NCBI GenBank assembly: GCA_002026005.1
Contig: MWOX01000124.1
Span: forward strand, 1 to 62,821
Direction of reading: 5' to 3'
From: Prochlorococcus sp. HOT208_60m_808M21
GTDB lineage: Bacteria > Cyanobacteriota > Cyanobacteriia > PCC-6307 > Cyanobiaceae
Length of the DNA: 62,821 nucleotides
Numbering within the stretch: the stretch's first letter is position 1; each line of letters starts with the position of its first letter. Positions 1 to 62,821 of the stretch are shown here, one piece after another. A program made the translations under genes and the position numbers. The notes beneath the pieces are model-generated. The model was not told where the DNA came from and did not search any database. It was given only the letters and a program-made list of their open reading frames with translations.

Positions 1-1001
1 TAATACTTCTTATACATTTTTATTTTTAATTTCTCTTCCCTTCCATTTTTGCTTCTTAATATGAGTCTAATTATATAATTCATGATTTTGGAAGGCATAA
101 AATAACCAATGAATTCATATGTAGATAAATTTTTACTTTTATGGGTTGAACTAATTAAATATAAGTCGGCTAATTCTAATGAAACTTTATTTAGATCATC
201 TATTATCTTTTCATTTTCACCTGATCTCGAGCTTAATCTTTTATTAGAACCGTATAGTACGTGGTTGTATAATCCTTTTTTGACTAAGCAAATATTATTA
301 GACTTTTTTAATACATAGCAATTGAATAAAATATCTTCTAACTGATTCATAGTCTCATCAAAAAATATATAATTACTTTTTATTAAACTTAATTTGATTA
401 ACCTGCCCCAGCAATGTTCAAATAAACAATATTCTCTAGTATGTTTGCAATAAACCTGAAGATAATCCTGAAGAAATGATTTTTTGGAAAAAGATTTATT
501 CTTTATGCCACATAAATTTGTTTTTTTTATAATTTTTTTATCTATTTTTCTTACTTGATTATGAAGGCTTACAACATAATCTGGAAAGGACTCTTTTTGG
601 GAAGTCTCAATTAATTCAGACAAACAAAAATTCTCAAGATAATCATCAGAATCCATAAAAAAAATATAATCACTTTTTGAATGGTATATTCCTAAATTTC
701 TAGCTTTGCTTGGACCTCCTGAAGATGAATTCAAGCGAATTTTCTTTATAGGTAAGGTTTCTTTTTTTTCAAAATCAGAGACTTTTTTAAAACTATCATC
801 TGTAGAACCATCATCTATATAAATAACTTCATTAAATTTGAAGTCTAATTTTTGATTAACTATTGAATTTAAAGCTCTATCAATTGTATTTGAGCAATTA
901 TGACCTGGAATAACAATTGATACTGAGTATTCTTGCTTCAAAAATATTGATATATATTTAATATTATTATATGCTAATGTAGGGAAAATTTTAATTTCCA
1001 T
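1..1001 (-). CDS. Glycosyltransferase family 2, C-terminal end cut off by window edge
   Basis: Reading the minus strand from an ATG at 1001 gives at least 333 codons without a stop, so the gene continues left of the window. The N-terminal third is a GT-A glycosyltransferase: VSIVIPGHN near residue 24, a DDGST nucleotide-binding motif near residue 60, and DSDD at 117-120, the metal-binding DXD-type motif. This predicts a cytoplasmic enzyme transferring a sugar from a nucleotide sugar to a lipid-linked or surface glycan acceptor. Donor and acceptor cannot be told. About 22 residues precede the first GT2 strand, longer than usual. The ATG overlaps the ATG of the divergent gene inside CCATGG at 998-1003, so one of the two starts is probably elsewhere. 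Confidence 0.85.
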   Translation of the reverse strand, partial: MEIKIFPTLAYNNIKYISIFLKQEYSVSIVIPGHNCSNTIDRALNSIVNQKLDFKFNEVIYIDDGSTDDSFKKVSDFEKKETLPIKKIRLNSSSGGPSKARNLGIYHSKSDYIFFMDSDDYLENFCLSELIETSQKESFPDYVVSLHNQVRKIDKKIIKKTNLCGIKNKSFSKKSFLQDYLQVYCKHTREYCLFEHCWGRLIKLSLIKSNYIFFDETMNQLEDILFNCYVLKKSNNICLVKKGLYNHVLYGSNKRLSSRSGENEKIIDDLNKVSLELADLYLISSTHKSKNLSTYEFIGYFMPSKIMNYIIRLILRSKNGREEKLKIKMYKKY

Positions 1002-2268
1002 GGAATATTTTGGGCACAACTTAGAAAATGTTATGTCTAATAATCCATTTGAAATTATGGATAAAGTAAAAAATGAAAAATTAAATGTTATTCTTTACGG
1101 AGCAGGTATACAATGTAGAACTTTTATTTCTTTACTAAGATTCAAAGGCGTTTTAGATGAACAGATAATTTTATTGGATTCTAATGAATCAAAAACTGGT
1201 AGAAAGTTTGAAAAGATAAAAATTTTAAATTCCAATAAAATTAATAAATTTGATCCATCTAAAAGTATCGTTTTTATAACTTGTTGTTTCCCAGCACAAA
1301 TCCTTGCCTCTGTAAAAAATGATTTTAATGTTTACAGTATTATTCCAATATATAACCAATTTAAATCATTCTTACCTGAGATAGAAATTAACAATGGTGA
1401 ATTAAAATACGAGAGAAATATTGGTGATATCACAAGGGAGTTTATTTTATATGACACTGAATTTAATAACTTATATTCCTCGATAGAAAATAAAAATTTA
1501 AGACTCAAATCTATTGATGCAGTTGTGACAGAGGGTTGCAGTCTCAAATGCAAAAATTGCTCAAATTTGATGCAGTACTATGAAAAACCTCAAATGGCTG
1601 ATTATGAGCTTTTGATAAGCTCTACGGATACTATTTTGAGTAATGTAGATTTTGTTTTTGAATGGAGAATACTTGGAGGTGAGCCCTTTATTTTTAGAAA
1701 TTTAGACAAATATCTTTTACATTTAAAAAAACATTCAAACTTTGGAAATATAATTATTTATACAAATGGAACAATATTGCCTAAACAATCATTAATAAAT
1801 GCAATTAAAGAAAGTAACTCGATTGTTGACATATCTAATTATGGTCCTCATTCGAGGAAACTTCATGAACTCACTAAGTGTCTTGAGGAAAATAATATTC
1901 CTTTTGCGTGTAAAGAACCTGAATGGACTGATTCTGGGAGGGTAACACCTACTCAAAATTTACCTCAAAATCAATTAGAGGAGAGATTTTTTAATTGCTG
2001 CACTAAAGATGTACTTACCCTTTTACATGGTTTTTTATATAGATGCCCATTCTCAGCAAATTTAATGAACCTTAGCGATCATTACCTTAATGAAAGTGAT
2101 AGGGTTTTTGTTAATAATTTTCCTGGCGTTGTAAGGGAAAAAATAAAATCTTTATATAGAGAAAAAGCATTTTTATCCGCCTGCGATAATTGTAATGGAA
2201 GAGACTATACAGTTCCATTGATACCAGTTGCGGAACAAACAAGGGAAATATTAAAATTACCAACCTAA
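1000..2268 (+). CDS. Radical SAM protein with N-terminal Rossmann-like domain and C-terminal cysteine region
   Basis: A 422-residue protein. Residues about 28-75 begin with VILYGAG and look like a small nucleotide-binding Rossmann-like module. The radical SAM core starts with C180-X3-C184-X2-C187, which should bind a [4Fe-4S] cluster and S-adenosylmethionine, followed by a GGEP motif. Further cysteines at 333, 334, 349, 395 and 398 suggest an auxiliary SPASM/twitch-type cluster. The reaction is unknown; relatives in surface-glycan clusters are poorly characterised. It is the first gene of a plus-strand cassette with a methyltransferase, phosphatase, second radical SAM protein, SDR and aldolase. 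The ATG at 1000 overlaps the divergent gene's ATG; the ATG at 1033 (MSNNPFEIMD) is an equally good start. Confidence 0.8.
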   Translation: MEYFGHNLENVMSNNPFEIMDKVKNEKLNVILYGAGIQCRTFISLLRFKGVLDEQIILLDSNESKTGRKFEKIKILNSNKINKFDPSKSIVFITCCFPAQILASVKNDFNVYSIIPIYNQFKSFLPEIEINNGELKYERNIGDITREFILYDTEFNNLYSSIENKNLRLKSIDAVVTEGCSLKCKNCSNLMQYYEKPQMADYELLISSTDTILSNVDFVFEWRILGGEPFIFRNLDKYLLHLKKHSNFGNIIIYTNGTILPKQSLINAIKESNSIVDISNYGPHSRKLHELTKCLEENNIPFACKEPEWTDSGRVTPTQNLPQNQLEERFFNCCTKDVLTLLHGFLYRCPFSANLMNLSDHYLNESDRVFVNNFPGVVREKIKSLYREKAFLSACDNCNGRDYTVPLIPVAEQTREILKLPT

Positions 2269-2306
2269 ATAATCTTTTTTAAGTTGATTGAAGGATTCTT
2301 TTAAAT

Positions 2307-3446
2307 ATGGCTTGTAGAATTTGTAACTCGAATAATCTATCTAAAATTATAACCTTATCAAAAGTTCCTAAAGCTGCTCAATATTTTGTAGATTCTCCAA
2401 ATGATAAAACTATTGATGAAATTGATTTAATTATATTGCAATGTAATAATTGCGGGCATGTTCAAACTGGCAATAAACCAGTTGATTATTATAGAGATGT
2501 TATAACAGCATCTAGTCTTTCACCATTTTTAGCTAAAGAAAGAGTACTTTACCTAAAAAAAATAATCAGAGAGAATAAAATTGAAGACCCAAGAATTATA
2601 GAAATTGGATCTCATGTTGGGAATATGGTGAAATTCATATCTGATAATATTAAATGTAAGGTTATGGGGATTGAGAATTGTGATGAATCGGTAAATAAAT
2701 CAAAAAAATTAGGAATCATCATAAAAAAAGGTTATTTATGTGAAGATGTGGAAGGAATAAAAAATGAAAAATTTAATATTGTCGTTTGTTTCAATTTTTT
2801 AGAGCATATGCCTAATCCAAGTCAGTTTTTAAATAATTTAAAATTATTTTTGGAAGATGAATCTTATGTTTATATGACAGTGCCTAGTTTAAATTTTATT
2901 GAATCTACTTCTTGTATCCATGAATTTATTTCAGATCATTTATCGTATTTTACAGAAAATTCTTTATCTAATTTATTTAAAATTAATGGATATCAAGTTT
3001 TAGATTGTAAATCTATTCATAATAAAAACGATTTAGAAATTTATGCTAGATTTTCAAGGCCTAAGAAGCTAAATTTAGATATTGCAAAATATAATTTATT
3101 AAAAGAAAAATTAAATAGTATGATCGAAATATTAAATAACCAAAATAGTAATATAGTAATTTGGGGAGCTGGTCATAGATCTTTAACTTTAATTTCTCAA
3201 ATAAACTATAAAAATATTAATTATATAGTTGATTCTGCTATTTTTAAACAAGAAAAATATGCTCCAGTAAGTCGTATAGAAATTGTAAGCCCAGATATAC
3301 TTTATTCTCTTAAAAATGTTACTCTTGTTTTGAATTTACCTGGTATTTACGGTGAGGAAGTAATTTCCAATCTCGATGAAAAAATTAAAATAAATATTAC
3401 TAATTTATATAATATTAAGGAAAATAATCTTATTAAAATTAATTAA
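2307..3446 (+). CDS. Class I SAM-dependent methyltransferase, sugar C-methyltransferase type
   Basis: A 379-residue protein with the three-part build of the TylC3/NovU group of nucleotide-sugar C-methyltransferases. There is an N-terminal zinc site (C3, C6, C46, C49), a SAM-binding core with motif I at about 97-106 (IIEIGSHVGN) and post-motif FNFLEHMPNP, and a C-terminal Rossmann-like lobe starting with IVIWGAGH near 283. The conserved HE...DHLSYF stretch, typical of the active site in this group, is present. Family knowledge predicts methylation of a carbon next to a keto group of a nucleotide-linked deoxysugar. The 4-keto product of RfbG, encoded nearby, is a plausible substrate; that link is inference. 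It starts 38 bp after the radical SAM gene and 12 bp before the HAD gene. Confidence 0.8.
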   Translation: MACRICNSNNLSKIITLSKVPKAAQYFVDSPNDKTIDEIDLIILQCNNCGHVQTGNKPVDYYRDVITASSLSPFLAKERVLYLKKIIRENKIEDPRIIEIGSHVGNMVKFISDNIKCKVMGIENCDESVNKSKKLGIIIKKGYLCEDVEGIKNEKFNIVVCFNFLEHMPNPSQFLNNLKLFLEDESYVYMTVPSLNFIESTSCIHEFISDHLSYFTENSLSNLFKINGYQVLDCKSIHNKNDLEIYARFSRPKKLNLDIAKYNLLKEKLNSMIEILNNQNSNIVIWGAGHRSLTLISQINYKNINYIVDSAIFKQEKYAPVSRIEIVSPDILYSLKNVTLVLNLPGIYGEEVISNLDEKIKINITNLYNIKENNLIKIN

Positions 3447-3458
3447 CCATATATTTTA

Positions 3459-4109
3459 ATGAATCTTCTATTTGATCTGGATGGGACCTTGATAAATAGT
3501 AAAAATGGAATTTACAATGCTTATAAATTATCTCTGGAAAATTATATAGAACCTATAGGGGAAAAAGAATTTGAGTATTATATAGGACCTACATTCTCAA
3601 ATATCTTGACAAATATTCATCCCGACTTAGATATATCGGTATCTAAAACTATTATTAGTAATTTTAGAAGATTATATGATTGTATTTATTATAAGGAATT
3701 TATCATTTATGATGGAATGGTTGATCTAATACAAAAAGTATCTACTTTTAGCCAATGTTTTATTGTCACTAATAAACCGACTAAACCATCAATTGAAATA
3801 CTTAAAAAATTAAAATTAAATTATTACTTTAAAGAAATAGTTGGGGTCAATTATTTTTCTAATATTGGATTAAGAAAAAGGGATAATATTTCTAAATTAA
3901 TTGCTAATAATAACCTTTCTAAGATTCAGACATTTTACATAGGTGATACGAAGGCAGATTTAGATGCGGCTAAACAAAATAATATTAATTTTATAGCCTT
4001 TAAAGAAGGATATTATAAATGGAAGAAATATGAATTAGTAAATACTTTTTTTTATTATAAAAAACCAAGTGATCTCTACTTGAAATTGTCGACATTAATT
4101 AATACTTAA
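3459..4109 (+). CDS. HAD-superfamily phosphatase, Gph-like
   Basis: A 216-residue soluble protein with all four HAD motifs: FDLDGT at residues 5-10 (nucleophile and acid aspartates), VTNKP (motif II), RKRDN with the motif III lysine, and GDTKADLDAA (motif IV acidic residues). Length and cap arrangement resemble phosphoglycolate phosphatase and related small sugar-phosphate phosphatases. The position between a methyltransferase and a radical SAM enzyme suggests it dephosphorylates an intermediate of the same pathway rather than 2-phosphoglycolate, but the substrate cannot be read from the sequence. The gap to the previous gene is 12 bp, consistent with co-transcription. Confidence 0.8.
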   Translation: MNLLFDLDGTLINSKNGIYNAYKLSLENYIEPIGEKEFEYYIGPTFSNILTNIHPDLDISVSKTIISNFRRLYDCIYYKEFIIYDGMVDLIQKVSTFSQCFIVTNKPTKPSIEILKKLKLNYYFKEIVGVNYFSNIGLRKRDNISKLIANNNLSKIQTFYIGDTKADLDAAKQNNINFIAFKEGYYKWKKYELVNTFFYYKKPSDLYLKLSTLINT

Positions 4110-4223
4110 ATATTTTAAATAACGTTAAAAAGCTTTTTCTTCATATCTAGATAACTTTGTTTTTTCATTTTAAAGAAATATAAATGTGCTAGTATGTGTT
4201 AAATTTTTCACCTCTTTTTTCTT

Positions 4224-5282
4224 ATGGTAACCTCCTCAGGCAGTAGTAAGAAATCTAAAATAAAACCCAGGATTTATCATCAGAAAAAAGTAGCGCTTCA
4301 AGATGCATTACCACTTGATACTCCTTTTTCTGTACATATAGATGTTTGTAGTTTATGTAATTTTAAATGTACTTTTTGTTTTCAACACGATAAGGCTGGG
4401 ATGAAAGAATCAGGTGTTAAATGGGGAATGATGGAAGTAGATACATTTAAAAAATGTGTAGATGACCTAAAAAGATTTCCTAAAAAAATAAAAAAAATAA
4501 AAATTGGGAATCATGGTGAGCCCACCATGCATCCTAATTTGCCAGAATTAGTAAAATATGCAAGAGATTCTGAAGTTGCTGATATAGTTGAGATTTTTAC
4601 AAATGGTTCAAGACTTGAGCCAAAGTTAAACCAAAAGCTTGTTGATGCTGGACTGCAGAGAATGAATATTTCAGTGGAGGGATTAACAGCTGAGAGTTAT
4701 AAAAAGGTTGCTGATTATAAAATTGATTATGAAAAATTTATAGAAAATATCCGAGACCTCTACAATAGAAAAGATGATTCCTTTTCTCTTTACATAAAAG
4801 TTGTTGATCACGCAGTAGTTAAATCTGAACCAGGTAGACCTACGATAGATTTAAGTGAGGAAGAAAAGAAATATTTCTATAAAACTTTTGGTGAAATTTC
4901 AGATGAAATGTCTGTTGAAAATATTGTTCCTCAATGGGCTGAAACAGATCAGAATGAATTAACTGACGTAGGAATGTATGGTCAGGAAATAAAATCTCTA
5001 AAGAAAGTTTGTCCATTCCCCTTTATGTATCTACATATTAATAGTGATGGAACAGTAGCTGGATGTACACTTGATTGGGCAAGAAAAGTTTTGGTAGGAG
5101 ATAGAGCTCAAAATGATCTTTATGAAATATGGAATGGTCCTGGCATGAAAGAATTAAGGTTAGGCATGTTGAGAGGTGAAAGAAATAAAATTCCTATGTG
5201 CGATACTTGTAATGCTCCTAATGTTTGTGTTATCGATAATTTAGATCCATATATGGGAGATCTTATAGAAAAGTTTAGTTAA
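4224..5282 (+). CDS. Radical SAM/SPASM domain protein
   Basis: A 352-residue protein. C45-X3-C49-X2-C52 (in the stretch CNFKCTFCFQ) is the radical SAM cluster motif, followed by GNHGEPTMHPN, the GGEP-equivalent. The C-terminal part has a SPASM-like cysteine set (CPFPFMYLHINSDGTVAGC and CDTCNAPNVC), implying auxiliary Fe-S clusters. SPASM enzymes modify peptides, sugars or cofactors by radical chemistry; the substrate here is unknown. It is only distantly similar in layout to the radical SAM gene at 1000 and is not a duplicate of it. A 114-bp gap precedes it, enough for its own promoter, and the SDR gene follows after 4 bp. Confidence 0.85.
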   Translation: MVTSSGSSKKSKIKPRIYHQKKVALQDALPLDTPFSVHIDVCSLCNFKCTFCFQHDKAGMKESGVKWGMMEVDTFKKCVDDLKRFPKKIKKIKIGNHGEPTMHPNLPELVKYARDSEVADIVEIFTNGSRLEPKLNQKLVDAGLQRMNISVEGLTAESYKKVADYKIDYEKFIENIRDLYNRKDDSFSLYIKVVDHAVVKSEPGRPTIDLSEEEKKYFYKTFGEISDEMSVENIVPQWAETDQNELTDVGMYGQEIKSLKKVCPFPFMYLHINSDGTVAGCTLDWARKVLVGDRAQNDLYEIWNGPGMKELRLGMLRGERNKIPMCDTCNAPNVCVIDNLDPYMGDLIEKFS

Positions 5283-5286
5283 TTAA

Positions 5287-6159
5287 ATGTCAGATAAATT
5301 ATTAATACTTGGATCAAGAGGTTTTATAGGTAAAAATGTCTTTAATTATTTTAATGAAAATAGTAACTATAAAACTATTGGTCTAACAAGAGATAACATT
5401 GACTTTTCTAATTCAGAAGAACTTATAAAGAAAGTAAATGAAATTATGCCCTCCGTGGTTATACATACAGCTGTATCTTTAGACAATTTTGAAAATAATA
5501 TAAAAATGTATCTTGCTTTAGAAAATATTGCAAAGGATGTTAACAAAATCCTATTAATTGGCTCTGGTGCAGAATATATCCCAAGTAGATATAAACCAAA
5601 AATGAAAGAGGATTATTTTCCTAAAAATTCTGTTTCTATAAAAGATACATATACTTTATCTAAATATACAATTTCTAGACTTCATCAAAATAATAATTTC
5701 AAAAATATTTTTAACTTAAGAGTCTTTGGTATTTACGGACCATTTGAAGATTATAAAAGAAGATTGATTTCGAATAATATTGTAAGAAATTTAAATAAGT
5801 TGCCTTTGCAATATAATAGAAATGTTGCTTTTGATTATCTGTATATAAATGACTTCAATTCAGCAATTGATAGATTCATTAAATTAAGTAATCCTAAACA
5901 CAATACTTATAATTTATGTAATGGTAAGGCTTTTAAGTTTAAAGAAATAATGAATACTATTGCTGATGTCACTGGTTTCCCTAAACATAATATTTTGTTA
6001 AATAATTCAGAACCAAGTCCCTATGAATATTCGGGAGATTCATCTTTAATTGAAAATGAAATTGGTAAAGTAGAACAAACTACTCTTTATGAGGCAATAT
6101 ACGAACTTAATTCATGGTATTCCTCGCAAAACATATCAAACTTTAAGCTTGAGGATTAG
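5287..6159 (+). CDS. NAD(P)-dependent sugar epimerase/dehydratase (SDR)
   Basis: A 290-residue extended-SDR protein. The N-terminal dinucleotide-binding motif is GSRGFIG (GxxGxxG), and the active-site pair is YTLSK (YxxxK). A serine-containing GSGAEY precedes it in the position of the catalytic Ser/Thr. Family members oxidise or reduce, epimerise or dehydrate nucleotide sugars using NAD(P)H. It is somewhat shorter than typical GalE- or RmlD-like enzymes. Placed 4 bp after a radical SAM gene and 3 bp before an aldolase gene, it very probably acts in the same unknown pathway. It might provide a CDP-sugar 4-reductase function for the nearby rfbF/G/H set, but nothing in the sequence proves this. 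Confidence 0.8.
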   Translation: MSDKLLILGSRGFIGKNVFNYFNENSNYKTIGLTRDNIDFSNSEELIKKVNEIMPSVVIHTAVSLDNFENNIKMYLALENIAKDVNKILLIGSGAEYIPSRYKPKMKEDYFPKNSVSIKDTYTLSKYTISRLHQNNNFKNIFNLRVFGIYGPFEDYKRRLISNNIVRNLNKLPLQYNRNVAFDYLYINDFNSAIDRFIKLSNPKHNTYNLCNGKAFKFKEIMNTIADVTGFPKHNILLNNSEPSPYEYSGDSSLIENEIGKVEQTTLYEAIYELNSWYSSQNISNFKLED

Positions 6160-6162
6160 AAA

Positions 6163-6957
6163 TTGGAGAATCTTTTTGACCAAATGGTCGATATCTTAAA
6201 AGTTAATAAAAAGCTTGGACAAATCGCCGTTAAAGCTGAATTTGAATCTGAAGGTACAAGAACTGAAGAGCTTATTAGGCTAAAAGAAATTTCTAATGCT
6301 GCAAAACTACCTATGGTTGTCAAAATTGGTGGATGTGAGGCTATTAGGGATTTATTAGAATGTAAAGTATATAGAATTGAAAATCTAGTTGCTCCAATGG
6401 TAGAGAGTAGCTATGCAGCTCAAAAATTTGTTAATTCACTTGAAAGGGTATTTGGGGATGAATGTTTTAGACCAAAGACTTATATTAATGTAGAGACCAG
6501 CTTAAGTTTTAATAATCTAGATTCAATATCGGATGCAATTAAGGGAAGACTCGATGGAATTGTATTCGGCAGGGTGGATTATGTTGGATCTCTTGATATG
6601 TCTAGATCTCATGTAAATGATGAGTCACTTTTAAAAGATGCCATAGATATCGCATCAAAATGCTTTGATCAAAATCTAGAATTCGTAATTGGGGGAGGTA
6701 TTTCAATTGATGCAGTGCCTTTTCTTAAAAAAGTTAAGAAAATTAGTCTCCAAAGATTTGAAACAAGAAAATGCGTTTTTAACTCAAATATTCTTGAAAC
6801 TTCATTTGTTGATTCTGCATTGAGGAATGCAGTTCTTTTTGAATTACTTTGGCTTAAAAGTAAACAAAGTTATAACAGCAAAATAACTGCTGAAGATGAT
6901 ATTAGAATCGATATGTTAGAAAAAAGGCATATTTATAACATGAATTCTTGTTCTTGA
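6163..6957 (+). CDS. HpcH/HpaI or citrate-lyase type aldolase
   Basis: A 264-residue TIM-barrel-like protein of the aldolase/citrate lyase group. Visible landmarks are VKIGG, the metal-site region VETSLSF, GRVDYVGS (acidic metal ligand after a strand), and the late glycine-rich FVIGGG. Family enzymes make or break C-C bonds with pyruvate, oxaloacetate or acyl-CoA partners using a divalent metal. The start is TTG at 6163, supported by GAGG at 6151-6154 eight bases upstream; an ATG seven codons in is the alternative. An aldolase in a surface-sugar cassette is unusual and suggests a branched or chain-extended sugar, or a non-sugar substituent. It is the last gene of the plus-strand cassette. Confidence 0.75.
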   Translation: MENLFDQMVDILKVNKKLGQIAVKAEFESEGTRTEELIRLKEISNAAKLPMVVKIGGCEAIRDLLECKVYRIENLVAPMVESSYAAQKFVNSLERVFGDECFRPKTYINVETSLSFNNLDSISDAIKGRLDGIVFGRVDYVGSLDMSRSHVNDESLLKDAIDIASKCFDQNLEFVIGGGISIDAVPFLKKVKKISLQRFETRKCVFNSNILETSFVDSALRNAVLFELLWLKSKQSYNSKITAEDDIRIDMLEKRHIYNMNSCS

Positions 6958-7172
6958 AACTCTCAAATATATTAATTCAATATGAATTTCTTCTTTCATA
7001 AAATTACTTTTAAAAAGTAACAATTAAAACGAATAAATAAATTATAAAATTCTAAATAATACTTTCATTTAGAACTATTTACTTAATCAAGTAAATACTT
7101 ATAAATTTAAAATAGAAAAAATAACCATTTATTTAACAACTTATAAAATAAATCCTACATTAAATAAAAAAA
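6958..7172. other. AT-rich intergenic stretch between convergent genes
   Basis: This 215-bp gap separates the end of the plus-strand aldolase gene from the end of the minus-strand rfbG gene. It is nearly all A and T, and no convincing open frame is visible. Transcription from both sides should end here, but no clear GC-rich hairpin with a T-run can be seen. Confidence 0.4.
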
Positions 7173-8264
7173 TTATTCATTCAAATATTCGTTCAAGTTT
7201 TCTAATGAACAATCTAAAGGTGAAATGTTATCAGAATGTACTTTCTTATACCATTTAACAGTCTTTTCAATTGTTTTTCCGAAATCCCATTTAGGAACCC
7301 AACCTAAATCTTTTTTTGATTTTTCAATTGTCAAATGGAGTGATTCAGCTTCGTGAGGTTTATTTAAATTTTTTTCAATGTAGTAATCACCTTCCCAATG
7401 CTTTAAACATTCTTCAACTAATTCTTTAACAGTTCTATTTGATTCTAACAACGGACCAAAATTGAAAGAAGTTGTAAGATTACTTCTTTTTTCTTTTAAA
7501 TTTTCTGCAAGTATTAAATAGCCTGAAAGCGGTTCTAAAACATGTTGCCAAGGTCTTGTGGAAAAAGGGTTTCTAATTTTTATCTTTTCATTATTTTTCA
7601 ATGACTTAATTACATCAGGAATTATTCTATTGTCTGCTGAATCTCCTCCTCCGATCACATTACCTGCTCTTGCACTTGCTATAGATACTAATACATCATT
7701 TGTTTTGATTTGATTGAAAAAACTTGATCTCCAAGAAGAAATCGCTATTTCACAAGCTGCTTTACTACTACTGTAGGGATCATGACCACCTAATTCATCA
7801 TTTTCTCTATATCCATAAACCCATTCTTTATTTTTATAAACTTTATCAGTAGTTATAAAAATCCCTGAACATTCTCTCTTAATTGATTTTATTGCATCTA
7901 AAACGTTTATAGTTCCCATAAGATTAGTTTCCCATGTTTGAAGTGGATCTTTATATGATTTGACTACTAAAGGTTGAGCCGCAAGGTGAAAAACTATATC
8001 AGGTTTGATTTCTTTAAAATGATTTTTCAGAGAACTTCTATCTCTAATGTCACAAACTATATGATTTAAATCTTTTTTAATTTTTAATTGGTCAAATAAA
8101 TTATGAGATCCAATAGGATCTAAGCTTATGCCATTTACTTTTGAATTCATCTTTAAAAGCCATAATGCTAACCATGAACCTTTAAACCCAGTATGGCCTG
8201 TAATTAAAACTTTTTTCCCATCCCAAAAATTTTGATCTGGCTTGTTAGGGTGAGGAATATTCAT
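7173..8264 (-). CDS. rfbG: CDP-glucose 4,6-dehydratase
   Basis: A 363-residue extended SDR that matches the RfbG family well. The signature GHTGFKGSWLALWL at residues 23-36 holds the NAD-binding glycine motif and is typical of CDP-glucose dehydratases. The catalytic pair is Y164-X3-K168 (YSSSK), with TTDK upstream. It converts CDP-D-glucose to CDP-4-keto-6-deoxy-D-glucose, the branch point to 3,6-dideoxyhexoses and branched sugars. It lies 3 bp downstream of rfbF, the preceding step, so the two form an operon. Full length for the family. Confidence 0.93.
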   Translation of the reverse strand: MNIPHPNKPDQNFWDGKKVLITGHTGFKGSWLALWLLKMNSKVNGISLDPIGSHNLFDQLKIKKDLNHIVCDIRDRSSLKNHFKEIKPDIVFHLAAQPLVVKSYKDPLQTWETNLMGTINVLDAIKSIKRECSGIFITTDKVYKNKEWVYGYRENDELGGHDPYSSSKAACEIAISSWRSSFFNQIKTNDVLVSIASARAGNVIGGGDSADNRIIPDVIKSLKNNEKIKIRNPFSTRPWQHVLEPLSGYLILAENLKEKRSNLTTSFNFGPLLESNRTVKELVEECLKHWEGDYYIEKNLNKPHEAESLHLTIEKSKKDLGWVPKWDFGKTIEKTVKWYKKVHSDNISPLDCSLENLNEYLNE

Positions 8265-8267
8265 TTT

Positions 8268-9038
8268 TTATTTCCAGCATTTCCATGGAGGGTTTTTTGA
8301 ATTCCATAATTCCTCTAAAAAATTTTTATCTTTAAGCATATCCATAGGTTGCCAGAAACCACTATGATAATAAGCTGATAATTGATCATTTTCTGCAAGA
8401 GTTTTAAGAGGTTTATCTTCCCAAGTAGATTGATCTCCATCAATCAAATCAATTACTGATGGCTCTAATACAAAAAATCCTCCGTTTATCATATTTCCAT
8501 CTCCTTTAGGTTTCTCTTGAAAAGATAATACTTTACCTCTTTCAAACTTAATTGAGCCAAATCTTCCTGGAGGTTTAACTGCAGTTAAAGTAGCTTGACT
8601 CCCTTTATCATGATGAAATTTGATAAGTTCCTTTATATTAATGTCAGCGACCCCATCACCATAAGTAAAACAAAAGGTCTCATTATTAATATATTGCGCA
8701 ACCCTTTTTAATCTACCACCTGTCATTGTATTTTCACCTGTATCTACTAATGTTATTTTCCAAGGCTCAGACTTTTTGGTGTGAATTTCCATACTATTAT
8801 CACTCATGTCAAAAGTTACATCACTGTTATGAAGAAAATAGTTAGCAAAATATTCTTTAATTACATAACCTTTATATCCACAACAAATAATAAAGTTATT
8901 AATTCCAAAGCTGCTATAGATTTTCATTATATGCCAAATAATAGGCTTTCCTCCTATCTCAATCATCGGCTTTGGCTTCAAGTGAGACTCTTCGCTGATG
9001 CGTGTTCCAGATCCCCCAGCTAAAATTACGACCTGCAT
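8268..9038 (-). CDS. rfbF: Glucose-1-phosphate cytidylyltransferase
   Basis: A 256-residue nucleotidyltransferase with the N-terminal pyrophosphorylase loop ILAGGSGTRISEES and KPKPMIEIGGKPIIWHIM, a form specific to RfbF rather than RfbA or GalU. It makes CDP-glucose from CTP and glucose 1-phosphate, the first step of CDP-linked deoxysugar synthesis. Length matches the family (about 257 residues). It is the first gene of a two-gene minus-strand operon with rfbG, and the 445-bp AT-rich gap upstream must hold its promoter. Confidence 0.94.
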   Translation of the reverse strand: MQVVILAGGSGTRISEESHLKPKPMIEIGGKPIIWHIMKIYSSFGINNFIICCGYKGYVIKEYFANYFLHNSDVTFDMSDNSMEIHTKKSEPWKITLVDTGENTMTGGRLKRVAQYINNETFCFTYGDGVADINIKELIKFHHDKGSQATLTAVKPPGRFGSIKFERGKVLSFQEKPKGDGNMINGGFFVLEPSVIDLIDGDQSTWEDKPLKTLAENDQLSAYYHSGFWQPMDMLKDKNFLEELWNSKNPPWKCWK

Positions 9039-9483
9039 TTATTACAATTGATCTATTAATACTTAATAATATAATGAAAAGGCGAATTTGGAAGCATTTA
9101 ATTTGAATTACATTTCCCAAATTATTTTATTAATCAAATTCTCAATATAAGAAATTCATATTCAATTATTAAAATTAAAGTACAAATGTTAGTGGTAAAG
9201 TTTATAAGATTACATCTTTTAGATCTCCTGAAATCACATTTTCACAATTATTTATTACTAAGAAATTTCGATTTTTTTTATATGTTTTTTAATAAAGTTA
9301 CAAGAAGAATATTTGAATAATTTGAAGGTTGAATATTAATTATTCCAAAAAAAAAAATTCGAATAGAATAATATAATTTTTTTTTAATTTAATCTTAAAG
9401 CTTCATCAAGAAAATCAAAAGCAAGATTAGAAAAGATTCAAATAATATATAAATAATATAAAAATCATTTAAGATAGTTAAGT
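9039..9483. other. 445-bp gene-free stretch upstream of rfbF
   Basis: This is the longest gene-free stretch in the window. It lies between the end of the GT32 gene and the start of rfbF, both on the minus strand. It is extremely AT-rich and shows no convincing reading frame. An A-tract of about 11 bases near 9347-9357 and a T-tract near 9377-9385 could pair weakly in the transcript and help end GT32 transcription. A TATATT-like -10 box for rfbF lies close to its start on the minus strand. No tRNA, repeat array or gene remnant was recognised. Confidence 0.4.
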
Positions 9484-10416
9484 TTACTTTCTGATAAGAT
9501 GACCCCTCGGTCTATTCACTTTTGTGTTTAAGGTTTTACTCCTAATTTTAAGTTTTTGAAAAATTACTTTCCGAAAGGAATTCAAAGAATTTATCAGTTT
9601 TTTAATAATACGTTCAATAATTCCACCTTTGATCCAGCTCATTTCCCAATGATGAATTCCAATAGTTTCAGGATTTATAAATTCATATGGATCCTGATTT
9701 AAATTGAGTAGAAAATTTGGTAGTGGATAAAAATAATTGGAAGGTAATATTAAACAATTTTTTTTGGCGTTTTGATTCAATGAAAAGTATTGTTTTGTTA
9801 GATTAATCGCACCAGAGGATTTAATAATATCAATAGGATTATTAAAATCATTTAATAACTTTATACTGTTAATCATATTTTTAATTATCTTCGAATCTTT
9901 TTTTGACATCATCATTGCATTATTAATTTGAGGCTCTTCTGAAAAAACAATGCAAGAAATAAAATCAAAATCTAAGAAATTGTCAGGAATAGGGCTAAGG
10001 CACTCAAAATCCGTATCAATATATAGGCCACCGAATTTACTTAGGATCTCATATCTTGCAAGATCACTTTTGTATCCATAATTCGTGCTGCTTTCATATA
10101 AGCCTCTGTTCTTTAAGGTTAGTTTCTTTAAGTCAATTTCAGTCCAGAGTTTGTATTTCCACGTAGGATTAAGTTCTTGCCAAGTTTTTGCCCAAATCGA
10201 ATATTTTTTTGGAAGTTTTCTTGGCCCTATCCAGATTTGATGAATTATTTTCGGTATTTTATTTATTCTTTTTTTATTTAAATTCTTTTTTTTGGTAAAA
10301 GAGTCATAATTTTCAGATAGTTCTTCCCAATTTTCTAGTTTGTTTATATTTCTAATAAAATCCCAGTGAAACCTTGATTTCTGGGCAAATTCACTTAAAA
10401 AAAAATTAAATTTCAT
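9484..10416 (-). CDS. Glycosyltransferase family 32 (OCH1/capsule type)
   Basis: A 310-residue protein with the GT32 hallmarks: IPKIIHQIWIGPRKLP, then WTEIDL, then the DXD-containing segment GLYIDTDFE with D134 and D136 as metal ligands. The family transfers sugars such as mannose, galactose or glucosamine from nucleotide sugars; in bacteria it occurs in capsule and LPS clusters. Donor specificity is not readable. A basic, tryptophan-containing C-terminal tail could favour membrane association. It is a single gene between the DUF268 gene (divergent) and rfbF. A second GT32-like protein lies at 60846-61697. Confidence 0.82.
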   Translation of the reverse strand: MKFNFFLSEFAQKSRFHWDFIRNINKLENWEELSENYDSFTKKKNLNKKRINKIPKIIHQIWIGPRKLPKKYSIWAKTWQELNPTWKYKLWTEIDLKKLTLKNRGLYESSTNYGYKSDLARYEILSKFGGLYIDTDFECLSPIPDNFLDFDFISCIVFSEEPQINNAMMMSKKDSKIIKNMINSIKLLNDFNNPIDIIKSSGAINLTKQYFSLNQNAKKNCLILPSNYFYPLPNFLLNLNQDPYEFINPETIGIHHWEMSWIKGGIIERIIKKLINSLNSFRKVIFQKLKIRSKTLNTKVNRPRGHLIRK

Positions 10417-10532
10417 TATTTAATAGTTAATTATTTTTAAAATTAAATATTTATCTTTAATTTATATATCACCTATTATAAATTGAAAGATCTTATAATT
10501 CTAATTAATTTACTTAATAATATTTAAATTTT

Positions 10533-10556
10533 GAAAATATAAATTTTTATATTTTC
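10533..10556. repeat. Perfect 24-bp inverted repeat just before a start codon
   Basis: GAAAATATAAA, two T bases and TTTATATTTTC form a perfect 11-bp inverted repeat that ends 8 bp before the ATG at 10565. It occupies the space where a ribosome-binding site would lie, and no Shine-Dalgarno sequence is visible there. It could be an operator or an RNA hairpin affecting translation, or chance in AT-rich DNA. Confidence 0.45.
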
Positions 10557-10564
10557 TTGAAAAA

Positions 10565-11353
10565 ATGATTAAAAAATTTTTTTTATTAGTGCAAAAATCT
10601 TTTAAGTACCTTGCCAGATTATTAATATCATTTGGTTTCAGGCAAAATTTAATAAATAGTCTAATAAATTTACCTAGATATTTTAGGGATAAAAAATCGT
10701 GGCTTAAGCAGGGAGGCAAAATAAATAAAGAGTTTTTAATGCTTAATGATTTTTTTTCTGAATCAGGAGTATGCTCTGGAGAATATTTTCATCAAGATCT
10801 TCTTGTCGCAAAATTAATACATCAAAACAAACCTAAGAAACATATCGATGTAGGTTCAAGAATTGATGGTTTTGTCGCCCATGTAGCAAGTTTTAGAGAG
10901 ATTGAAGTGATTGATATAAGAGCTCTTAGTATGAAAAACCATGAAAATATTAAATTTCTGAAGTTTGATATTACAGAGAAATTTCAATTCCCGAAAACAG
11001 ATTCTTTATCTTGTTTGCATGCTATTGAACATTTTGGTTTAGGAAGATATGGCGATCGAATCAATACTTTAGGGTACCTTTTGGCTTTAGATAATCTTAT
11101 TTCAATGCTTGAAAAAGACGGTGTTTTTTATATAAGCTTTCCTATAGGGAGAGCAAATGAGGTGCATTTTAATAGTCAAAGAGTTTTTAATCCTAATTAT
11201 TTTTTGAATTTAAAAGTAGTAAAAAAAAATCTAAATCTTATAAGGTTTGATTATGTAAATCAAAAAGGAGATTTAAATTGTCAAAAGAATATCTTAGATT
11301 TTTTAGATAATGAGAAATATGGATGTGGAATCTTTACATTCAAGAAAGTTTGA
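10565..11353 (+). CDS. DUF268 family protein, methyltransferase-like fold
   Basis: A 262-residue protein. The conserved DUF268 stretches are visible: a DVGSRIDGFVAHVASF motif resembling SAM-binding motif I of class I methyltransferases, followed by DIRAL, and LHAIEHFGLGRYGD, the family's most conserved segment. DUF268 proteins are found in surface-polysaccharide and glycosylation clusters; no enzymatic activity is established to my knowledge. The N-terminal 60 residues are basic and hydrophobic and may lie on the membrane. It stands alone on the plus strand, between genes transcribed the other way, so it has its own promoter, probably in 10417-10564. Confidence 0.75.
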   Translation: MIKKFFLLVQKSFKYLARLLISFGFRQNLINSLINLPRYFRDKKSWLKQGGKINKEFLMLNDFFSESGVCSGEYFHQDLLVAKLIHQNKPKKHIDVGSRIDGFVAHVASFREIEVIDIRALSMKNHENIKFLKFDITEKFQFPKTDSLSCLHAIEHFGLGRYGDRINTLGYLLALDNLISMLEKDGVFYISFPIGRANEVHFNSQRVFNPNYFLNLKVVKKNLNLIRFDYVNQKGDLNCQKNILDFLDNEKYGCGIFTFKKV

Positions 11354-11452
11354 ATTTTTTAAGGATTCATCAAATTCTATTTTTTTTAAAACCCCCTATT
11401 TTGATTAGATTTGGGTTAGTACTTTGAAAGAGAATAGATAAAAAATTTTGAG

Positions 11453-13237
11453 TTATTTTCTTAAAAGAATCTTATCTTCTATAACTAACGCATCCATCTT
11501 AGTTCTTGCAAAACAATCAAAAGCTTCATCTATTGTGCTGACAATTGGTTCATTTTCATTAAAAGATGTATTTAAAATCATTGGAACTTTTGTTAGTTCA
11601 AAAAAAGTTTTAATCAATCTGTAATACCTTCCATTCTCTTCTTTCGTAACAGTTTGTAGTCTTCCTGTTCCATCAACATGACATACTGCAGGAATAAGCT
11701 TTCTTTTGTCAATTTTTATTGGGTAGACCTTCATCATAAAGGGAACATTATTATCAGATTGATAACTCATTTCGAACCAATCTTTTACTTCCTCTTTAAG
11801 TACAGAAGGAGCAAATGGTCTGAAAGATTCTCGTTTTTTTATTTTTTTATTAAGTATTTCCTGCATATTACTGTTCCTAGGATCCGATATTATTGATCTA
11901 TGACCTAACGCCCTTGGCCCCCATTCCATTCTTCCCTGAAACCAACCAATAACATTACCTTTTGTAAGCAATTCAGAAATAAAAAACAGTAAATCCTTTT
12001 CAGTGGGAATTAATTTATCTCCTATTGAAAATATTTCGATATTAAAATTTTTATTATTTTTCAATTCTTTTGAAACTCTTGTATTTATAAACTCTTCTAC
12101 TTGATTATTTTTATAAGAATGACCCAAATAAGATGACCTTAAAGGGGAGCATCTTTCTTTACTAATATTATGCCAAAGCTCAAGCGCACTTCCAATAGCT
12201 CCTCCAGCATCGCCCGCCGCAGGTTGCACAAATATATTTTTAAATGGTGTCCTTTGACTTATCTTCCCATTTGCTACTGAATTAGCACCACATCCGCCTG
12301 CAATACAGAGATTTTCACTTCCATGTAATTTATAAGTGTGATTCAATAAATTGAAAAAAGACTCTTCATACATAAATTGAGCCGAACTAGCTATGTCTTT
12401 ATGTTTTTGAGTTAGTTGCTCATTCTTTTTTCTTGGCATACCAAAGAGTTTAAAAAAATGATTACTATAGTGATTCCCTAAAATAGGAGCACCTTTATCC
12501 CATTTGATTGGTATAAATTCTTTTGTATGGAGAAAATAATTCAAATTTAATATAAATTTCCCATTAGATAATAATTTCACTAATTCTCTCATTTCATTCA
12601 TGTATTTTGGCTTTCCATAGGGTGCTAGACCCATTACTTTATATTCATCTCCATAGTTCGGAAAACCTAAAAATTGCGTAATAGCTGTGTAAAAAATACC
12701 CAATGAATGAGGGAAAAATATTTTATCATTGATTTTAAGACTTTGGCCCTCTCCTAACCCCCAGGCTGTACTAGCAAAGTCGCCAAATCCATCAACTGAA
12801 ACAACCGTGGATTTATCAAAAGGTGATAAATAATATGCTGAAGCCAAATGAGATAAATGATGATCAATAAAGACAAACTTTGCTTTTATTTGAGAATCTG
12901 GAAAATTTTTATGAAAGGTATTTTTTATAGAAGATCTTTTTTGTTTATTTTTAAATTTCTCAATTAAAAATTTAGAGTTTATTTTGCTAGATAATGTATA
13001 AAAAAGTTTTCTATATAAGTGCTTTTGGGGATCTGAATTTATAGTGATGTAGTTAATTTTATCTATTGAAATCCCAGCATCTCTCATGCACCATTTTATC
13101 GACTCTAGAGGAAATCCAGTGCAATGTTTTATCCTTCTTATTCTTTCTTCTTCGCAAGCATTTAATACTTTTCCATCTCTAATCAAAGATGCTGATGCAT
13201 CAGCATGATATGCATTTATTCCCAATATATAAGTCAT
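11453..13237 (-). CDS. Carbamoyltransferase, NodU/CmcH/TobZ family
   Basis: A 594-residue protein with the standard two-domain build. The N-terminal Kae1-like ASKHA domain begins YILGINAYHADASASLI and includes EEERIRRIKH, HHLSHLASAY (metal-binding histidines) and VDGFGD. The C-terminal domain carries GWFQGRMEWGPRALGHRS. The family makes carbamoyl-AMP from carbamoyl phosphate and ATP and transfers the carbamoyl group to a hydroxyl, usually of a sugar. It probably carbamoylates a residue of the surface glycan or its nucleotide-sugar precursor. Length and motifs look intact. It follows the GT4 gene by 8 bp, so the two are co-transcribed. Confidence 0.92.
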   Translation of the reverse strand: MTYILGINAYHADASASLIRDGKVLNACEEERIRRIKHCTGFPLESIKWCMRDAGISIDKINYITINSDPQKHLYRKLFYTLSSKINSKFLIEKFKNKQKRSSIKNTFHKNFPDSQIKAKFVFIDHHLSHLASAYYLSPFDKSTVVSVDGFGDFASTAWGLGEGQSLKINDKIFFPHSLGIFYTAITQFLGFPNYGDEYKVMGLAPYGKPKYMNEMRELVKLLSNGKFILNLNYFLHTKEFIPIKWDKGAPILGNHYSNHFFKLFGMPRKKNEQLTQKHKDIASSAQFMYEESFFNLLNHTYKLHGSENLCIAGGCGANSVANGKISQRTPFKNIFVQPAAGDAGGAIGSALELWHNISKERCSPLRSSYLGHSYKNNQVEEFINTRVSKELKNNKNFNIEIFSIGDKLIPTEKDLLFFISELLTKGNVIGWFQGRMEWGPRALGHRSIISDPRNSNMQEILNKKIKKRESFRPFAPSVLKEEVKDWFEMSYQSDNNVPFMMKVYPIKIDKRKLIPAVCHVDGTGRLQTVTKEENGRYYRLIKTFFELTKVPMILNTSFNENEPIVSTIDEAFDCFARTKMDALVIEDKILLRK

Positions 13238-13245
13238 TTAGAAAA

Positions 13246-14328
13246 TTAGAAAATAAAATCAGGTTTCTCAGAATTGCCTAAAACCCAATTGTATAATTTG
13301 TTGATTTTACTAGAAACCATTGGTAAAGAAAAGTTATTTGAAACATATTTATAGTTATTTTCACCTATTTCATCTAAATCTTTTTGATCAAATTTGTTTA
13401 AATCTGATAATGCTTTTAGGATACTTTGAATATTAGGCTCTAAATTTAATGAACTATTTTGTTTGAATATTTCAGATAGATTACATTGCCGGCTTAATAA
13501 GCATGGTAATTTAAAAGTCATCGCCTCTACTGCAGCCATTGGCAATCCCTCTGAAAATGATGGAAGAATAAAAGCATCAGAATTATAGAAAACCACATCT
13601 TTTGTTATTCCAGATATTTTTCCGTATACTTTTACAAACTTAATCTTCTCTTCTTTTATTCTTTTCAGGAGATATTTTTTATCTCCAAATCCAACAAAAA
13701 CTAATCGCCAATTTGTAGATTTATTCAAATCAGAAAAGATTTTCCAAGCACTTAATAACTCCTCTATTCCTTTTTTCTTGTGAAATCTTCCTAAAAATAA
13801 TAATATTCTTTCTGATTTATTAAATGTTCTCCTCCAAATAGGTTTTAGGTTTTTTATTTTTTTTAAATTAGGAAAATTAACGGAGTTTGGGATTACCGCA
13901 ACTTTTAGCTCAGGAAATAATGATTTTATTTCCATTGCTTCGTTTTCACACAAAGCATGAATACATTTTGCATTATAAAAAGCTTTTTTTTCCCAACAAT
14001 TTAAAGCAAGTTTCTTTTTGAATTTTGATTGTGATAAAGCCCACTTATCGACCATTCCATGCGGAGTAATGATAAATGGTTTCAAACTTTTAGAAAAAAA
14101 TGCTGCTAATCTGTTTTGACTTCTCCATAAGCCATGAATATGTGTTAAGTCGTGATTACTTTTTTTTATTTTTTTTAATAATGTAAAATCCCTTAAAATT
14201 TTTGGTGTTGTATTATTACAGAACCATTTATTTGAAATATTATAGTTATTTTTCAATAATTGTTTAATAGAAATACTGATTCCTCCATCTTGTATATTTT
14301 TAGAATAGGAAAGATGAAGTATTTTCAT
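13246..14328 (-). CDS. Glycosyltransferase family 4
   Basis: A 360-residue GT-B glycosyltransferase. The N-terminal domain has the acceptor-side glycine loop NIQDGGISISI, and HGMVDKWALSQSKFKK marks the inter-domain region. The C-terminal donor domain has RILLFLGRFHKKKGIEELLSAW and the EX7E-type motif in FSEGLPMAAVEAM. It is expected to be a retaining transferase on the inner face of the membrane; the sugar donor is unknown. It is the first gene of a minus-strand pair with the carbamoyltransferase gene and diverges from rfbH. Confidence 0.85.
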   Translation of the reverse strand: MKILHLSYSKNIQDGGISISIKQLLKNNYNISNKWFCNNTTPKILRDFTLLKKIKKSNHDLTHIHGLWRSQNRLAAFFSKSLKPFIITPHGMVDKWALSQSKFKKKLALNCWEKKAFYNAKCIHALCENEAMEIKSLFPELKVAVIPNSVNFPNLKKIKNLKPIWRRTFNKSERILLFLGRFHKKKGIEELLSAWKIFSDLNKSTNWRLVFVGFGDKKYLLKRIKEEKIKFVKVYGKISGITKDVVFYNSDAFILPSFSEGLPMAAVEAMTFKLPCLLSRQCNLSEIFKQNSSLNLEPNIQSILKALSDLNKFDQKDLDEIGENNYKYVSNNFSLPMVSSKINKLYNWVLGNSEKPDFIF

Positions 14329-14520
14329 AATTTTTGTTATTTAAAAATAATTAAAGTTTTTCAATTTAAAGAACCATTAAAAATATTCTTTTCAATTTAA
14401 TTTTATATTATTACGAGTAGAAAAAAATTTGGTAGAAAAACGATAAAATTTCTCTAAGAATTTTATTTTTAAATCAAATAGATATTTTTTCTCAAATTTG
14501 ATCTTACAAAAATTATTTAA

Positions 14521-14550
14521 TTGAATATTTATCCTTTGATTAGTTATTAT
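14521..14550 (+). promoter_or_regulatory. Possible promoter of rfbH
   Basis: TTGAAT at 14521-14526 and TATTAT at 14545-14550 are separated by 18 bp and resemble -35 and -10 boxes. They end 21 bp before the rfbH ATG, in the 243-bp gap between divergent genes. Such boxes are common by chance in AT-rich DNA. Confidence 0.3.
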
Positions 14551-14571
14551 AAAATCAATTGTTAAATTTAC

Positions 14572-16017
14572 ATGAAAGATGCTTCATTAGAAAAAGAAAA
14601 AAATATTTTTATAGATAAAGAATCAATTTTGGCTACTGTTAGTAAATATTTCAAGCAAAATCATAGTAAATATGCAAGAAAGGATTTTGATGATCCTTCA
14701 GATTTTATTCCAGGTGTAACTACAGTTCCATATGCTGGAAGAGTTTTTGATGAAGAGGAAATGTTGCAATCAACTTCTTCGCTTTTAGATTTTTGGCTTA
14801 CTTTAGGAGAATATGGAAATTCTTTTGAAAAAGAATTTGCTAAATTCTTAGGGGTTAAAAATTGTATTCTCACAAATTCAGGTTCATCAGCAAATTTGCT
14901 AGCTATATCAGCTCTAACAAGTCATAAATTAGGAGATAGGAGATTAAAAAAAGGGGACGAAGTTATCACTGCGGCGGCAGGATTTCCCACAACAGTCGCT
15001 CCGATAATACAAAATGGATTAATACCAGTTTTCGCAGATAACGATCCAGTAACTTTAAATATAAAAATTGAGGATTTATCATCTTTAATATCTGAGAAAA
15101 CTAAGGCAATCTTTATCGCTCATACATTGGGAAATCCTTTTGATTTATATTCGATAAAAAGTTTTTGTAATGAAAATAATTTATGGTTGATTGAAGACAA
15201 CTGTGATGCGCTTGGATCTACTTACAATGATTTCGCAACTGGGACATTTGGCGATTTATCTACTCAAAGTTTCTATCCTCCCCATCATTTAACTTTGGGA
15301 GAGGGAGGTATGATAAATATTCCTAGAACTAGAAAATTAAAAACTATTGTTGAAAGTTTTAGAGACTGGGGGAGAGATTGCTGGTGCCCAAGTGGAAAAG
15401 ATAATACATGTGAAAAAAGATATGGATTTCAATTAGGTCAATTACCAAAAGGCTATGATCATAAATATACATATTCTCATTGGGGTTATAATATAAAGCC
15501 TCTTGATTTGCAAGCTGCAATAGGTTTGGCACAACTTAAAAAGATAAATACTTTTATTAATGATAGAAAAAGAAACTGGACATATTTAAGAAGTGGACTT
15601 GATAAATTAAGTACAGAACTATATTTTTCTTTACCAACTCATGCAACCTCATGGGAGCCTGAAAAAGGATTTAGTTGGGATACTTCTGGGAATAAAACTG
15701 AATCCTCTTGGTTTGGATTTATGATAGGTATTAAACCAGAATCAAAAATAAATAAGCAGCATTTCGCAAACTTTCTAGATACACATAAAATAAATAATAG
15801 AATGCTATTTGGAGGGAATTTGCTTAGACAGCCAGTAGCTTTACAACAAGAAAAAGATTATCCTGGTTCTATGAGGAGAAAAGAGAATAATGATTATTCT
15901 GGTTCAGATCAAATTATGAATTCATCATTATTTATTGGAACATTTCCAGGTTTGAGAAGAGTTCATTTAGATTATATAATTAATACTATAGAAAATTATG
16001 TATCTGAATATTCCTAG
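14572..16017 (+). CDS. rfbH: CDP-6-deoxy-L-threo-D-glycero-4-hexulose 3-dehydrase (E1)
   Basis: A 481-residue protein of the aspartate-aminotransferase fold, RfbH/AscC group. The usual PLP-anchoring lysine is replaced by histidine in FYPPHHLTLGEGG (H238/H239), the hallmark of this PMP-dependent dehydrase. C270-X-C272-X7-C280 matches the spacing of the [2Fe-2S] ligands in the Yersinia E1 enzyme. It catalyses C3 deoxygenation of CDP-4-keto-6-deoxyglucose, and so acts directly after RfbG. It needs an E3 ferredoxin-type reductase (RfbI/AscD), and none is visible in the window. It is isolated on the plus strand, 5.5 kb from rfbF/rfbG. Confidence 0.93.
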   Translation: MKDASLEKEKNIFIDKESILATVSKYFKQNHSKYARKDFDDPSDFIPGVTTVPYAGRVFDEEEMLQSTSSLLDFWLTLGEYGNSFEKEFAKFLGVKNCILTNSGSSANLLAISALTSHKLGDRRLKKGDEVITAAAGFPTTVAPIIQNGLIPVFADNDPVTLNIKIEDLSSLISEKTKAIFIAHTLGNPFDLYSIKSFCNENNLWLIEDNCDALGSTYNDFATGTFGDLSTQSFYPPHHLTLGEGGMINIPRTRKLKTIVESFRDWGRDCWCPSGKDNTCEKRYGFQLGQLPKGYDHKYTYSHWGYNIKPLDLQAAIGLAQLKKINTFINDRKRNWTYLRSGLDKLSTELYFSLPTHATSWEPEKGFSWDTSGNKTESSWFGFMIGIKPESKINKQHFANFLDTHKINNRMLFGGNLLRQPVALQQEKDYPGSMRRKENNDYSGSDQIMNSSLFIGTFPGLRRVHLDYIINTIENYVSEYS

Positions 16018-16041
16018 ATGAATAAAAAAATTTTATTAAAT

Positions 16042-16968
16042 TTACTTTTCTAAAAAATATTTAATATTTATCTTTTTTAAAAGCTTATGTTTACCATAAT
16101 ATTTTTTGTATTTTGCAAAAATGAAAAACTTTGAAATAGCATATCCTATCCTCCAAGTTATGATGTTTTTATAAATAAAAAATTTATATAAATCCTTAAG
16201 CAAAAAAAGAAATTTATTTTCACTATTAAAAAACTTAATTTTAACTTCAGAACCAGAAATTACTGTTTTATTATTTTTCCATAAATTAATATATGCCTCT
16301 TGGGTAATATCAATTCTATTTGTTTGTGCAGTTTTTCTTGTAGCTACTAATATTTGTAATTCTTTTGATTTGAAACCTGTCAAATTTATTCTCTTGCCTT
16401 GCTTAGGCTTTAAGACTTTATAAATATTTCTCCAATTATGAATTTCAACTAGATAAATTTCAGTTAATTCAAAGCCATTTTTTAGATTATAAATTTCGAA
16501 GAATAGTTCAGGAGAAAACTGCCAAAAACCATGTCCGTTTTGATTGTTAGAAGGAAGTACATGAATTATTCTCCCTCCTATTTTAGATAGATTTATAAGA
16601 TTAAGTATTGCTTGAGGAATATTATATAAATGTTCTAAGGTGCCTATATCAAAAATCGTATTATAAGATTCTTTGATATCTAAATTAGGGTTAAGTGGAT
16701 TATTAAGATTTTGTTGATAGGTAGAATTTTCATAAATAGAAAAATCTATAGAATCGACTTTTGTAGCTTTAAATTCTTTTTTTAAAAGATTTTCACAATA
16801 CTCATCATTTTTATATTCATTAATTTTGTTGATATCAAATTGCATAATATCTCTAAAATTTAATAAATTTGGATTTAATGATTGCCGCCCTAAGGTTAGT
16901 GTATTTCCAAAATTATGCTTATTATATAAATACTTCATAAATAAAAGCGAATCATTTGTTAATCCCAT
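16042..16968 (-). CDS. SAM-dependent methyltransferase-like protein
   Basis: A 308-residue protein. Its middle contains YNTIFDIGTLEHLYNIPQA, resembling the motif around post-I/IV of class I methyltransferases, and later GGRIIHVLPSNNQNGHG, typical of the strand after the acceptor site. The classical glycine-rich SAM motif I is weak, with only TLGRQ near the start, so activity is uncertain. It is the last gene of the long minus-strand run that begins at 31501; the next upstream gene is 5 bp away. It may methylate a glycan residue or be a glycan-associated protein of unknown function. It faces rfbH tail to tail with a 24-bp gap. Confidence 0.55.
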   Translation of the reverse strand: MGLTNDSLLFMKYLYNKHNFGNTLTLGRQSLNPNLLNFRDIMQFDINKINEYKNDEYCENLLKKEFKATKVDSIDFSIYENSTYQQNLNNPLNPNLDIKESYNTIFDIGTLEHLYNIPQAILNLINLSKIGGRIIHVLPSNNQNGHGFWQFSPELFFEIYNLKNGFELTEIYLVEIHNWRNIYKVLKPKQGKRINLTGFKSKELQILVATRKTAQTNRIDITQEAYINLWKNNKTVISGSEVKIKFFNSENKFLFLLKDLYKFFIYKNIITWRIGYAISKFFIFAKYKKYYGKHKLLKKINIKYFLEK

Positions 16969-16973
16969 GAAAC

Positions 16974-17909
16974 TTACCCAAAAAATAATCTTTTCTTAAA
17001 TTTATTTATGAAAAATCTAATGAATATTATTAAGAAAGAATGATATGCCATTACTACTTCAAAAAAAGGTTGTTTGATTTGGTAGGGATATTTTTTCTTT
17101 ATTAAAAAAAAATATATTTCTTTTAAAATAGCTTTTGGTAATGATCTTATAGCATAAAAAGGAATTTTAAATAGATAAAAAGATAATTTATCCACCGATA
17201 AACTTTTTAAAGCTAATACATAAACTCTCATCAAGTCAAAACTATTAAGTCTATCTTGAAGTAAGCTCCAACCCCTTGGACTATTATCTGGATAGAGTGT
17301 AGGTTCAGTAAAATATGCAGAACTAGAATTAAATAGTGAATTAAGATAAGGTAAAACATGAGGATACTCAGTTCTAAAATCACTTAGTTGAAAAAGTTGG
17401 GTTTTTAAAAAATTATTATCAAAGATTACGTTTCCTATAAAGGTTGGTGTTAATGGCATAAAGAATTTTTCGAAATTTTTAATATTTAGCTCTATTAATT
17501 TTTGACCCACAAAAGAAGGAGATAATTCAAATGATGTTGATGTATTATCAGATATATATGTCATTTTAGTTTTCTTTTGTTCCTTCAAAACTAATAGTAA
17601 TTTCTCAATATTTTTATAAATTAGCCTATCTGTATCTCCAATAACTATTAAAAATTTTTGAGTGGCTAGTTTAACAGCAGAATAGTAACTTTCTTGGAAT
17701 ACTGTTTTTGATTGTGTATTTGAGAATTGTTTTTTTACTTCATGATTGAAATCTTTAAAAATTTCATCAAAGTTGGTTTTAAGACCGTTTATATGTATGC
17801 AGATTTCGATTTCTTTTATTATGGAAAAATCTTTTAGCTGCTTATTAATAAAAAATAGGCTCTGTCTTGCTTTCTGAATGGATATTGATGGTATACATAT
17901 AGATAACAT
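16974..17909 (-). CDS. GT2-like glycosyltransferase, stand-alone paralogue of a fusion protein's N-terminus
   Basis: A 311-residue protein starting MLSICIPSISI, a GT-A-like first strand, with KFLIVIGDTDRLIYKN where GT2 enzymes carry their DXD motif. Residues about 115-260 align with the N-terminal half of the 736-residue protein at 21021-23231: IGNVIFDNNFLK matches GNIIFNRNFLK, and SFDLMRVYVLALKSLSVDKL matches SLDLMRVFSKTINNLSINKL. The C-terminal end is hydrophobic and basic (HSFLIIFIRFFINKFKK) and may anchor it to the membrane. Sugar donor unknown. The two proteins seem to form a private family of this locus; GT2 membership is moderately certain. Confidence 0.65.
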   Translation of the reverse strand: MLSICIPSISIQKARQSLFFINKQLKDFSIIKEIEICIHINGLKTNFDEIFKDFNHEVKKQFSNTQSKTVFQESYYSAVKLATQKFLIVIGDTDRLIYKNIEKLLLVLKEQKKTKMTYISDNTSTSFELSPSFVGQKLIELNIKNFEKFFMPLTPTFIGNVIFDNNFLKTQLFQLSDFRTEYPHVLPYLNSLFNSSSAYFTEPTLYPDNSPRGWSLLQDRLNSFDLMRVYVLALKSLSVDKLSFYLFKIPFYAIRSLPKAILKEIYFFLIKKKYPYQIKQPFFEVVMAYHSFLIIFIRFFINKFKKRLFFG

Positions 17910-17923
17910 GATTATATTTTAAG

Positions 17924-18652
17924 TTAATCCTCTCTATAAAATTTTTTATGTTGAATTTCAAAACTAATTTCACCGCATAAAATACTAGGAAATAAATTTT
18001 TTAGCCATTTCATTTTTCCTACCGCATCTATTCTTGTAATTTTCAAATCATTTAGTTCAGCTAAATCTAATATTGATTTGATTGTAAAGTAATGGAGATG
18101 AAAACCGTCCCAATGTTTTTCTTTGGCCCATCTATGATAAGGCACACTTGTGGTTGGAATTTTACCTATCAAAAGTCTAAATCTGTTTCTGAAATTAGTT
18201 ATTAATGGTAAATTTATAAAAGCTATCCCATCTTTCTTTAAAACTCTTTTGATTTCGGAGAAACAGAAATAAGGATCAAATAAATGCTCTATTATCATCA
18301 TGGCTAAAAGTACATCAACTGAATCTTTTCCCAAAGGCCATTCCTGATTTAGATCATGTGGAATGAAATTAATATTTTTGTAATTATGAATATCTTTATA
18401 GAATATATCTATACCTAATCCTTTTTTAAAGCTGAATTTTTCAGCTAATGTAATTAAACATTCTTCTCTTCTGCATGAACCTAACTCTACAATTAAATCT
18501 TTTTTAAAATAATTTCTTTTTTCTAAAGAATCTTGGCAAATTGCATACCTTGAATTTTTTTTAAGATTATTAAAGTTTTGAATATTATCTATATCTAATG
18601 AATAATTATCAAGATTTAATTGATAAAAATTCTTTTCCCTATTGTTACTCAT
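17924..18652 (-). CDS. Class I SAM-dependent methyltransferase
   Basis: A 242-residue protein of the Methyltransf_11 type. Motif I is LIVELGSCRREE, with an unusual Arg-Arg-Glu instead of the common G-x-G ending. It is followed by LGIDIF, SVDVLLAMMIIEHLFDPY (motif IV region) and KRVLKKDGIAFINLP. It probably methylates a sugar hydroxyl or another small acceptor in the glycan pathway. Its start overlaps the end of the WecA-like gene by 4 bp, so it is translationally coupled to the initiating transferase. Substrate unknown. Confidence 0.75.
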   Translation of the reverse strand: MSNNREKNFYQLNLDNYSLDIDNIQNFNNLKKNSRYAICQDSLEKRNYFKKDLIVELGSCRREECLITLAEKFSFKKGLGIDIFYKDIHNYKNINFIPHDLNQEWPLGKDSVDVLLAMMIIEHLFDPYFCFSEIKRVLKKDGIAFINLPLITNFRNRFRLLIGKIPTTSVPYHRWAKEKHWDGFHLHYFTIKSILDLAELNDLKITRIDAVGKMKWLKNLFPSILCGEISFEIQHKKFYRED

Positions 18653-19731
18653 TTAAATAACAATTTAGCTAACAATTTTATTTTTCTTATTCTAGATATA
18701 GAATAACCAATTAAAATAAACGAGGACAAAATGAAACAATTGTTGAACAGATTTTTAATGGTCAAGGAATATGCTAATAAAGCAAACCACTGTATTATTA
18801 GGTAATAGAATAAGACAGCGGATCTGTGAGTGAAACCACAATTAATTACCATATGATGGAAGTGATTTTTATCTGGGAAAAAAGGTGATTTTCTAGATCT
18901 AGTTCTTTTAAAAATTAATAAACTCATGTCAAAAACAGGCATAAACATAAGAATAAAACAAATTATTATTCCACTTAATTGATCAGGATTAGAATTAGTT
19001 AAAAGAGAAGAGTTTGTTCCTAAAATAGACCAAACTGATAAATTAAAACCTAGAAAGTATGAACCTGCATCGCCCATATATATCTTCGCTGGGAAAAAAT
19101 TAAAAATTAAAAACCCTATACATGAACCAATTATTGGGATTAAAAAAATTTCCAAATTAATTCCATTATACTTTCCTATATAAATAAGACTTATCAAAAT
19201 AATTATCGTAAATCCACTAGCTAAACCATCAAGTCCATCAAGCCAATTTATTGCATTTATTAATCCGACAATCCATAAGATTGTTATTAATAAACTTAAA
19301 GCATTAGTAAAGGGACTTTGTAAATTTAGAAAATCAAGAAATTCAATATTTGCTATGTCGAATCTAATCCCTTTTTCAAATACCAAAATTGAAATTAAGA
19401 TTTGGATTATTAATCTAGTTAAAGGAGACAAGCTCTTTAAATCATCAAAGAAACCTAAAAAAAATATCCCTAGTGAACATAATAATATTGTAATTATAAT
19501 AGAAGAGTTAGAAAAAATATTATTTAGAGATAAATAAAAATTATGATTAGTCAATAATGTAAGCATCACGCCAAATAAAATTGATATGCTTCCAGTTCTA
19601 TAAATATTTTTAGATGATCTATGAATAACCTCTTCTCTTTTTAAGGAACTTGCCAATTTGCCGGCTTTTATTGATAACGGCATAAAGATTACAGATATTA
19701 TTATAGCTTTAGATATTTCTAGAAATATCAT
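18649..19731 (-). CDS. WecA/TagO-like polyprenyl-phosphate N-acetylhexosamine-1-phosphate transferase
   Basis: A 360-residue polytopic membrane protein, about 10 hydrophobic segments, of the PNPT superfamily (MraY/WecA). Visible motifs are FFDDLKSL (Mg-binding aspartates), NAINWLDGLDGLASG, GDAGSYFLGF and the cytoplasmic loop KNHFHHMV with clustered histidines. It transfers an N-acetylhexosamine 1-phosphate from the UDP-sugar to undecaprenyl phosphate, starting a lipid-linked glycan. The cell-wall enzyme MraY is an unlikely alternative given the island context. It is followed immediately by a methyltransferase gene and preceded by the frameshifted WbuB-like gene, a usual partner that adds the second sugar. 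Confidence 0.87.
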   Translation of the reverse strand: MIFLEISKAIIISVIFMPLSIKAGKLASSLKREEVIHRSSKNIYRTGSISILFGVMLTLLTNHNFYLSLNNIFSNSSIIITILLCSLGIFFLGFFDDLKSLSPLTRLIIQILISILVFEKGIRFDIANIEFLDFLNLQSPFTNALSLLITILWIVGLINAINWLDGLDGLASGFTIIILISLIYIGKYNGINLEIFLIPIIGSCIGFLIFNFFPAKIYMGDAGSYFLGFNLSVWSILGTNSSLLTNSNPDQLSGIIICFILMFMPVFDMSLLIFKRTRSRKSPFFPDKNHFHHMVINCGFTHRSAVLFYYLIIQWFALLAYSLTIKNLFNNCFILSSFILIGYSISRIRKIKLLAKLLFK

Positions 19732-19767
19732 TTAATCCATTCTAAAAATTATTTTCATAATAATATC

Positions 19768-20990
19768 TTATATGTAAGTTTTTAAAATTTTTTTATATTT
19801 ACTAATAATTATTTTCTTACTTGCAGTTTTAAGTAATAATGATCTTGCTGATTCTGAATAGCGATTGTTTACTTCTTTGTTTTTAGAGAGAAAATTAATC
19901 CAATTAGCTAACTCAATTGACTCTCCATTTTTGAAGGATTTACCAATTTTGTACTCTTCAACTAAATTACTCAAATATGATTTTGACGGAGCGATTGCTG
20001 CAATAGATGTTCCTGCTGCTAGATGTCCATATAGTTTTGATGGGGCAATAATTCCCTCAGCATTTTTAGCAATAGTTATTATTGCGATATCAGCTGAATT
20101 AAGTGTATAGAGTAAATGATCTTTAGGCTGATAATTCATAAAAATGCAATTAATTAGATCATTATCTTTTACTTCATTGATTAAGTAATTATGCTTGTTC
20201 CCGTTCCCAATAAATAAGAATACTATATCTTTTTCAGACTTAAGAAGTCTGATAGCTTCTATAATCGTTTTGAAATCATGTAGTCTGCCTTGATTTCCAG
20301 AATATAAAACAACGAATTTTGACTTTAGGTTTTGTTCTTTTATAAACCAATTATTACATTTATCTATAGGATATATCTTTTCGGGATCTTCCCAACTACT
20401 AATTATTGAAATCTTATATTTATGTTTTTATATTTTTTATTTATCAAGGTTTTCATATTTTCACTAAGTACTATTATCTGATTTGCATTTTGATAGGAAT
20501 ATTGATTTAGTCTTTCCCACAATTTTGTAAAAAATCCATTTTTATTTAATATCTTAAGATTAACTAGGGTTTCAGGATAAAGATCATAGATAATTAATAT
20601 ATACTTTATTTTTCTAATACGGAACAATAAATAGGACAAAAAACTAAGAAATGGAGGTTCTGAAGTAAAAATAATCAATTCATCTTTATTATGAGTTAGT
20701 GTTAATTTTATTAAGTTATAAAGACAAAATAAAAAGCTATTTATAATTCTACCGAAATATCTAGAAGGTATTAAATTTGATAAGAATGATCTATTTATTT
20801 TTATTAGTTTGTTTTGATAAGTAGTTTTTTTTGGAACTTTTATTTTTACATAAGCAGGTTGTCCTGTATGAATTGTGAATTTCCATCCTTCGGAAAGAGT
20901 TAATTCTTTTACTAATGATTCTATAAATTGCCCAGTTGCTGCCTGATCTGGAGGAAAATATTGAGTAACTATTGTTATGTTTTTTTTCAT
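19768..20990 (-). pseudogene. WbuB-like GT4 glycosyltransferase broken by a frameshift
   Basis: Two frames together encode a full-length, about 405-residue GT4 of the WbuB type. The first frame (20990 to 20403) gives the N-terminal domain: MKKNITIVTQYFPPDQAATG, then IYDLYPETLVNL and IIVLSENMKTLI. It stops at 20403-20405. The next frame is open from about 20420 to 19768 and continues with KISIISSWEDPEKIYP, VLYSGNQGRLHDF, FIGNGN and GIIAPSKLYGHLAAG, the GT4 donor domain. A single-base loss in the A/T-rich stretch near 20405-20430 would explain this. The WbuB family usually adds L-FucNAc or similar to the WecA-made lipid carrier. It could be a true pseudogene, a sequencing indel or a recoded gene. 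The downstream frame has remained open for over 200 codons, so the change is recent. Confidence 0.85.
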
Positions 20991-21020
20991 GAATTTTTTA
21001 AAATAACAAAACTTAAAAAA

Positions 21021-23231
21021 TTAATTCAATGAATTTAAAAATTCAAATAATTTTTTATTATATATTCTTGAAGATAAACTCTTATATGATTCATTACAGC
21101 AATTCAGTATAAGTTGTTTTAATTTCTCTCTATTATCAAAAAGATAATTTAATTTATCCTTAAGATCAATACTATCCCTTGCTTTAACTATTTTTCCATT
21201 GTAATCATCAATGCAATATATTCCTGATTCTTCTGTTACTACAACTGGAACCCCACTACATATTGCCTCTGATCCTGCTACCGCCGACCCTTCTGCTAAT
21301 GATGGCATAATAAAAATATCTGCCCAACTTAATAATTCTTTTAGTTTTTCAAAAGAACAATGCCCTAGTAACTCTACATTGCTACTTTTTTTAAGGCTCT
21401 TTTTCATATCAAAATTGCCAGCTATTTTTAGAGAAAATTTTTCATCGCCAAAATCTTTAAAAGCATTAAGTGTATAAATTGCCCCTTTGCGCAACCCAAA
21501 TTCCCCAATAAATAATATGTTTAGTCTTTTTTTACAAAGTACATCATTAACTTGCTTCAATTTATTTTTTCTTATCTTTTTGAAAAGGGTATTATCAATA
21601 CCATAATCTAATTTAATTAATTTTTTTTCTGAAATGCCACTTTTTTGAATTATTTTTTTTACGAAATCAGAAGGACATAAAATATAATCAGCTAATTCCC
21701 ATTCTAGAAATTCCATTTGCGAATAGTATTTTTCAATATTTTTACTCTTTCCATCATAAAAATATTCAGATGAATCATAAATATCAGGGAAATTTTTTAA
21801 TTCTTCTTCAATAACTTTCTTTTGGTAAAAATAAGGAACTATTGTTTGCTCTAAGATTAAATAATTAGTTTTGCTTCTTTGTTCCAGGAAAAGAGGAGCA
21901 GCCATGCTATTACATGAATAAATAAAATTAAATTTTTCATTTTTATAGATTGATTTTTTGCTACTAACTAAATTAGAGAATTTTTGTGAATTTTCAACAT
22001 AAGATAAAATCCTTGTTTTATGATTTTTGTTTTGATGGATATTATAAATTAATAAATTTCTTAAAAATTGATTATTGAATCTAATTATCTTTTCTCCCCT
22101 TCCAAAATCCTTTAATGTTCTTCTATTTATTTTTGCTAAAATAGTTTTACTTCTTATTATCAATGAAAGAATCTTTGATTCTTGTCTATTAAAAATTACA
22201 TCGGTAATAAAAATTAAATTTTTGATCTTATTTTTACATGAATTGAAAACTGAATAATATCTTCTTGAACCCATAATTGCAATAATACTTTTTTTTGAAT
22301 TTTTCTTTTTCTTGATACTATAAAAATTACTTTTCAGGGTTAATATAAAAATAAAAAATGTGTCTAAGTAGACAATAATATTATTTATAAAAGATTGGAT
22401 TGAGTAGATCTTGTTATATTTTTTCTTATTGAATATTTCTTTTTTATTTATAAGAATTGAATACATAAGTATTTTAAATGAATCAAGTGTTATGGCAAAT
22501 AATTTTATGCTTAATTTATTTATTGATAAATTATTAATTGTTTTAGAAAAAACTCTCATTAAGTCGAGACTATTATTCAATACATTAATTGATTTAAAAT
22601 TTTCACTATAAATAACTGATGATATTATTGGTTTATGATAAAAAACTGAAAGATTATTAATAGAAGAGTTTAAGAATGCAGATGCATGTGGGAAATTTGT
22701 TTTTATATTATGTGAACTTAAAAGAATGTATTTAAGAAAGTTCCTATTAAATATTATATTTCCAAAATAAATAAAGTTAGATCTTTTATAAAAATAAGGT
22801 ATTTGTTCCATATTTAAGTAAGAAAATTTGTTAATCTTACCGATTTCTTTTTCATATAAATTGTTGTTTTTAAATAAAATTGACATGAAATATTTCTTTT
22901 CTAAAGAAAGATCAGTAATTAATCTTTCAAAATTTTTAAAATTTATTTTATCTTGATCTGAAATTATAAGCACATATTTTTCAGAAGCTATATCAACTAA
23001 TGATTTATATTTGTCTTGAAATGTATTTTTTTTTAAAGAATAAGAGATCTTAAATTTTATTTTAGATAGGGAATATGAATTTATCTCAGATTTTTTAAGC
23101 TCTTCTTCATTAGAAAGAAGACATAATTCAATTTTATTTTTATATTTAAAATTTCTAAAATCTAATAAATATTTTTCTAAAAAGAATATTAACTGTTTTT
23201 TAGAAGAAGATATAATGCCAATAGAAATCAT
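21021..23231 (-). CDS. Two-domain glycosyltransferase: GT2-like N-terminus fused to GT4 C-terminus
   Basis: A 736-residue protein. Residues 1 to about 290 form a GT2-like unit paralogous to the stand-alone protein at 16974-17909, with shared GNIIFNRNFLK and SLDLMRVF segments. A hydrophobic stretch (IIVYLDTFFIFILTL) and a lysine-rich linker (KKKKNSKKS) follow. Residues about 310-736 form a complete GT4 enzyme with ILCPSDFVKK, LNILFIGEFGLRKGAIYTL and MPSLAEGSAVAGSEAICSG (EX7E region). The architecture suggests two consecutive transfers by one membrane-associated polypeptide. The N-terminal half lacks an obvious DXD, having ISDQDK instead. Its start overlaps the end of the SDR gene upstream by 4 bp. 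Confidence 0.8.
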   Translation of the reverse strand: MISIGIISSSKKQLIFFLEKYLLDFRNFKYKNKIELCLLSNEEELKKSEINSYSLSKIKFKISYSLKKNTFQDKYKSLVDIASEKYVLIISDQDKINFKNFERLITDLSLEKKYFMSILFKNNNLYEKEIGKINKFSYLNMEQIPYFYKRSNFIYFGNIIFNRNFLKYILLSSHNIKTNFPHASAFLNSSINNLSVFYHKPIISSVIYSENFKSINVLNNSLDLMRVFSKTINNLSINKLSIKLFAITLDSFKILMYSILINKKEIFNKKKYNKIYSIQSFINNIIVYLDTFFIFILTLKSNFYSIKKKKNSKKSIIAIMGSRRYYSVFNSCKNKIKNLIFITDVIFNRQESKILSLIIRSKTILAKINRRTLKDFGRGEKIIRFNNQFLRNLLIYNIHQNKNHKTRILSYVENSQKFSNLVSSKKSIYKNEKFNFIYSCNSMAAPLFLEQRSKTNYLILEQTIVPYFYQKKVIEEELKNFPDIYDSSEYFYDGKSKNIEKYYSQMEFLEWELADYILCPSDFVKKIIQKSGISEKKLIKLDYGIDNTLFKKIRKNKLKQVNDVLCKKRLNILFIGEFGLRKGAIYTLNAFKDFGDEKFSLKIAGNFDMKKSLKKSSNVELLGHCSFEKLKELLSWADIFIMPSLAEGSAVAGSEAICSGVPVVVTEESGIYCIDDYNGKIVKARDSIDLKDKLNYLFDNREKLKQLILNCCNESYKSLSSRIYNKKLFEFLNSLN

Positions 23232-24181
23232 TTTTTAAATTTTATAAGCTCTTTAATTCCACTATTTATATTAATTTTAGGATACCACCCTATTTCATTT
23301 TTTAATCTATTAGAAGAAATAAAAATTTTTTCATGCTCCCCTAATCTTTTGCCCTTATCTTCAAAATCTTTCAATTTCATATTAAAGACTTTAAGAAATT
23401 TTTTTACTTTTTGATATATTCCAAGACAAGAGTAACTTTTACCATAAGAAATATTGTATGTTTTATGCATTAATTGATAATTAGCAATTTTAATTAGGAT
23501 ATTTACTAAGTCACTTATATGTATATAATCTCGAAAAGTTTCTTTACCATAAAGTATTGGAGTTAGATTTTCTTCAGAGCATTTTATTAAGTAATTTATT
23601 AGACCAAATTCTTTTGAATTGGAGGGGCCGTAGACAGTACTAACTCTACAAATAATTAAATTAATATTATAGCTTTCCGAAAAATTAGTTAAATAATTTT
23701 CAATAATAAATTTACTTAATCCATAGTCTGAAATTGGATTTATTAAGTCTTTTTCAGTTGAAGGATTTGTAAAAATGGAATTTGGATATAAGGACCCACT
23801 TGTAGATACAAAAATTAACTTCTTAGGATTTAAGTATTTAATATTATTTATAAGGTTTTCATACAATGAAGAACTTTTCTCAAATGTATATTGTAAACTT
23901 TTTCTTTTATAAAAGAAATTTATGAGTGAATTATGCGCCAATAGATAAACTACTGGTCTAGAATTTAATTTAAAATCTAATTTGATATCATCGTTAAAAA
24001 TATCAGCTTCAATCTCTATTAAATTATCCAATATATTACTATTTTCTCTATAAATTTTTCTTCTTGATATACCCAATATGTAATCTCCATCAGTGGCTGT
24101 TTGTTCTAATAATGTTCTCCCAATGTAACCTGAGTGACCAATTATTATATATTTAATTTTTTGGTTAAAATTATGCTTCAA
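23228..24181 (-). CDS. NAD(P)-dependent nucleotide-sugar epimerase/dehydratase (SDR)
   Basis: A 317-residue extended SDR. The cofactor motif is GHSGYIG near residue 18, the serine of SGSLYP lies in the catalytic position, and YGLSK is the YxxxK pair. ICRVSTVYGP and FRDYIHISDLVNIL follow, both typical of UDP- or dTDP-sugar epimerases and reductases. Substrate is not readable; an enzyme of the WbvB/WbuB-associated 4-reductase or GalE type would be sensible. It overlaps the genes on both sides (4 bp with the fusion GT, 11 bp with the GT4), indicating tight translational coupling. Confidence 0.82.
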   Translation of the reverse strand: MKHNFNQKIKYIIIGHSGYIGRTLLEQTATDGDYILGISRRKIYRENSNILDNLIEIEADIFNDDIKLDFKLNSRPVVYLLAHNSLINFFYKRKSLQYTFEKSSSLYENLINNIKYLNPKKLIFVSTSGSLYPNSIFTNPSTEKDLINPISDYGLSKFIIENYLTNFSESYNINLIICRVSTVYGPSNSKEFGLINYLIKCSEENLTPILYGKETFRDYIHISDLVNILIKIANYQLMHKTYNISYGKSYSCLGIYQKVKKFLKVFNMKLKDFEDKGKRLGEHEKIFISSNRLKNEIGWYPKININSGIKELIKFKK

Positions 24182-25385
24182 ACTTTTGTGATTCAGTAAT
24201 TTTAAAGTTCTTTAAAAATAATAATATGGTTATAAAAAAAAATCCTAATAATTTAAATATTTTTTTCTGTGACTTCATACTTGCTTTAAGGCATGAATTT
24301 GAGAAATTTAAAGTATTAAGCTTTGAAATTGATTCTCTACATTTTGATTTTGTATCTTCTTTGTTTGAAAGCTCGAAAAGATTTTTAATTTTCAATGATA
24401 TAGAATCAATATCGTTTGGATTTACAATGTATCCATTAATATCTTCTTTAATTAATTCTTTAGAACCGCATTTTTCCGAAATAAGCACAGGTATTCCACA
24501 ATTTAATGCTTCATTGGTTACCAGACCCCATTGTTCTGAAGTGCTTAGTAATAGCATTCCTTTCGATTCAGAATAAAATTTTGGCAAATCAATATATGAA
24601 ATTGGACCTACAAGTTCAACAGAAGAAATGTTTTCGTTCTTGATTTTTAAATTAAGAATTTCTCTTAATGGACCTGAACCCGCAATTTTTAGTTTTGCAT
24701 TTTTATACTTTGGAAATTTATCTTGGAACTTTTTGTATGATATAACTAAGTTGAAAAGATTTTTCTTTTTCACAAATCTGCATACAGTACATAAGTAAAA
24801 AATTCTTTCTTTGCTTAGTTCAATTGCTTTAGACTTTGAAAGGAAATATTCATTATCAACACAATCATAACCTTTAAAAATAACATACTTATTCATACCC
24901 AATTTACTTAAATAATCCTTATGACTTTTACCCCCTACAACAGCTGCATCAAATATATTCAAGATTAATTTTTTATAAAATTCAACAATTGATTTTCTGT
25001 TTAATTTATCATTTTCCTGACTCTCAGAAAAAAGAATTATTTTACTCCCGCTAATAAAAGCCCCAAAAATTGATGCAAGTGATGAAATATTTAAATAACC
25101 TGAAACAAATACTATATCAAAATTATTATTACAAATATAAAAAATCGTTTTTAATGTTTTGTAGATAATATTTTTATCATTTATTATATGAGTATTTAAA
25201 TTATGATTTTTAGATCTCAACGGTTTAAATGAATCACTTTCATAAGAAAGAAGACACTTACAATTAAACCCAATATCTATTAATCCTTGAATTCTAGCAA
25301 TATTATATGGAACTAAATTTGCAAGTTGAATACATATATTCTTATTAGACTTTAAAGGCTTTTTTGATTGAATTAATGCATTCAT
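24171..25385 (-). CDS. Glycosyltransferase family 4 with hydrophobic C-terminal tail
   Basis: A 404-residue GT-B enzyme. Typical features are the N-terminal ICIQLANLVPYNIARIQGL, the donor-domain opening YLCTVCRFVKKKNLFNLVI, LKIAGSGPL, and the C-terminal LSTSEQWGLVTNEALNCGIPVL with the two EX7E-type positions. The last 30 residues (LLGFFFITILLFLKNF) are strongly hydrophobic, unusual for GT4, and could be a tail anchor. Its first codons overlap the end of the upstream GT4 gene by 41 bp; no later in-frame ATG gives a sensible N-terminus, so the overlap looks real. Donor sugar unknown. Confidence 0.82.
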   Translation of the reverse strand: MNALIQSKKPLKSNKNICIQLANLVPYNIARIQGLIDIGFNCKCLLSYESDSFKPLRSKNHNLNTHIINDKNIIYKTLKTIFYICNNNFDIVFVSGYLNISSLASIFGAFISGSKIILFSESQENDKLNRKSIVEFYKKLILNIFDAAVVGGKSHKDYLSKLGMNKYVIFKGYDCVDNEYFLSKSKAIELSKERIFYLCTVCRFVKKKNLFNLVISYKKFQDKFPKYKNAKLKIAGSGPLREILNLKIKNENISSVELVGPISYIDLPKFYSESKGMLLLSTSEQWGLVTNEALNCGIPVLISEKCGSKELIKEDINGYIVNPNDIDSISLKIKNLFELSNKEDTKSKCRESISKLNTLNFSNSCLKASMKSQKKIFKLLGFFFITILLFLKNFKITESQKFEA

Positions 25386-26574
25386 AATCTGAAAAATAGG
25401 AAATGAATTTTTTATTTAAAAGATTTCTTTTTATTTTTTGTGACTTTTTAGAAAGCTTATTATTCATAAACTTAGCCCATAATGCCTCATCTAGTAAATC
25501 AATTTGAGTACATAATTTAGTAAATTTTACCATTGTATTAGTTCCTTCAAATTTATTTACGAGTATATTTTTTGAGTAACATATACATTCAAGAAGTGTA
25601 AGGTTCATACCTTCGAAAGAACTAGGCATAATTATTAGGTCTGACAATAAAATATATCTACTTAAATCAGGAACCCAATTTATTTGTAAAATATCCTGTG
25701 ATTCTTTATTGGGTAAATTAGAAATTTGTTTTGCTATTTTATTTTTCAATGGCCCCTCACCAATTATAAGTAAACATGCATCACTACCATATGATTCTCG
25801 TAAATTTAGCCAACTTGAAAGAGCAAAAATAGGATTCTTCTGTGGAACCATTTGGCATCCTAATAAAACTATTTGTCTATTATTGTCAATCCATTTTTTT
25901 AATTTTTGCTTTGATTTATTTTTTAAATTAGATCTTGAAATTTTTTCAAAAGAGTATTTCTTGCTAATTTCTTTTTTAATGTTTGGAAGTGGGCTTTTAA
26001 TAAGAAATGAATTCTTTTTATTAAAGAAATAAAACTTTCTGAATTCATTCAAACATTCATTAGAGGTTAGTAAAAAATTTGGTTTTAAAAAACTGTAAAT
26101 AGTAAATAAGATAAGATACCTAATAATTCCAAAAGGTTTTTTATAAATCTTGTTTTCAACTCTTGGCATATGCATGATGCAAGCAATTTTTACTGAATTA
26201 GTAAACCAAATTAATTTATATAAAATTGCACTTAATAAAATATCAATACCGTCTTCATCATATTGCTGATTTATTATTATTATATTTGGTCTTAATTTTC
26301 TAATTGCATTTAATGTTATTAATACTTGTTTAAGATCTAAAAAAGCTGATAAAAATCTAAGTTTCCTCTGAGATAATTGTTTATAGTTAATTCTTAATGT
26401 TTTTGAACAATATTTTTTTGTTCTCTTTACTAAATCATTCATATATTCCCTATTTGAATAAATAGCAGATATATTTTTTCTGTAGTATTTATTAAAAGCT
26501 CTTGCTAGGAAAATAATGAAGTACTCACCCCCACCTTTAGAGCTTGAATTAGATGAGATAAGAAGAATTTTCAT
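25345..26574 (-). CDS. Glycosyltransferase family 4
   Basis: A 409-residue GT-B glycosyltransferase. The N-terminus ILLISSNSSSKGGGEYFIIFLARAF contains the acceptor-domain glycine loop. The donor domain has RQIVLLGCQMVPQKNPIFALSSW, CLLIIGEGPLKNKI and IIMPSSFEGMNLTLLECICYS (EX7E). It is very basic overall, consistent with peripheral binding to the inner membrane. It lies 7 bp downstream of a methyltransferase-like gene and overlaps the next GT4 by 41 bp. Donor and acceptor unknown. Confidence 0.83.
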   Translation of the reverse strand: MKILLISSNSSSKGGGEYFIIFLARAFNKYYRKNISAIYSNREYMNDLVKRTKKYCSKTLRINYKQLSQRKLRFLSAFLDLKQVLITLNAIRKLRPNIIIINQQYDEDGIDILLSAILYKLIWFTNSVKIACIMHMPRVENKIYKKPFGIIRYLILFTIYSFLKPNFLLTSNECLNEFRKFYFFNKKNSFLIKSPLPNIKKEISKKYSFEKISRSNLKNKSKQKLKKWIDNNRQIVLLGCQMVPQKNPIFALSSWLNLRESYGSDACLLIIGEGPLKNKIAKQISNLPNKESQDILQINWVPDLSRYILLSDLIIMPSSFEGMNLTLLECICYSKNILVNKFEGTNTMVKFTKLCTQIDLLDEALWAKFMNNKLSKKSQKIKRNLLNKKFISYFSDYECINSIKKAFKV

Positions 26575-26581
26575 TATTTAA

Positions 26582-27289
26582 TTACTCGCAGACAACTATT
26601 AAACATTCATGAACACTTAAATTGCATGGAGCAAAGTCCGTGAAAATTTTTACAGGAAAGTTTTTTGATGATGCAAATTCTAATAATTCATTTCTTGCCT
26701 TATAAACATCCCCAGTAGAATCTATTGACCTATATTTATAGTAGTCGTTAAGTGCAAATTTATCACTATTATCAAGAATAATAAGGCAATTTTTACTTAT
26801 TCTTTCGAATACTTTTCTTAGACAATCATCTCTCCAAGAACCGTCAATTAGGATTAAATCAAATTTATCCGGCCAGTTTTTGTTGATGGAAAGGTAATCA
26901 GATTTATCTTCTGCAAATTCTAAGTGTAAATTAGTATTATTTTTATTATTTAAAATTCTTTCTATAAATTTAAACCAATTATAGTTATCTTCCTTTGAAT
27001 AAATATTTGCATTATTTTTATGAAAAAAAATAGTTGAGCATCCTGAACCAAATTCTAAAATATTTTTATTCTTAAAAGTTTTAAAATAATCCCTTATGAA
27101 TCTTGTCGCAGAGTATGGTAACCAGGGATAAAAAGGAGGATTTGAAGTAATTGATTTTTGTAATTTTGACTTAATTGATCTAAATAAATTTGGAAATCTT
27201 ACCAAACTAATTATATTTCCTCTTTCATTATGAAATCTAGTTTTTCTCTTGTTTGGAACATTCCCGGAAATTAATTTATTAAGAATCAT
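26582..27289 (-). CDS. Class I methyltransferase-like protein
   Basis: A 235-residue protein. NILEFGSGCSTIFF near residue 75 is a clear SAM-binding motif I, and IYSKEDNYNWFKFIE carries the acidic residue of motif II. FDLILIDGSWRDDCL corresponds to motif IV. The pattern resembles the FkbM/Methyltransf_24 group, which often O-methylate sugars. It lies 43 bp downstream of the ABC transporter gene and 7 bp before a GT4 gene. Substrate unknown. Confidence 0.7.
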   Translation of the reverse strand: MILNKLISGNVPNKRKTRFHNERGNIISLVRFPNLFRSIKSKLQKSITSNPPFYPWLPYSATRFIRDYFKTFKNKNILEFGSGCSTIFFHKNNANIYSKEDNYNWFKFIERILNNKNNTNLHLEFAEDKSDYLSINKNWPDKFDLILIDGSWRDDCLRKVFERISKNCLIILDNSDKFALNDYYKYRSIDSTGDVYKARNELLEFASSKNFPVKIFTDFAPCNLSVHECLIVVCE

Positions 27290-27332
27290 AATTAAAACTT
27301 TTAATTAATTTTACTAAAAAATTTTTTTAACT

Positions 27333-29099
27333 TCAATTAAGATCGATTACTTTAGAAAAATAATGATCTATATTAGAGTGAGATGAACAAATTATTGTTA
27401 ACTGTTTAATTGAGGTAATTTTAGAGATTATAGATTTTTCATTATTTTTATCTAAAGAACTAGTCGCCTCATCAATAATTAGTATTTCCGTGTCCCTATA
27501 AAGTGCTCTAGCTAATGCTAACCTTTGTGATTGTCCTCCACTTAATGTAGGAGGTGATGAAGACTTTATTAAAGTATTTTCTTTATTATTGAGTGCCTCT
27601 ACATAATCCAATAAGAATACATCGCTAAGACATTTAAAAGCTTTTTCATAATTAATTTTCTTTTTATCTTCTTCTAAAGTGACATTATAAATAATTGAGC
27701 CAGAAAAAACATTTGCTTTTTGTGGCAAATAACTTATTTGTGACCTTAGCATTTGAAGGGATTTGATATCATCCCAGACATTTTTACCATTAAAAATTAC
27801 TTTGCCAGAAGTAGGTTTTTTTAATGTTGATATTATTCTTAAAAGGGTTGATTTACCTTTCCCGGAAGCACCTTTTATGATCATTTTATCTCCTTTTTTA
27901 ATCTCTAATGAAAAATTCTCAAATATATAATTATCATTTGAAATTGGTTCACTCTGTGATGCAAACTCATTTTTTGTATATGTGTAATACATCTCTTGTA
28001 ATTTTAAATCCCAATTTGGAATAGGAGATATTGGTAGGCTCTTTTCTAGAAATAAACTTGATTTCGTCTCTACAAATTTTTTAATTGTTATAAACGAATC
28101 TGCATTAGATTTGATTGCTGCATATGAACCGAAAATATTCTGAATTACAGGTAAAAGTTTTTGAAGCCCTAGCAACATAGCTCCCAAGCTAGCAATAATA
28201 CTTGCTTTGTTTTCTAAAAATATAAATGAAATTATGGTTAATAAGGTTATACTGGCGAATAATATAGTCTCAATAATATACCTGGGTGATTCTTGTATAT
28301 AGCCACTTTGAGCAGAAAGATTTCTTATCTCATAATCTAACTTGTAAGCTTTTTTAATTATTTTATTTTTACTAATAATCAATAATAATTCATCCAAGCT
28401 ATTTAGCGTATCATTTAAAAAAATACCTAATTTTTTGACATAGGAAGATCTTGAAAGTGAATTATTTGCTAACCTTTTTCTGAGTTTTAAAGAATAAATA
28501 AAATACAAAGAAATAATAATAGTTATTAGTAAAAATACATATTTATTAGCTGAAGTTATAATTCCACAAAAAATAAAAATAGAAATTATGGAACAAGTTA
28601 TTATGTTGATAATTGGTCTTACTACATATTGCACAGAATCATCTAATTCCTTTGTAATACCTGCAATCATGCTTCCTACAGGTAATCCAGAATTAATATA
28701 AAAGGAATTATTTAAAATATTTCTATAACTAAGTTTAAATAATAAATTTCCATATTTTGCAGTTATAAAAACTGAAATTCGCAGACTAATTAATCTAAAC
28801 GTACCGCTAAAAATAATTAAGAATAAAAAAATAATTGTTATTTTAAAAAGATTATTAGAATCACTTAAACCTGGATCTAAAAAAACGTTGTTTTTAGTCG
28901 AATTAGTAATTATAGTTATTACTTCAAGAAACTTTTTAGCTGTTAAAAGAGTTGTAAATTCTAGTATTGCAGCTATTAAAGAAGATATTAAAACATAAAA
29001 CAAATTAAATTTTAATTTTTTATCAGAAATAAACCAAAGAAATAAAAGGAAATCTATGAATTTACTTTCTTTAATTCTTATTATTTTTTTTAGATACAT
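27333..29099 (-). CDS. ABC transporter, PglK-type lipid-linked oligosaccharide flippase
   Basis: A 588-residue half-transporter. The N-terminal 320 residues hold about six membrane segments, and LGAMLLGLQKLLPVIQNIF is a stretch typical of PglK-like flippases. The C-terminal ATPase domain has Walker A GASGKGKST, signature LSGGQSQRLALARAL, Walker B ILIIDEATSSLD and a late histidine in SSHSN. PglK homologues flip undecaprenyl-diphosphate-linked oligosaccharides across the inner membrane as homodimers. It is a diverged paralogue of the transporter at 45049-46851. It lies 15 bp from the polymerase-like gene, and no Wzx-type flippase is seen. A protease-type or drug exporter is a less likely reading. 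Confidence 0.88.
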   Translation of the reverse strand: MYLKKIIRIKESKFIDFLLFLWFISDKKLKFNLFYVLISSLIAAILEFTTLLTAKKFLEVITIITNSTKNNVFLDPGLSDSNNLFKITIIFLFLIIFSGTFRLISLRISVFITAKYGNLLFKLSYRNILNNSFYINSGLPVGSMIAGITKELDDSVQYVVRPIINIITCSIISIFIFCGIITSANKYVFLLITIIISLYFIYSLKLRKRLANNSLSRSSYVKKLGIFLNDTLNSLDELLLIISKNKIIKKAYKLDYEIRNLSAQSGYIQESPRYIIETILFASITLLTIISFIFLENKASIIASLGAMLLGLQKLLPVIQNIFGSYAAIKSNADSFITIKKFVETKSSLFLEKSLPISPIPNWDLKLQEMYYTYTKNEFASQSEPISNDNYIFENFSLEIKKGDKMIIKGASGKGKSTLLRIISTLKKPTSGKVIFNGKNVWDDIKSLQMLRSQISYLPQKANVFSGSIIYNVTLEEDKKKINYEKAFKCLSDVFLLDYVEALNNKENTLIKSSSPPTLSGGQSQRLALARALYRDTEILIIDEATSSLDKNNEKSIISKITSIKQLTIICSSHSNIDHYFSKVIDLN

Positions 29100-29114
29100 T
29101 TTGTTCTTATTAGA

Positions 29115-30398
29115 TTAAAGTTTTAATCTTTGCATTTGCCCCGTTAAGAAACCAATTATTTTAAAAGTAAGAAAAATAGTAATTAAATCCGGAGCCACTA
29201 AGTCAAGATTATGAGTAAACATATGACCAATTACTGAACTCATTGGGGGTAATGCAATTATTAAGTAGTAGATATTTTTCTTTAAAGAATTTAAAAAAGG
29301 TATAAAAAATAGTGTGGTAAAGACCCACTTTATTGGAGCAAGATATCCGAATGAAAGAATGGAACAGCTCATTCCTGAATGTGTAGTATATGGAATTAAA
29401 CCCCAATGCCTTATTTTTCTGGATTCACGTACTTTTTCTCTTAAATTTTCTCCTATTATAAAACTTGGGGCAAACCTAAAAAGCATCATGTTTAAAGTGG
29501 AAAAACCATAATCGTGGTTTATTCTTCCTTCGTATAACTTATTCATAACCCTATCAATATTAATGCTCTCACCAGGTCTACGATAGTCAACGGAAGTAGT
29601 ACCGTAATATAGATTATTGATATTAGTTAAATTTAAATTACATTCACCATATTGTCCGCAATTTTTTATGGATTGCCTAATTGCAGCTGTATATTCAATA
29701 GAAAATCCACTTATAAAAATCATACTTAATAATAAAGCAAATACTTGTATTTTTGTCTTTAAAACATTTCTAAATAAATATGGGGCAAATGAAAAAACAG
29801 AAAAGATAATAAATGGAGAAAATAAATGATATATTTCTGATCTTCGATATCCTAATATCGAAATAATTAAAACAGGTAGAATCTGCAAAAAAGATAAGAT
29901 ATACCATTTTATTGTTTTCTTATTTTTAATACTTAGATATAAAAGTGCAACGCCCGAGGAAACTGCTATCTTAGGAAATATAAGTGTTTGCATTAGATAA
30001 TTACCTATTCCTGATTGGGTATCTTCCCCTTTCCCAACGAAATAATTCAATAAATTGATATAGTCGAAATTAATAACTATTGCTGTAAAAGAAAGGAAAA
30101 TTAGTACGTATGATATTTTTTCAATATTGCTGAAACTTAAGCCATCGGAATTCATTATATTATTTTCCAATAAAGGACTTATCCATTTTTTGAATAAAAC
30201 CATAAATATAAAATTAAATATAATAAACAATGTTAATGGGTAAAAACTAACAAATTCTCTATGGTATATTGCCTGTATTAAATAGATGGAGAATGCAGTA
30301 ACTGAGGGTAAACCTATTATTATTGAAGTTAATTTGCTACTTGATGAAGTTAAATAAAGTAATGAAAAAATATAAAATAATAAAGAAATATAGATCAT
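29115..30398 (-). CDS. Polytopic membrane protein, probable O-antigen polymerase (Wzy-like)
   Basis: A 427-residue very hydrophobic protein with roughly 10-12 membrane segments. A long hydrophilic loop lies in the second half (about residues 225-320), containing CGQYGECNLNL, YYGTTSVDYRRPGES and MLFRFAPSF. This topology, with one large periplasmic loop rich in Arg, Asp and Gly, fits Wzy polymerases, which share little sequence. Its place between a Wza-like export gene (26 bp upstream) and an ABC flippase supports a polymerase role. No catalytic residue can be named with confidence. Confidence 0.65.
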   Translation of the reverse strand: MIYISLLFYIFSLLYLTSSSSKLTSIIIGLPSVTAFSIYLIQAIYHREFVSFYPLTLFIIFNFIFMVLFKKWISPLLENNIMNSDGLSFSNIEKISYVLIFLSFTAIVINFDYINLLNYFVGKGEDTQSGIGNYLMQTLIFPKIAVSSGVALLYLSIKNKKTIKWYILSFLQILPVLIISILGYRRSEIYHLFSPFIIFSVFSFAPYLFRNVLKTKIQVFALLLSMIFISGFSIEYTAAIRQSIKNCGQYGECNLNLTNINNLYYGTTSVDYRRPGESINIDRVMNKLYEGRINHDYGFSTLNMMLFRFAPSFIIGENLREKVRESRKIRHWGLIPYTTHSGMSCSILSFGYLAPIKWVFTTLFFIPFLNSLKKNIYYLIIALPPMSSVIGHMFTHNLDLVAPDLITIFLTFKIIGFLTGQMQRLKL

Positions 30399-30424
30399 AA
30401 TTTTTGTTAAAGACTTTTTAACTT

Positions 30425-31501
30425 CTAATCGCTTATAAGATTAATTATTCTCCATGGGGTGACTATTGTTGTTATGGGATCAGCTACAGTTTTTATCCCA
30501 TCGCTTGCTATGGCTAGTTGAGATCTTCCTACTAAAACAGTATCACCATCTTGAAGTGTTGGATTATTCGAAGCCTTTTTACTGTTTTTAAAGCTAAATT
30601 TATAGTTTCTTTTTTCTAGGGAGCCGTTTTTTTCAATCCTAAAAAGTTTTATATTATTTTTATTTGCTCTATTTGATACTGGACCTCCTGCAGCTAATAT
30701 CGCCTCATTTAAAAGAGAATTTCTATCTAATTTTATTCTACCTGGACTATTTACTTCTCCAATAACATTAACTGTTATCTCACTAGTATATAAATTTGAT
30801 TTCGAAAAATTAGGTTGGTCTCCATAGTTATTATTAATTTTTTTGACCTTAATTGTGTCTCCATCAAATAAAATTGGATTATTTTTTTGTGATCCATCTT
30901 TTAGTAAAGCAATTAAGTTGAGTTCAGCTTGCTTGAACCCATCATTTTGTTTTGAAAGCTTTCTAATTAAGGTTATGTTTTGCATATTAGCTTGATCAGT
31001 TAATCCATTTGCTTTTTGTATTGCGTCAATTAAAGTTGGATTATTAATTTTATTAAGTTCTACATTATTTCCAATGAAAGAGTAAAAACCTGGTCTTTCA
31101 ACCTCACCAATAACTAATATTTTTAGATCTCTAGATTTTATTAAAGTTAATTCTATTGTTGGATCAATAAGTTCAGATTTTAATTGTTTTTCTATTAGTT
31201 CTGCACCTTCTTTAATTGTTAGGCCATCTAAATTTATATCACTAAAGATAAGGCTAGATAATGTTCCATCATTTAATATGACAAAATCCCCAGAAAATTC
31301 GGGGGAACTATAAACTTGTAGCTTTAAAACATCACCTGGACCAAGTAAGTAGTTCTCTCCTTGGATTTCAGGTATTTCTTTTTTTTCAGTTAATTGAACT
31401 TTATCTATTATATTTGCTGAAGCAAATAAAAATTCTGCCGAGGCTTTTTGAAATGGAAATAAAAAAAATATTAATCCTAAAAGAATTCCCCTTTTATTCA
31501 C
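30425..31501 (-). CDS. Polysaccharide export protein, Wza-like, with SLBB domains
   Basis: A 358-residue exported protein. The N-terminus (MNKRGILLGLIFFLFPFQKASA) is a Sec signal peptide with a likely AXA cleavage site. There is no lipobox cysteine, unlike E. coli Wza. YLLGPGDVLKLQVYSSPEF opens the poly-export domain, and two SLBB-type units follow (ILVIGEVERPGFYSF and VNVIGEVNSPGRIKL, each leading into an ALxxAGG-like segment). It is expected to form part of the outer-membrane or periplasmic export channel. It is the first gene of the long minus-strand run and diverges from the Wzc-like kinase, the usual partner of Wza. Confidence 0.9.
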   Translation of the reverse strand: MNKRGILLGLIFFLFPFQKASAEFLFASANIIDKVQLTEKKEIPEIQGENYLLGPGDVLKLQVYSSPEFSGDFVILNDGTLSSLIFSDINLDGLTIKEGAELIEKQLKSELIDPTIELTLIKSRDLKILVIGEVERPGFYSFIGNNVELNKINNPTLIDAIQKANGLTDQANMQNITLIRKLSKQNDGFKQAELNLIALLKDGSQKNNPILFDGDTIKVKKINNNYGDQPNFSKSNLYTSEITVNVIGEVNSPGRIKLDRNSLLNEAILAAGGPVSNRANKNNIKLFRIEKNGSLEKRNYKFSFKNSKKASNNPTLQDGDTVLVGRSQLAIASDGIKTVADPITTIVTPWRIINLISD

Positions 31502-31636
31502 TTATTAATTTTTAAATTTTTTTAATTTTATCATGAAATGTTTTTTAAGTTCAAATGTATTTTAAAAATAAATAGCTGCTTAAAAAATTTAATTTATGCC
31601 GTTTAGTTGTGTAAAATAGGGAAAATTTGATGGTTA
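31502..31636. promoter_or_regulatory. Divergent promoter region between wza-like and wzc-like genes
   Basis: This 135-bp gap separates two divergent genes whose products work together, so it must carry both promoters. TAAAAT at 31612-31617 is a possible -10 box for the kinase gene. No good -35 box or operator repeat was recognised. A shared regulator would be placed here. Confidence 0.4.
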
Positions 31637-34102
31637 ATGACTAAACAAAAGGATAATAATAATTCAGATGCAAAATTTATACCTTCAATTAATGAAGAAA
31701 AAGCTAGCGATATAAATTTTTTAGAGAATACCTTTTTTGTTTTAAGAGCAAGAAAAAAGATTGTTTGTTTATTTACAGGAATGTTTTTTCTGGGTTCTTT
31801 GTTTTTTAGTTTATATCAAAGAAAATTTAACCCAAAATTTGAGGGAAGCTTTGTTTTCTTAATTACAGATCCATTCAGAGAAAAGAAACAAAGTAGATTT
31901 TCTGAACAAGGAGGGGCAGTTTTAGATGAATTAGCAAGAAATACAACGGAAAACGATATCCCAACACTAATAGAGTATTTGAAGAGCCCATTGCTTCTTG
32001 AACCTCTAGCCCAAAAATATGATAAAGATTTGAATGAATTAATTAACAACATAGCTATTTTTACAATTGGGACTAGAAGACAGGAAGCAAAAGGGATTTT
32101 AAATGTATTTCTATACACCAAAAACTATAAAAAAGATGAAGCTCTTTTAAATGATTTAAGTGATCTTTATTTAAATGCAGCTTTGCAACAAAAACAAAGA
32201 AAACTGACTGATGGTCTAGCATTCCTAAATAGGCAAGCACCTCAACTCGAAGAAAAAAGAGCATCTTTGCATGGAGAGTTGTCTGCATTTAGAGAAAAGA
32301 ATAATCTTTTAGAACCATCTGCAGAGGGGGTAACACTTAAAAGAGGGCAGGCCACAATTTCCACAACAATTTTAAAACTGCAATCACAAAAAAATAGACT
32401 AATCAAAATTAAAGAAGAAATTAAAAAAGGTAGATTAAGTGCTAGAGGATTTCAATCTGCAGTAGGTGATATTTTGCTAGATGGTAATCAAGTTCAAGGA
32501 GGTTTATCAATAAGCGATTCTAATCAAAGTATTCTAAAAGAGCAAATTAATCTTGAAGAAAGATTAGCAGCCTCGAAAGGTATTTATACTCCTGATTCAA
32601 AAATAATAAAGGGTTTGGAAACTAGATTAAGAGTAATAGAACCTATTACAAGACAATATCAGTTAGATGCAGTAGATTCTGCGATTGACCTAAATAATTC
32701 AAGAACTAAAGACGCTAGGGAACAAAAAGCAGTTCTCAGTGAAGAATTCAATAAAAAACCAGCATTAATTGAAAAATATGAAACTCTTCAACAGAGATTA
32801 TTGATAGCTCAGGATAATCTCTCTGCCTTGGTAAAAACCAGAGAGAGATTTCAATTGGAAATGGCACAGAATGCTATCCCATGGACATTGATTTCTGCAC
32901 CAAGAATGAATCCTTATCCAATTAAACCCTCTATCCCCAAAAATTTATTTGCAAGTTTATTATTTGGGTTTTTTGTGGGAGCAATAGCTGCATTATTAAG
33001 AGATAAGTTTGATTATGTTTATAAATCTTCAGAGGAAGTTAAAAATAGCCTGCGATTACCAATTTTAGGAGTTATACCTTATGTCAAATTATTTGAAGGA
33101 CTAAGACAAGAAAAGAAGTCAATCTTGGAATCTTTAGATACAAAAATTGATAAAAAAGATCCCAATCTTAAAGAAGAAAGATATCAAAGATTTTTTTATC
33201 AGGAAGCCTTTAGGAATTTAATCACATCTATAAAATTTTTATCTACCGATGAGAAAATAAAAACACTTGTAATGACAAGTTCTATTGCCTCTGAGGGTAA
33301 ATCTTTGTTAAATATAATTTTGTCTAAAACTTTTGCAGATTCTGGTCAAAGAGTTCTCCTGATAGATTCTGATTTAAGAAAGCCTCAACTTCATACTCGA
33401 CTTGGGATGAATAATTTGAGGGGATTATCTAATCTATTAACTGATAAAAATTTAATTTGGGAAGATCTTGTTTTGAAATTACCAAATAATAAAAATCTTG
33501 ACTTAATTCCAGCAGGCATAAAGCCTCCCGATCCTACTAAGATCTTAAATTCAAAAAGAATGGAAGAAATTGTCAATTCAATAAAAAGTAGTAAAAATTA
33601 CGATATTATAATTTTTGATACTCCTCCTATTCTAGGTTTAGCTGATTCAGCTTTGATTTCTAATTATGTTGATGGAGTAATCCTTATTATTACCTTAAAT
33701 ACTGTAAATAAGAAATTGCCTAAAGAAGCCGTATCAAGAATTTATGAGTCAAATGCACAATTACTTGGATGTTTAGTAAATACAAATAGAGAGGTTAAAT
33801 CTTTTAAAAGTATTGGAGGATACGGATATGGAAACTATGGCTATGGAAACTATGGCTATGGAGGATACGGATATGGAAACTATGGCTATGGAGGATATTA
33901 TTCAGAGAGCGTTTATGCTAACTATGCAAGCTATGTTGAAGAAAATAATCAAGACTTAATAGATTTAAAAAATGATGAAAAAGATAATTTACAAAGTAAT
34001 AATGAGGAATCATATAAGAGTAAGGTTTTCTCAATTAACTCAAAATTAGTACAAACTATTAATGAGAAATTAAATAAATTTTTATCTTGGTTAGATAGTT
34101 GA
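31637..34102 (+). CDS. Wzc-like polysaccharide co-polymerase and bacterial tyrosine kinase
   Basis: An 821-residue inner-membrane protein. Membrane segments at about 41-60 and 435-453 flank a periplasmic Wzz domain with coiled-coil character. The cytoplasmic BY-kinase domain has Walker A SEGKS (E553-S556), Walker A' LIDSDLRKP (D577, D579) and Walker B FDTPP (D661). The tail from residue 728 is a Gly-Tyr-Asn repeat with 15 tyrosines in about 43 residues, the expected autophosphorylation cluster. Phosphorylation state normally controls oligomerisation, chain length and export together with Wza. The reading frame ends in TTGA shared with the phosphatase gene. The Tyr tail is encoded by near-perfect tandem DNA repeats (33818-33892). 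Confidence 0.93.
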   Translation: MTKQKDNNNSDAKFIPSINEEKASDINFLENTFFVLRARKKIVCLFTGMFFLGSLFFSLYQRKFNPKFEGSFVFLITDPFREKKQSRFSEQGGAVLDELARNTTENDIPTLIEYLKSPLLLEPLAQKYDKDLNELINNIAIFTIGTRRQEAKGILNVFLYTKNYKKDEALLNDLSDLYLNAALQQKQRKLTDGLAFLNRQAPQLEEKRASLHGELSAFREKNNLLEPSAEGVTLKRGQATISTTILKLQSQKNRLIKIKEEIKKGRLSARGFQSAVGDILLDGNQVQGGLSISDSNQSILKEQINLEERLAASKGIYTPDSKIIKGLETRLRVIEPITRQYQLDAVDSAIDLNNSRTKDAREQKAVLSEEFNKKPALIEKYETLQQRLLIAQDNLSALVKTRERFQLEMAQNAIPWTLISAPRMNPYPIKPSIPKNLFASLLFGFFVGAIAALLRDKFDYVYKSSEEVKNSLRLPILGVIPYVKLFEGLRQEKKSILESLDTKIDKKDPNLKEERYQRFFYQEAFRNLITSIKFLSTDEKIKTLVMTSSIASEGKSLLNIILSKTFADSGQRVLLIDSDLRKPQLHTRLGMNNLRGLSNLLTDKNLIWEDLVLKLPNNKNLDLIPAGIKPPDPTKILNSKRMEEIVNSIKSSKNYDIIIFDTPPILGLADSALISNYVDGVILIITLNTVNKKLPKEAVSRIYESNAQLLGCLVNTNREVKSFKSIGGYGYGNYGYGNYGYGGYGYGNYGYGGYYSESVYANYASYVEENNQDLIDLKNDEKDNLQSNNEESYKSKVFSINSKLVQTINEKLNKFLSWLDS
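33818..33892 (+). repeat. 15/30-bp tandem repeats encoding the tyrosine-rich tail
   Basis: Two identical 30-bp copies (33818-33847 and 33863-33892) each encode GYGYGNYGYG. Between them, 33848-33862 is a 15-bp copy of the second half of that unit (NYGYG). All units are in frame and share the same codons, including synonymous positions, so they arose by recent slippage or unequal exchange. Changes in copy number would alter the number of kinase tyrosines without a frameshift. Confidence 0.9.
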
Positions 34103-34572
34103 TTAATAATAAATATTTCAGGGTTAATTGGGTACTTATTAATGAGCTGGCAATAGGACCAGCGCCAATTAATCAAAAACATTTAGGCATACTTTATGAT
34201 CTTGGTATAAAAGGGATATTTAGTTTGTGTAGCACAAAAGAAGTTCCGTCCAATAATGACATGTTGAAGATATTCGAATTTAGAAGATTCGTTTTGCCTG
34301 ATCATAAAACTGGAAGAATTATTTCTACTGAAGAATTAATATCCTCATTAGCAGTTTTAGAGGATCTTAAAAGAAGAGGACCAGTTTTTATTCACTGTGT
34401 TGCAGCTATGGAGAGATCACCTCTAGTTTGTATTTCATGGCTGATAAAGAAGCACAAATTGTCTTTGGATGAATCTTTAAGTTATTTGATGCAAGCTCAT
34501 TCAGGTACAAATCCATTACCTGAACAACTTAATGTTTTGAGGAGTCAAGAATTTATAAATGCAATTATTTAA
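34099..34572 (+). CDS. Dual-specificity/tyrosine phosphatase-like protein
   Basis: A 157-residue protein with the cysteine-phosphatase signature HC-X5-R-S: H99, nucleophile C100 and R106 (HCVAAMERS). The usual glycine three residues after the cysteine is alanine. VLPDHKTGRI upstream supplies a candidate general-acid aspartate. It should dephosphorylate the tyrosine-rich tail of the Wzc-like kinase, the job done elsewhere by the low-molecular-weight phosphatase Wzb, which has a different fold. The start is TTG overlapping the kinase's TGA stop (TTGA), so translation of the two is coupled. The partner assignment is inference from position. Confidence 0.85.
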   Translation: MINNKYFRVNWVLINELAIGPAPINQKHLGILYDLGIKGIFSLCSTKEVPSNNDMLKIFEFRRFVLPDHKTGRIISTEELISSLAVLEDLKRRGPVFIHCVAAMERSPLVCISWLIKKHKLSLDESLSYLMQAHSGTNPLPEQLNVLRSQEFINAII

Positions 34573-34720
34573 AAAAAATAAATATTAAGAGTATGAGAAT
34601 ATATACTTTCTTTAGTTTGAAACTCGGTAAATAATAAAAACAAAGACATTTAACTTGAATTATTTTTAATTCTCCAATAAATTTTTTTCATGAAAATCAT
34701 TATTTTTTTAACTATATCTA

Positions 34721-35827
34721 TTAACTAAGACCTATTCTTTCACCATAATAATTCGCCTTTTGCAAAGTCTGATCGCACCATTTTTGATTTTTAACATACC
34801 AATCAACAGTCCTATTTAAAGAATCTAAGAATTCTGTTTCTATTTCCCATGAAATATCTTTTGAAATCTTCTTTGAATCAACGGCATATCTGAAATCATG
34901 ACCAGGCCTATCAGCTACAAACTTTATAAGATTTTTATAAGAGGTATCTCTAGGCTTTAATTTGTCAAGAATAGAGCAAATACTTTCAACAATTTCCAAA
35001 TTTGTTTTCTCTTTAAATCCTCCAATACAATATTTTTCACCTATCTCACCTTTTAGACTTAACTTAAGCAGCGCATTAATATGATCTTCTACAAATAACC
35101 AATCACGAATATTTTTGCCATTTCCATAAATTGGAATTGGCTCATTATTAATAGCTTTTAAGATTGTCAAAGGTATTAACTTTTCTGGAAATTGCCATGG
35201 TCCGAAGTTATTACTGCAATTAGTTGTAATAATGGGAACTCCGAAGGTATGAAACCATGCATTTACTAAATGGTCACAACTAGCTTTTGATGCAGAATAG
35301 GGACTTTTAGGATTGTATTGTGATTCTTCGTTAAAAAAACCATTAGAACCTAATGATCCAAATACCTCATCTGTGCTTATGTTAATTAATCTAAATGAAT
35401 CCTTTCTTAAGGTACTTAATTTTTGAAAGTGTTTTTTTACGCTTTCCAATAAATTTAATGTGCCAAGAATATTATTTTCAACAAAGTTTTTAGGGTTATC
35501 GATAGATCTATCTACATGGCTTTCTGCCGCTAAATGAAAAATTAAGTCTGGATCAGTGTATTCAATAATTTCATTTGTTTTACAATAACTTACTAAATCA
35601 ATTTTTAATAATTCATATCTATTACTTTTTTTAAGATTAAGATCTTTTATCAGAGAATCAATAGAAGTATGATCACTAGAATAAGATAATTTATCCAAGT
35701 TAAAGACTTTTACTTCTGTTTCTTTTAATAATTTCCTTACAAGGCAACTTCCTATAAAACCTGCTCCGCCAGTAACCAGTACTTTTAATTTTTTATTATT
35801 ATAAGTTATATTTTTTTTGTTTTTCAT
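34721..35827 (-). CDS. rfbB: dTDP-glucose 4,6-dehydratase
   Basis: A 368-residue extended SDR of the RmlB/RfbB family. It has TGGAGFIGS (NAD motif), LDKLSYSSD, HLAAESHVDRSID, the catalytic STDEVFG and YSASK, and PWQFPEKLIPL, all distinctive for RmlB. It converts dTDP-glucose to dTDP-4-keto-6-deoxyglucose. It overlaps rfbA by 4 bp. The C-terminus (QKANYYGERIGLS) resembles the family's usual end. No rfbC or rfbD is seen in the window. Confidence 0.95.
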   Translation of the reverse strand: MKNKKNITYNNKKLKVLVTGGAGFIGSCLVRKLLKETEVKVFNLDKLSYSSDHTSIDSLIKDLNLKKSNRYELLKIDLVSYCKTNEIIEYTDPDLIFHLAAESHVDRSIDNPKNFVENNILGTLNLLESVKKHFQKLSTLRKDSFRLINISTDEVFGSLGSNGFFNEESQYNPKSPYSASKASCDHLVNAWFHTFGVPIITTNCSNNFGPWQFPEKLIPLTILKAINNEPIPIYGNGKNIRDWLFVEDHINALLKLSLKGEIGEKYCIGGFKEKTNLEIVESICSILDKLKPRDTSYKNLIKFVADRPGHDFRYAVDSKKISKDISWEIETEFLDSLNRTVDWYVKNQKWCDQTLQKANYYGERIGLS

Positions 35828-36717
35828 TGCGTTTGAGCTTTAGTCTTTGAGATTAAATTTATTAAATATTCCCCGTAACCACTCTTGGAGGTGGTAATTG
35901 CCAATGAAGAAAGTTGTTTATTGTCAATCCAGCCCATTCTCCAAGCAATTTCTTCAGGACAACCAACTTTTAATCCTTGTCTATGTTCTAATGTTCTAAT
36001 GTAGCCTGAAGCCTCATGAAGTGATTCGAAGTTTCCAGTATCTAACCAAGCCATACCTCTGCCCATTAGTTCTACATTAAGTTTATTATCCTTTAAATAA
36101 CTAAGATTAAGGTCGGTAATTTCATATTCTCCTCTAACAGATTTCTTCAACATTTTTGTCCTTTCAATGACGCTATTATCATAAAAATAAATTCCTGTTA
36201 TTGCATATTGCGTCTTTGGATTTTTTGGCTTTTCTATAATATTTATTAGTTTCCCCTTGTTATTAAATTCTGCCACTCCATAATTCTCAGGATCTCTTAC
36301 GGGATAAGCAAATAAATTAGCTCCAATATTAAGAGAATTACACTTTTGTAGTTTCGATATAAGGTCTTGACCATGGAATAAATTGTCTCCAAGAATTAAA
36401 GTAACAGGTGAATCATCTATAAAAGATTCTCCAATGGTAAATGCTTGAGGAATTCCCTCGGGCTTATCTTGAATAGCATATTTAATATTAATACCAATTT
36501 GTTGCCCATCTTTGAGAAGCCTCTCAAAGTTTGGTTTATCTTTTTTATTGGTGATAATAAGAATTTCTGTTATTCCTGCAAGCATTAAGGTGGATAAAGG
36601 GTAATATATCATTGGCTTGTCATATACGGGTAAAAGTTGCTTTGAAACTCCTAAAGTTATAGGACTTAGCCTTGATCCTGTGCCTCCTGCTAAAATTATC
36701 CCTTTGCGTTTTGACAT
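35824..36717 (-). CDS. rfbA: Glucose-1-phosphate thymidylyltransferase
   Basis: A 297-residue nucleotidyltransferase of the RmlA/RfbA family. The activation loop is ILAGGTGSRLSPITLGVSKQ, followed by LLPVYDKPMIYYPLSTLM; LGDNLFHGQ carries the metal-binding aspartate, and WLDTGNFESL lies near the C-terminus. It makes dTDP-glucose from dTTP and glucose 1-phosphate. It is the first gene of the two-gene rfbAB operon, with its promoter in the 105-bp gap shared with the divergent galE-like gene. Confidence 0.96.
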   Translation of the reverse strand: MSKRKGIILAGGTGSRLSPITLGVSKQLLPVYDKPMIYYPLSTLMLAGITEILIITNKKDKPNFERLLKDGQQIGINIKYAIQDKPEGIPQAFTIGESFIDDSPVTLILGDNLFHGQDLISKLQKCNSLNIGANLFAYPVRDPENYGVAEFNNKGKLINIIEKPKNPKTQYAITGIYFYDNSVIERTKMLKKSVRGEYEITDLNLSYLKDNKLNVELMGRGMAWLDTGNFESLHEASGYIRTLEHRQGLKVGCPEEIAWRMGWIDNKQLSSLAITTSKSGYGEYLINLISKTKAQTQ

Positions 36718-36822
36718 TAAAATATTTTTAAAAGAAAAAATTAATATTTAATTTATTTTATTATTTAAGCTTTAGTTTGTTTTTATATTTAAGTTAAAGT
36801 TTTAATAATTTATTCTTTTGCA

Positions 36823-37878
36823 ATGTTTAGATTGCTGGTGACAGGTGCGGCAGGATTTATTGGCTCTCACACCTGTGTGTGTTTATTGGGAAGAGGATAT
36901 GAAATTATTGCTTTGGATTCTTACGTTAATAGCTCAGCAAGAATATATAAAAGAGTTATAGAAATTTTTGAAAGAAAAGGTATAAACATCCAAAGTAAAC
37001 TAAAAATAATAAAGGGCGACTTGAGAGATAAAGAATGTATTCAAAACATATTCAAGAACGCTTTATTAGAAAAAAAACCAATTAAAGGGGTAATGCATTT
37101 TGCTGGATTGAAGGCTGTGGGGGAATCAGTTGAGAATCCTCTTAAATATTGGGAATACAACTGGCTTTCAGCCTTCAATTTAATTTCTGCTATGGTTGAA
37201 TTTGAATGCCGAAATATTGTTTTTAGTAGTAGTGCCACAATTTATGGCTTATCAAAAAAAAGTACTTTGGATGAGAAATCAGTAATTAACCCAATAAATC
37301 CATACGGTAATACAAAAGCAGCAATAGAAATTTTGTTAAGTGATGTTTTCAAGAGAAAAGAAAATAAATTAAACGTGGCAAACCTAAGATATTTTAATCC
37401 AATAGGTGCTCATTCTTCAGGATTAATTGGAGAAGATCCTAAAGGAATTCCTAATAATATTTTTCCAATAATAACTCAAGTTGCAGTTAAAAAAATAGAT
37501 CACTTAAATATTTATGGAAATGATTGGCCAACTAAAGATGGAACCGGGATAAGAGATTATATACATGTCATGGACTTAGCGGAAGGTCATTTAAAGATGT
37601 TGGAGTTTTTAATCAAAAATGATTCTAAATTTATTAATTTAAATCTAGGTACAGGAATAGGGACTTCTGTTATGGAACTTGTCGAGATTTTCAAGACAGT
37701 TAATGATGTAAACATTCCATATAGATTTGTTGATAGGAGACCTGGAGATATCGATGAGATTATTGCTGATAATTCATTAGCTAAAGAATTAATAAATTGG
37801 ATTCCTAAAAGAAATATCTATGATATGTGTAGGGATGGTTATAATTGGCAAATTAATAATCCAGGAGGTTTAGGCTAA
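36823..37878 (+). CDS. galE: UDP-glucose 4-epimerase
   Basis: A 351-residue extended SDR of the GalE type. It has TGAAGFIGSHTCVCLL (NAD motif), VMHFAGLKAVGESV, SSSATIYG with catalytic serine/threonine, YGNTKAAIE (YxxxK), LRYFNPIGAH and DGTGIRDYIHVMDLAEGH, all diagnostic of GalE. It interconverts UDP-glucose and UDP-galactose, and perhaps the N-acetyl forms. It stands alone on the plus strand between two minus-strand groups. Full length. Confidence 0.93.
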   Translation: MFRLLVTGAAGFIGSHTCVCLLGRGYEIIALDSYVNSSARIYKRVIEIFERKGINIQSKLKIIKGDLRDKECIQNIFKNALLEKKPIKGVMHFAGLKAVGESVENPLKYWEYNWLSAFNLISAMVEFECRNIVFSSSATIYGLSKKSTLDEKSVINPINPYGNTKAAIEILLSDVFKRKENKLNVANLRYFNPIGAHSSGLIGEDPKGIPNNIFPIITQVAVKKIDHLNIYGNDWPTKDGTGIRDYIHVMDLAEGHLKMLEFLIKNDSKFINLNLGTGIGTSVMELVEIFKTVNDVNIPYRFVDRRPGDIDEIIADNSLAKELINWIPKRNIYDMCRDGYNWQINNPGGLG

Positions 37879-37898
37879 TTATCAGTTCAATTACGTAA

Positions 37899-38927
37899 TT
37901 AAATCTTATAAAAATTTTTATACCAATTTACAAATTTCTTAATTCCTTGTTTTAATGATATTTTCGGTTCAAAATCTATTAGTTCTCTAATTAAATTTAT
38001 ATCAGCGTAAGTTTCTTTCACATCTCCAGGTTGCATTTCTTTTAAATTCCTTTTTGCTTTTTTTAAAAGCTCCATTTCTAATAAATTTATAAAATCTAAT
38101 AATTTTGTTGGTTTATTATTTCCGATATTTAAAATTCTATGTGGGACTGAACTTTCTAGAGATGAATATGTTTTTTGCTTATTAGAAGGTGAATTAGGGG
38201 GCTTAGAAAGAAGATTAACAACTGCATTAGTAACATCATCTATATATGTAAAGTCTCTTGACATTTCTCCATTATTAAAAATATTAATTGGTACATCAGC
38301 AAGTATTGATTTTGTGAAAATCATAGGAGCCATATCTGGTCTGCCCCAAGGACCGTAAACAGTGAAAAATCTCATGCCAGTACAAGGTATTTTATATAAA
38401 TGACTATATGAATGAGCCATTAATTCGTTTGCCTTTTTTGTTGCAGCATAAAAGCTTACTGGTGAATCAACAAAATCTTTTTCGGAGAAAGGAGTTTTTG
38501 TATTCCCACCATATACTGAACTGCTGCTCGCATACATTAGGTGTTCAACTGGATAGTCCTTGCATAATTCCAAGAGGTTTGCGAATCCAACTAAGTTAGA
38601 GCTGACATATGCATTTGGATTTGTTATTGAATATCTTACTCCAGCTTGAGCAGCTAAATTTATTACTTTTTGTGGTTTGTTTTTTTTAAAAATTTGATTT
38701 AAAGATCTCTTATCTTCTAAATTTGTTTTTATAAAAATAAAACTTCCATTTCTCTTTATCTTTAAAAGCTTACTTAACTCTCTAAGCCTTGCTTTTTTTA
38801 AATTGACATCATAATAATTATTTAAGTTATCTAAACCAATAACCCAAAAGCCTTCTTTAATTAATTCTTTGCAAACATGAAATCCTATAAAACCAGCAGC
38901 TCCTGTAACTAATATTCTTGCTTGCAT
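37899..38927 (-). CDS. UDP-glucuronate 4-epimerase-like SDR
   Basis: A 342-residue extended SDR. TGAAGFIGFHVCKELI, LDNLNNYYDVNLKKARL, NLAAQAGVRYSITNP and SSSSVYGGNTKTPF are typical of bacterial and plant UDP-glucuronic acid 4-epimerases. YAATKKANE gives the YxxxK pair. The predicted product is UDP-galacturonate, for acidic glycans. No UDP-glucose dehydrogenase (ugd) gene is seen in the window, so UDP-glucuronate must be made elsewhere. It is the last gene of the minus-strand group that starts with the cupin gene at 43999. Confidence 0.87.
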   Translation of the reverse strand: MQARILVTGAAGFIGFHVCKELIKEGFWVIGLDNLNNYYDVNLKKARLRELSKLLKIKRNGSFIFIKTNLEDKRSLNQIFKKNKPQKVINLAAQAGVRYSITNPNAYVSSNLVGFANLLELCKDYPVEHLMYASSSSVYGGNTKTPFSEKDFVDSPVSFYAATKKANELMAHSYSHLYKIPCTGMRFFTVYGPWGRPDMAPMIFTKSILADVPINIFNNGEMSRDFTYIDDVTNAVVNLLSKPPNSPSNKQKTYSSLESSVPHRILNIGNNKPTKLLDFINLLEMELLKKAKRNLKEMQPGDVKETYADINLIRELIDFEPKISLKQGIKKFVNWYKNFYKI

Positions 38928-38941
38928 TGCATTTCTTAGCC

Positions 38942-40375
38942 TTAACTTATTCTACCGTAGTCATCATTAAATCTTATAATGTCATCCTCGCTAATTAAGT
39001 CTCCACTTTGAATTTCAATTAGTGTCAGGACTTTTGTACTAGGATTTTTTAATCTATGCTTTGCCTTTAGTGGTATGAAGGTACTTTGGTTATCAGTAAG
39101 ACTTAAATGTTTTTCATTGACTTGAATGGCTGCTTTACCACTGACTATGACCCAATGCTCTGCTCTATGATTGTGCATTTGCAGAGACAGTTGGGCCCCA
39201 GGATTAACTTCAATTTTTTTTACGAGCCAATTTTCACTTTCTATTAAAGATGTATATGAACCCCATGGCCTATATATTTTTTTATGTAAGATACCTTCTT
39301 TATGGCCTTTATCTTTAAGTCTATCAACTAATGCTTTTAAGTTATTTGAATGTTCCTTACTAGCAACTAGGATGGCATCTTGGGTCTCGACCACTATTAA
39401 ATCTTTCAACCCAAGAGTAACAAGAAGCCTACTTTCGCTTTTAAGATAACAATTAGTTGATTCATCGTTTATGACTTTACCTTTAATTACGTTGCCATAG
39501 AAATCTTTTTCTTGACTTTCCCAAAGAGATTTCCAGCTTCCAATGTCACTCCAACCCGCATCTAAAGGAATCACTACTCCTTTTTCTGTTTTTTCCATAA
39601 CAGCAATATCAATTGGGAGGTCTGGAGTTTTAAGAAAAGAGGTTTTATCTATTCTTATAAAGTCTAGATCTTTTTTACTTGAATTCATTGCTTTATTGCA
39701 CTGCTTAAGTATTAATGGAGCATATTTTTGTAGTTCATTAATTATTACTTTAGTTTTAAAAACAAACATTCCACTATTCCATGTGTATTTTTTACTTTCA
39801 ATGAGTTTACAAGCTAGCTCCTCATTAGGTTTCTCAATAAATTTTATTATTTTTGAACCTTTTATTTTTTCTTTATCTAAGTTGGATTCACTTTCTATAT
39901 AACCGTATCCAATCTCAGGTCTATTTGGAATTACACCAAAAGTTACTAAATTATTTTCTTGTGCGCTTTTAAACCCCTCTATTAAAACCTTTTGAAAAAG
40001 GTTAACATCTTTAATTATATGATCAGCAGATAAAACTAATATTATTGAGTTTTCATCTTCTTCAATTGCTTTAAAAGTTCCTAGAGCGATAGCAGGTGCT
40101 GTATTCCTCCCTTCGGGCTCAAGTATTATTGCCTTAGGATTTACGTCTATAGTTCTCATTTGCTCTGCAACTAAGAATCTATGTTCTTCATTACAAATGA
40201 TAATTGGTTCCTGTATCCCTTTGATATTTGATATCCTTTCATAAGTTTTTTGCAATAAAGATTTATCATCATCTCCGCTAAGAGATAAAAATTGTTTTGG
40301 ATAGCTTTGCCTCGATAGCGGCCAAAGTCTAGTACCTTTCCCCCCGCATAGAATAACTGGTATAACTTTTGGCAT
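38942..40375 (-). CDS. manC: Mannose-1-phosphate guanylyltransferase / mannose-6-phosphate isomerase
   Basis: A 477-residue two-domain enzyme of the ManC/AlgA/RfbM family. The nucleotidyltransferase domain starts ILCGGKGTRLWPLSRQSYPKQF and has IEKPNEELA and WNSGMFVF. The C-terminal cupin (type II phosphomannose isomerase) has RPWGSYTSL, QLSLQMHNHRAEHW (metal-binding histidines) and FIPLKAKHRL. It produces GDP-mannose, the precursor for the gmd/fcl and perosamine branches in this window. It is in line with the perosamine-synthase-like gene upstream. Length matches the family. Confidence 0.95.
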   Translation of the reverse strand: MPKVIPVILCGGKGTRLWPLSRQSYPKQFLSLSGDDDKSLLQKTYERISNIKGIQEPIIICNEEHRFLVAEQMRTIDVNPKAIILEPEGRNTAPAIALGTFKAIEEDENSIILVLSADHIIKDVNLFQKVLIEGFKSAQENNLVTFGVIPNRPEIGYGYIESESNLDKEKIKGSKIIKFIEKPNEELACKLIESKKYTWNSGMFVFKTKVIINELQKYAPLILKQCNKAMNSSKKDLDFIRIDKTSFLKTPDLPIDIAVMEKTEKGVVIPLDAGWSDIGSWKSLWESQEKDFYGNVIKGKVINDESTNCYLKSESRLLVTLGLKDLIVVETQDAILVASKEHSNNLKALVDRLKDKGHKEGILHKKIYRPWGSYTSLIESENWLVKKIEVNPGAQLSLQMHNHRAEHWVIVSGKAAIQVNEKHLSLTDNQSTFIPLKAKHRLKNPSTKVLTLIEIQSGDLISEDDIIRFNDDYGRIS

Positions 40376-40424
40376 ATTTAATCAGAATATAGAATTTTCA
40401 TAGATATATTTAAAGTTAATAAAA

Positions 40425-41675
40425 TCAAATTTCCTTAATGGTTTTCCTAAAAGTATTAAACTTGATAATAAATTTTTTTAAGATTGCATTTAGAGTATCA
40501 ACTCTATCAATTTTTTCAATTTTTTTAGAAATAATATAACCCTTCTCGATAATACTATCTCTAAAATTTTTTTTTCTAATTAGTTCTAAAAGACACTTTG
40601 ATAAAGTTTCTGGATTCTTTAAATCAATTAATAATCCCGCATCCTTCACTTGCTCTCTTAAACCATCTCGGTCAGGATATATAACAGGAGTTCCTAGTTT
40701 AAAAGCTTCAAGAGGAGGAATATTTGTAGGACCAAAGAAGGTGGGCATTACAAGCGCAAGAGACATTTTGTAGATCGAAACCAATTCATGGTTTGGGATG
40801 AAACCAGTAAATATAATTCTATTTCTAATGCCTAAATTATTTGCATATTCGATGATATTTTTTTTATTCCCTTTATCTCCTCCTGAAAAAATTACATTTA
40901 CTAATAGATTATATTTTTTCTCTAAGATAAAAATACCTTTCAGAATATAAATATGATTTTTGTGTGGCCAAAACTGAGCAGGGTAAAAAATATATTGATT
41001 TTCTATTTTGTATTTTTGATTAATATCAATAAGGCTTTTACTTGAGAATTTATTCTCTGATATATCTTTTAGAGATTCGAAAGGAATCACTTCTATTTTA
41101 TTAGTTTCAATATTATATTTTTTTGATAAATTTGATTTACTGTATTCAGAATCAACAATAATTGATACTGCCCTTTTGGAAGAAAAATTTAGTCTTAATT
41201 CTCTATTCTCAAACTCACCTTTAATTTTACTTTCAGGAAACTCTGGATTATCAAGATGACATAAATCCCAAACTGTGTAAATGAAATTTAATTCGACAAG
41301 GTCAAGAGCTAATCTTGAAGGAGATATAAAATAAACCAAATTAATATCTTTTGTTTTTAAAAAATCTTCAAAAAAATTAAAATCTAAAAAAGGTCTTAAT
41401 ATTTTATAAAAAACTCTATATTTAGCTGTCGTTTTAATAAATAAATAAATTTTCTTTAATAAACAAAGTTGTATTAATTTTGAATGAATATCGTGCTTTA
41501 ATAAAACTCTTTTTGATTTTCTTTTAGTATGAAAGAAATAAACTTTAGCTAATTTAGAGTCAATTTTAGAGGCCAGAGTTGCTGCATTCAAACCTTGTTG
41601 AAAACCACCACCTGATTCAACTTCTTGATCGAAAATTACGCCAATATTTACGGGTCTATCGTTAATTAAATTCAT
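40425..41675 (-). CDS. Glycosyltransferase family 4, mannosyl/rhamnosyltransferase-like
   Basis: A 416-residue GT-B enzyme. The N-terminus has IGVIFDQEVESGGGFQQGLN with the glycine loop. The donor domain has YIFYPAQFWPHKNHIYILKG, VIFSGGDKGNKK, RIIFTGFIPNHELVSIY and VMPTFFGPTNIPPLEAFKLGTPV (EX7E-type). The YPAQFWPHKNH pattern is common in transferases using GDP-mannose or dTDP-rhamnose; a GDP-sugar donor would fit its place beside manC and the perosamine gene, which is inference. Its start overlaps the end of the aminotransferase gene by 4 bp. Confidence 0.82.
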   Translation of the reverse strand: MNLINDRPVNIGVIFDQEVESGGGFQQGLNAATLASKIDSKLAKVYFFHTKRKSKRVLLKHDIHSKLIQLCLLKKIYLFIKTTAKYRVFYKILRPFLDFNFFEDFLKTKDINLVYFISPSRLALDLVELNFIYTVWDLCHLDNPEFPESKIKGEFENRELRLNFSSKRAVSIIVDSEYSKSNLSKKYNIETNKIEVIPFESLKDISENKFSSKSLIDINQKYKIENQYIFYPAQFWPHKNHIYILKGIFILEKKYNLLVNVIFSGGDKGNKKNIIEYANNLGIRNRIIFTGFIPNHELVSIYKMSLALVMPTFFGPTNIPPLEAFKLGTPVIYPDRDGLREQVKDAGLLIDLKNPETLSKCLLELIRKKNFRDSIIEKGYIISKKIEKIDRVDTLNAILKKFIIKFNTFRKTIKEI

Positions 41676-42784
41676 ATAATCATTTTAAGCTTTTGAGATA
41701 CAATTTTAATTTCCTCTTCCTTAAGTGTAAGACCACTTGGTAAGTATAAGCCTTGCTCATAAAGCCTTTCAGAAACGGGGAAATAATTTTTTTTGAAGAT
41801 ATTCATTTTTTTTAAAACTGGTTGTTTATGCATAGGGTAAAAGAAGGGTCTTGTACCAATTTTTAATTTTTTTAATTTTGATATGATATTTTTTGCGGTA
41901 TCGATTTTTGGATTTATTAAAATCCCAAAAACCCAATAAATATTTTTAGCGAATTCAGTTTCTATTAATGGTAATTCAATTTGATTAACTTCAGCTAGAT
42001 ACTTATTATAAAGTTCGCCTATTTTCATTTTCTTTTTTACTGTGGAATCAAGTTTCTCTAGCTGTGCAATACCTAATGCTGCTTGGAGGTTTGTCATTCT
42101 ATAGTTCCAGCCTAATTCGTTATGAACAAAACGATTATCTTCTTGAAAACACAAGTTCCTTAATGATTTACATCTTTTACTAATTTCTAAATCATCAGTT
42201 AAAACCATTCCACCTTCGCCAGTTGTTATTTGTTTGTTTGGATAAAAGCTAAAAGTACTAACATGCCCAAACGATCCGCAAGGTTTGTCTTTATATTTCG
42301 CTCCAATTAGTTCTGCTGCATCTTCAATTATGTAAAGTCCGTATTTATTTGCTATTTCAATCAGAGGGTCCATATCTACTGGCAGGCCATAGATATGGAC
42401 TGCCATAATTGCCACTGTTTTAGATGTTATGGCAGCCTCTACATGATCAATATTCATATTCCAAGTCCTCTCATTCGCATCAATTAAAACTGGTTTCGCT
42501 CCACTTTTGATTACTGCTGATGCACAAGAAATTATTGTAAAAGCTGGCATTATTACTTCATCTTCTGGACCAATTGCAAGAGATGCTATTGCTAAATCAA
42601 GAGCAGCAGTCCCACTGGAACAAGCAATTCCATATTTCCTATTAACATTTTTACTTAAGGAGTGTTCAAATTTTTCTACAAAAGGCCCCTCCGAAGAAAT
42701 CCATCCAGTATCAAGACATTCATTAATTAACTCTTTTTCTCTTTTCCCAATTAAAGGCTCATTAACAGGTATAAATTTATCCAT
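41672..42784 (-). CDS. DegT/DnrJ/EryC1 aminotransferase, probable GDP-perosamine synthase
   Basis: A 370-residue PLP enzyme. FIPVNEPLIGKREKELINEC, DTGWISSEGPFV, VMPAFTIIS, MAVHIYGLPVDMDPL, IEDAAELIGA and FSFYPNKQITTGEGGM (the lysine of NKQ anchors PLP) closely follow RfbE/Per GDP-perosamine synthases, and RPFFYPMHKQP near the C-terminus agrees. It would convert GDP-4-keto-6-deoxymannose, made by Gmd (58152-59261), to GDP-perosamine using glutamate. An aminotransferase for a UDP- or dTDP-4-keto sugar is the main alternative. It is coupled to a methyltransferase gene by an 8-bp overlap. Confidence 0.85.
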   Translation of the reverse strand: MDKFIPVNEPLIGKREKELINECLDTGWISSEGPFVEKFEHSLSKNVNRKYGIACSSGTAALDLAIASLAIGPEDEVIMPAFTIISCASAVIKSGAKPVLIDANERTWNMNIDHVEAAITSKTVAIMAVHIYGLPVDMDPLIEIANKYGLYIIEDAAELIGAKYKDKPCGSFGHVSTFSFYPNKQITTGEGGMVLTDDLEISKRCKSLRNLCFQEDNRFVHNELGWNYRMTNLQAALGIAQLEKLDSTVKKKMKIGELYNKYLAEVNQIELPLIETEFAKNIYWVFGILINPKIDTAKNIISKLKKLKIGTRPFFYPMHKQPVLKKMNIFKKNYFPVSERLYEQGLYLPSGLTLKEEEIKIVSQKLKMII

Positions 42785-43526
42785 TTTTTCTCAAAACAAT
42801 AGATACACCCCACGTATCAAATGAAGGTTGCAATCCAGTAAGAAATTCTTCATAATTTAAAACTTGGAAACCTGTTTCGTTTGCAACAAGCTCTAATTCT
42901 GGAATTGAAAAATATCTCATTTGATGCGATTCATTGATTATTTTGAAGCTTTTTGTGGAATGATCAAAATCGTGATAAGTATAATTTACATTGACTTGAT
43001 TTCTATCTAAAAACAACTCTGGTTCAGCTATCCTGCAAATTGTTTTATTTTTAGTTGAGATGGTTTTTGTTCTTACCATTGGTTTTTGATCAATTACTGC
43101 AGGACCGAACCAGAAATCAAAAATAAAAAGCCCATCTTTCTTTAAATTATTAAATGCAGTTCTAAATACTGAAATTAAACTTTCATTAGTAATTTGATAA
43201 CTCATAACGTGAAAGAGAGAGATGACGCAATCATATTTATCTTTTAATTTAATTTCTCTTATATCTCCTTGTCGAAATTGAAGATGTTCTGTTTTTGTTG
43301 TCTTCTTGAGCATAGATTCGCTTTTTTCTATTCCCAAGATCTTATATCCAAATTTTGCTAAATTAATAGCATGTTTACCAGTACCGCATCCAAGTTCTAA
43401 AATTGAAGTAGAGTTTGATTTATATTCTTGAATTTTTTTATGGACGTATTTAGCTTCTAATTCGTAATCCTTATTTTCATAAAATAAATTATAATAGTCA
43501 CCTGAGCTAAAAATTTTGTTATTCAC
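42777..43526 (-). CDS. SAM methyltransferase, DesVI/TylM1-like, possible amino-sugar N-methyltransferase
   Basis: A 249-residue class I methyltransferase. Motif I is ILELGCGTGKHAINLAKFG, followed by GIEKSESML, the QGDIRE segment and FDFWFGPAV. The layout, with SHQMRYFSIPELELVANETGF near the end, resembles DesVI/TylM1, which methylate the amino group of nucleotide-linked amino sugars. Coupling to the perosamine-synthase-like gene (8-bp overlap) makes an N-methylated 4-amino-4,6-dideoxysugar an attractive product; this is inference. The start is GTG at 43526, sharing one base with the cupin gene's TAG stop. Confidence 0.8.
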   Translation of the reverse strand: MNNKIFSSGDYYNLFYENKDYELEAKYVHKKIQEYKSNSTSILELGCGTGKHAINLAKFGYKILGIEKSESMLKKTTKTEHLQFRQGDIREIKLKDKYDCVISLFHVMSYQITNESLISVFRTAFNNLKKDGLFIFDFWFGPAVIDQKPMVRTKTISTKNKTICRIAEPELFLDRNQVNVNYTYHDFDHSTKSFKIINESHQMRYFSIPELELVANETGFQVLNYEEFLTGLQPSFDTWGVSIVLRKNG

Positions 43527-43999
43527 TAGTTAATGTCAAGCTCGTTTTCAGAAACGAATTCAAATCTCGTTTTATCAATATTACCAGCAAATGGCCCTTG
43601 TTTTACTTCGATGATTTCAGAATTTTCTAACATTTCAAAACCATGACCTCCTGAAGATAAAAGTATTACATCACCATCATTTAGTAATTTACTATTTAAA
43701 TAAGTTTTATCATTTTTATAAAAATCAACTCTTACTAATCCTTTTTTAATAAAGAGAACTTCTTGTGTAAATTGTATTTTCCTTTCAATTTTTTGATGAA
43801 TATGTGGCTGTATTTTGTAGCCCTTAGGCCTATTCATATATCCTAGTTGTTGAGAGAAATCAGGCGGAGTAAAAAAATCTATTCCTTCTTTTTTAAAAGA
43901 AGTTCTTAGTATAATTGCAAGTAATTTGTTCCCTTCATAAATATGTTCCAAAGAATTATTTGAACTATTTTTATAGTTATTTTCCTTTTGAAAAGACAT
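43526..43999 (-). CDS. Cupin-domain protein
   Basis: A 157-residue protein with a single cupin barrel. PHIHQK and the following EVLFIKKGLVRVDFY form cupin motif 1 with metal-binding histidines, and NDGDVILLSSGGHGFEML is motif 2. Small cupins in such clusters may be sugar isomerases, epimerases or binding proteins; the FdtA/QdtA-type 3,4-ketoisomerase is one option but its specific residues are not evident. It is the first gene of the minus-strand group leading to the methyltransferase, aminotransferase, GT4, manC and epimerase genes. Confidence 0.75.
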   Translation of the reverse strand: MSFQKENNYKNSSNNSLEHIYEGNKLLAIILRTSFKKEGIDFFTPPDFSQQLGYMNRPKGYKIQPHIHQKIERKIQFTQEVLFIKKGLVRVDFYKNDKTYLNSKLLNDGDVILLSSGGHGFEMLENSEIIEVKQGPFAGNIDKTRFEFVSENELDIN

Positions 44000-44087
44000 T
44001 TTTTAAATAAAATTTAATTTATAAATAAAGATAAATAACTTCCCCCTTCCAAAATAATATTTTTAAATAGTTGTTTTGTAGAATATT

Positions 44088-45041
44088 TTGTATATTGATT
44101 CTCAAATGACAAGTCCAATAGCTTTTTTTGCCTTTAATAGACCCTATCATACTTTACAAACTCTAAATTCCCTTTGTAATAATGAAGAAATTTATCAAAC
44201 TGATTTCTATGCATTTATTGATGGTCCAAGAAAAAACTCAGAAATTCAACTAATCGATAATGTTGAAAAACTAATTAGATCATTTGAAAGTAAGTTTAAA
44301 TCTTTGACTGTTTTTAGATCTGCAGTTAATTTGGGTGGCGCAATTAGTCAGAAGAGCGGCATTACAAAGGTTTTAAGTGAAAATGAATATGTAATAAGCA
44401 TTGAGGATGATGTTTGTGTTTCTAAATATTTCTTATCTTATATGAATAATGCCCTTCAAATTTATAAAAATTCTAAAGAGGTTTGGCATATTAATGGTTT
44501 TAATTATCCGGTCAAATTTGATGGAGAATTCGAATGTTTTTTTATGCGATCTATGCAATGTTGGGGCTGGGCAACATGGAAAGATAGATGGAACATTTTT
44601 ATTGAGGATCCTTTGTCTTGTGATCCTTATTATTTAAAAGCAAACTTCACTAAAAAAATGATCAAAGAATTTGATATCAACGTAAGAAAGAGCATATTCT
44701 GGTCACAAGTTGAAGATAATGCATCTGGAAAATTAAATAATACTTGGGATATTTTTTGGTATGGATTTATTTTTCGTAATAGTGGTTTATGCTTGACTCC
44801 AAAAATTTCAATGACTAGAAATATTGGTCACGATGGTAGCGGAGTACATTCCACCTTTGATAAGGATTATATTGACTCGAAGTTAAATCATGTGAAAGTT
44901 AGTAAATTTCCAAAAAAAATTGAAGAAGACATTTATTGTCTTGAACAAATAAGAAAATATCTTAATAAAAAGAATCGACTTATTCCAAGATTGGTAAATA
45001 AGGTTTTATTAGTAATAAAATCTTTAAAAAAGAAGTTTTAA
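44088..45041 (+). CDS. GT-A glycosyltransferase with WGWATW motif
   Basis: A GT-A fold transferase of about 311-317 residues. SPIAFFAFNRPYHTLQTL opens the domain, YAFIDGPRK and NLGGAISQKSGI follow, and ISIEDDVCVS holds the DXD-like metal motif (EDD). A later MQCWGWATWKDRW is shared with the protein at 53799-54761, marking the two as distant paralogues. The longest frame begins with TTG at 44088, but the ATG at 44106 (MTSPIAFFAF) is the more likely start. Sugar specificity unknown. Confidence 0.78.
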   Translation: MYIDSQMTSPIAFFAFNRPYHTLQTLNSLCNNEEIYQTDFYAFIDGPRKNSEIQLIDNVEKLIRSFESKFKSLTVFRSAVNLGGAISQKSGITKVLSENEYVISIEDDVCVSKYFLSYMNNALQIYKNSKEVWHINGFNYPVKFDGEFECFFMRSMQCWGWATWKDRWNIFIEDPLSCDPYYLKANFTKKMIKEFDINVRKSIFWSQVEDNASGKLNNTWDIFWYGFIFRNSGLCLTPKISMTRNIGHDGSGVHSTFDKDYIDSKLNHVKVSKFPKKIEEDIYCLEQIRKYLNKKNRLIPRLVNKVLLVIKSLKKKF

Positions 45042-45048
45042 AGAAAAT

Positions 45049-46851
45049 TTAAAAAATATTTTGAAATTTCTTGAGAAATTCTTTATTGTCATAAACCTTT
45101 TTAATTTCGCCTTCATCTAGTTCAACTATTTTATCGCAATATCTTAAAGTAGATAATCGATGGGCAATCATTATAGTAGTAAGGTTTTTATTAGTTTTTG
45201 TATTAAAAATAGATTTCATTACTGATTTTTCTGTATTAAAATCTAAAGCACTCGTTGATTCATCAAGGATCAGTATTTCAGAATCACTATAAATTGCCCT
45301 GGATAAACCCAATCTTTGTTTTTGCCCTCCACTTAATTTAATTCCTTTATCACCAACAATCGTTTCATATCCATAAATAGTCTTGCGAATAAATTCATCT
45401 GCTTGTGCGATCTCTGCGGCCTTTATTGCTTTTTTAACATCTATTTTGTTTTTGGGAACGCAAAAAGCAATATTTTCTATTATTGATGAATCATATAGAA
45501 AGACATCTTGTGGGACAAGTGCAATATTGTTCTTCCATTTCCTTTTTATATAAATGTTTTTTTGATTAAAAATCTCTATATCATCTATTAAGATATTTCC
45601 CTTGCTTGGGGTAAGAATACCCATGAAGATATTAATTAATGTTGTTTTGCCGCTACCAGTTTTCCCAAATATCCCTATGTTTTCTCCTTTTTTGATTATT
45701 AAATTAATGTCTTTTGAAACGTTCTCATGATTTTCAGAATAAGAGAAATTTAAATTCCTTATTTTTATATCATTTTTAAATGAAAGCTTACCTCTGATAG
45801 AATTTTTTTCATTGCTTTTCAAACTAATTAGATACAGGATCCTGTCTAAAGGTTTGTTGTAAAAATATAGTAAAGACCAAGATTTATAAGAACTTTGCAT
45901 TGTTGGTAAAAGTTTTTGAGCCCCAAGAGCGAATGCTCCCAATAATGCAATTACATTTCCTGAATTGTTAATGTTAGAGTAAATGATTATCCCAGAAATA
46001 CCTATAAATAGAAGACCTATTCCTTCAAAAAGATACCTAGGAAATGTTGTTACAAATCCAGTCATACCTTGAAATTGTCTTAGATTGTAATTATTTATTT
46101 TGAACTTACTAGAGTAAAATTCATGGCTATTTGAAACAATAATTTCTTTAATAGCATTTAGACTGTCTTGTATAGTCCTCGTTAAACTATAATTTGCTTT
46201 TAGCTCATCCTTGCTATATTTCTCAACTCTTTTGTTTATAGATATCCCTAAAATTGCGTAAAGACTAGAAAAAAATACGACAGAAATGATTGTTATATAA
46301 AAGTTAAGTTTTAGTAATGATAAAATAATGCTAAAAGATAATATTATTGCTGTAGTAAGAGTAAGTAAATTTTCAAAGAAAAAGTTTGTTTTTTCAATGT
46401 TTGAAGTTAAATCTGTTAATAATTCACTACTATTTTTATTCAAAAAGAATGAATAGTCCTGATTAATTACTTTCTTATAAATTTTATTAGATATATAGTT
46501 TAGAAAAGAAATTCTAAATTTTGTATTTAACCATAAATTAACTATTCTTATTACGGTAGTTAAAAAAGTAATTCCTAAAAATAAAATTGTTGATATACGA
46601 ATTAATTCGTTTTCATTATTAATATTAAACGTAGTTATTAAGAAGGAAAAAGAGGATGAAATTTTACTTGTATTGGTTAATGATTCTAAAAATAACAACG
46701 CTGATCCGAGTGATACGAATTCAAAAAGACCATTAAAAATATTTATAAAAATTACGCCTACAAATTGATATCTTCTTTTTGGATCAAGAGCTTTAAATAA
46801 TAAAAATATAGATTTTAATAGCTTATGATTTTTGTTCATTTTTTTTAACAT
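45049..46851 (-). CDS. ABC transporter, PglK-type lipid-linked oligosaccharide flippase (second copy)
   Basis: A 600-residue half-transporter. About six membrane segments occupy the first 320 residues, including LGAFALGAQKLLPTMQSSY, the stretch shared with PglK and with the transporter at 27333-29099. The ATPase domain has Walker A GKTGSGKTT, Q-loop ALVPQDVFLYD, signature LSGGQKQRLGLSRAI, Walker B ILILDESTSALD and switch histidine MIAHRLSTL. Unlike the other copy its ATPase motifs are fully canonical. It should flip an undecaprenyl-linked glycan. It ends 7 bp from the end of the convergent glycosyltransferase gene. Confidence 0.9.
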   Translation of the reverse strand: MLKKMNKNHKLLKSIFLLFKALDPKRRYQFVGVIFINIFNGLFEFVSLGSALLFLESLTNTSKISSSFSFLITTFNINNENELIRISTILFLGITFLTTVIRIVNLWLNTKFRISFLNYISNKIYKKVINQDYSFFLNKNSSELLTDLTSNIEKTNFFFENLLTLTTAIILSFSIILSLLKLNFYITIISVVFFSSLYAILGISINKRVEKYSKDELKANYSLTRTIQDSLNAIKEIIVSNSHEFYSSKFKINNYNLRQFQGMTGFVTTFPRYLFEGIGLLFIGISGIIIYSNINNSGNVIALLGAFALGAQKLLPTMQSSYKSWSLLYFYNKPLDRILYLISLKSNEKNSIRGKLSFKNDIKIRNLNFSYSENHENVSKDINLIIKKGENIGIFGKTGSGKTTLINIFMGILTPSKGNILIDDIEIFNQKNIYIKRKWKNNIALVPQDVFLYDSSIIENIAFCVPKNKIDVKKAIKAAEIAQADEFIRKTIYGYETIVGDKGIKLSGGQKQRLGLSRAIYSDSEILILDESTSALDFNTEKSVMKSIFNTKTNKNLTTIMIAHRLSTLRYCDKIVELDEGEIKKVYDNKEFLKKFQNIF

Positions 46852-47038
46852 TTTTTTGATGAATTTTCTTGGGAATTAAAACTTTGTGATTATCTGAAAT
46901 GTATATTTTTTTATATACACTTTTTGAACTAATTTACCAAAAATAATAATTTGTCGATTTAAAAATATTACATACAAAATTTTAGTCAAATTTTGAGTTT
47001 ATTCCAATTTATGAGTTTAATAAAAATTTTTTATAGTC

Positions 47039-47968
47039 TCACAAATATGGATTAATTGGCAACTTTTTATATTTCCAATTACTTTTTTTAAGTTTCTCAA
47101 TAATTTCATGATTTGGTTTATCTTTAAAAAGTATCACTTCGCCTATTGAGTAGTTTAAAAAAGATAAATTACATAAAATATCCTTTAAAAAAATAATTGT
47201 TTTTAATTTAAAGCATATAAATCTTTCCTTAAGAGTTTTCGCATTAATAGAGATGTACTCTATATTTTTAAAATGATGATCATTTAAATTGTTAAATGCG
47301 ATATTCGTTTTATGCATGCCTAACAAAAGTTTTTCAAGTTCCCTTAAATTTATTGTGTAGATAAAATTTCCAACTTCTTCAAAACCATACTCATCTTTAT
47401 AAACTTTTTTTCTTAGAAATCTTTTTATCAAATTTTTTAACTTTACAAAACAAATTCTTAAAATATTGCCATAAGGGTAAGGATCATTGGGTTCAATAAT
47501 AACAACTCCTTTTTTGCAAACCCTGAAGGATTCATAAATAGCCAACCAAGGTCTTGGTAGATGATGTAAAGATTCTTTAATTAGAACGTAATCAAAACTA
47601 TTTGACTTGAAATCAAGATTCTCAGCATTTTGGCTGCTAAAAGAATCAATTAAACCTTTCTGATGTGCATCTTCAATTAAATTTGTATGCATATCACTAC
47701 AGTGGCAATTTACTCCATTTCTTTTTAACCATGCTGCTTCTGATCCATATCTACCGTCTCCAATTGTTAACCATTTCTCATTCTTTTGTATGAGTGGTCT
47801 TACTAGCCTAAGCATTCTATAATGTCTCCAATAATCCAAACTTTGCTGATCTAACCAGGAATTAGCAATTTTTGACTTCTCTTTATCTTCTTTATATTCT
47901 TGATATTGTTGGTCGTGCTTGTCGTAAAAAAAATCCATATAATTTATTAATTGATATCTATCCTTCAA
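47039..47968 (-). CDS. SAM-dependent methyltransferase
   Basis: A 309-residue protein of the Methyltransf_11 type. WLTIGDGRYGSEAAWLKR near residue 65 is motif I with Asp replacing the second acidic position, CHCSDMHTNL carries motif II, and SFDYVLIKESLHHLPRPWLAIYE is motif IV. GVVIIEPNDPYPYGN follows. The N-terminus (DYWRHYRMLRLV) is unusual and the C-terminal 120 residues are basic with hydrophobic patches. It is a single gene with free space on both sides (187 and 167 bp). Target unknown; a glycan or lipid-linked sugar is likely from context. Confidence 0.75.
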   Translation of the reverse strand: MKDRYQLINYMDFFYDKHDQQYQEYKEDKEKSKIANSWLDQQSLDYWRHYRMLRLVRPLIQKNEKWLTIGDGRYGSEAAWLKRNGVNCHCSDMHTNLIEDAHQKGLIDSFSSQNAENLDFKSNSFDYVLIKESLHHLPRPWLAIYESFRVCKKGVVIIEPNDPYPYGNILRICFVKLKNLIKRFLRKKVYKDEYGFEEVGNFIYTINLRELEKLLLGMHKTNIAFNNLNDHHFKNIEYISINAKTLKERFICFKLKTIIFLKDILCNLSFLNYSIGEVILFKDKPNHEIIEKLKKSNWKYKKLPINPYL

Positions 47969-48135
47969 ATATATGAATATAAAATTAATTTATCAAGAAT
48001 AAATCTAAAGAGTTTGATTATTATTATTTACTTTACTAACCAATTGAGTTTCAAAAGTAGTTTAATCAAAAAACTGTCTACAATTATTTTTAATGTTTTG
48101 GTTTTAGTTTAAAATTATGAAGAGTTTTATTAATT

Positions 48136-48765
48136 GTGATTAATAATAATTTCTTTTTTAAAGATTACGCTAACCAACTATCAAAGGCACTAGATTTAGT
48201 AAGTCAAGATCAAATTGATAATTTCTTTAATGTTTTTGATTCTTATTTTGGTAGCAAAGCAAATATTTATCTCTTAGGTAATGGGGGAAGTCAGGCAAAC
48301 GCACATCATATTTCAGGTGATTTTATTAAAACATTTTCCTTAGCAGGGCTAAAGCTGAAAATCTCTTGCCTAGCAGATAATGTTTGCCATTTAACGGCAG
48401 CAGCCAATGATCTCTCTTATGATGAAGCTTACTCGATTTTAATTGATAACCTAATAGATAAGGATGATCTATTAGTTTACTTATCAGGAAGTGGTAATTC
48501 TCTAAATTTAGTAAAGTGCGCTAGAAAGGCAAAATTAAGATTTATTAAACAGGCTGCTATTACAGGTTTTAATGGAGGAGCCTTGAATGACATAGTAGAC
48601 TATCCAATTCACATTAAGTTTAATGATATGGAAATCTGTGAGGACATACAATTATCTATTTTTCATTACATAAAGCAAAGATTGATCTTGAAATATTCAA
48701 ATAATTTTGATGATTTAGAACTACCTAAATACCAGAAAAGGACATTAGAGGATCTAATATCGTGA
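48136..48765 (+). CDS. gmhA: Sedoheptulose-7-phosphate isomerase
   Basis: A 209-residue SIS-domain protein. NIYLLGNGGSQANAHHISGDFIKTF carries the sugar-phosphate binding loop and histidines of GmhA, and DDLLVYLSGSGNS is the second SIS signature. GmhA converts sedoheptulose 7-phosphate to D-glycero-D-manno-heptose 7-phosphate. The start is GTG at 48136. It overlaps the kinase gene by 4 bp (GTGA), and two further steps of the GDP-heptose pathway follow, which makes the assignment strong. Confidence 0.9.
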   Translation: MINNNFFFKDYANQLSKALDLVSQDQIDNFFNVFDSYFGSKANIYLLGNGGSQANAHHISGDFIKTFSLAGLKLKISCLADNVCHLTAAANDLSYDEAYSILIDNLIDKDDLLVYLSGSGNSLNLVKCARKAKLRFIKQAAITGFNGGALNDIVDYPIHIKFNDMEICEDIQLSIFHYIKQRLILKYSNNFDDLELPKYQKRTLEDLIS

Positions 48766-49757
48766 TTTTTATTGGCAAGTCTCCATACAGGGTATCTTTG
48801 TTAGGCGGCGGTTCGGATTTGGACTGGTTTGTTAAAAAAGAAAAATTTGGTGTTTGTTTAGGATATTCTTTAGATAAATATTCTTATTCGGTTTTAAAAG
48901 TCTTACCATCAAGCTCAAAAAAAGGCATTTTAGAATATTCTGCTAGAGAAGAATATAAGAACCCTGAAGAGATTGTCCATCCAATTGTTAGGGAAGCTTT
49001 AAAATACTTTAAGACATCAAAATTCATAGAATTAAAAACTTTTGGATTTGCTTCTGGAGGATCAGGTTTAGGTGGATCTGCTTCTTTTCTTTTATCATTA
49101 ATAATTTCGTTATCAAAAGCCTTTGACTTGAAATTAACCAAAGATGAAATAATTGAATTAGCGTGTTACCTAGAAATATACAAATTGGAAAAACCTATTG
49201 GTAAACAAGATCAATATCTTTGTGCAAACAAAGGGTTTAATTCATACACTTTTTCAGATAATAATAAATGTACAAAAAAGAATAGTCTTTCAATTCAAAA
49301 AACTCAAACTTTAGAGAGATTATCAGAGAATTTTTATCTAATACCTAGTAATAAAACAAGAAATTCAGATTCTGTTTTGAAGAATATAAAAAGTAATCAA
49401 GAATCAACTGAAAAAATTATTGAAATAAGGGATATTGCATTAGGATTTATTGATTTTGAAGATGAAAGGGAATATAAGATAGAAGAATTTTTTCATAAAT
49501 CAATGAAGGATTCATGGTTAATAAAAAAATCTATGTCTTCAGTAATGTGCCCCTCATTGACGGAACAATATGAAGTTATTAATAAACTTATTCCCAACAA
49601 TTGGATAAGATTGATAGGAGCTGGTTACGGTGGTTATTTTCTAATTTCTTCAAAAATAGAGGAGGAAAAAATTCTAAATTTATCAACAAAAAATGGTTTA
49701 AAGGGAATTTTTAAAGCTAAACCCTCAAATGAAGGATTAAAAGAATTTATTATATGA
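48762..49757 (+). CDS. hddA: D-glycero-alpha-D-manno-heptose 7-phosphate kinase
   Basis: A 331-residue GHMP kinase. The N-terminus SPYRVSLLGGGSDLDWFV is typical of HddA and fucokinase-type kinases, GSGLGGSASFLLSLI is the ATP-binding GHMP motif 2, and LIGAGYGGYFLIS is motif 3. It phosphorylates heptose 7-phosphate at C1 with alpha configuration, leading to the GDP branch rather than ADP-heptose. It begins with GTG overlapping gmhA's stop and ends overlapping the fused gene by 4 bp (ATGA). Confidence 0.9.
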   Translation: MIFIGKSPYRVSLLGGGSDLDWFVKKEKFGVCLGYSLDKYSYSVLKVLPSSSKKGILEYSAREEYKNPEEIVHPIVREALKYFKTSKFIELKTFGFASGGSGLGGSASFLLSLIISLSKAFDLKLTKDEIIELACYLEIYKLEKPIGKQDQYLCANKGFNSYTFSDNNKCTKKNSLSIQKTQTLERLSENFYLIPSNKTRNSDSVLKNIKSNQESTEKIIEIRDIALGFIDFEDEREYKIEEFFHKSMKDSWLIKKSMSSVMCPSLTEQYEVINKLIPNNWIRLIGAGYGGYFLISSKIEEEKILNLSTKNGLKGIFKAKPSNEGLKEFII

Positions 49758-50998
49758 TTGCTAAGAAATATGATGTTGTTTTAGCTTGTGGAGGTTTCGG
49801 TACCCGTCTTAAAGAAATTACAAATGATACTCCAAAGCCTCTTTTCCCAATAGCTGGTAAAAGTACACTTGAAAGGTGTATCGAACAATTGGAGGATTAC
49901 AACTTTAAAAACGTAATTATAACGATTGGCTATAAAAGCAAAAAATTCTTAAAATTTATTGATGAATTAAATCAAAAATACAAAGTTGATATAGACATAT
50001 ATGTTGAAGAAAATCCTCTTGGTGAATGTGGAGCCCTTTGGGTAATTAAAGATAAGTTATGTAAGGATTTTGTTTTTATTAATGGCGACATAATTTTTTC
50101 TATTAATTTTAAAAAATTATGTCTTTTTCATAGACGACTATCCTCTAAATTGACCTTAGTTACCCATACAAGTGATCATCCTGATGATTCGGATTTAGTA
50201 TCTGTTCCCAACGGTACTTTAGTAGAAAAAATTTTTCTAAAAGGTCATGATACACATTCTGAAAAAAATGCCTATCTAGGTAATTCTGGTATTTTTATCA
50301 TTAATAAAGAAGTTTTAGATAAATTAAAAGCTCCCAAAGAAAAAGATTCAAAGTCAGTTTTTCATTTTATAGTTAAAAACTTTTTTGAATTAAAGATAAA
50401 TATTTATTCATATAACACAACCGAGTATATAAGAGACATGGGTACCCCAAAGAGATTAAATTTAGTTGCAGAAGATTTGTCTAAAGCGAAAGTTAATCGA
50501 AAGAATTATACAAATATTCAAAAAGCTTTATTTTTAGATCGAGATAACACTTTAATAAAATGCAGTATTGGTCAATATGTAATAAATAAGAATGAGATTG
50601 AAATCCTTTCTAAGAATATTGAAAAAATAATTCCAATATCTTTAGATTTTGATTTAGTTTGTTTAGTAACAAATCAACCTGTTATTGCAATGGGGAAAAT
50701 CAGTCTAAGAGAATTAGATGAAATAAATAGTACTGTGGTTAAATCTTGCTTATCAATGGGTTTGAAAATAGATATAGTTTCATTTTGTCCACATCATCCA
50801 CATAAAGGTTATGAAGGCGAAATTGAGATTCTTAAGTATGATTGTTTTTGTAGAAAACCTAATCCAGGACAGTTTTTTGAACAAGCCTTCTTAAGGAATA
50901 TAAATCTAAAAGATTCTCTAATGATTGGTGATTCAGACTATGATTTATTTGCTGCGCAAAATGCAGGTTGCAACTTCTTAAATGTTAATGATTTATGA
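49754..50998 (+). CDS. Fusion of heptose-1-phosphate guanylyltransferase and heptose-bisphosphate phosphatase
   Basis: A 414-residue bifunctional protein. Residues about 5-240 are a nucleotidyltransferase (LACGGFGTRLKEITNDTPKP, then FINGDIIFS) like HddC, which makes GDP-D-glycero-alpha-D-manno-heptose. Residues about 255-414 are a GmhB-like HAD phosphatase: FLDRDNTLI, LVTNQPVIAMG, the zinc-binding SFCPHHPH and DCFCRKP, and MIGDSDYDLFAA. In known GDP-heptose pathways hddC and gmhB are separate genes, and GmhB acts before HddC, so the fusion joins consecutive steps. Overlap with genes on both sides is 4 bp. Both active sites look intact. Confidence 0.88.
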   Translation: MIAKKYDVVLACGGFGTRLKEITNDTPKPLFPIAGKSTLERCIEQLEDYNFKNVIITIGYKSKKFLKFIDELNQKYKVDIDIYVEENPLGECGALWVIKDKLCKDFVFINGDIIFSINFKKLCLFHRRLSSKLTLVTHTSDHPDDSDLVSVPNGTLVEKIFLKGHDTHSEKNAYLGNSGIFIINKEVLDKLKAPKEKDSKSVFHFIVKNFFELKINIYSYNTTEYIRDMGTPKRLNLVAEDLSKAKVNRKNYTNIQKALFLDRDNTLIKCSIGQYVINKNEIEILSKNIEKIIPISLDFDLVCLVTNQPVIAMGKISLRELDEINSTVVKSCLSMGLKIDIVSFCPHHPHKGYEGEIEILKYDCFCRKPNPGQFFEQAFLRNINLKDSLMIGDSDYDLFAAQNAGCNFLNVNDL

Positions 50999-51978
50999 GT
51001 TATTCATTTTTTGGGACATGTTTCAATGACCATAAACATCTTTTTGATTGTTTAAAGTCTATTTTAAGTCAAACTATTTTGCCTAAAGAGATAATATTAG
51101 TTAATTCGGGAGAAGCAAATATTGAGCAAAATATCATTAATATGATTAACAAAGAAAGAATTAAGTTAATTTATATACATAGAAATTTGCCTCGAGTTAA
51201 GGCTCTTAATGTGGCACTTGATAAATCTTCTGCAGATTTTTCTTTCAGATTTGATACGAGATCGCGATTCTCAAAAGATTATGCAGAAAATGCTTTAAAT
51301 ATTCTGGGAGATGATAATTTAAAAATCTCTGTCGTTGGAGGAGTTCCATCAGCAGTAAGTATTTCTAGAAAATTTGAGTCAAAAATATGTGCCGAAATAA
51401 TGAATAGTTCTTATTTATATTTTTTCCCAAAGCATCGAAATTTTAATTATTGCGGTTATGCCTCTTCTATTTATTTAGGTTGTTTTGTTACTAATACTTT
51501 GAAAAAAATAAAATTTAATGAAAAAGAAGCTCTACTTTCAGAAGACTCACTAATCATTAATGATTTTTTAGGAAGAGGTTTTAAAGCCTATATTTCGCCA
51601 AGAATTAAACTTGAGTACGTTTGCAGATCATCATTTTTAAATATTTTAAAGCTATTCAATACATATGGATTTTGTAGAACTAATACAATATTGGTTTCAA
51701 ATAAATTATTTATTTCTAAAAGGCATTTTTTCGTTTTTCTTGCCTTAATAATAATTTTTTTAACCTTAGTTCAATTATCAATCTTATCTATAATTTATTT
51801 TCCAGTATTAATGATTGTTTTTAATTTTTGTTGTGAAGTTTATTTTTATAGAAAAAGAAATAATTTATTTGTTCCTATATATGGCACTTTATGTCAGTTC
51901 TCATGGATAATTGGATTTTTATGGGGTTTAATTAGTAGTTTTAAAGGAAATAACACAAAATCAAATTTTATATCTTGA
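50995..51978 (+). CDS. Glycosyltransferase family 2 with C-terminal membrane segments
   Basis: A 327-residue protein. The GT2 domain has SYSFFGTCFNDHKHLFDCL, KEIILVNSGEANI, RVKALNVALDKSSADFSFRFD with FDTRSRF in the DXD position, and the acceptor-region LLSEDSLI (ED). The last 80 residues hold two or three hydrophobic segments (FFVFLALIIIFLTLVQLSILS), giving an ExoA/ExoM-like membrane-bound transferase. It is coupled by ATGA to the GDP-heptose fusion gene, so it may be the heptosyltransferase of this unit, which is inference. It overlaps the following SDR by 4 bp. Confidence 0.82.
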   Translation: MSYSFFGTCFNDHKHLFDCLKSILSQTILPKEIILVNSGEANIEQNIINMINKERIKLIYIHRNLPRVKALNVALDKSSADFSFRFDTRSRFSKDYAENALNILGDDNLKISVVGGVPSAVSISRKFESKICAEIMNSSYLYFFPKHRNFNYCGYASSIYLGCFVTNTLKKIKFNEKEALLSEDSLIINDFLGRGFKAYISPRIKLEYVCRSSFLNILKLFNTYGFCRTNTILVSNKLFISKRHFFVFLALIIIFLTLVQLSILSIIYFPVLMIVFNFCCEVYFYRKRNNLFVPIYGTLCQFSWIIGFLWGLISSFKGNNTKSNFIS

Positions 51979-52916
51979 CTTCTGAAGCAATCGTTACTGG
52001 CGGAGCTGGTTTTATTGGAGCTAATATTGTTAAGGCACTTTTAGAAAGAGGCTTTAAAGTTCATGTTTTTGATAATTTATCTACTGGTAATCTTGATAAT
52101 CTGCCCTTAGATAAAATAAATTTTTGTAATATAGATTTAAAACAGAATTATAAAGATTGGCCTACTATTGAAGCATCTTGTATTTATCATTTAGCTGCTA
52201 ATGCTGATGTTAGAGGTGGAATAAATGATCATAATATTGATTTAAAAGAAAATTTGCTTGTAACTAAGAATGCTTGTGATTTTTCCTTGAAAAATAATAT
52301 TAAAAAGTTTGTTTTTGCAAGCAGTGCGACAGTATATGGAGAGCCAAATATATTCCCAACACCAGAAGAATGTACATCTAATCAAACATCCTTATATGGC
52401 GCAAGCAAAATGTCTTCTGAGGCATTTATTCAGGCCTATTCAAATTATAAATATTTTCAATCTACAATTTTCAGATTCGTTTCATGGATAGGTTATGGCT
52501 ACTCACATGGAGTTATTTATGATTTTGTTAAAAAATTATTAAACGACCCTTCTAAATTGGAAATACTTGGAAATGGCAAACAAATAAAATCTTATTTAGA
52601 TGTTAGAGATGGTGTAAAAGGAGTAATAAATATATCAGAATTGCATGATCAGAATTCTTCTGTCTTTAATCTTGGCCATTTTCAAACTATGAACGTAAGA
52701 AATCTTGCGGATATAGTTTGTGATGAAATGAATTTAAATAAAGTAGAATATCATTTTACAGGTGGAGAAAGAGGTTGGGTAGGAGATTCTCCATTAGTTC
52801 ATTTGGACACACAAAAAGCTAATAAATATGGTTGGGAGCCAGAAATTTCTATAGAGGATAGTATTAGAACTACCGTGAGATACTTACTATCTGAAGATTC
52901 GAAAAGATTTAGATGA
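51975..52916 (+). CDS. NAD-dependent epimerase/dehydratase, GalE-like SDR
   Basis: A 313-residue extended SDR with TGGAGFIGANIVKALLERG, VFDNLSTGNLDNL, HLAANADVRGG, the serine motif SSATVYGEP and YGASKMSSE (YxxxK). This matches UDP-glucose 4-epimerase-like proteins of polysaccharide clusters. As the last gene of the GDP-heptose unit it may instead epimerise or reduce a GDP-heptose derivative; the sequence does not decide. Start is TTG at 51975, overlapping the GT2 gene's stop (TTGA). It ends only 2 bp from the end of the convergent GT2 gene. Confidence 0.8.
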   Translation: MTSEAIVTGGAGFIGANIVKALLERGFKVHVFDNLSTGNLDNLPLDKINFCNIDLKQNYKDWPTIEASCIYHLAANADVRGGINDHNIDLKENLLVTKNACDFSLKNNIKKFVFASSATVYGEPNIFPTPEECTSNQTSLYGASKMSSEAFIQAYSNYKYFQSTIFRFVSWIGYGYSHGVIYDFVKKLLNDPSKLEILGNGKQIKSYLDVRDGVKGVINISELHDQNSSVFNLGHFQTMNVRNLADIVCDEMNLNKVEYHFTGGERGWVGDSPLVHLDTQKANKYGWEPEISIEDSIRTTVRYLLSEDSKRFR

Positions 52917-52918
52917 AT

Positions 52919-53737
52919 TTATAACAATAAGTCAATTAAGTTAGATTTGAATTTCTGGATTAAATAATAAAAAAAATAAATTCTAATGGGCAAGAAATAT
53001 TTAATTACAAAAACAGTTTTCCTAAATAAAGAAATATTTTTGTTCATAATCAAACCTTTAAATACTTTGCTAGATGGTTTAGTAGATGAAACACCATCCA
53101 AGAAAAATTTAACTAAAGGTGTTTTTATAAAAATTACATAATTAGCTTCATTTATTATTTGTCTTTTCCAATAACCATCTCCAATAATATTATATTTAGT
53201 TGAAAAATCAAACCTTCTAGCAAGATTATTTGACACTAGCATTGTTTGATGATTTGGTTCTAAAAAATTTAGCCAATGATTTATATTTTTTAGATTATTT
53301 CCAGGGAAATACCAATTAATTTTTTTGTTTGCAATAATATTCGCTTGTCCAAAAATTACGCTGTTCTCAATATTTATATTCAATGATTTTTCAAAGTAAA
53401 CTTTTAATGCATTACGATTAAAAAAAACATCACCGCTATTTAAGAAAATAATGAAATTACCACTCGATATATTTTTACCATAATTCATACATTGATAAAT
53501 ACCTTCAATATTTTTATCCTTTGAATTTATATGATTTATAAAAATTTTCTTATCTTCATCAAATTTAAGTTCAACAAATTTTTTATTGTTTTTATTAATT
53601 TTTTTATTAGAGCCATCTATTATAATCCATTCAATATTGAAATTTCTGTTTTGAGATTTTATACTATTAAGTGTTTTAATGAATTTTAAATGATCGTTCT
53701 TAGTAAGAGTTATTATAGAAATTTGAATATTACTCAT
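52919..53737 (-). CDS. Glycosyltransferase family 2, WcaA/colanic-acid type
   Basis: A 272-residue GT2. QISIITLTKNDHLKFIKTLNSI begins the domain, IEWIIIDGSNKK gives the nucleotide-binding acidic pair, NFIIFLNSGDVFFN replaces the usual DXD with SGD, and FLEPNHQTMLVSNNL follows. This pattern (LTKND..., LNSGD, HQTML) is typical of small transferases such as WcaA and WfaF-like proteins. Single minus-strand gene between two plus-strand genes. Sugar unknown. Confidence 0.82.
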   Translation of the reverse strand: MSNIQISIITLTKNDHLKFIKTLNSIKSQNRNFNIEWIIIDGSNKKINKNNKKFVELKFDEDKKIFINHINSKDKNIEGIYQCMNYGKNISSGNFIIFLNSGDVFFNRNALKVYFEKSLNINIENSVIFGQANIIANKKINWYFPGNNLKNINHWLNFLEPNHQTMLVSNNLARRFDFSTKYNIIGDGYWKRQIINEANYVIFIKTPLVKFFLDGVSSTKPSSKVFKGLIMNKNISLFRKTVFVIKYFLPIRIYFFYYLIQKFKSNLIDLLL

Positions 53738-53798
53738 TATGCTTGCCTAGATAAATTAGCTCGTTATATTAGATTGTTTAAAATAATAAGAAAATAAC

Positions 53799-54761
53799 AT
53801 GGGAGAAATTAAAGATCTACCTGTATTAATATTAGGATATAATAGACTTGAAAAATTAACTAGATGTATATCCACACTAGAGAAACAAGGAATAAAAAAA
53901 ATATATGTTTCTATTGATGGTCCAAAAAATGATTATGATAAAAAAATTCAAAAAAAAATCATTAATTTTTGCGGAAGAAGTAAGTCAGAATTAGATATTA
54001 AATTTAAAAATTTAGATAAAAATTATGGTTGCAGAAATGCGCCAATTAAAGGAATTTCATGGTTCTTTGAAGAAAATAAATATGGGGTTATTCTTGAAGA
54101 TGATGTAATTGTTTCAAAAAAATGTTTGCAATTATTTTCTTATTTGTTAGAAAAATATGTTTTAAAAAAAGATATAATGTCTATCTCATCATTTAATGAA
54201 TTTACAAATAAAGAAATAGAATCAATTTATAGTATTTCAGTTTTTCGAAGCTGGGGATGGGCAACATGGGCAGAAAAATGGAGGATTCATTTAGATTTTT
54301 TAAATAAGATTAGAAATTTAAGTATTTGGCAACTATATAATTTACTACCAGAAGAATTAAGGTTAATTGAAACAGCAGAAATCATAAAATCATGTCAATT
54401 AAATTTTTTAGATGCATGGGACTATGAATTCAATTTCTCTCACATAGTAAATAATAAAAAATCACTCACAATTGGAGGTATAAATAATTATGTATATGGA
54501 TTTGATGATTCTGCTACTCATACTCAAAATATTGAAAATATAGGTATAGATTTTGAATTATTTTGTGAGAGAAATATTTGTGAAAAAAAGATTTTGAAAT
54601 TAGAAAATAATAAACATATTTCAACTGTAGAAAAATGTGGGTTTTCGTGCGTAAAAAACAAAAATATTCTTTCTCATGCTAAAGATATCTTTAAATCAAT
54701 ATTTTTTTCTTTAGTTTTTTATCTAAGAAAGATTAAAAGAAATATGTATAAAAAATTCTAG
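53799..54761 (+). CDS. GT-A glycosyltransferase with WGWATW motif (second copy)
   Basis: A 320-residue protein. LPVLILGYNRLEKLTRCISTL, IYVSIDGPKN, NYGCRNAPIKGISWFFEE and GVILEDDVIVS (EDD metal motif) match the plan of the protein at 44088-45041. FRSWGWATWAEKW matches its CWGWATWKDRW. The N-terminal halves also share the IDGP and NxG segments, so the two are distant paralogues. A basic C-terminal tail is present. Sugar specificity unknown. Confidence 0.8.
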   Translation: MGEIKDLPVLILGYNRLEKLTRCISTLEKQGIKKIYVSIDGPKNDYDKKIQKKIINFCGRSKSELDIKFKNLDKNYGCRNAPIKGISWFFEENKYGVILEDDVIVSKKCLQLFSYLLEKYVLKKDIMSISSFNEFTNKEIESIYSISVFRSWGWATWAEKWRIHLDFLNKIRNLSIWQLYNLLPEELRLIETAEIIKSCQLNFLDAWDYEFNFSHIVNNKKSLTIGGINNYVYGFDDSATHTQNIENIGIDFELFCERNICEKKILKLENNKHISTVEKCGFSCVKNKNILSHAKDIFKSIFFSLVFYLRKIKRNMYKKF

Positions 54762-54805
54762 TGAATTAAATTAATGTATATTTTAATAATAGTTACTTTT
54801 CATAA

Positions 54806-55738
54806 TTGACATTAATTTTTTCTTCTGGTGGTGGAAGACTAGGTAATCAATTACTTAATCTTATTCACTTGAGTGCAATATCTTACGAATATAATATTAA
54901 TGTTTATAAAATTAGCGATTTATTTATAACTGGGAAAAATAGATCTTTTATTTTTAGGATTAATGAAAATCAAGTTAATTGGGAAATTGTTTCCAGTTAT
55001 TCAGAAAAAACAAAGAGAAAAAGATATTTTTTAAAAATTTTTATTAGGTTGATACATCTTTATTATTTTCTTTCTCCAAACAAAATTTCTTACAAATTAG
55101 GATCAAAAAAAAATTTACCAAAATTCCTTTTTGGAAAAAGTTTAAAAAGTGATTTTTCTAAAATTAAATTTTTCAAAGAAGCTAGAAAAAAAAATATAGT
55201 TTTATCTGGTTGGGGTTTCAGAGATTGGGATTTAGTATTAAAGCATAAAGAATCTATAGTTAAAAACTTTAATAATGGATTTTCCTCTCTGATAAATATA
55301 AAAGAAAAGATTGATAAAGAATATTTATTTGTTCATATAAGAAGATCTGATTTTTTAAAAGTAAAAAAATTTAAAGAATTAAATTTTACAGATGAAATAT
55401 GGTCAAAATCAATATTAAAAGTTTGTGAAATTGAGTCGATAAGAAAAGTGATTATTTTTAGTGATTCTTGCATAGATAATATTATGTTTTTGCTTCTTAA
55501 AAATGACAACATTGATATTTCGAAAATAGATCCTAATAAAAATATTTCTTTTGAGGAACTATTTGTATATTATCTATCTAATGCTAAATCAGTAATTTGT
55601 AATGCTTCTACACTAGTCTTGAGTATTTCCTTCATATACCATAAGTATGTATATTTACCTTCCAAATCAAATGATTTCCAGTACGTCTTATTAGATAATG
55701 CGTATGAATCATACCCTACTTCATTAAATTGGACTTAA
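54806..55738 (+). CDS. GT11-like (alpha-1,2-fucosyltransferase family) glycosyltransferase
   Basis: A 310-residue protein. SSGGGRLGNQLLNL near the N-terminus corresponds to the GGLGNQ motif of GT11. LFVHIRRSDFLKV corresponds to the GDP-fucose-binding HxRRxD motif, and VICNASTLVLSISF to motif III. GT11 enzymes transfer L-fucose from GDP-fucose. Fcl, which makes GDP-L-fucose, is encoded in the adjacent convergent gene, and Gmd nearby, which supports this. The start is TTG at 54806, since the motif starts within ten residues of it. It ends 2 bp from the fcl end. Confidence 0.8.
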   Translation: MTLIFSSGGGRLGNQLLNLIHLSAISYEYNINVYKISDLFITGKNRSFIFRINENQVNWEIVSSYSEKTKRKRYFLKIFIRLIHLYYFLSPNKISYKLGSKKNLPKFLFGKSLKSDFSKIKFFKEARKKNIVLSGWGFRDWDLVLKHKESIVKNFNNGFSSLINIKEKIDKEYLFVHIRRSDFLKVKKFKELNFTDEIWSKSILKVCEIESIRKVIIFSDSCIDNIMFLLLKNDNIDISKIDPNKNISFEELFVYYLSNAKSVICNASTLVLSISFIYHKYVYLPSKSNDFQYVLLDNAYESYPTSLNWT

Positions 55739-55740
55739 TT

Positions 55741-56736
55741 TTATTTAATTCTTAAGTTATTTTCTGCAGAATCTTTTTTAAAGCTTGAATATGTTTTTTT
55801 TAATCCTTCATGCAATGATATCTTTGCAGACCACCCTAGTGATTTAATTCTACTTACGTCTAAAAGTTTTTGATAAGTACCATCAGGTTTTTCTAAATCC
55901 CATGATATTTTACCTTTATAACAAGTTATATCTGCAATCATTTCTGCTAGATCTTTTATTTCTATATCTTCGCCTGTCCCAACATTTAGCCAAGTCAAAG
56001 GGTCTCCAAATTCATCTCGAGGAGAATCTCCATTATTTGGATCCCATTTCTCAAGAGCAAAAATTGAAGCCTCTGCTAGATCGTTTACATGTAAAAACTC
56101 CCTTCTTGGTTTGCCGGAACCCCAACAATATAATAAATTTTTATTAGCTAATTTGTGTGAATGAAATCTATTTATTAAGGCAGGTAGTACATGACTATTT
56201 TTTTCATGATAATTATCCCCCGCACCATATAAATTTGTAGGCATAAGAGAAATCGCATCAAAACCATATTGTTTTCTTAAGGCTTGACATATTTTTATAC
56301 CACTTATTTTTGCCAATGCATACCACTCATTTGTTTTTTCAAGTTCACTTTTTAGTAATTCTTCTTCTTTAATAGGTTGTTTTGCATTCTTTGGATAAAT
56401 ACAACTACTTCCAAGAAAAAGTAATCTTTTGGCATTATTCTTCCAAGCAGCCTCAATTATATTATTTTGGATTTTTAAGTTTTCTAATAGGAAGTCTACA
56501 GGGTATTTATTATTAGCGTATATTCCTCCTACCTTAGCTGCAGCAAGAATTACCACAGATGGTTTAGTCTCTATAAACCATTCAAAAACTAACTCTGTTT
56601 TTGTTAAATCTAGTTCGTCTCTGGTGGGGCATTCTAAATTTTTGTATCCTTTTAAAAAAAGTTTTCTTTTTATCGCGCTACCTACCATACCCCTTGCACC
56701 AGCTATAAATATTTTATCGTTTTTATTAATTAACAT
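55741..56736 (-). CDS. fcl: GDP-L-fucose synthase
   Basis: A 331-residue extended SDR (Fcl/WcaG family). FIAGARGMVGSAIKRKL (NADP motif), LAAAKVGGIYANNKYP, LGSSCIYPKNAKQPI and YALAKISGIKICQALRKQYG (YxxxK) are all diagnostic. MPTNLYGAGDNYHEKNSH follows. It epimerises and reduces GDP-4-keto-6-deoxymannose to GDP-L-fucose. It lies 3 bp downstream of the WbaP-like gene, which in turn follows gmd by 50 bp, making a gmd, initiating-transferase, fcl operon. Confidence 0.95.
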   Translation of the reverse strand: MLINKNDKIFIAGARGMVGSAIKRKLFLKGYKNLECPTRDELDLTKTELVFEWFIETKPSVVILAAAKVGGIYANNKYPVDFLLENLKIQNNIIEAAWKNNAKRLLFLGSSCIYPKNAKQPIKEEELLKSELEKTNEWYALAKISGIKICQALRKQYGFDAISLMPTNLYGAGDNYHEKNSHVLPALINRFHSHKLANKNLLYCWGSGKPRREFLHVNDLAEASIFALEKWDPNNGDSPRDEFGDPLTWLNVGTGEDIEIKDLAEMIADITCYKGKISWDLEKPDGTYQKLLDVSRIKSLGWSAKISLHEGLKKTYSSFKKDSAENNLRIK

Positions 56737-56739
56737 AAT

Positions 56740-58101
56740 TCAAGATTTATTCTTTTTAGGGCTTGAACCTTTTCCATTAAGAACTAGCTTTAATGTTTTA
56801 AAAAAAATCATAAAATCAAGGAGTATAGAGAAATTTTTAATATAATAAAGATCATAACTTAATTTAAGTTTCGCATCTTCTATAGATGCACCGTATGGAT
56901 AATTTACTTGTGCCCATCCACTTATACCAGGCTTGATTGCATATCTTAAATCATAATTTGGTAAGTGTTCCCTTAACATAATATCGATTGCAGGTCTCTC
57001 AGGTCTTGGACCAATTAAGCTCATTTCTCCAGATAATACTAACAATAATTGTGGTAGTTCATCAATTCTAAGTTTTCTTAAAATTAACCCTATCTTAGTA
57101 ATCCTAATATCTTCAGAATTAGCCCACTGTGCACCATCTTTTTCTGCATTAATTATCATTGTTCTTAATTTAATTATTTTGAATTGATTACCTTGAAATC
57201 CATTCCTAATTTGACTATAAAAGATAGGCCCCCCATCTTCAAATTTTATTATTAATGCGGAAATTAACATTATTGGAAATGAAAGAATTAAAATCCCAAG
57301 GCTTAGGATGGATTCAACTATTCTTTTTATTCTTGCCTTAAAACTAATGTCACTATAAGAAAACTTACCTTCAATTACTTCGGATATTTTTATTAATTCT
57401 GAAGGATATTTATTTAAGTATCTTTCACACCAGTTTGACGTCTTTAAAAGCTTAAGACCTCTATTATTAAGTTTAAAAAGAAAAGCTATCTTTTTATTTT
57501 TGAAAAGATCTTCATCATCAATTATTAAACCTTTAAAATCTAAATATTTATCATCGATGAAGTGTTTATCAAAATTTAAAATATGAAATTTTGTGTTTGA
57601 TCCTATGATCCCATTAAGATATTCTTGCCTAGCCGTACTTCCAAAAAACAACCATTTTGATTTATTAGTAAATTTTTTTGATAAATAAAAATTGATAAAT
57701 AATTGAGAAAAACAACTTAGGCAAAATATGAACTTATAAAAATTAAATAAATTATTTAAGAAACTTGAAAAAGATTCAAAATTCATATAATCCCAACTCC
57801 AGAATAATTTAAAAAATATTTGAGTAATAAAAAGGTTAGAAATTAAAATTAAAGAAGTTTTAATTATTTGCTGCAAAAAAATATTAAATTTTTTGCCTTG
57901 TAAATTTGAATATCGACCGATTATATAACTTGAGGTTGTCCAAATGAAGGCATTTAAAGATGTTAATGTGACCAATATATATTTATTTGATATTGAGTTG
58001 TTAAATATTTCAAAGAACAAAAAAACAAACAATCCTGAATCAATAAAAGTACTAATAATTAAACTTTTACGAGAACTTAACCATGAAAATTTTAACTTCA
58101 T
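56740..58101 (-). CDS. Polyprenyl glycosylphosphotransferase, WbaP/WcaJ type
   Basis: A 453-residue membrane protein. The first 150 residues hold about four membrane segments, a soluble middle domain follows, and the C-terminal sugar-transferase domain starts near 260 with the re-entrant helix LGILILSFPIMLISALII. It contains GPIFYSQIRNGFQGNQFKIIKLRTM, RKLRIDELPQLL, GEMSLIGPRPERP and PGISGWAQVNY, canonical for the family. It transfers a hexose 1-phosphate to undecaprenyl phosphate, a second initiation route besides the WecA-like enzyme. The sugar is probably glucose, galactose or a deoxyamino sugar; not decidable here. Confidence 0.92.
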   Translation of the reverse strand: MKLKFSWLSSRKSLIISTFIDSGLFVFLFFEIFNNSISNKYILVTLTSLNAFIWTTSSYIIGRYSNLQGKKFNIFLQQIIKTSLILISNLFITQIFFKLFWSWDYMNFESFSSFLNNLFNFYKFIFCLSCFSQLFINFYLSKKFTNKSKWLFFGSTARQEYLNGIIGSNTKFHILNFDKHFIDDKYLDFKGLIIDDEDLFKNKKIAFLFKLNNRGLKLLKTSNWCERYLNKYPSELIKISEVIEGKFSYSDISFKARIKRIVESILSLGILILSFPIMLISALIIKFEDGGPIFYSQIRNGFQGNQFKIIKLRTMIINAEKDGAQWANSEDIRITKIGLILRKLRIDELPQLLLVLSGEMSLIGPRPERPAIDIMLREHLPNYDLRYAIKPGISGWAQVNYPYGASIEDAKLKLSYDLYYIKNFSILLDFMIFFKTLKLVLNGKGSSPKKNKS

Positions 58102-58151
58102 AAATTACATAATTATGGATTTAAGATTAAAAATAAAGAAAATCCATATTT

Positions 58152-59261
58152 CTATTCTTGAGAACTATTTACTGTAAATCCCGAATTTCTTAAAAGAGAT
58201 TCTTTTTTAGCTTCTTCTTTATCATGTTGAATCATTTCTTCTATTAGTTCTTCGAGGGATGTATTTGGTTCCCAACCTAACTCTTTTTTTGCTTTATGAG
58301 ATTCGCCTAATAAAAAATCAACTTCAGTTGGTCTGAAATATCTTGGATCTACTTTAATTACTATTTCCTTTGTATCTGCTCTTTTCCCAACTTCTTCAAG
58401 TCCCTCGCCCTCCCAAATGATTCCAGAATTACCATCAGAACCCCATCCTAAATTTTTTGCACTAATTTCTGCAAACTTTCTAACACTTTCTGCTCTGCCA
58501 GTTGAAATAACATAGTCTTTAGGCTTTTCTTGTTGAAGCATTAACCACTGCATTTCTACATAATCTCTGGCATGTCCCCAATCTCTTTTAGAGTTGAGAT
58601 TTCCGAGAAACAAGTATTTCTCAAGCCCAGCATCTATTCTTGAAAGTCCTCTTGTTATTTTTCTCGTAATGAATGTTTCGCCTCTCCTTGGACTTTCATG
58701 ATTAAAAAGAATACCATTACAGGCATACATGTTATAAGCCTCTCTATAATTGACTGTTATCCAATATCCATATAGTTTTGCTACTCCATATGGACTTCTT
58801 GGATAAAAGGGTGTTTTTTCATTTTGAGGTGTTTCCTGAACTAGACCATATAGTTCACTGGTACTTGCTTGGTAAATTTTGGTTTTTTTTATTAAACCTA
58901 ATATTTTTACGGCTTCTAAAATTCTCAATGTTCCTATTGCATCACAATTTGCTGTATATTCAGGGGTTTCAAAACTAACGGCAACATGACTTTGAGCTCC
59001 TAAATTATATATTTCATCTGGCTCAATTTCTTTAATTAGCCTAATTAAATTTGTGCTATCAGTAAGATCTCCATAATGCATAAAAAATTGAGGGTTATTT
59101 TCATGTGGGTCCTGATATAGGTGATCTACTCTTTGTGTATTTAAGCTACTGCTTCTTCTCTTGATTCCATGAACTTCATAATTCTTTTCTAAAAGAAACT
59201 CGACGAGATAACTACCATCCTGACCTGTAACTCCTGTAATTAATGCTTTTTTCTTCTGCAT
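58152..59261 (-). CDS. gmd: GDP-mannose 4,6-dehydratase
   Basis: A 369-residue extended [74 protein letters not shown] and the YGVAK pair (YxxxK) are diagnostic of Gmd; [19 protein letters not shown] follows. It forms GDP-4-keto-6-deoxymannose, used by Fcl (L-fucose) and by the perosamine-synthase-like enzyme. It is the first gene of the gmd operon, with its promoter in the 152-bp gap upstream. Full length. Confidence 0.96.
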
Positions 59262-59413
59262 AATTTAAGTTTTTACTTTATTAAAGTATTATAGTTTTAA
59301 TGAGTAACTTATATTTCAGATATTAATTTTTAGAAAATATAATAATACATTCTTTATGATTTAAGATTATTTAATTTTAAACACATCTAAAAATTGATAA
59401 TTAATTCTTTAAT

Positions 59414-60742
59414 TTATTGATTCTTTTTAATTATTATATTTTCCTCTTCTTTTAGTAAACATTTTAACCCTGCAAGAAAGACCCAACATAAAGTACTTAT
59501 TCTTACATCAAAGTATTGAATGTCAAATAGATGTGAAATAAGAAAAATTAAAGATGCTGCAAACCAAGCTTTAGTATTTAGAAAATAACTTTTTTCTAAA
59601 CTGTTTTTTTTAAATAATCGTATAATCTTTTTGAAAGATAAATATAAAATTGTGCCATAAAAGGCAAAAATAATTAATGATGGCAAAATCCCATAGCTTA
59701 ATGCAAATTCTATTGGAAGATTATGTGCATGACGAAATCGTTCTCCATTTAATGAATATAATATTGGAAATGAAGCTGCACCCCATCCAAATAATGGATT
59801 TTTAGATATTAAGCTCAAAGATGTAATCCATTTATTGATTCTTGGATATGAACTAATTTGATTTAAACCAATTTCAGGGAATAAAGTATAAAATCTTGAT
59901 GGAATTATTGACTCCATAAATAATTTGATTTCAATTGGAACAAATGGGAGCACAGTTAAACCTAATAATGTAAAGCCAAAAAAAATTGTAGGTAAATACC
60001 AAATTAAATTGGCTGATCCTAAAACAATAGGAGATGAAATAATTAAACTTAGAATCGCATTTCTAGAATCGGTCAGAAATATAAAGCAAACAAATAAAAA
60101 AGATATAATTAAAAGTGTAATTTTTTTTAATGGAGTTTTTTGTGGAGTATTAAGTGCACATAAGCAAAAAGGCCAAACTAATGCCATCCATAAACCAGCA
60201 TAATTTTGGTTACTAAATAGACCTGCTAATGATCCAATATCAGCTATTGGCTTTTGAAACCAAACTATTAATCCATAAAATAATTCGAAAGGACCATTAA
60301 TATTTAAAAGTTGAAGAATTCCTGAGAATATTACTGGAATAGAACCGCTGATAAGTAGTTTTGAAGTAATTAATCTTTTTTGGGGAGAATTTAAATAATT
60401 TTGAAATGCCCAGAAACATAAAAAAAAGGGGATCCAATTGATAAGCCCTATTAGTGATAATTTTGGGTCTATTCCCAACTCAAAATATTTTTCATATCTT
60501 TGATAATGTATGGAAGTACTTATTAACATCAAAATTGAGCTAAAAAGTAAGGGATAGTTCCATTTATCTTTAAAAAATTTATATGGTTTTAGGAAACTTA
60601 CTATAACTGAAATTAATAATAGTAAAATTGATAAACCAACAGCTGAAGCTAGAAAAAAAATACCAGTTAGAAAACAAATAAAACCAAATTTTTCAATGTT
60701 AAATCCATTTAAAAATCTTTTTATATATTTATATAAAGGCAT
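59414..60742 (-). CDS. O-antigen ligase / Wzy-C family membrane protein
   Basis: A 442-residue polytopic protein with about 10-12 membrane segments. A large soluble loop in the second half has INKWITSLSLISKNPLFGWGAASFPILY and RHAHNLPIEFALSYGI; the NPLFGWG and H-x-HN-x-P-E patterns are characteristic of the Wzy_C domain of WaaL ligases and related polymerases. It either ligates the finished glycan to lipid A core or another acceptor, or polymerises repeats; sequence alone does not separate these. It stands alone between the gmd operon and the GT32-like gene. Confidence 0.87.
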   Translation of the reverse strand: MPLYKYIKRFLNGFNIEKFGFICFLTGIFFLASAVGLSILLLLISVIVSFLKPYKFFKDKWNYPLLFSSILMLISTSIHYQRYEKYFELGIDPKLSLIGLINWIPFFLCFWAFQNYLNSPQKRLITSKLLISGSIPVIFSGILQLLNINGPFELFYGLIVWFQKPIADIGSLAGLFSNQNYAGLWMALVWPFCLCALNTPQKTPLKKITLLIISFLFVCFIFLTDSRNAILSLIISSPIVLGSANLIWYLPTIFFGFTLLGLTVLPFVPIEIKLFMESIIPSRFYTLFPEIGLNQISSYPRINKWITSLSLISKNPLFGWGAASFPILYSLNGERFRHAHNLPIEFALSYGILPSLIIFAFYGTILYLSFKKIIRLFKKNSLEKSYFLNTKAWFAASLIFLISHLFDIQYFDVRISTLCWVFLAGLKCLLKEEENIIIKKNQ

Positions 60743-60845
60743 AAAAATTATTAATTAAAATCCATTATATTTTGATAAAACTAATAATCGTTATATATTG
60801 TTTCGCTTAAATAACTGGATAATAATGTTAGTAAATAGCATTTGA

Positions 60846-61697
60846 TTATCCTTCTTCCAAATTGAGACTTTTTTGTGAGTCTATTGTTTTTAATTGCTTT
60901 AAGAAGGAATAATGTTTAATTGTTTTCAAAGGCGAAATAAATTCTCCAAATTTTGAGTAATATACCCAATCAATATCTTCTTGCGATACTAATAATGGAC
61001 TTTTTTCAATTCCCATTTCATAATAAGTTCTCGTGAATTGATGGGGCCCTGTTAGGTTCAAAACTCCTTGCTTGGGTTGGCTAAATATTACGTCTTGAAA
61101 ATAGAGATAATCTTTTGTAATATTTATAATTATTTTTTTTAAAAAATCAGATTTCTTAGGTAAATAGAAAAACCCATTATGTATTACATTCTTTGAAGTT
61201 TTTAGCTGTTGATTATTTTTGGAAATGATAACGTCGATTTCTCTAGGCTCGAATAGCAAGATTCCATTGGATTTTGATTGTTTATAAAGTGCTAAAACTT
61301 TTTTGATGTTAATTTGAGATTTAAGGTCTAACCAAATACCTCCAAATTTATAAATTAAACAAATCCTGAATATATCAATTTTTTGAACGGGTAATATAGA
61401 TTTTTTGAATATTTCATAGATAAGATCACTTTCAAAATATTCCTTCATAAAATTATTAATATGCTTATGAGAGTAAATATTTAAATTTATATCATCCATC
61501 TCGTTATAAGACTTCCATTTGAGGTACATACTTTTTGAGACCCAAAAGTTGTTTGTACTTGAAATAAAGTTGATATATTTATCTGACTCATCTTTCGCTA
61601 AATTTTTAGCCTCTATTAGCTTATTAGGATACTCTTTCATCAAAACTCTAATTATAATTTTTCTTATCCAAATAAAATAATTTTGTAAGAAGTACAT
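60846..61697 (-). CDS. GT32-like glycosyltransferase (capsular polysaccharide synthesis type)
   Basis: A 283-residue protein. FWVSKSMYLKWKSYNEMDDINLNIYS, then VQKIDIFRICLIYKFGGIWLDLKSQINI, correspond to the GT32 core; LDLKS takes the place of the DXD (D-x-D) motif as D-L-K, so one metal ligand is altered. NGILLFEP and HNGFFYLPKK follow. The N-terminus (YFIWIRKIIIRVLM) is amphipathic and basic. It is the last gene of the island before the tRNA gene and lies on the same strand as the tRNA, 17 bp downstream of it. Confidence 0.72.
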   Translation of the reverse strand: MYFLQNYFIWIRKIIIRVLMKEYPNKLIEAKNLAKDESDKYINFISSTNNFWVSKSMYLKWKSYNEMDDINLNIYSHKHINNFMKEYFESDLIYEIFKKSILPVQKIDIFRICLIYKFGGIWLDLKSQINIKKVLALYKQSKSNGILLFEPREIDVIISKNNQQLKTSKNVIHNGFFYLPKKSDFLKKIIINITKDYLYFQDVIFSQPKQGVLNLTGPHQFTRTYYEMGIEKSPLLVSQEDIDWVYYSKFGEFISPLKTIKHYSFLKQLKTIDSQKSLNLEEG

Positions 61698-61714
61698 TTA
61701 TTTATTTTTAAGAA

Positions 61715-61788
<74 letters not shown>

Positions 61789-61843
61789 ATCTTTTCATTA
61801 TATCCGACACTATAAGCCTAAACAATTTAAGTAAATTCTTTTT

Positions 61844-62608
61844 ATGTTTTTAGTAAAAATTTTGTTCTTTTACTTATTTTCGATAGTAAATAGCATAAAA
61901 TTGGGAAAAGCCGAACTGTTAATCTTGACTAAAAGACTTACTACACAACAAAAAGAAGAAATAGTAATAAGTTTTAAATCTGGGATGGATATTGATACTT
62001 TGTCAAAAAAATATAGTTGCACTAACTCAACAATCGTAAGAAATCTAAAAAAAAATCTTGGAGAATTAAAATATAAGGAGTTTATCAACAAAAGTAAATC
62101 CTTAAAAGAAAAACTTGAAACTAATAAAAATCAAAATAATGATTTAGTAAAAGCGAACTTTAACAGTGAAGATTTTAAAAATGACTCTAATGAAAAAAAA
62201 GTTTTTAATGAAAATATAACCTCTACAAATTTTGCACCAATTGATTCTTTTTTTGAAATTGCTCCTATAGATTATGAGATAGATAATTCATCAAGAAAAG
62301 AATTATCATCAGTTCCTTTATCAGAGGTAAATTTCCCTAGAGTTGTTTATATGGTCGTGGATAAGAAAATTGAGTTAGTGATAAAACCATTAAAAGATTT
62401 TCCTGAATGGCAATTTTTACCTCAAGATGATTTGAGAAGAAAAACCATAGAAATATTTTTTGATTTAAATCTTGCTAAAAGATCTTGTAATAAAGAGCAA
62501 AAGGTACTTAAAGTTCCAAATACTGATGTATTTAGAATCGCATCACCTGTTCTTATTGCTAAAGGCATTTCAAGAATAGTTTGCGCTGAAAATCTTATAG
62601 CTCTTTAG
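61844..62608 (+). CDS. Helix-turn-helix protein conserved in picocyanobacteria
   Basis: A protein of up to 254 residues. The segment KRLTTQQKEEIVISFKSG followed by DIDTLSKKYSCTNSTIVRNLKK is a helix-turn-helix like that of resolvase or transposase-type regulators. A low-complexity linker rich in Asn, Lys and Glu follows, then a conserved C-terminal domain (FPRVVYMVVDKKIELVIKPL ... VFRIASPVLIAKGISRIVCAENLIAL). The frame opens with ATG at 61844, which adds a hydrophobic 27-residue leader; TTG at 61925 (then TKRLTTQQ) is the more likely start because the domain begins there. Role unknown, possibly DNA-binding. It lies outside the island proper. Confidence 0.65.
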   Translation: MFLVKILFFYLFSIVNSIKLGKAELLILTKRLTTQQKEEIVISFKSGMDIDTLSKKYSCTNSTIVRNLKKNLGELKYKEFINKSKSLKEKLETNKNQNNDLVKANFNSEDFKNDSNEKKVFNENITSTNFAPIDSFFEIAPIDYEIDNSSRKELSSVPLSEVNFPRVVYMVVDKKIELVIKPLKDFPEWQFLPQDDLRRKTIEIFFDLNLAKRSCNKEQKVLKVPNTDVFRIASPVLIAKGISRIVCAENLIAL

Positions 62609-62821
62609 CTATTTTTTATTCATATTCAAATCAATAAAGCTTCCTAGAATAGAACCTAATATAAAACTAGAACCTACTACAAAACTTATTGGGAGTTCAA
62701 TAGTTTCGTCAATTAAAAAGTCTACTTTACTTTTGTTTGAACTATTTTGTATCCCAATAAATAGAAGCGCTAATAAACAAGAATTGAAAATTGCTGAGTA
62801 TAATATTTTTTTAATAAAAAT
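62609..62821 (-). CDS. LapA-like (DUF1049) membrane protein, N-terminal end beyond the window
   Basis: The minus strand is open from the right edge to a TAG at 62609-62611, giving the last 70 residues of a protein. A hydrophobic segment (LLALLFIGIQNSS) is followed by VDFLI, IELPISFVVGSSFILGSILGSF, a second membrane helix, and a short basic tail. This two-helix layout matches the LapA/DUF1049 family, which in enterobacteria affects LPS assembly. Its stop lies directly against the stop of the convergent HTH gene, with no spacer. Confidence 0.65.
   Translation of the reverse strand: MFIKKILYSAIFNSCLLALLFIGIQNSSNKSKVDFLIDETIELPISFVVGSSFILGSILGSFIDLNMNKK

Follow-up and report, generated by a model that had tools for sequence, protein, structure and literature searches.

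A radical SAM and C-methyltransferase gene set in Prochlorococcus that probably contributes to a branched, C-methylated surface sugar

What kind of molecule is made by a gene cassette that combines two radical SAM proteins with a sugar C-methyltransferase, a phosphatase, a probable ketoreductase and an aldolase? Six such genes lie at positions 1000-6957 of the window, which is one whole contig of 62,821 bases from a Prochlorococcus genome assembly of 1.49 Mb (379 contigs, 81% complete). As described below, the gene set is conserved and probably working, and it probably builds a rare branched, C-methylated sugar of the surface coat by way of radical chemistry.

Architecture and integrity of the cassette

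The six genes are open frames on the plus strand, separated by gaps of 38, 12, 114, 4 and 3 nt, and their positions agree exactly with the coordinates given in an initial annotation of this DNA. The family names proposed there are all backed by Pfam profiles, albeit narrowly for the HpcH/HpaI aldolase. The genes are:

1000..2268, plus strand: radical SAM protein 1 (rSAM1), with an N-terminal Rossmann-like region, a radical SAM domain and a C-terminal Cys region; accessory
2307..3446, plus strand: MT, NDP-ketosugar C-methyltransferase of the TylC3/NovU/TcaB9 type (PF08421, PF13489, PF08484)
3459..4109, plus strand: HAD phosphatase, phosphoglycolate-phosphatase-like (PF13419, 97.8 bits)
4224..5282, plus strand: radical SAM protein 2 (rSAM2), radical SAM plus SPASM, predicted BtrN/DesII-like fold (PF04055 and PF13186)
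5287..6159, plus strand: SDR of the NDP-sugar epimerase/reductase family, probable ketoreductase (PF01370, 66.3 bits)
6163..6957, plus strand: ALD, HpcH/HpaI-like aldolase with a TTG start (PF03328, 27.3 bits)

All six proteins are full length relative to their homologues. Comparison with two other Prochlorococcus clusters gives dN/dS values below about 0.45 wherever dS is estimable, with dS near saturation. The six genes are intact and under purifying selection. A scan of this AT-rich DNA for promoters and terminators returned fewer promoter-like sites than were present in shuffled sequences.

CDP-sugar genes beyond the cassette

Three further genes of nucleotide sugar biosynthesis are present in the window. 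Two of them, rfbG and rfbF (7173-9038), are located directly downstream of the cassette in convergent orientation, and both score well over their NCBIfam cut-offs:

7173..8264, minus strand: RfbG, CDP-glucose 4,6-dehydratase (TIGR02622, 491 bits, cut-off 278)
8268..9038, minus strand: RfbF, glucose-1-phosphate cytidylyltransferase (TIGR02623, 468 bits, cut-off 300)
14572..16017, plus strand: RfbH, CDP-4-keto-6-deoxyglucose 3-dehydrase (NF011936, 623 bits, cut-off 423)

In RfbH, a His replaces the PLP Lys and the CxC...C cysteines are present. With RfbF, RfbG and RfbH all present, the window therefore encodes a route to CDP-4-keto-3,6-dideoxyglucose, which is the acceptor used by the enzymes YerE and ErwE (PMC12247030). 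The six-gene extent of the initial annotation is consequently too short, since rfbG-rfbF and RfbH also belong to the set, and rSAM1 is an accessory member. The cassette is not self-contained, and together with rfbG-rfbF and RfbH it constitutes most of a conserved CDP-sugar module.

Conservation of the module in distant bacteria

This module consists of rfbF-rfbG-rfbH, a thiamine diphosphate (ThDP) enzyme, the HAD phosphatase, the aldolase, rSAM2, the SDR, a third radical SAM protein (rSAM3) and the C-methyltransferase. It is found in Rhodocyclaceae/Azonexus, Jezberella, one Methylocystaceae metagenome-assembled genome and two other Prochlorococcus. A genome scan with a single aldolase sequence as the query gave no match. 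The same scan with a three-sequence aldolase alignment gave 464 relatives, from which 80 loci were kept. The aldolase in these loci mostly adjoins rfbF-rfbG-rfbH and an acetolactate-synthase-like ThDP enzyme, and it has two further sets of partners. One comprises an SDR and a DHQ-synthase-like protein (this SDR is present in 33 of the 34 loci with the latter), and the other comprises rSAM2, SDR, rSAM3, MT and HAD.

The comparison set contains 82 loci (81 with the aldolase), among which 11 carry rSAM2 and 71 do not. By statistics that ignore relatedness, MT is strongly associated with rSAM2 (10/11 loci versus 1/71; p=6e-11), and the counts, also uncorrected for relatedness, are similar for SDR (10/11 versus 0/71), rSAM3 (9/11 versus 0/71) and HAD (10/11 versus 8/71). 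Six of the 11 rSAM2 loci fall into one close Rhodocyclaceae-type group on the aldolase tree. The presence of rSAM2 requires at least two changes on this tree, and the Prochlorococcus aldolases of the cassette type form a separate deep, long-branched clade, which argues that the module is not merely one inherited copy. Phage records and viral contigs contained no aldolase match and only rSAM2 matches of 20-31% identity. With no close relative in these collections, the cassette does not appear to be a phage gene set.

A search that did not use the aldolase gave a compatible picture. An rSAM2 profile was run against 386 cyanobacterial genomes and against two proteobacterial orders, represented by 399 and 297 genomes. 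The genome of the window is the only one of the 386 with an rSAM2 ortholog; all other cyanobacterial matches are 31-37% paralogues. Paralogues of rSAM2 also accompany MT- and RmlC-like genes in CDP clusters that have no aldolase. Five further orthologs came from the proteobacterial genomes, each with SDR, MT, the ThDP enzyme and rSAM3 beside it, and none of these five new loci places rSAM2 outside the module. The aldolase is present in three of them within the sequence examined. It is absent from 19.9 kb at locus L163, and at locus L120 a NeuB-family synthase occupies its place beside the ThDP enzyme. NeuB-family synthases are another kind of C-C bond-forming synthase that yields 2-oxo acids. 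Locus L120 also carries the DHQ-synthase-like partner, and the idea that this partner and rSAM2 are mutually exclusive was dropped.

The co-occurrence that the initial annotation had proposed to look for is thus found for five of its six genes, as MT, HAD, rSAM2, SDR and the aldolase recur jointly in distant genomes. This recurrence indicates that the cassette is more than a chance assembly. Independent occurrence, which that annotation had regarded as contrary evidence, was not seen for rSAM2. All five new loci carry SDR and MT, and therefore the linkage of these three genes is not refuted. Independence does apply to rSAM1, for which a 37% homologue is encoded by a same-genus complete genome that lacks the module. 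In the vicinity of the module, rSAM1 is found only in the window and in loci L057, L019 and L119. It is an accessory gene that is optional to the module.

The radical SAM proteins and the methyltransferase

rSAM1 matches PF04055 with 30.8 bits and is 50% identical to the corresponding protein of L057. Its CX3CX2C motif (C180, C184, C187) and three additional cysteines (C349, C395, C398) are invariant in four homologues. rSAM3 was not found here, although it is present in nearly all relatives of the module.

rSAM2 is the most conserved protein of the set, with 51-54% identity to its proteobacterial orthologs. The CX3CX2C motif (C45, C49, C52) and four cysteines of the SPASM region (C263, C281, C326, C329; PF13186, 46.7 bits) are invariant in 16 sequences. 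Its predicted structure matches BtrN best (Z 23.8, rmsd 2.8 over 240 residues, 22% identity) and DesII second best (Z 21.2, rmsd 3.4 over 285 residues). These closest solved folds are, respectively, a radical SAM dehydrogenase of butirosin biosynthesis and a radical SAM lyase that acts on a TDP-sugar in desosamine biosynthesis. Like both enzymes, which have carbohydrate-type substrates, rSAM2 combines a radical SAM domain with an auxiliary cluster region. It differs from them in its low sequence identity (~16-22%), in its full set of SPASM cysteines and in its gene context, being linked to CDP-sugar genes rather than to aminocyclitol (BtrN) or TDP-sugar (DesII) genes.

MT exhibits the three-domain architecture of TcaB9, MtmC, TylC3 and NovU, with a Zn-binding N-terminal domain (PF08421), a SAM domain (PF13489) and a C-terminal domain (PF08484) that all score above their cut-offs. 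Its best relatives in the PDB are MtmC (4rv9) and TcaB9, and its best profile matches are NDP-ketosugar 3-C-methyltransferases. The conserved active-site His motif is also shared. H211, which is invariant in eight sequences, aligns with the EH of TcaB9 and MtmC, and we take this His of the [E/D]H motif to be the catalytic base. What sets MT apart from these enzymes is that it is encoded next to a radical SAM enzyme and among genes for a CDP-3,6-dideoxyhexose.

Because BtrN and DesII are the best fold matches and the adjoining MT is of a type that methylates next to a ketone, we infer that rSAM2 may form a ketone from an alcohol in the manner of BtrN, with the proviso that fold similarity alone shows no function. 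DesII carries out a radical lyase reaction on a nucleotide sugar. Perhaps, then, rSAM2 is instead a DesII-like lyase or dehydratase that removes a hydroxyl, in which case MT would act on the resulting ketone or on the ketone that the ThDP enzyme would leave in the branch. The second-ranking Z score of 21.2 for DesII agrees with this reading, but the score of BtrN is higher and its rmsd smaller, and its SPASM-like C-terminal part is similar to that of rSAM2 by sequence. The fold by itself is not decisive, and we regard lyase activity as plausible though somewhat unlikely.

The aldolase and the phosphatase

ALD passes its Pfam threshold weakly (PF03328, 27.3 bits versus a cut-off of 25) and has no significant similarity to any sequence in the PDB. 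Its barrel model aligns with HpaI (Z 19.1, rmsd 2.5 over 191 residues) and equally well with the barrels of pyruvate kinases. As in the class II pyruvate aldolases HpcH/HpaI and CitE, a Glu (E111) and an Asp (D139) lie at the positions expected for metal binding, and both are invariant in 34 sequences. HpaI has in addition a pyruvate-binding Arg and a catalytic His, to which no residue of ALD maps with confidence. Only E111 and D139, whose predicted role is in metal binding, are clearly kept in ALD. The protein represents its own subfamily relative to HpcH/HpaI and CitE, with about 32-33% identity to a CitE-like protein of Ilyobacter. The latter was set aside as an outgroup rather than a relative from the module, and its operon encodes an aconitase and a 2-hydroxyacid dehydrogenase. 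Since the Prochlorococcus clade is long-branched, the reaction of its aldolases may have shifted. The chemistry of ALD is the weakest link of our proposal. HpcH/HpaI-type aldolases yield 4-hydroxy-2-oxo acids.

The phosphatase carries the sequence FDLDGTL, which conforms to the DxDGT motif (HAD_2 profile, 97.8 bits). It adjoins the aldolase in most related clusters.

The ThDP carboligase

In the relatives of the cassette, the ThDP enzyme that adjoins the aldolase has its best matches in 8rph and 5ahk, presumably the YerE-like enzymes JanthE and PpYerE. A profile of this enzyme separates YerE-like proteins (>690 bits) from housekeeping acetolactate synthases (~285-334 bits). The dedicated enzyme is full length in 10 of 13 aldolase-bearing genomes, and one more genome has a piece that is cut at a contig end. 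The two others, the genome of the window and the single-cell genome L021, have only a housekeeping-type ThDP enzyme. No YerE-like gene is found in the window or in its 81%-complete genome, where the sole match is the housekeeping IlvB, and tblastn detected no ThDP remnant in the window. The contig end lies 1 kb ahead of the start of the cassette, and with a genome of this completeness an assembly gap is indistinguishable from a true loss.

A proposed pathway and its alternatives

We consider it reasonably likely that the cassette is responsible for donor supply and sugar tailoring in a pathway for a CDP-activated, branched 3,6-dideoxyhexose of a surface polysaccharide. RfbF, RfbG and RfbH, all strong family matches, would produce CDP-4-keto-3,6-dideoxyglucose. 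ALD could couple pyruvate or a similar C3 unit with an aldehyde that is probably phosphorylated, and HAD would strip the phosphate to give a hydroxylated 2-oxo acid. Formation of such an acid is suggested by the proximity of ALD to the ThDP enzyme, by the NeuB-family replacement at L120, by the position of HAD beside ALD and by the donor need of ErwE, a YerE-like enzyme that transfers from 4-hydroxy-2-oxo acids, not pyruvate, onto CDP-4-keto-3,6-dideoxyglucose (PMC12247030). By homology, the YerE/ErwE-like ThDP enzyme of the relatives would decarboxylate the acid and place the acyl unit on C4 of the CDP-ketosugar. rSAM2 would generate a ketone by oxidising an unactivated alcohol, the TcaB9/MtmC-like MT would add a C-methyl group next to it, and SDR would reduce the ketone, an order of steps that is itself a proposal. 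rSAM1 might serve as an optional extra tailoring enzyme. The expected product would be a CDP-activated, 4-C-branched and C-methylated 3,6-dideoxy sugar built much like yersiniose, erwiniose or caryophyllose. The failure to find a YerE-like ThDP gene or rSAM3 in this incomplete genome counts against the scheme, as do the long branch of the Prochlorococcus aldolases and the narrow Pfam match of ALD.

Another possibility is that the carboligase has been lost and the sugar is simpler. Direct C-methylation is known from vinelose-type sugars. MT would then methylate CDP-4-keto-(3,)6-dideoxyglucose directly, SDR would reduce the product, rSAM2 would alter one hydroxyl and the aldolase would act on a different small acid, one used to decorate the sugar. 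The absence of a dedicated ThDP gene, both here and in L021, whose aldolase belongs to the same clade, is consistent with this scheme, as are the rSAM2 paralogues in CDP clusters that have no aldolase. We nevertheless find it unlikely, given that the genome is incomplete and fragmented, that the two closest clusters (L006 and L057) retain the ThDP gene and that the aldolase is maintained under purifying selection. A more radical ThDP-free scheme is a long shot. In it, the CDP-ketosugar would be extended by the aldolase itself, and radical oxidation by a BtrN/DesII-like radical SAM enzyme would make a remote carbon accessible to C-methylation, with reduction as the last step. If true, it would represent a class of higher-carbon sugars without a described counterpart in a marine picocyanobacterium. 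Finally, the finding of rSAM1 without the other cassette genes, the differences in gene order and strand between clusters and the variability of Prochlorococcus islands might suggest unrelated tailoring genes gathered by shuffling in a variable surface-glycan island, but the strong co-occurrence of rSAM2, SDR, MT and HAD across two phyla and in the rSAM2-only search makes this very improbable.

Relation to known pathways

The CDP-activated branched-sugar pathway that we favour resembles the YerE/ErwE-type pathways for yersiniose, erwiniose and caryophyllose (PMC12247030), with which it has the RfbF-RfbG-RfbH acceptor route in common. The relatives of the cassette further share the YerE-like carboligase next to the aldolase, and the hydroxylated 2-oxo acid donor of ErwE fits this arrangement. 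The cassette differs in its added radical SAM/SPASM enzyme or enzymes and C-methyltransferase, and in that the ThDP gene was not found in its genome, for which reason we do not count it as a full member of the class.

The initial annotation had envisaged a branched, chain-extended or otherwise unusual sugar or substituent and regarded the cassette as a candidate for an undescribed pathway. The genomic context does point to a branched or chain-extended sugar, but the six genes do not make up a pathway on their own. The pathway is also in part a described one, since the aldolase and the CDP genes agree with the YerE/ErwE class of branched 3,6-dideoxyhexose pathways (PMC12247030). The radical SAM and C-methylation branch is a different matter, as no description of it was found in the open literature searched. 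No paper was found there on bradyrhizose biosynthesis, on vinelose with CDP or on O-antigens that involve both radical SAM and CDP-glucose.

In silico counts put the number of YerE-like clusters above 200, and the vast majority of them have no known sugar (PMC12247030). The present analysis ties a sub-module of radical SAM enzyme, C-methyltransferase and SDR to one branch of these clusters and proposes a role for the neighbouring aldolase and phosphatase. Azonexus fungiphilus (DSM 23841) and Jezberella montanilacus are cultured hosts of the module that could serve as sources of the sugar. If a nucleotide sugar does undergo radical oxidation and then C-methylation, this sequence of reactions would be a useful one, and the variable surface islands of Prochlorococcus would gain an unusual sugar.

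Loci related to the module

The sister module is found in L005, L011, L026, L048, L070, L084 and other loci, and it combines rfbF-rfbG-rfbH with SDR1, a DHQ-synthase-like protein whose match to TIGR04425 is weak, the ThDP enzyme, the aldolase and SDR2. Taken one step at a time, this set could correspond to a route to the caryophyllose branch, wherein an aldol reaction would yield a heptulosonate phosphate that would then undergo phosphate loss, reduction, carboligation and a further reduction. The GT-ThDP-aldolase order in Mycobacterium ahvazicum would match that of MMAR_2333-2331, mutants of which all accumulate LOS devoid of terminal caryophyllose (PMC5706390).

At the rSAM2 ortholog locus L120 (11222-17392), the aldolase is replaced by a NeuB-family synthase, an FGGY kinase, a DHQ-synthase-like protein and an SDR, which adjoin the ThDP enzyme. 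Could this group provide an alternative supply of the 2-oxo acid? On the Novosphingobium humi megaplasmid (L003), EPS export genes lie directly downstream of rfbF-rfbG-aldolase, and the ThDP enzyme is absent from the stretch fetched.

In L057, one of the two closest clusters, the 3-dehydrase-like protein (3356-4558) is ColD-like, with His apparently replacing Lys and no Fe-S cysteines, so 3-deoxygenation in this cluster may rely on a different enzyme.

Further radical SAM enzymes

A B12-binding, HpnJ/AprD4-like radical SAM protein adjoins the module in many relatives (L007:15179-16951, L014, L015, L162, L163 and L164), representing a third radical enzyme near the module there, and is lacking in the window. 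Paralogues of rSAM2 (35-39%) in L121, L122 and L123 are located with rfbF/rfbG and RmlC-like epimerases, without the aldolase. This wider family probably comprises other radical SAM enzymes acting on CDP-sugars.

Other genes in the window

11453-13237, NodU-like carbamoyltransferase (137.9 bits against a cut-off of 1000), adjoining the CDP-sugar genes
48136-52916, GmhA-like and HddA-like genes and a fused nucleotidyltransferase-phosphatase (HddC/GmhB-like)

The genes at 48136-52916 represent a probable NDP-heptose pathway, with family matches that are all below cut-offs.
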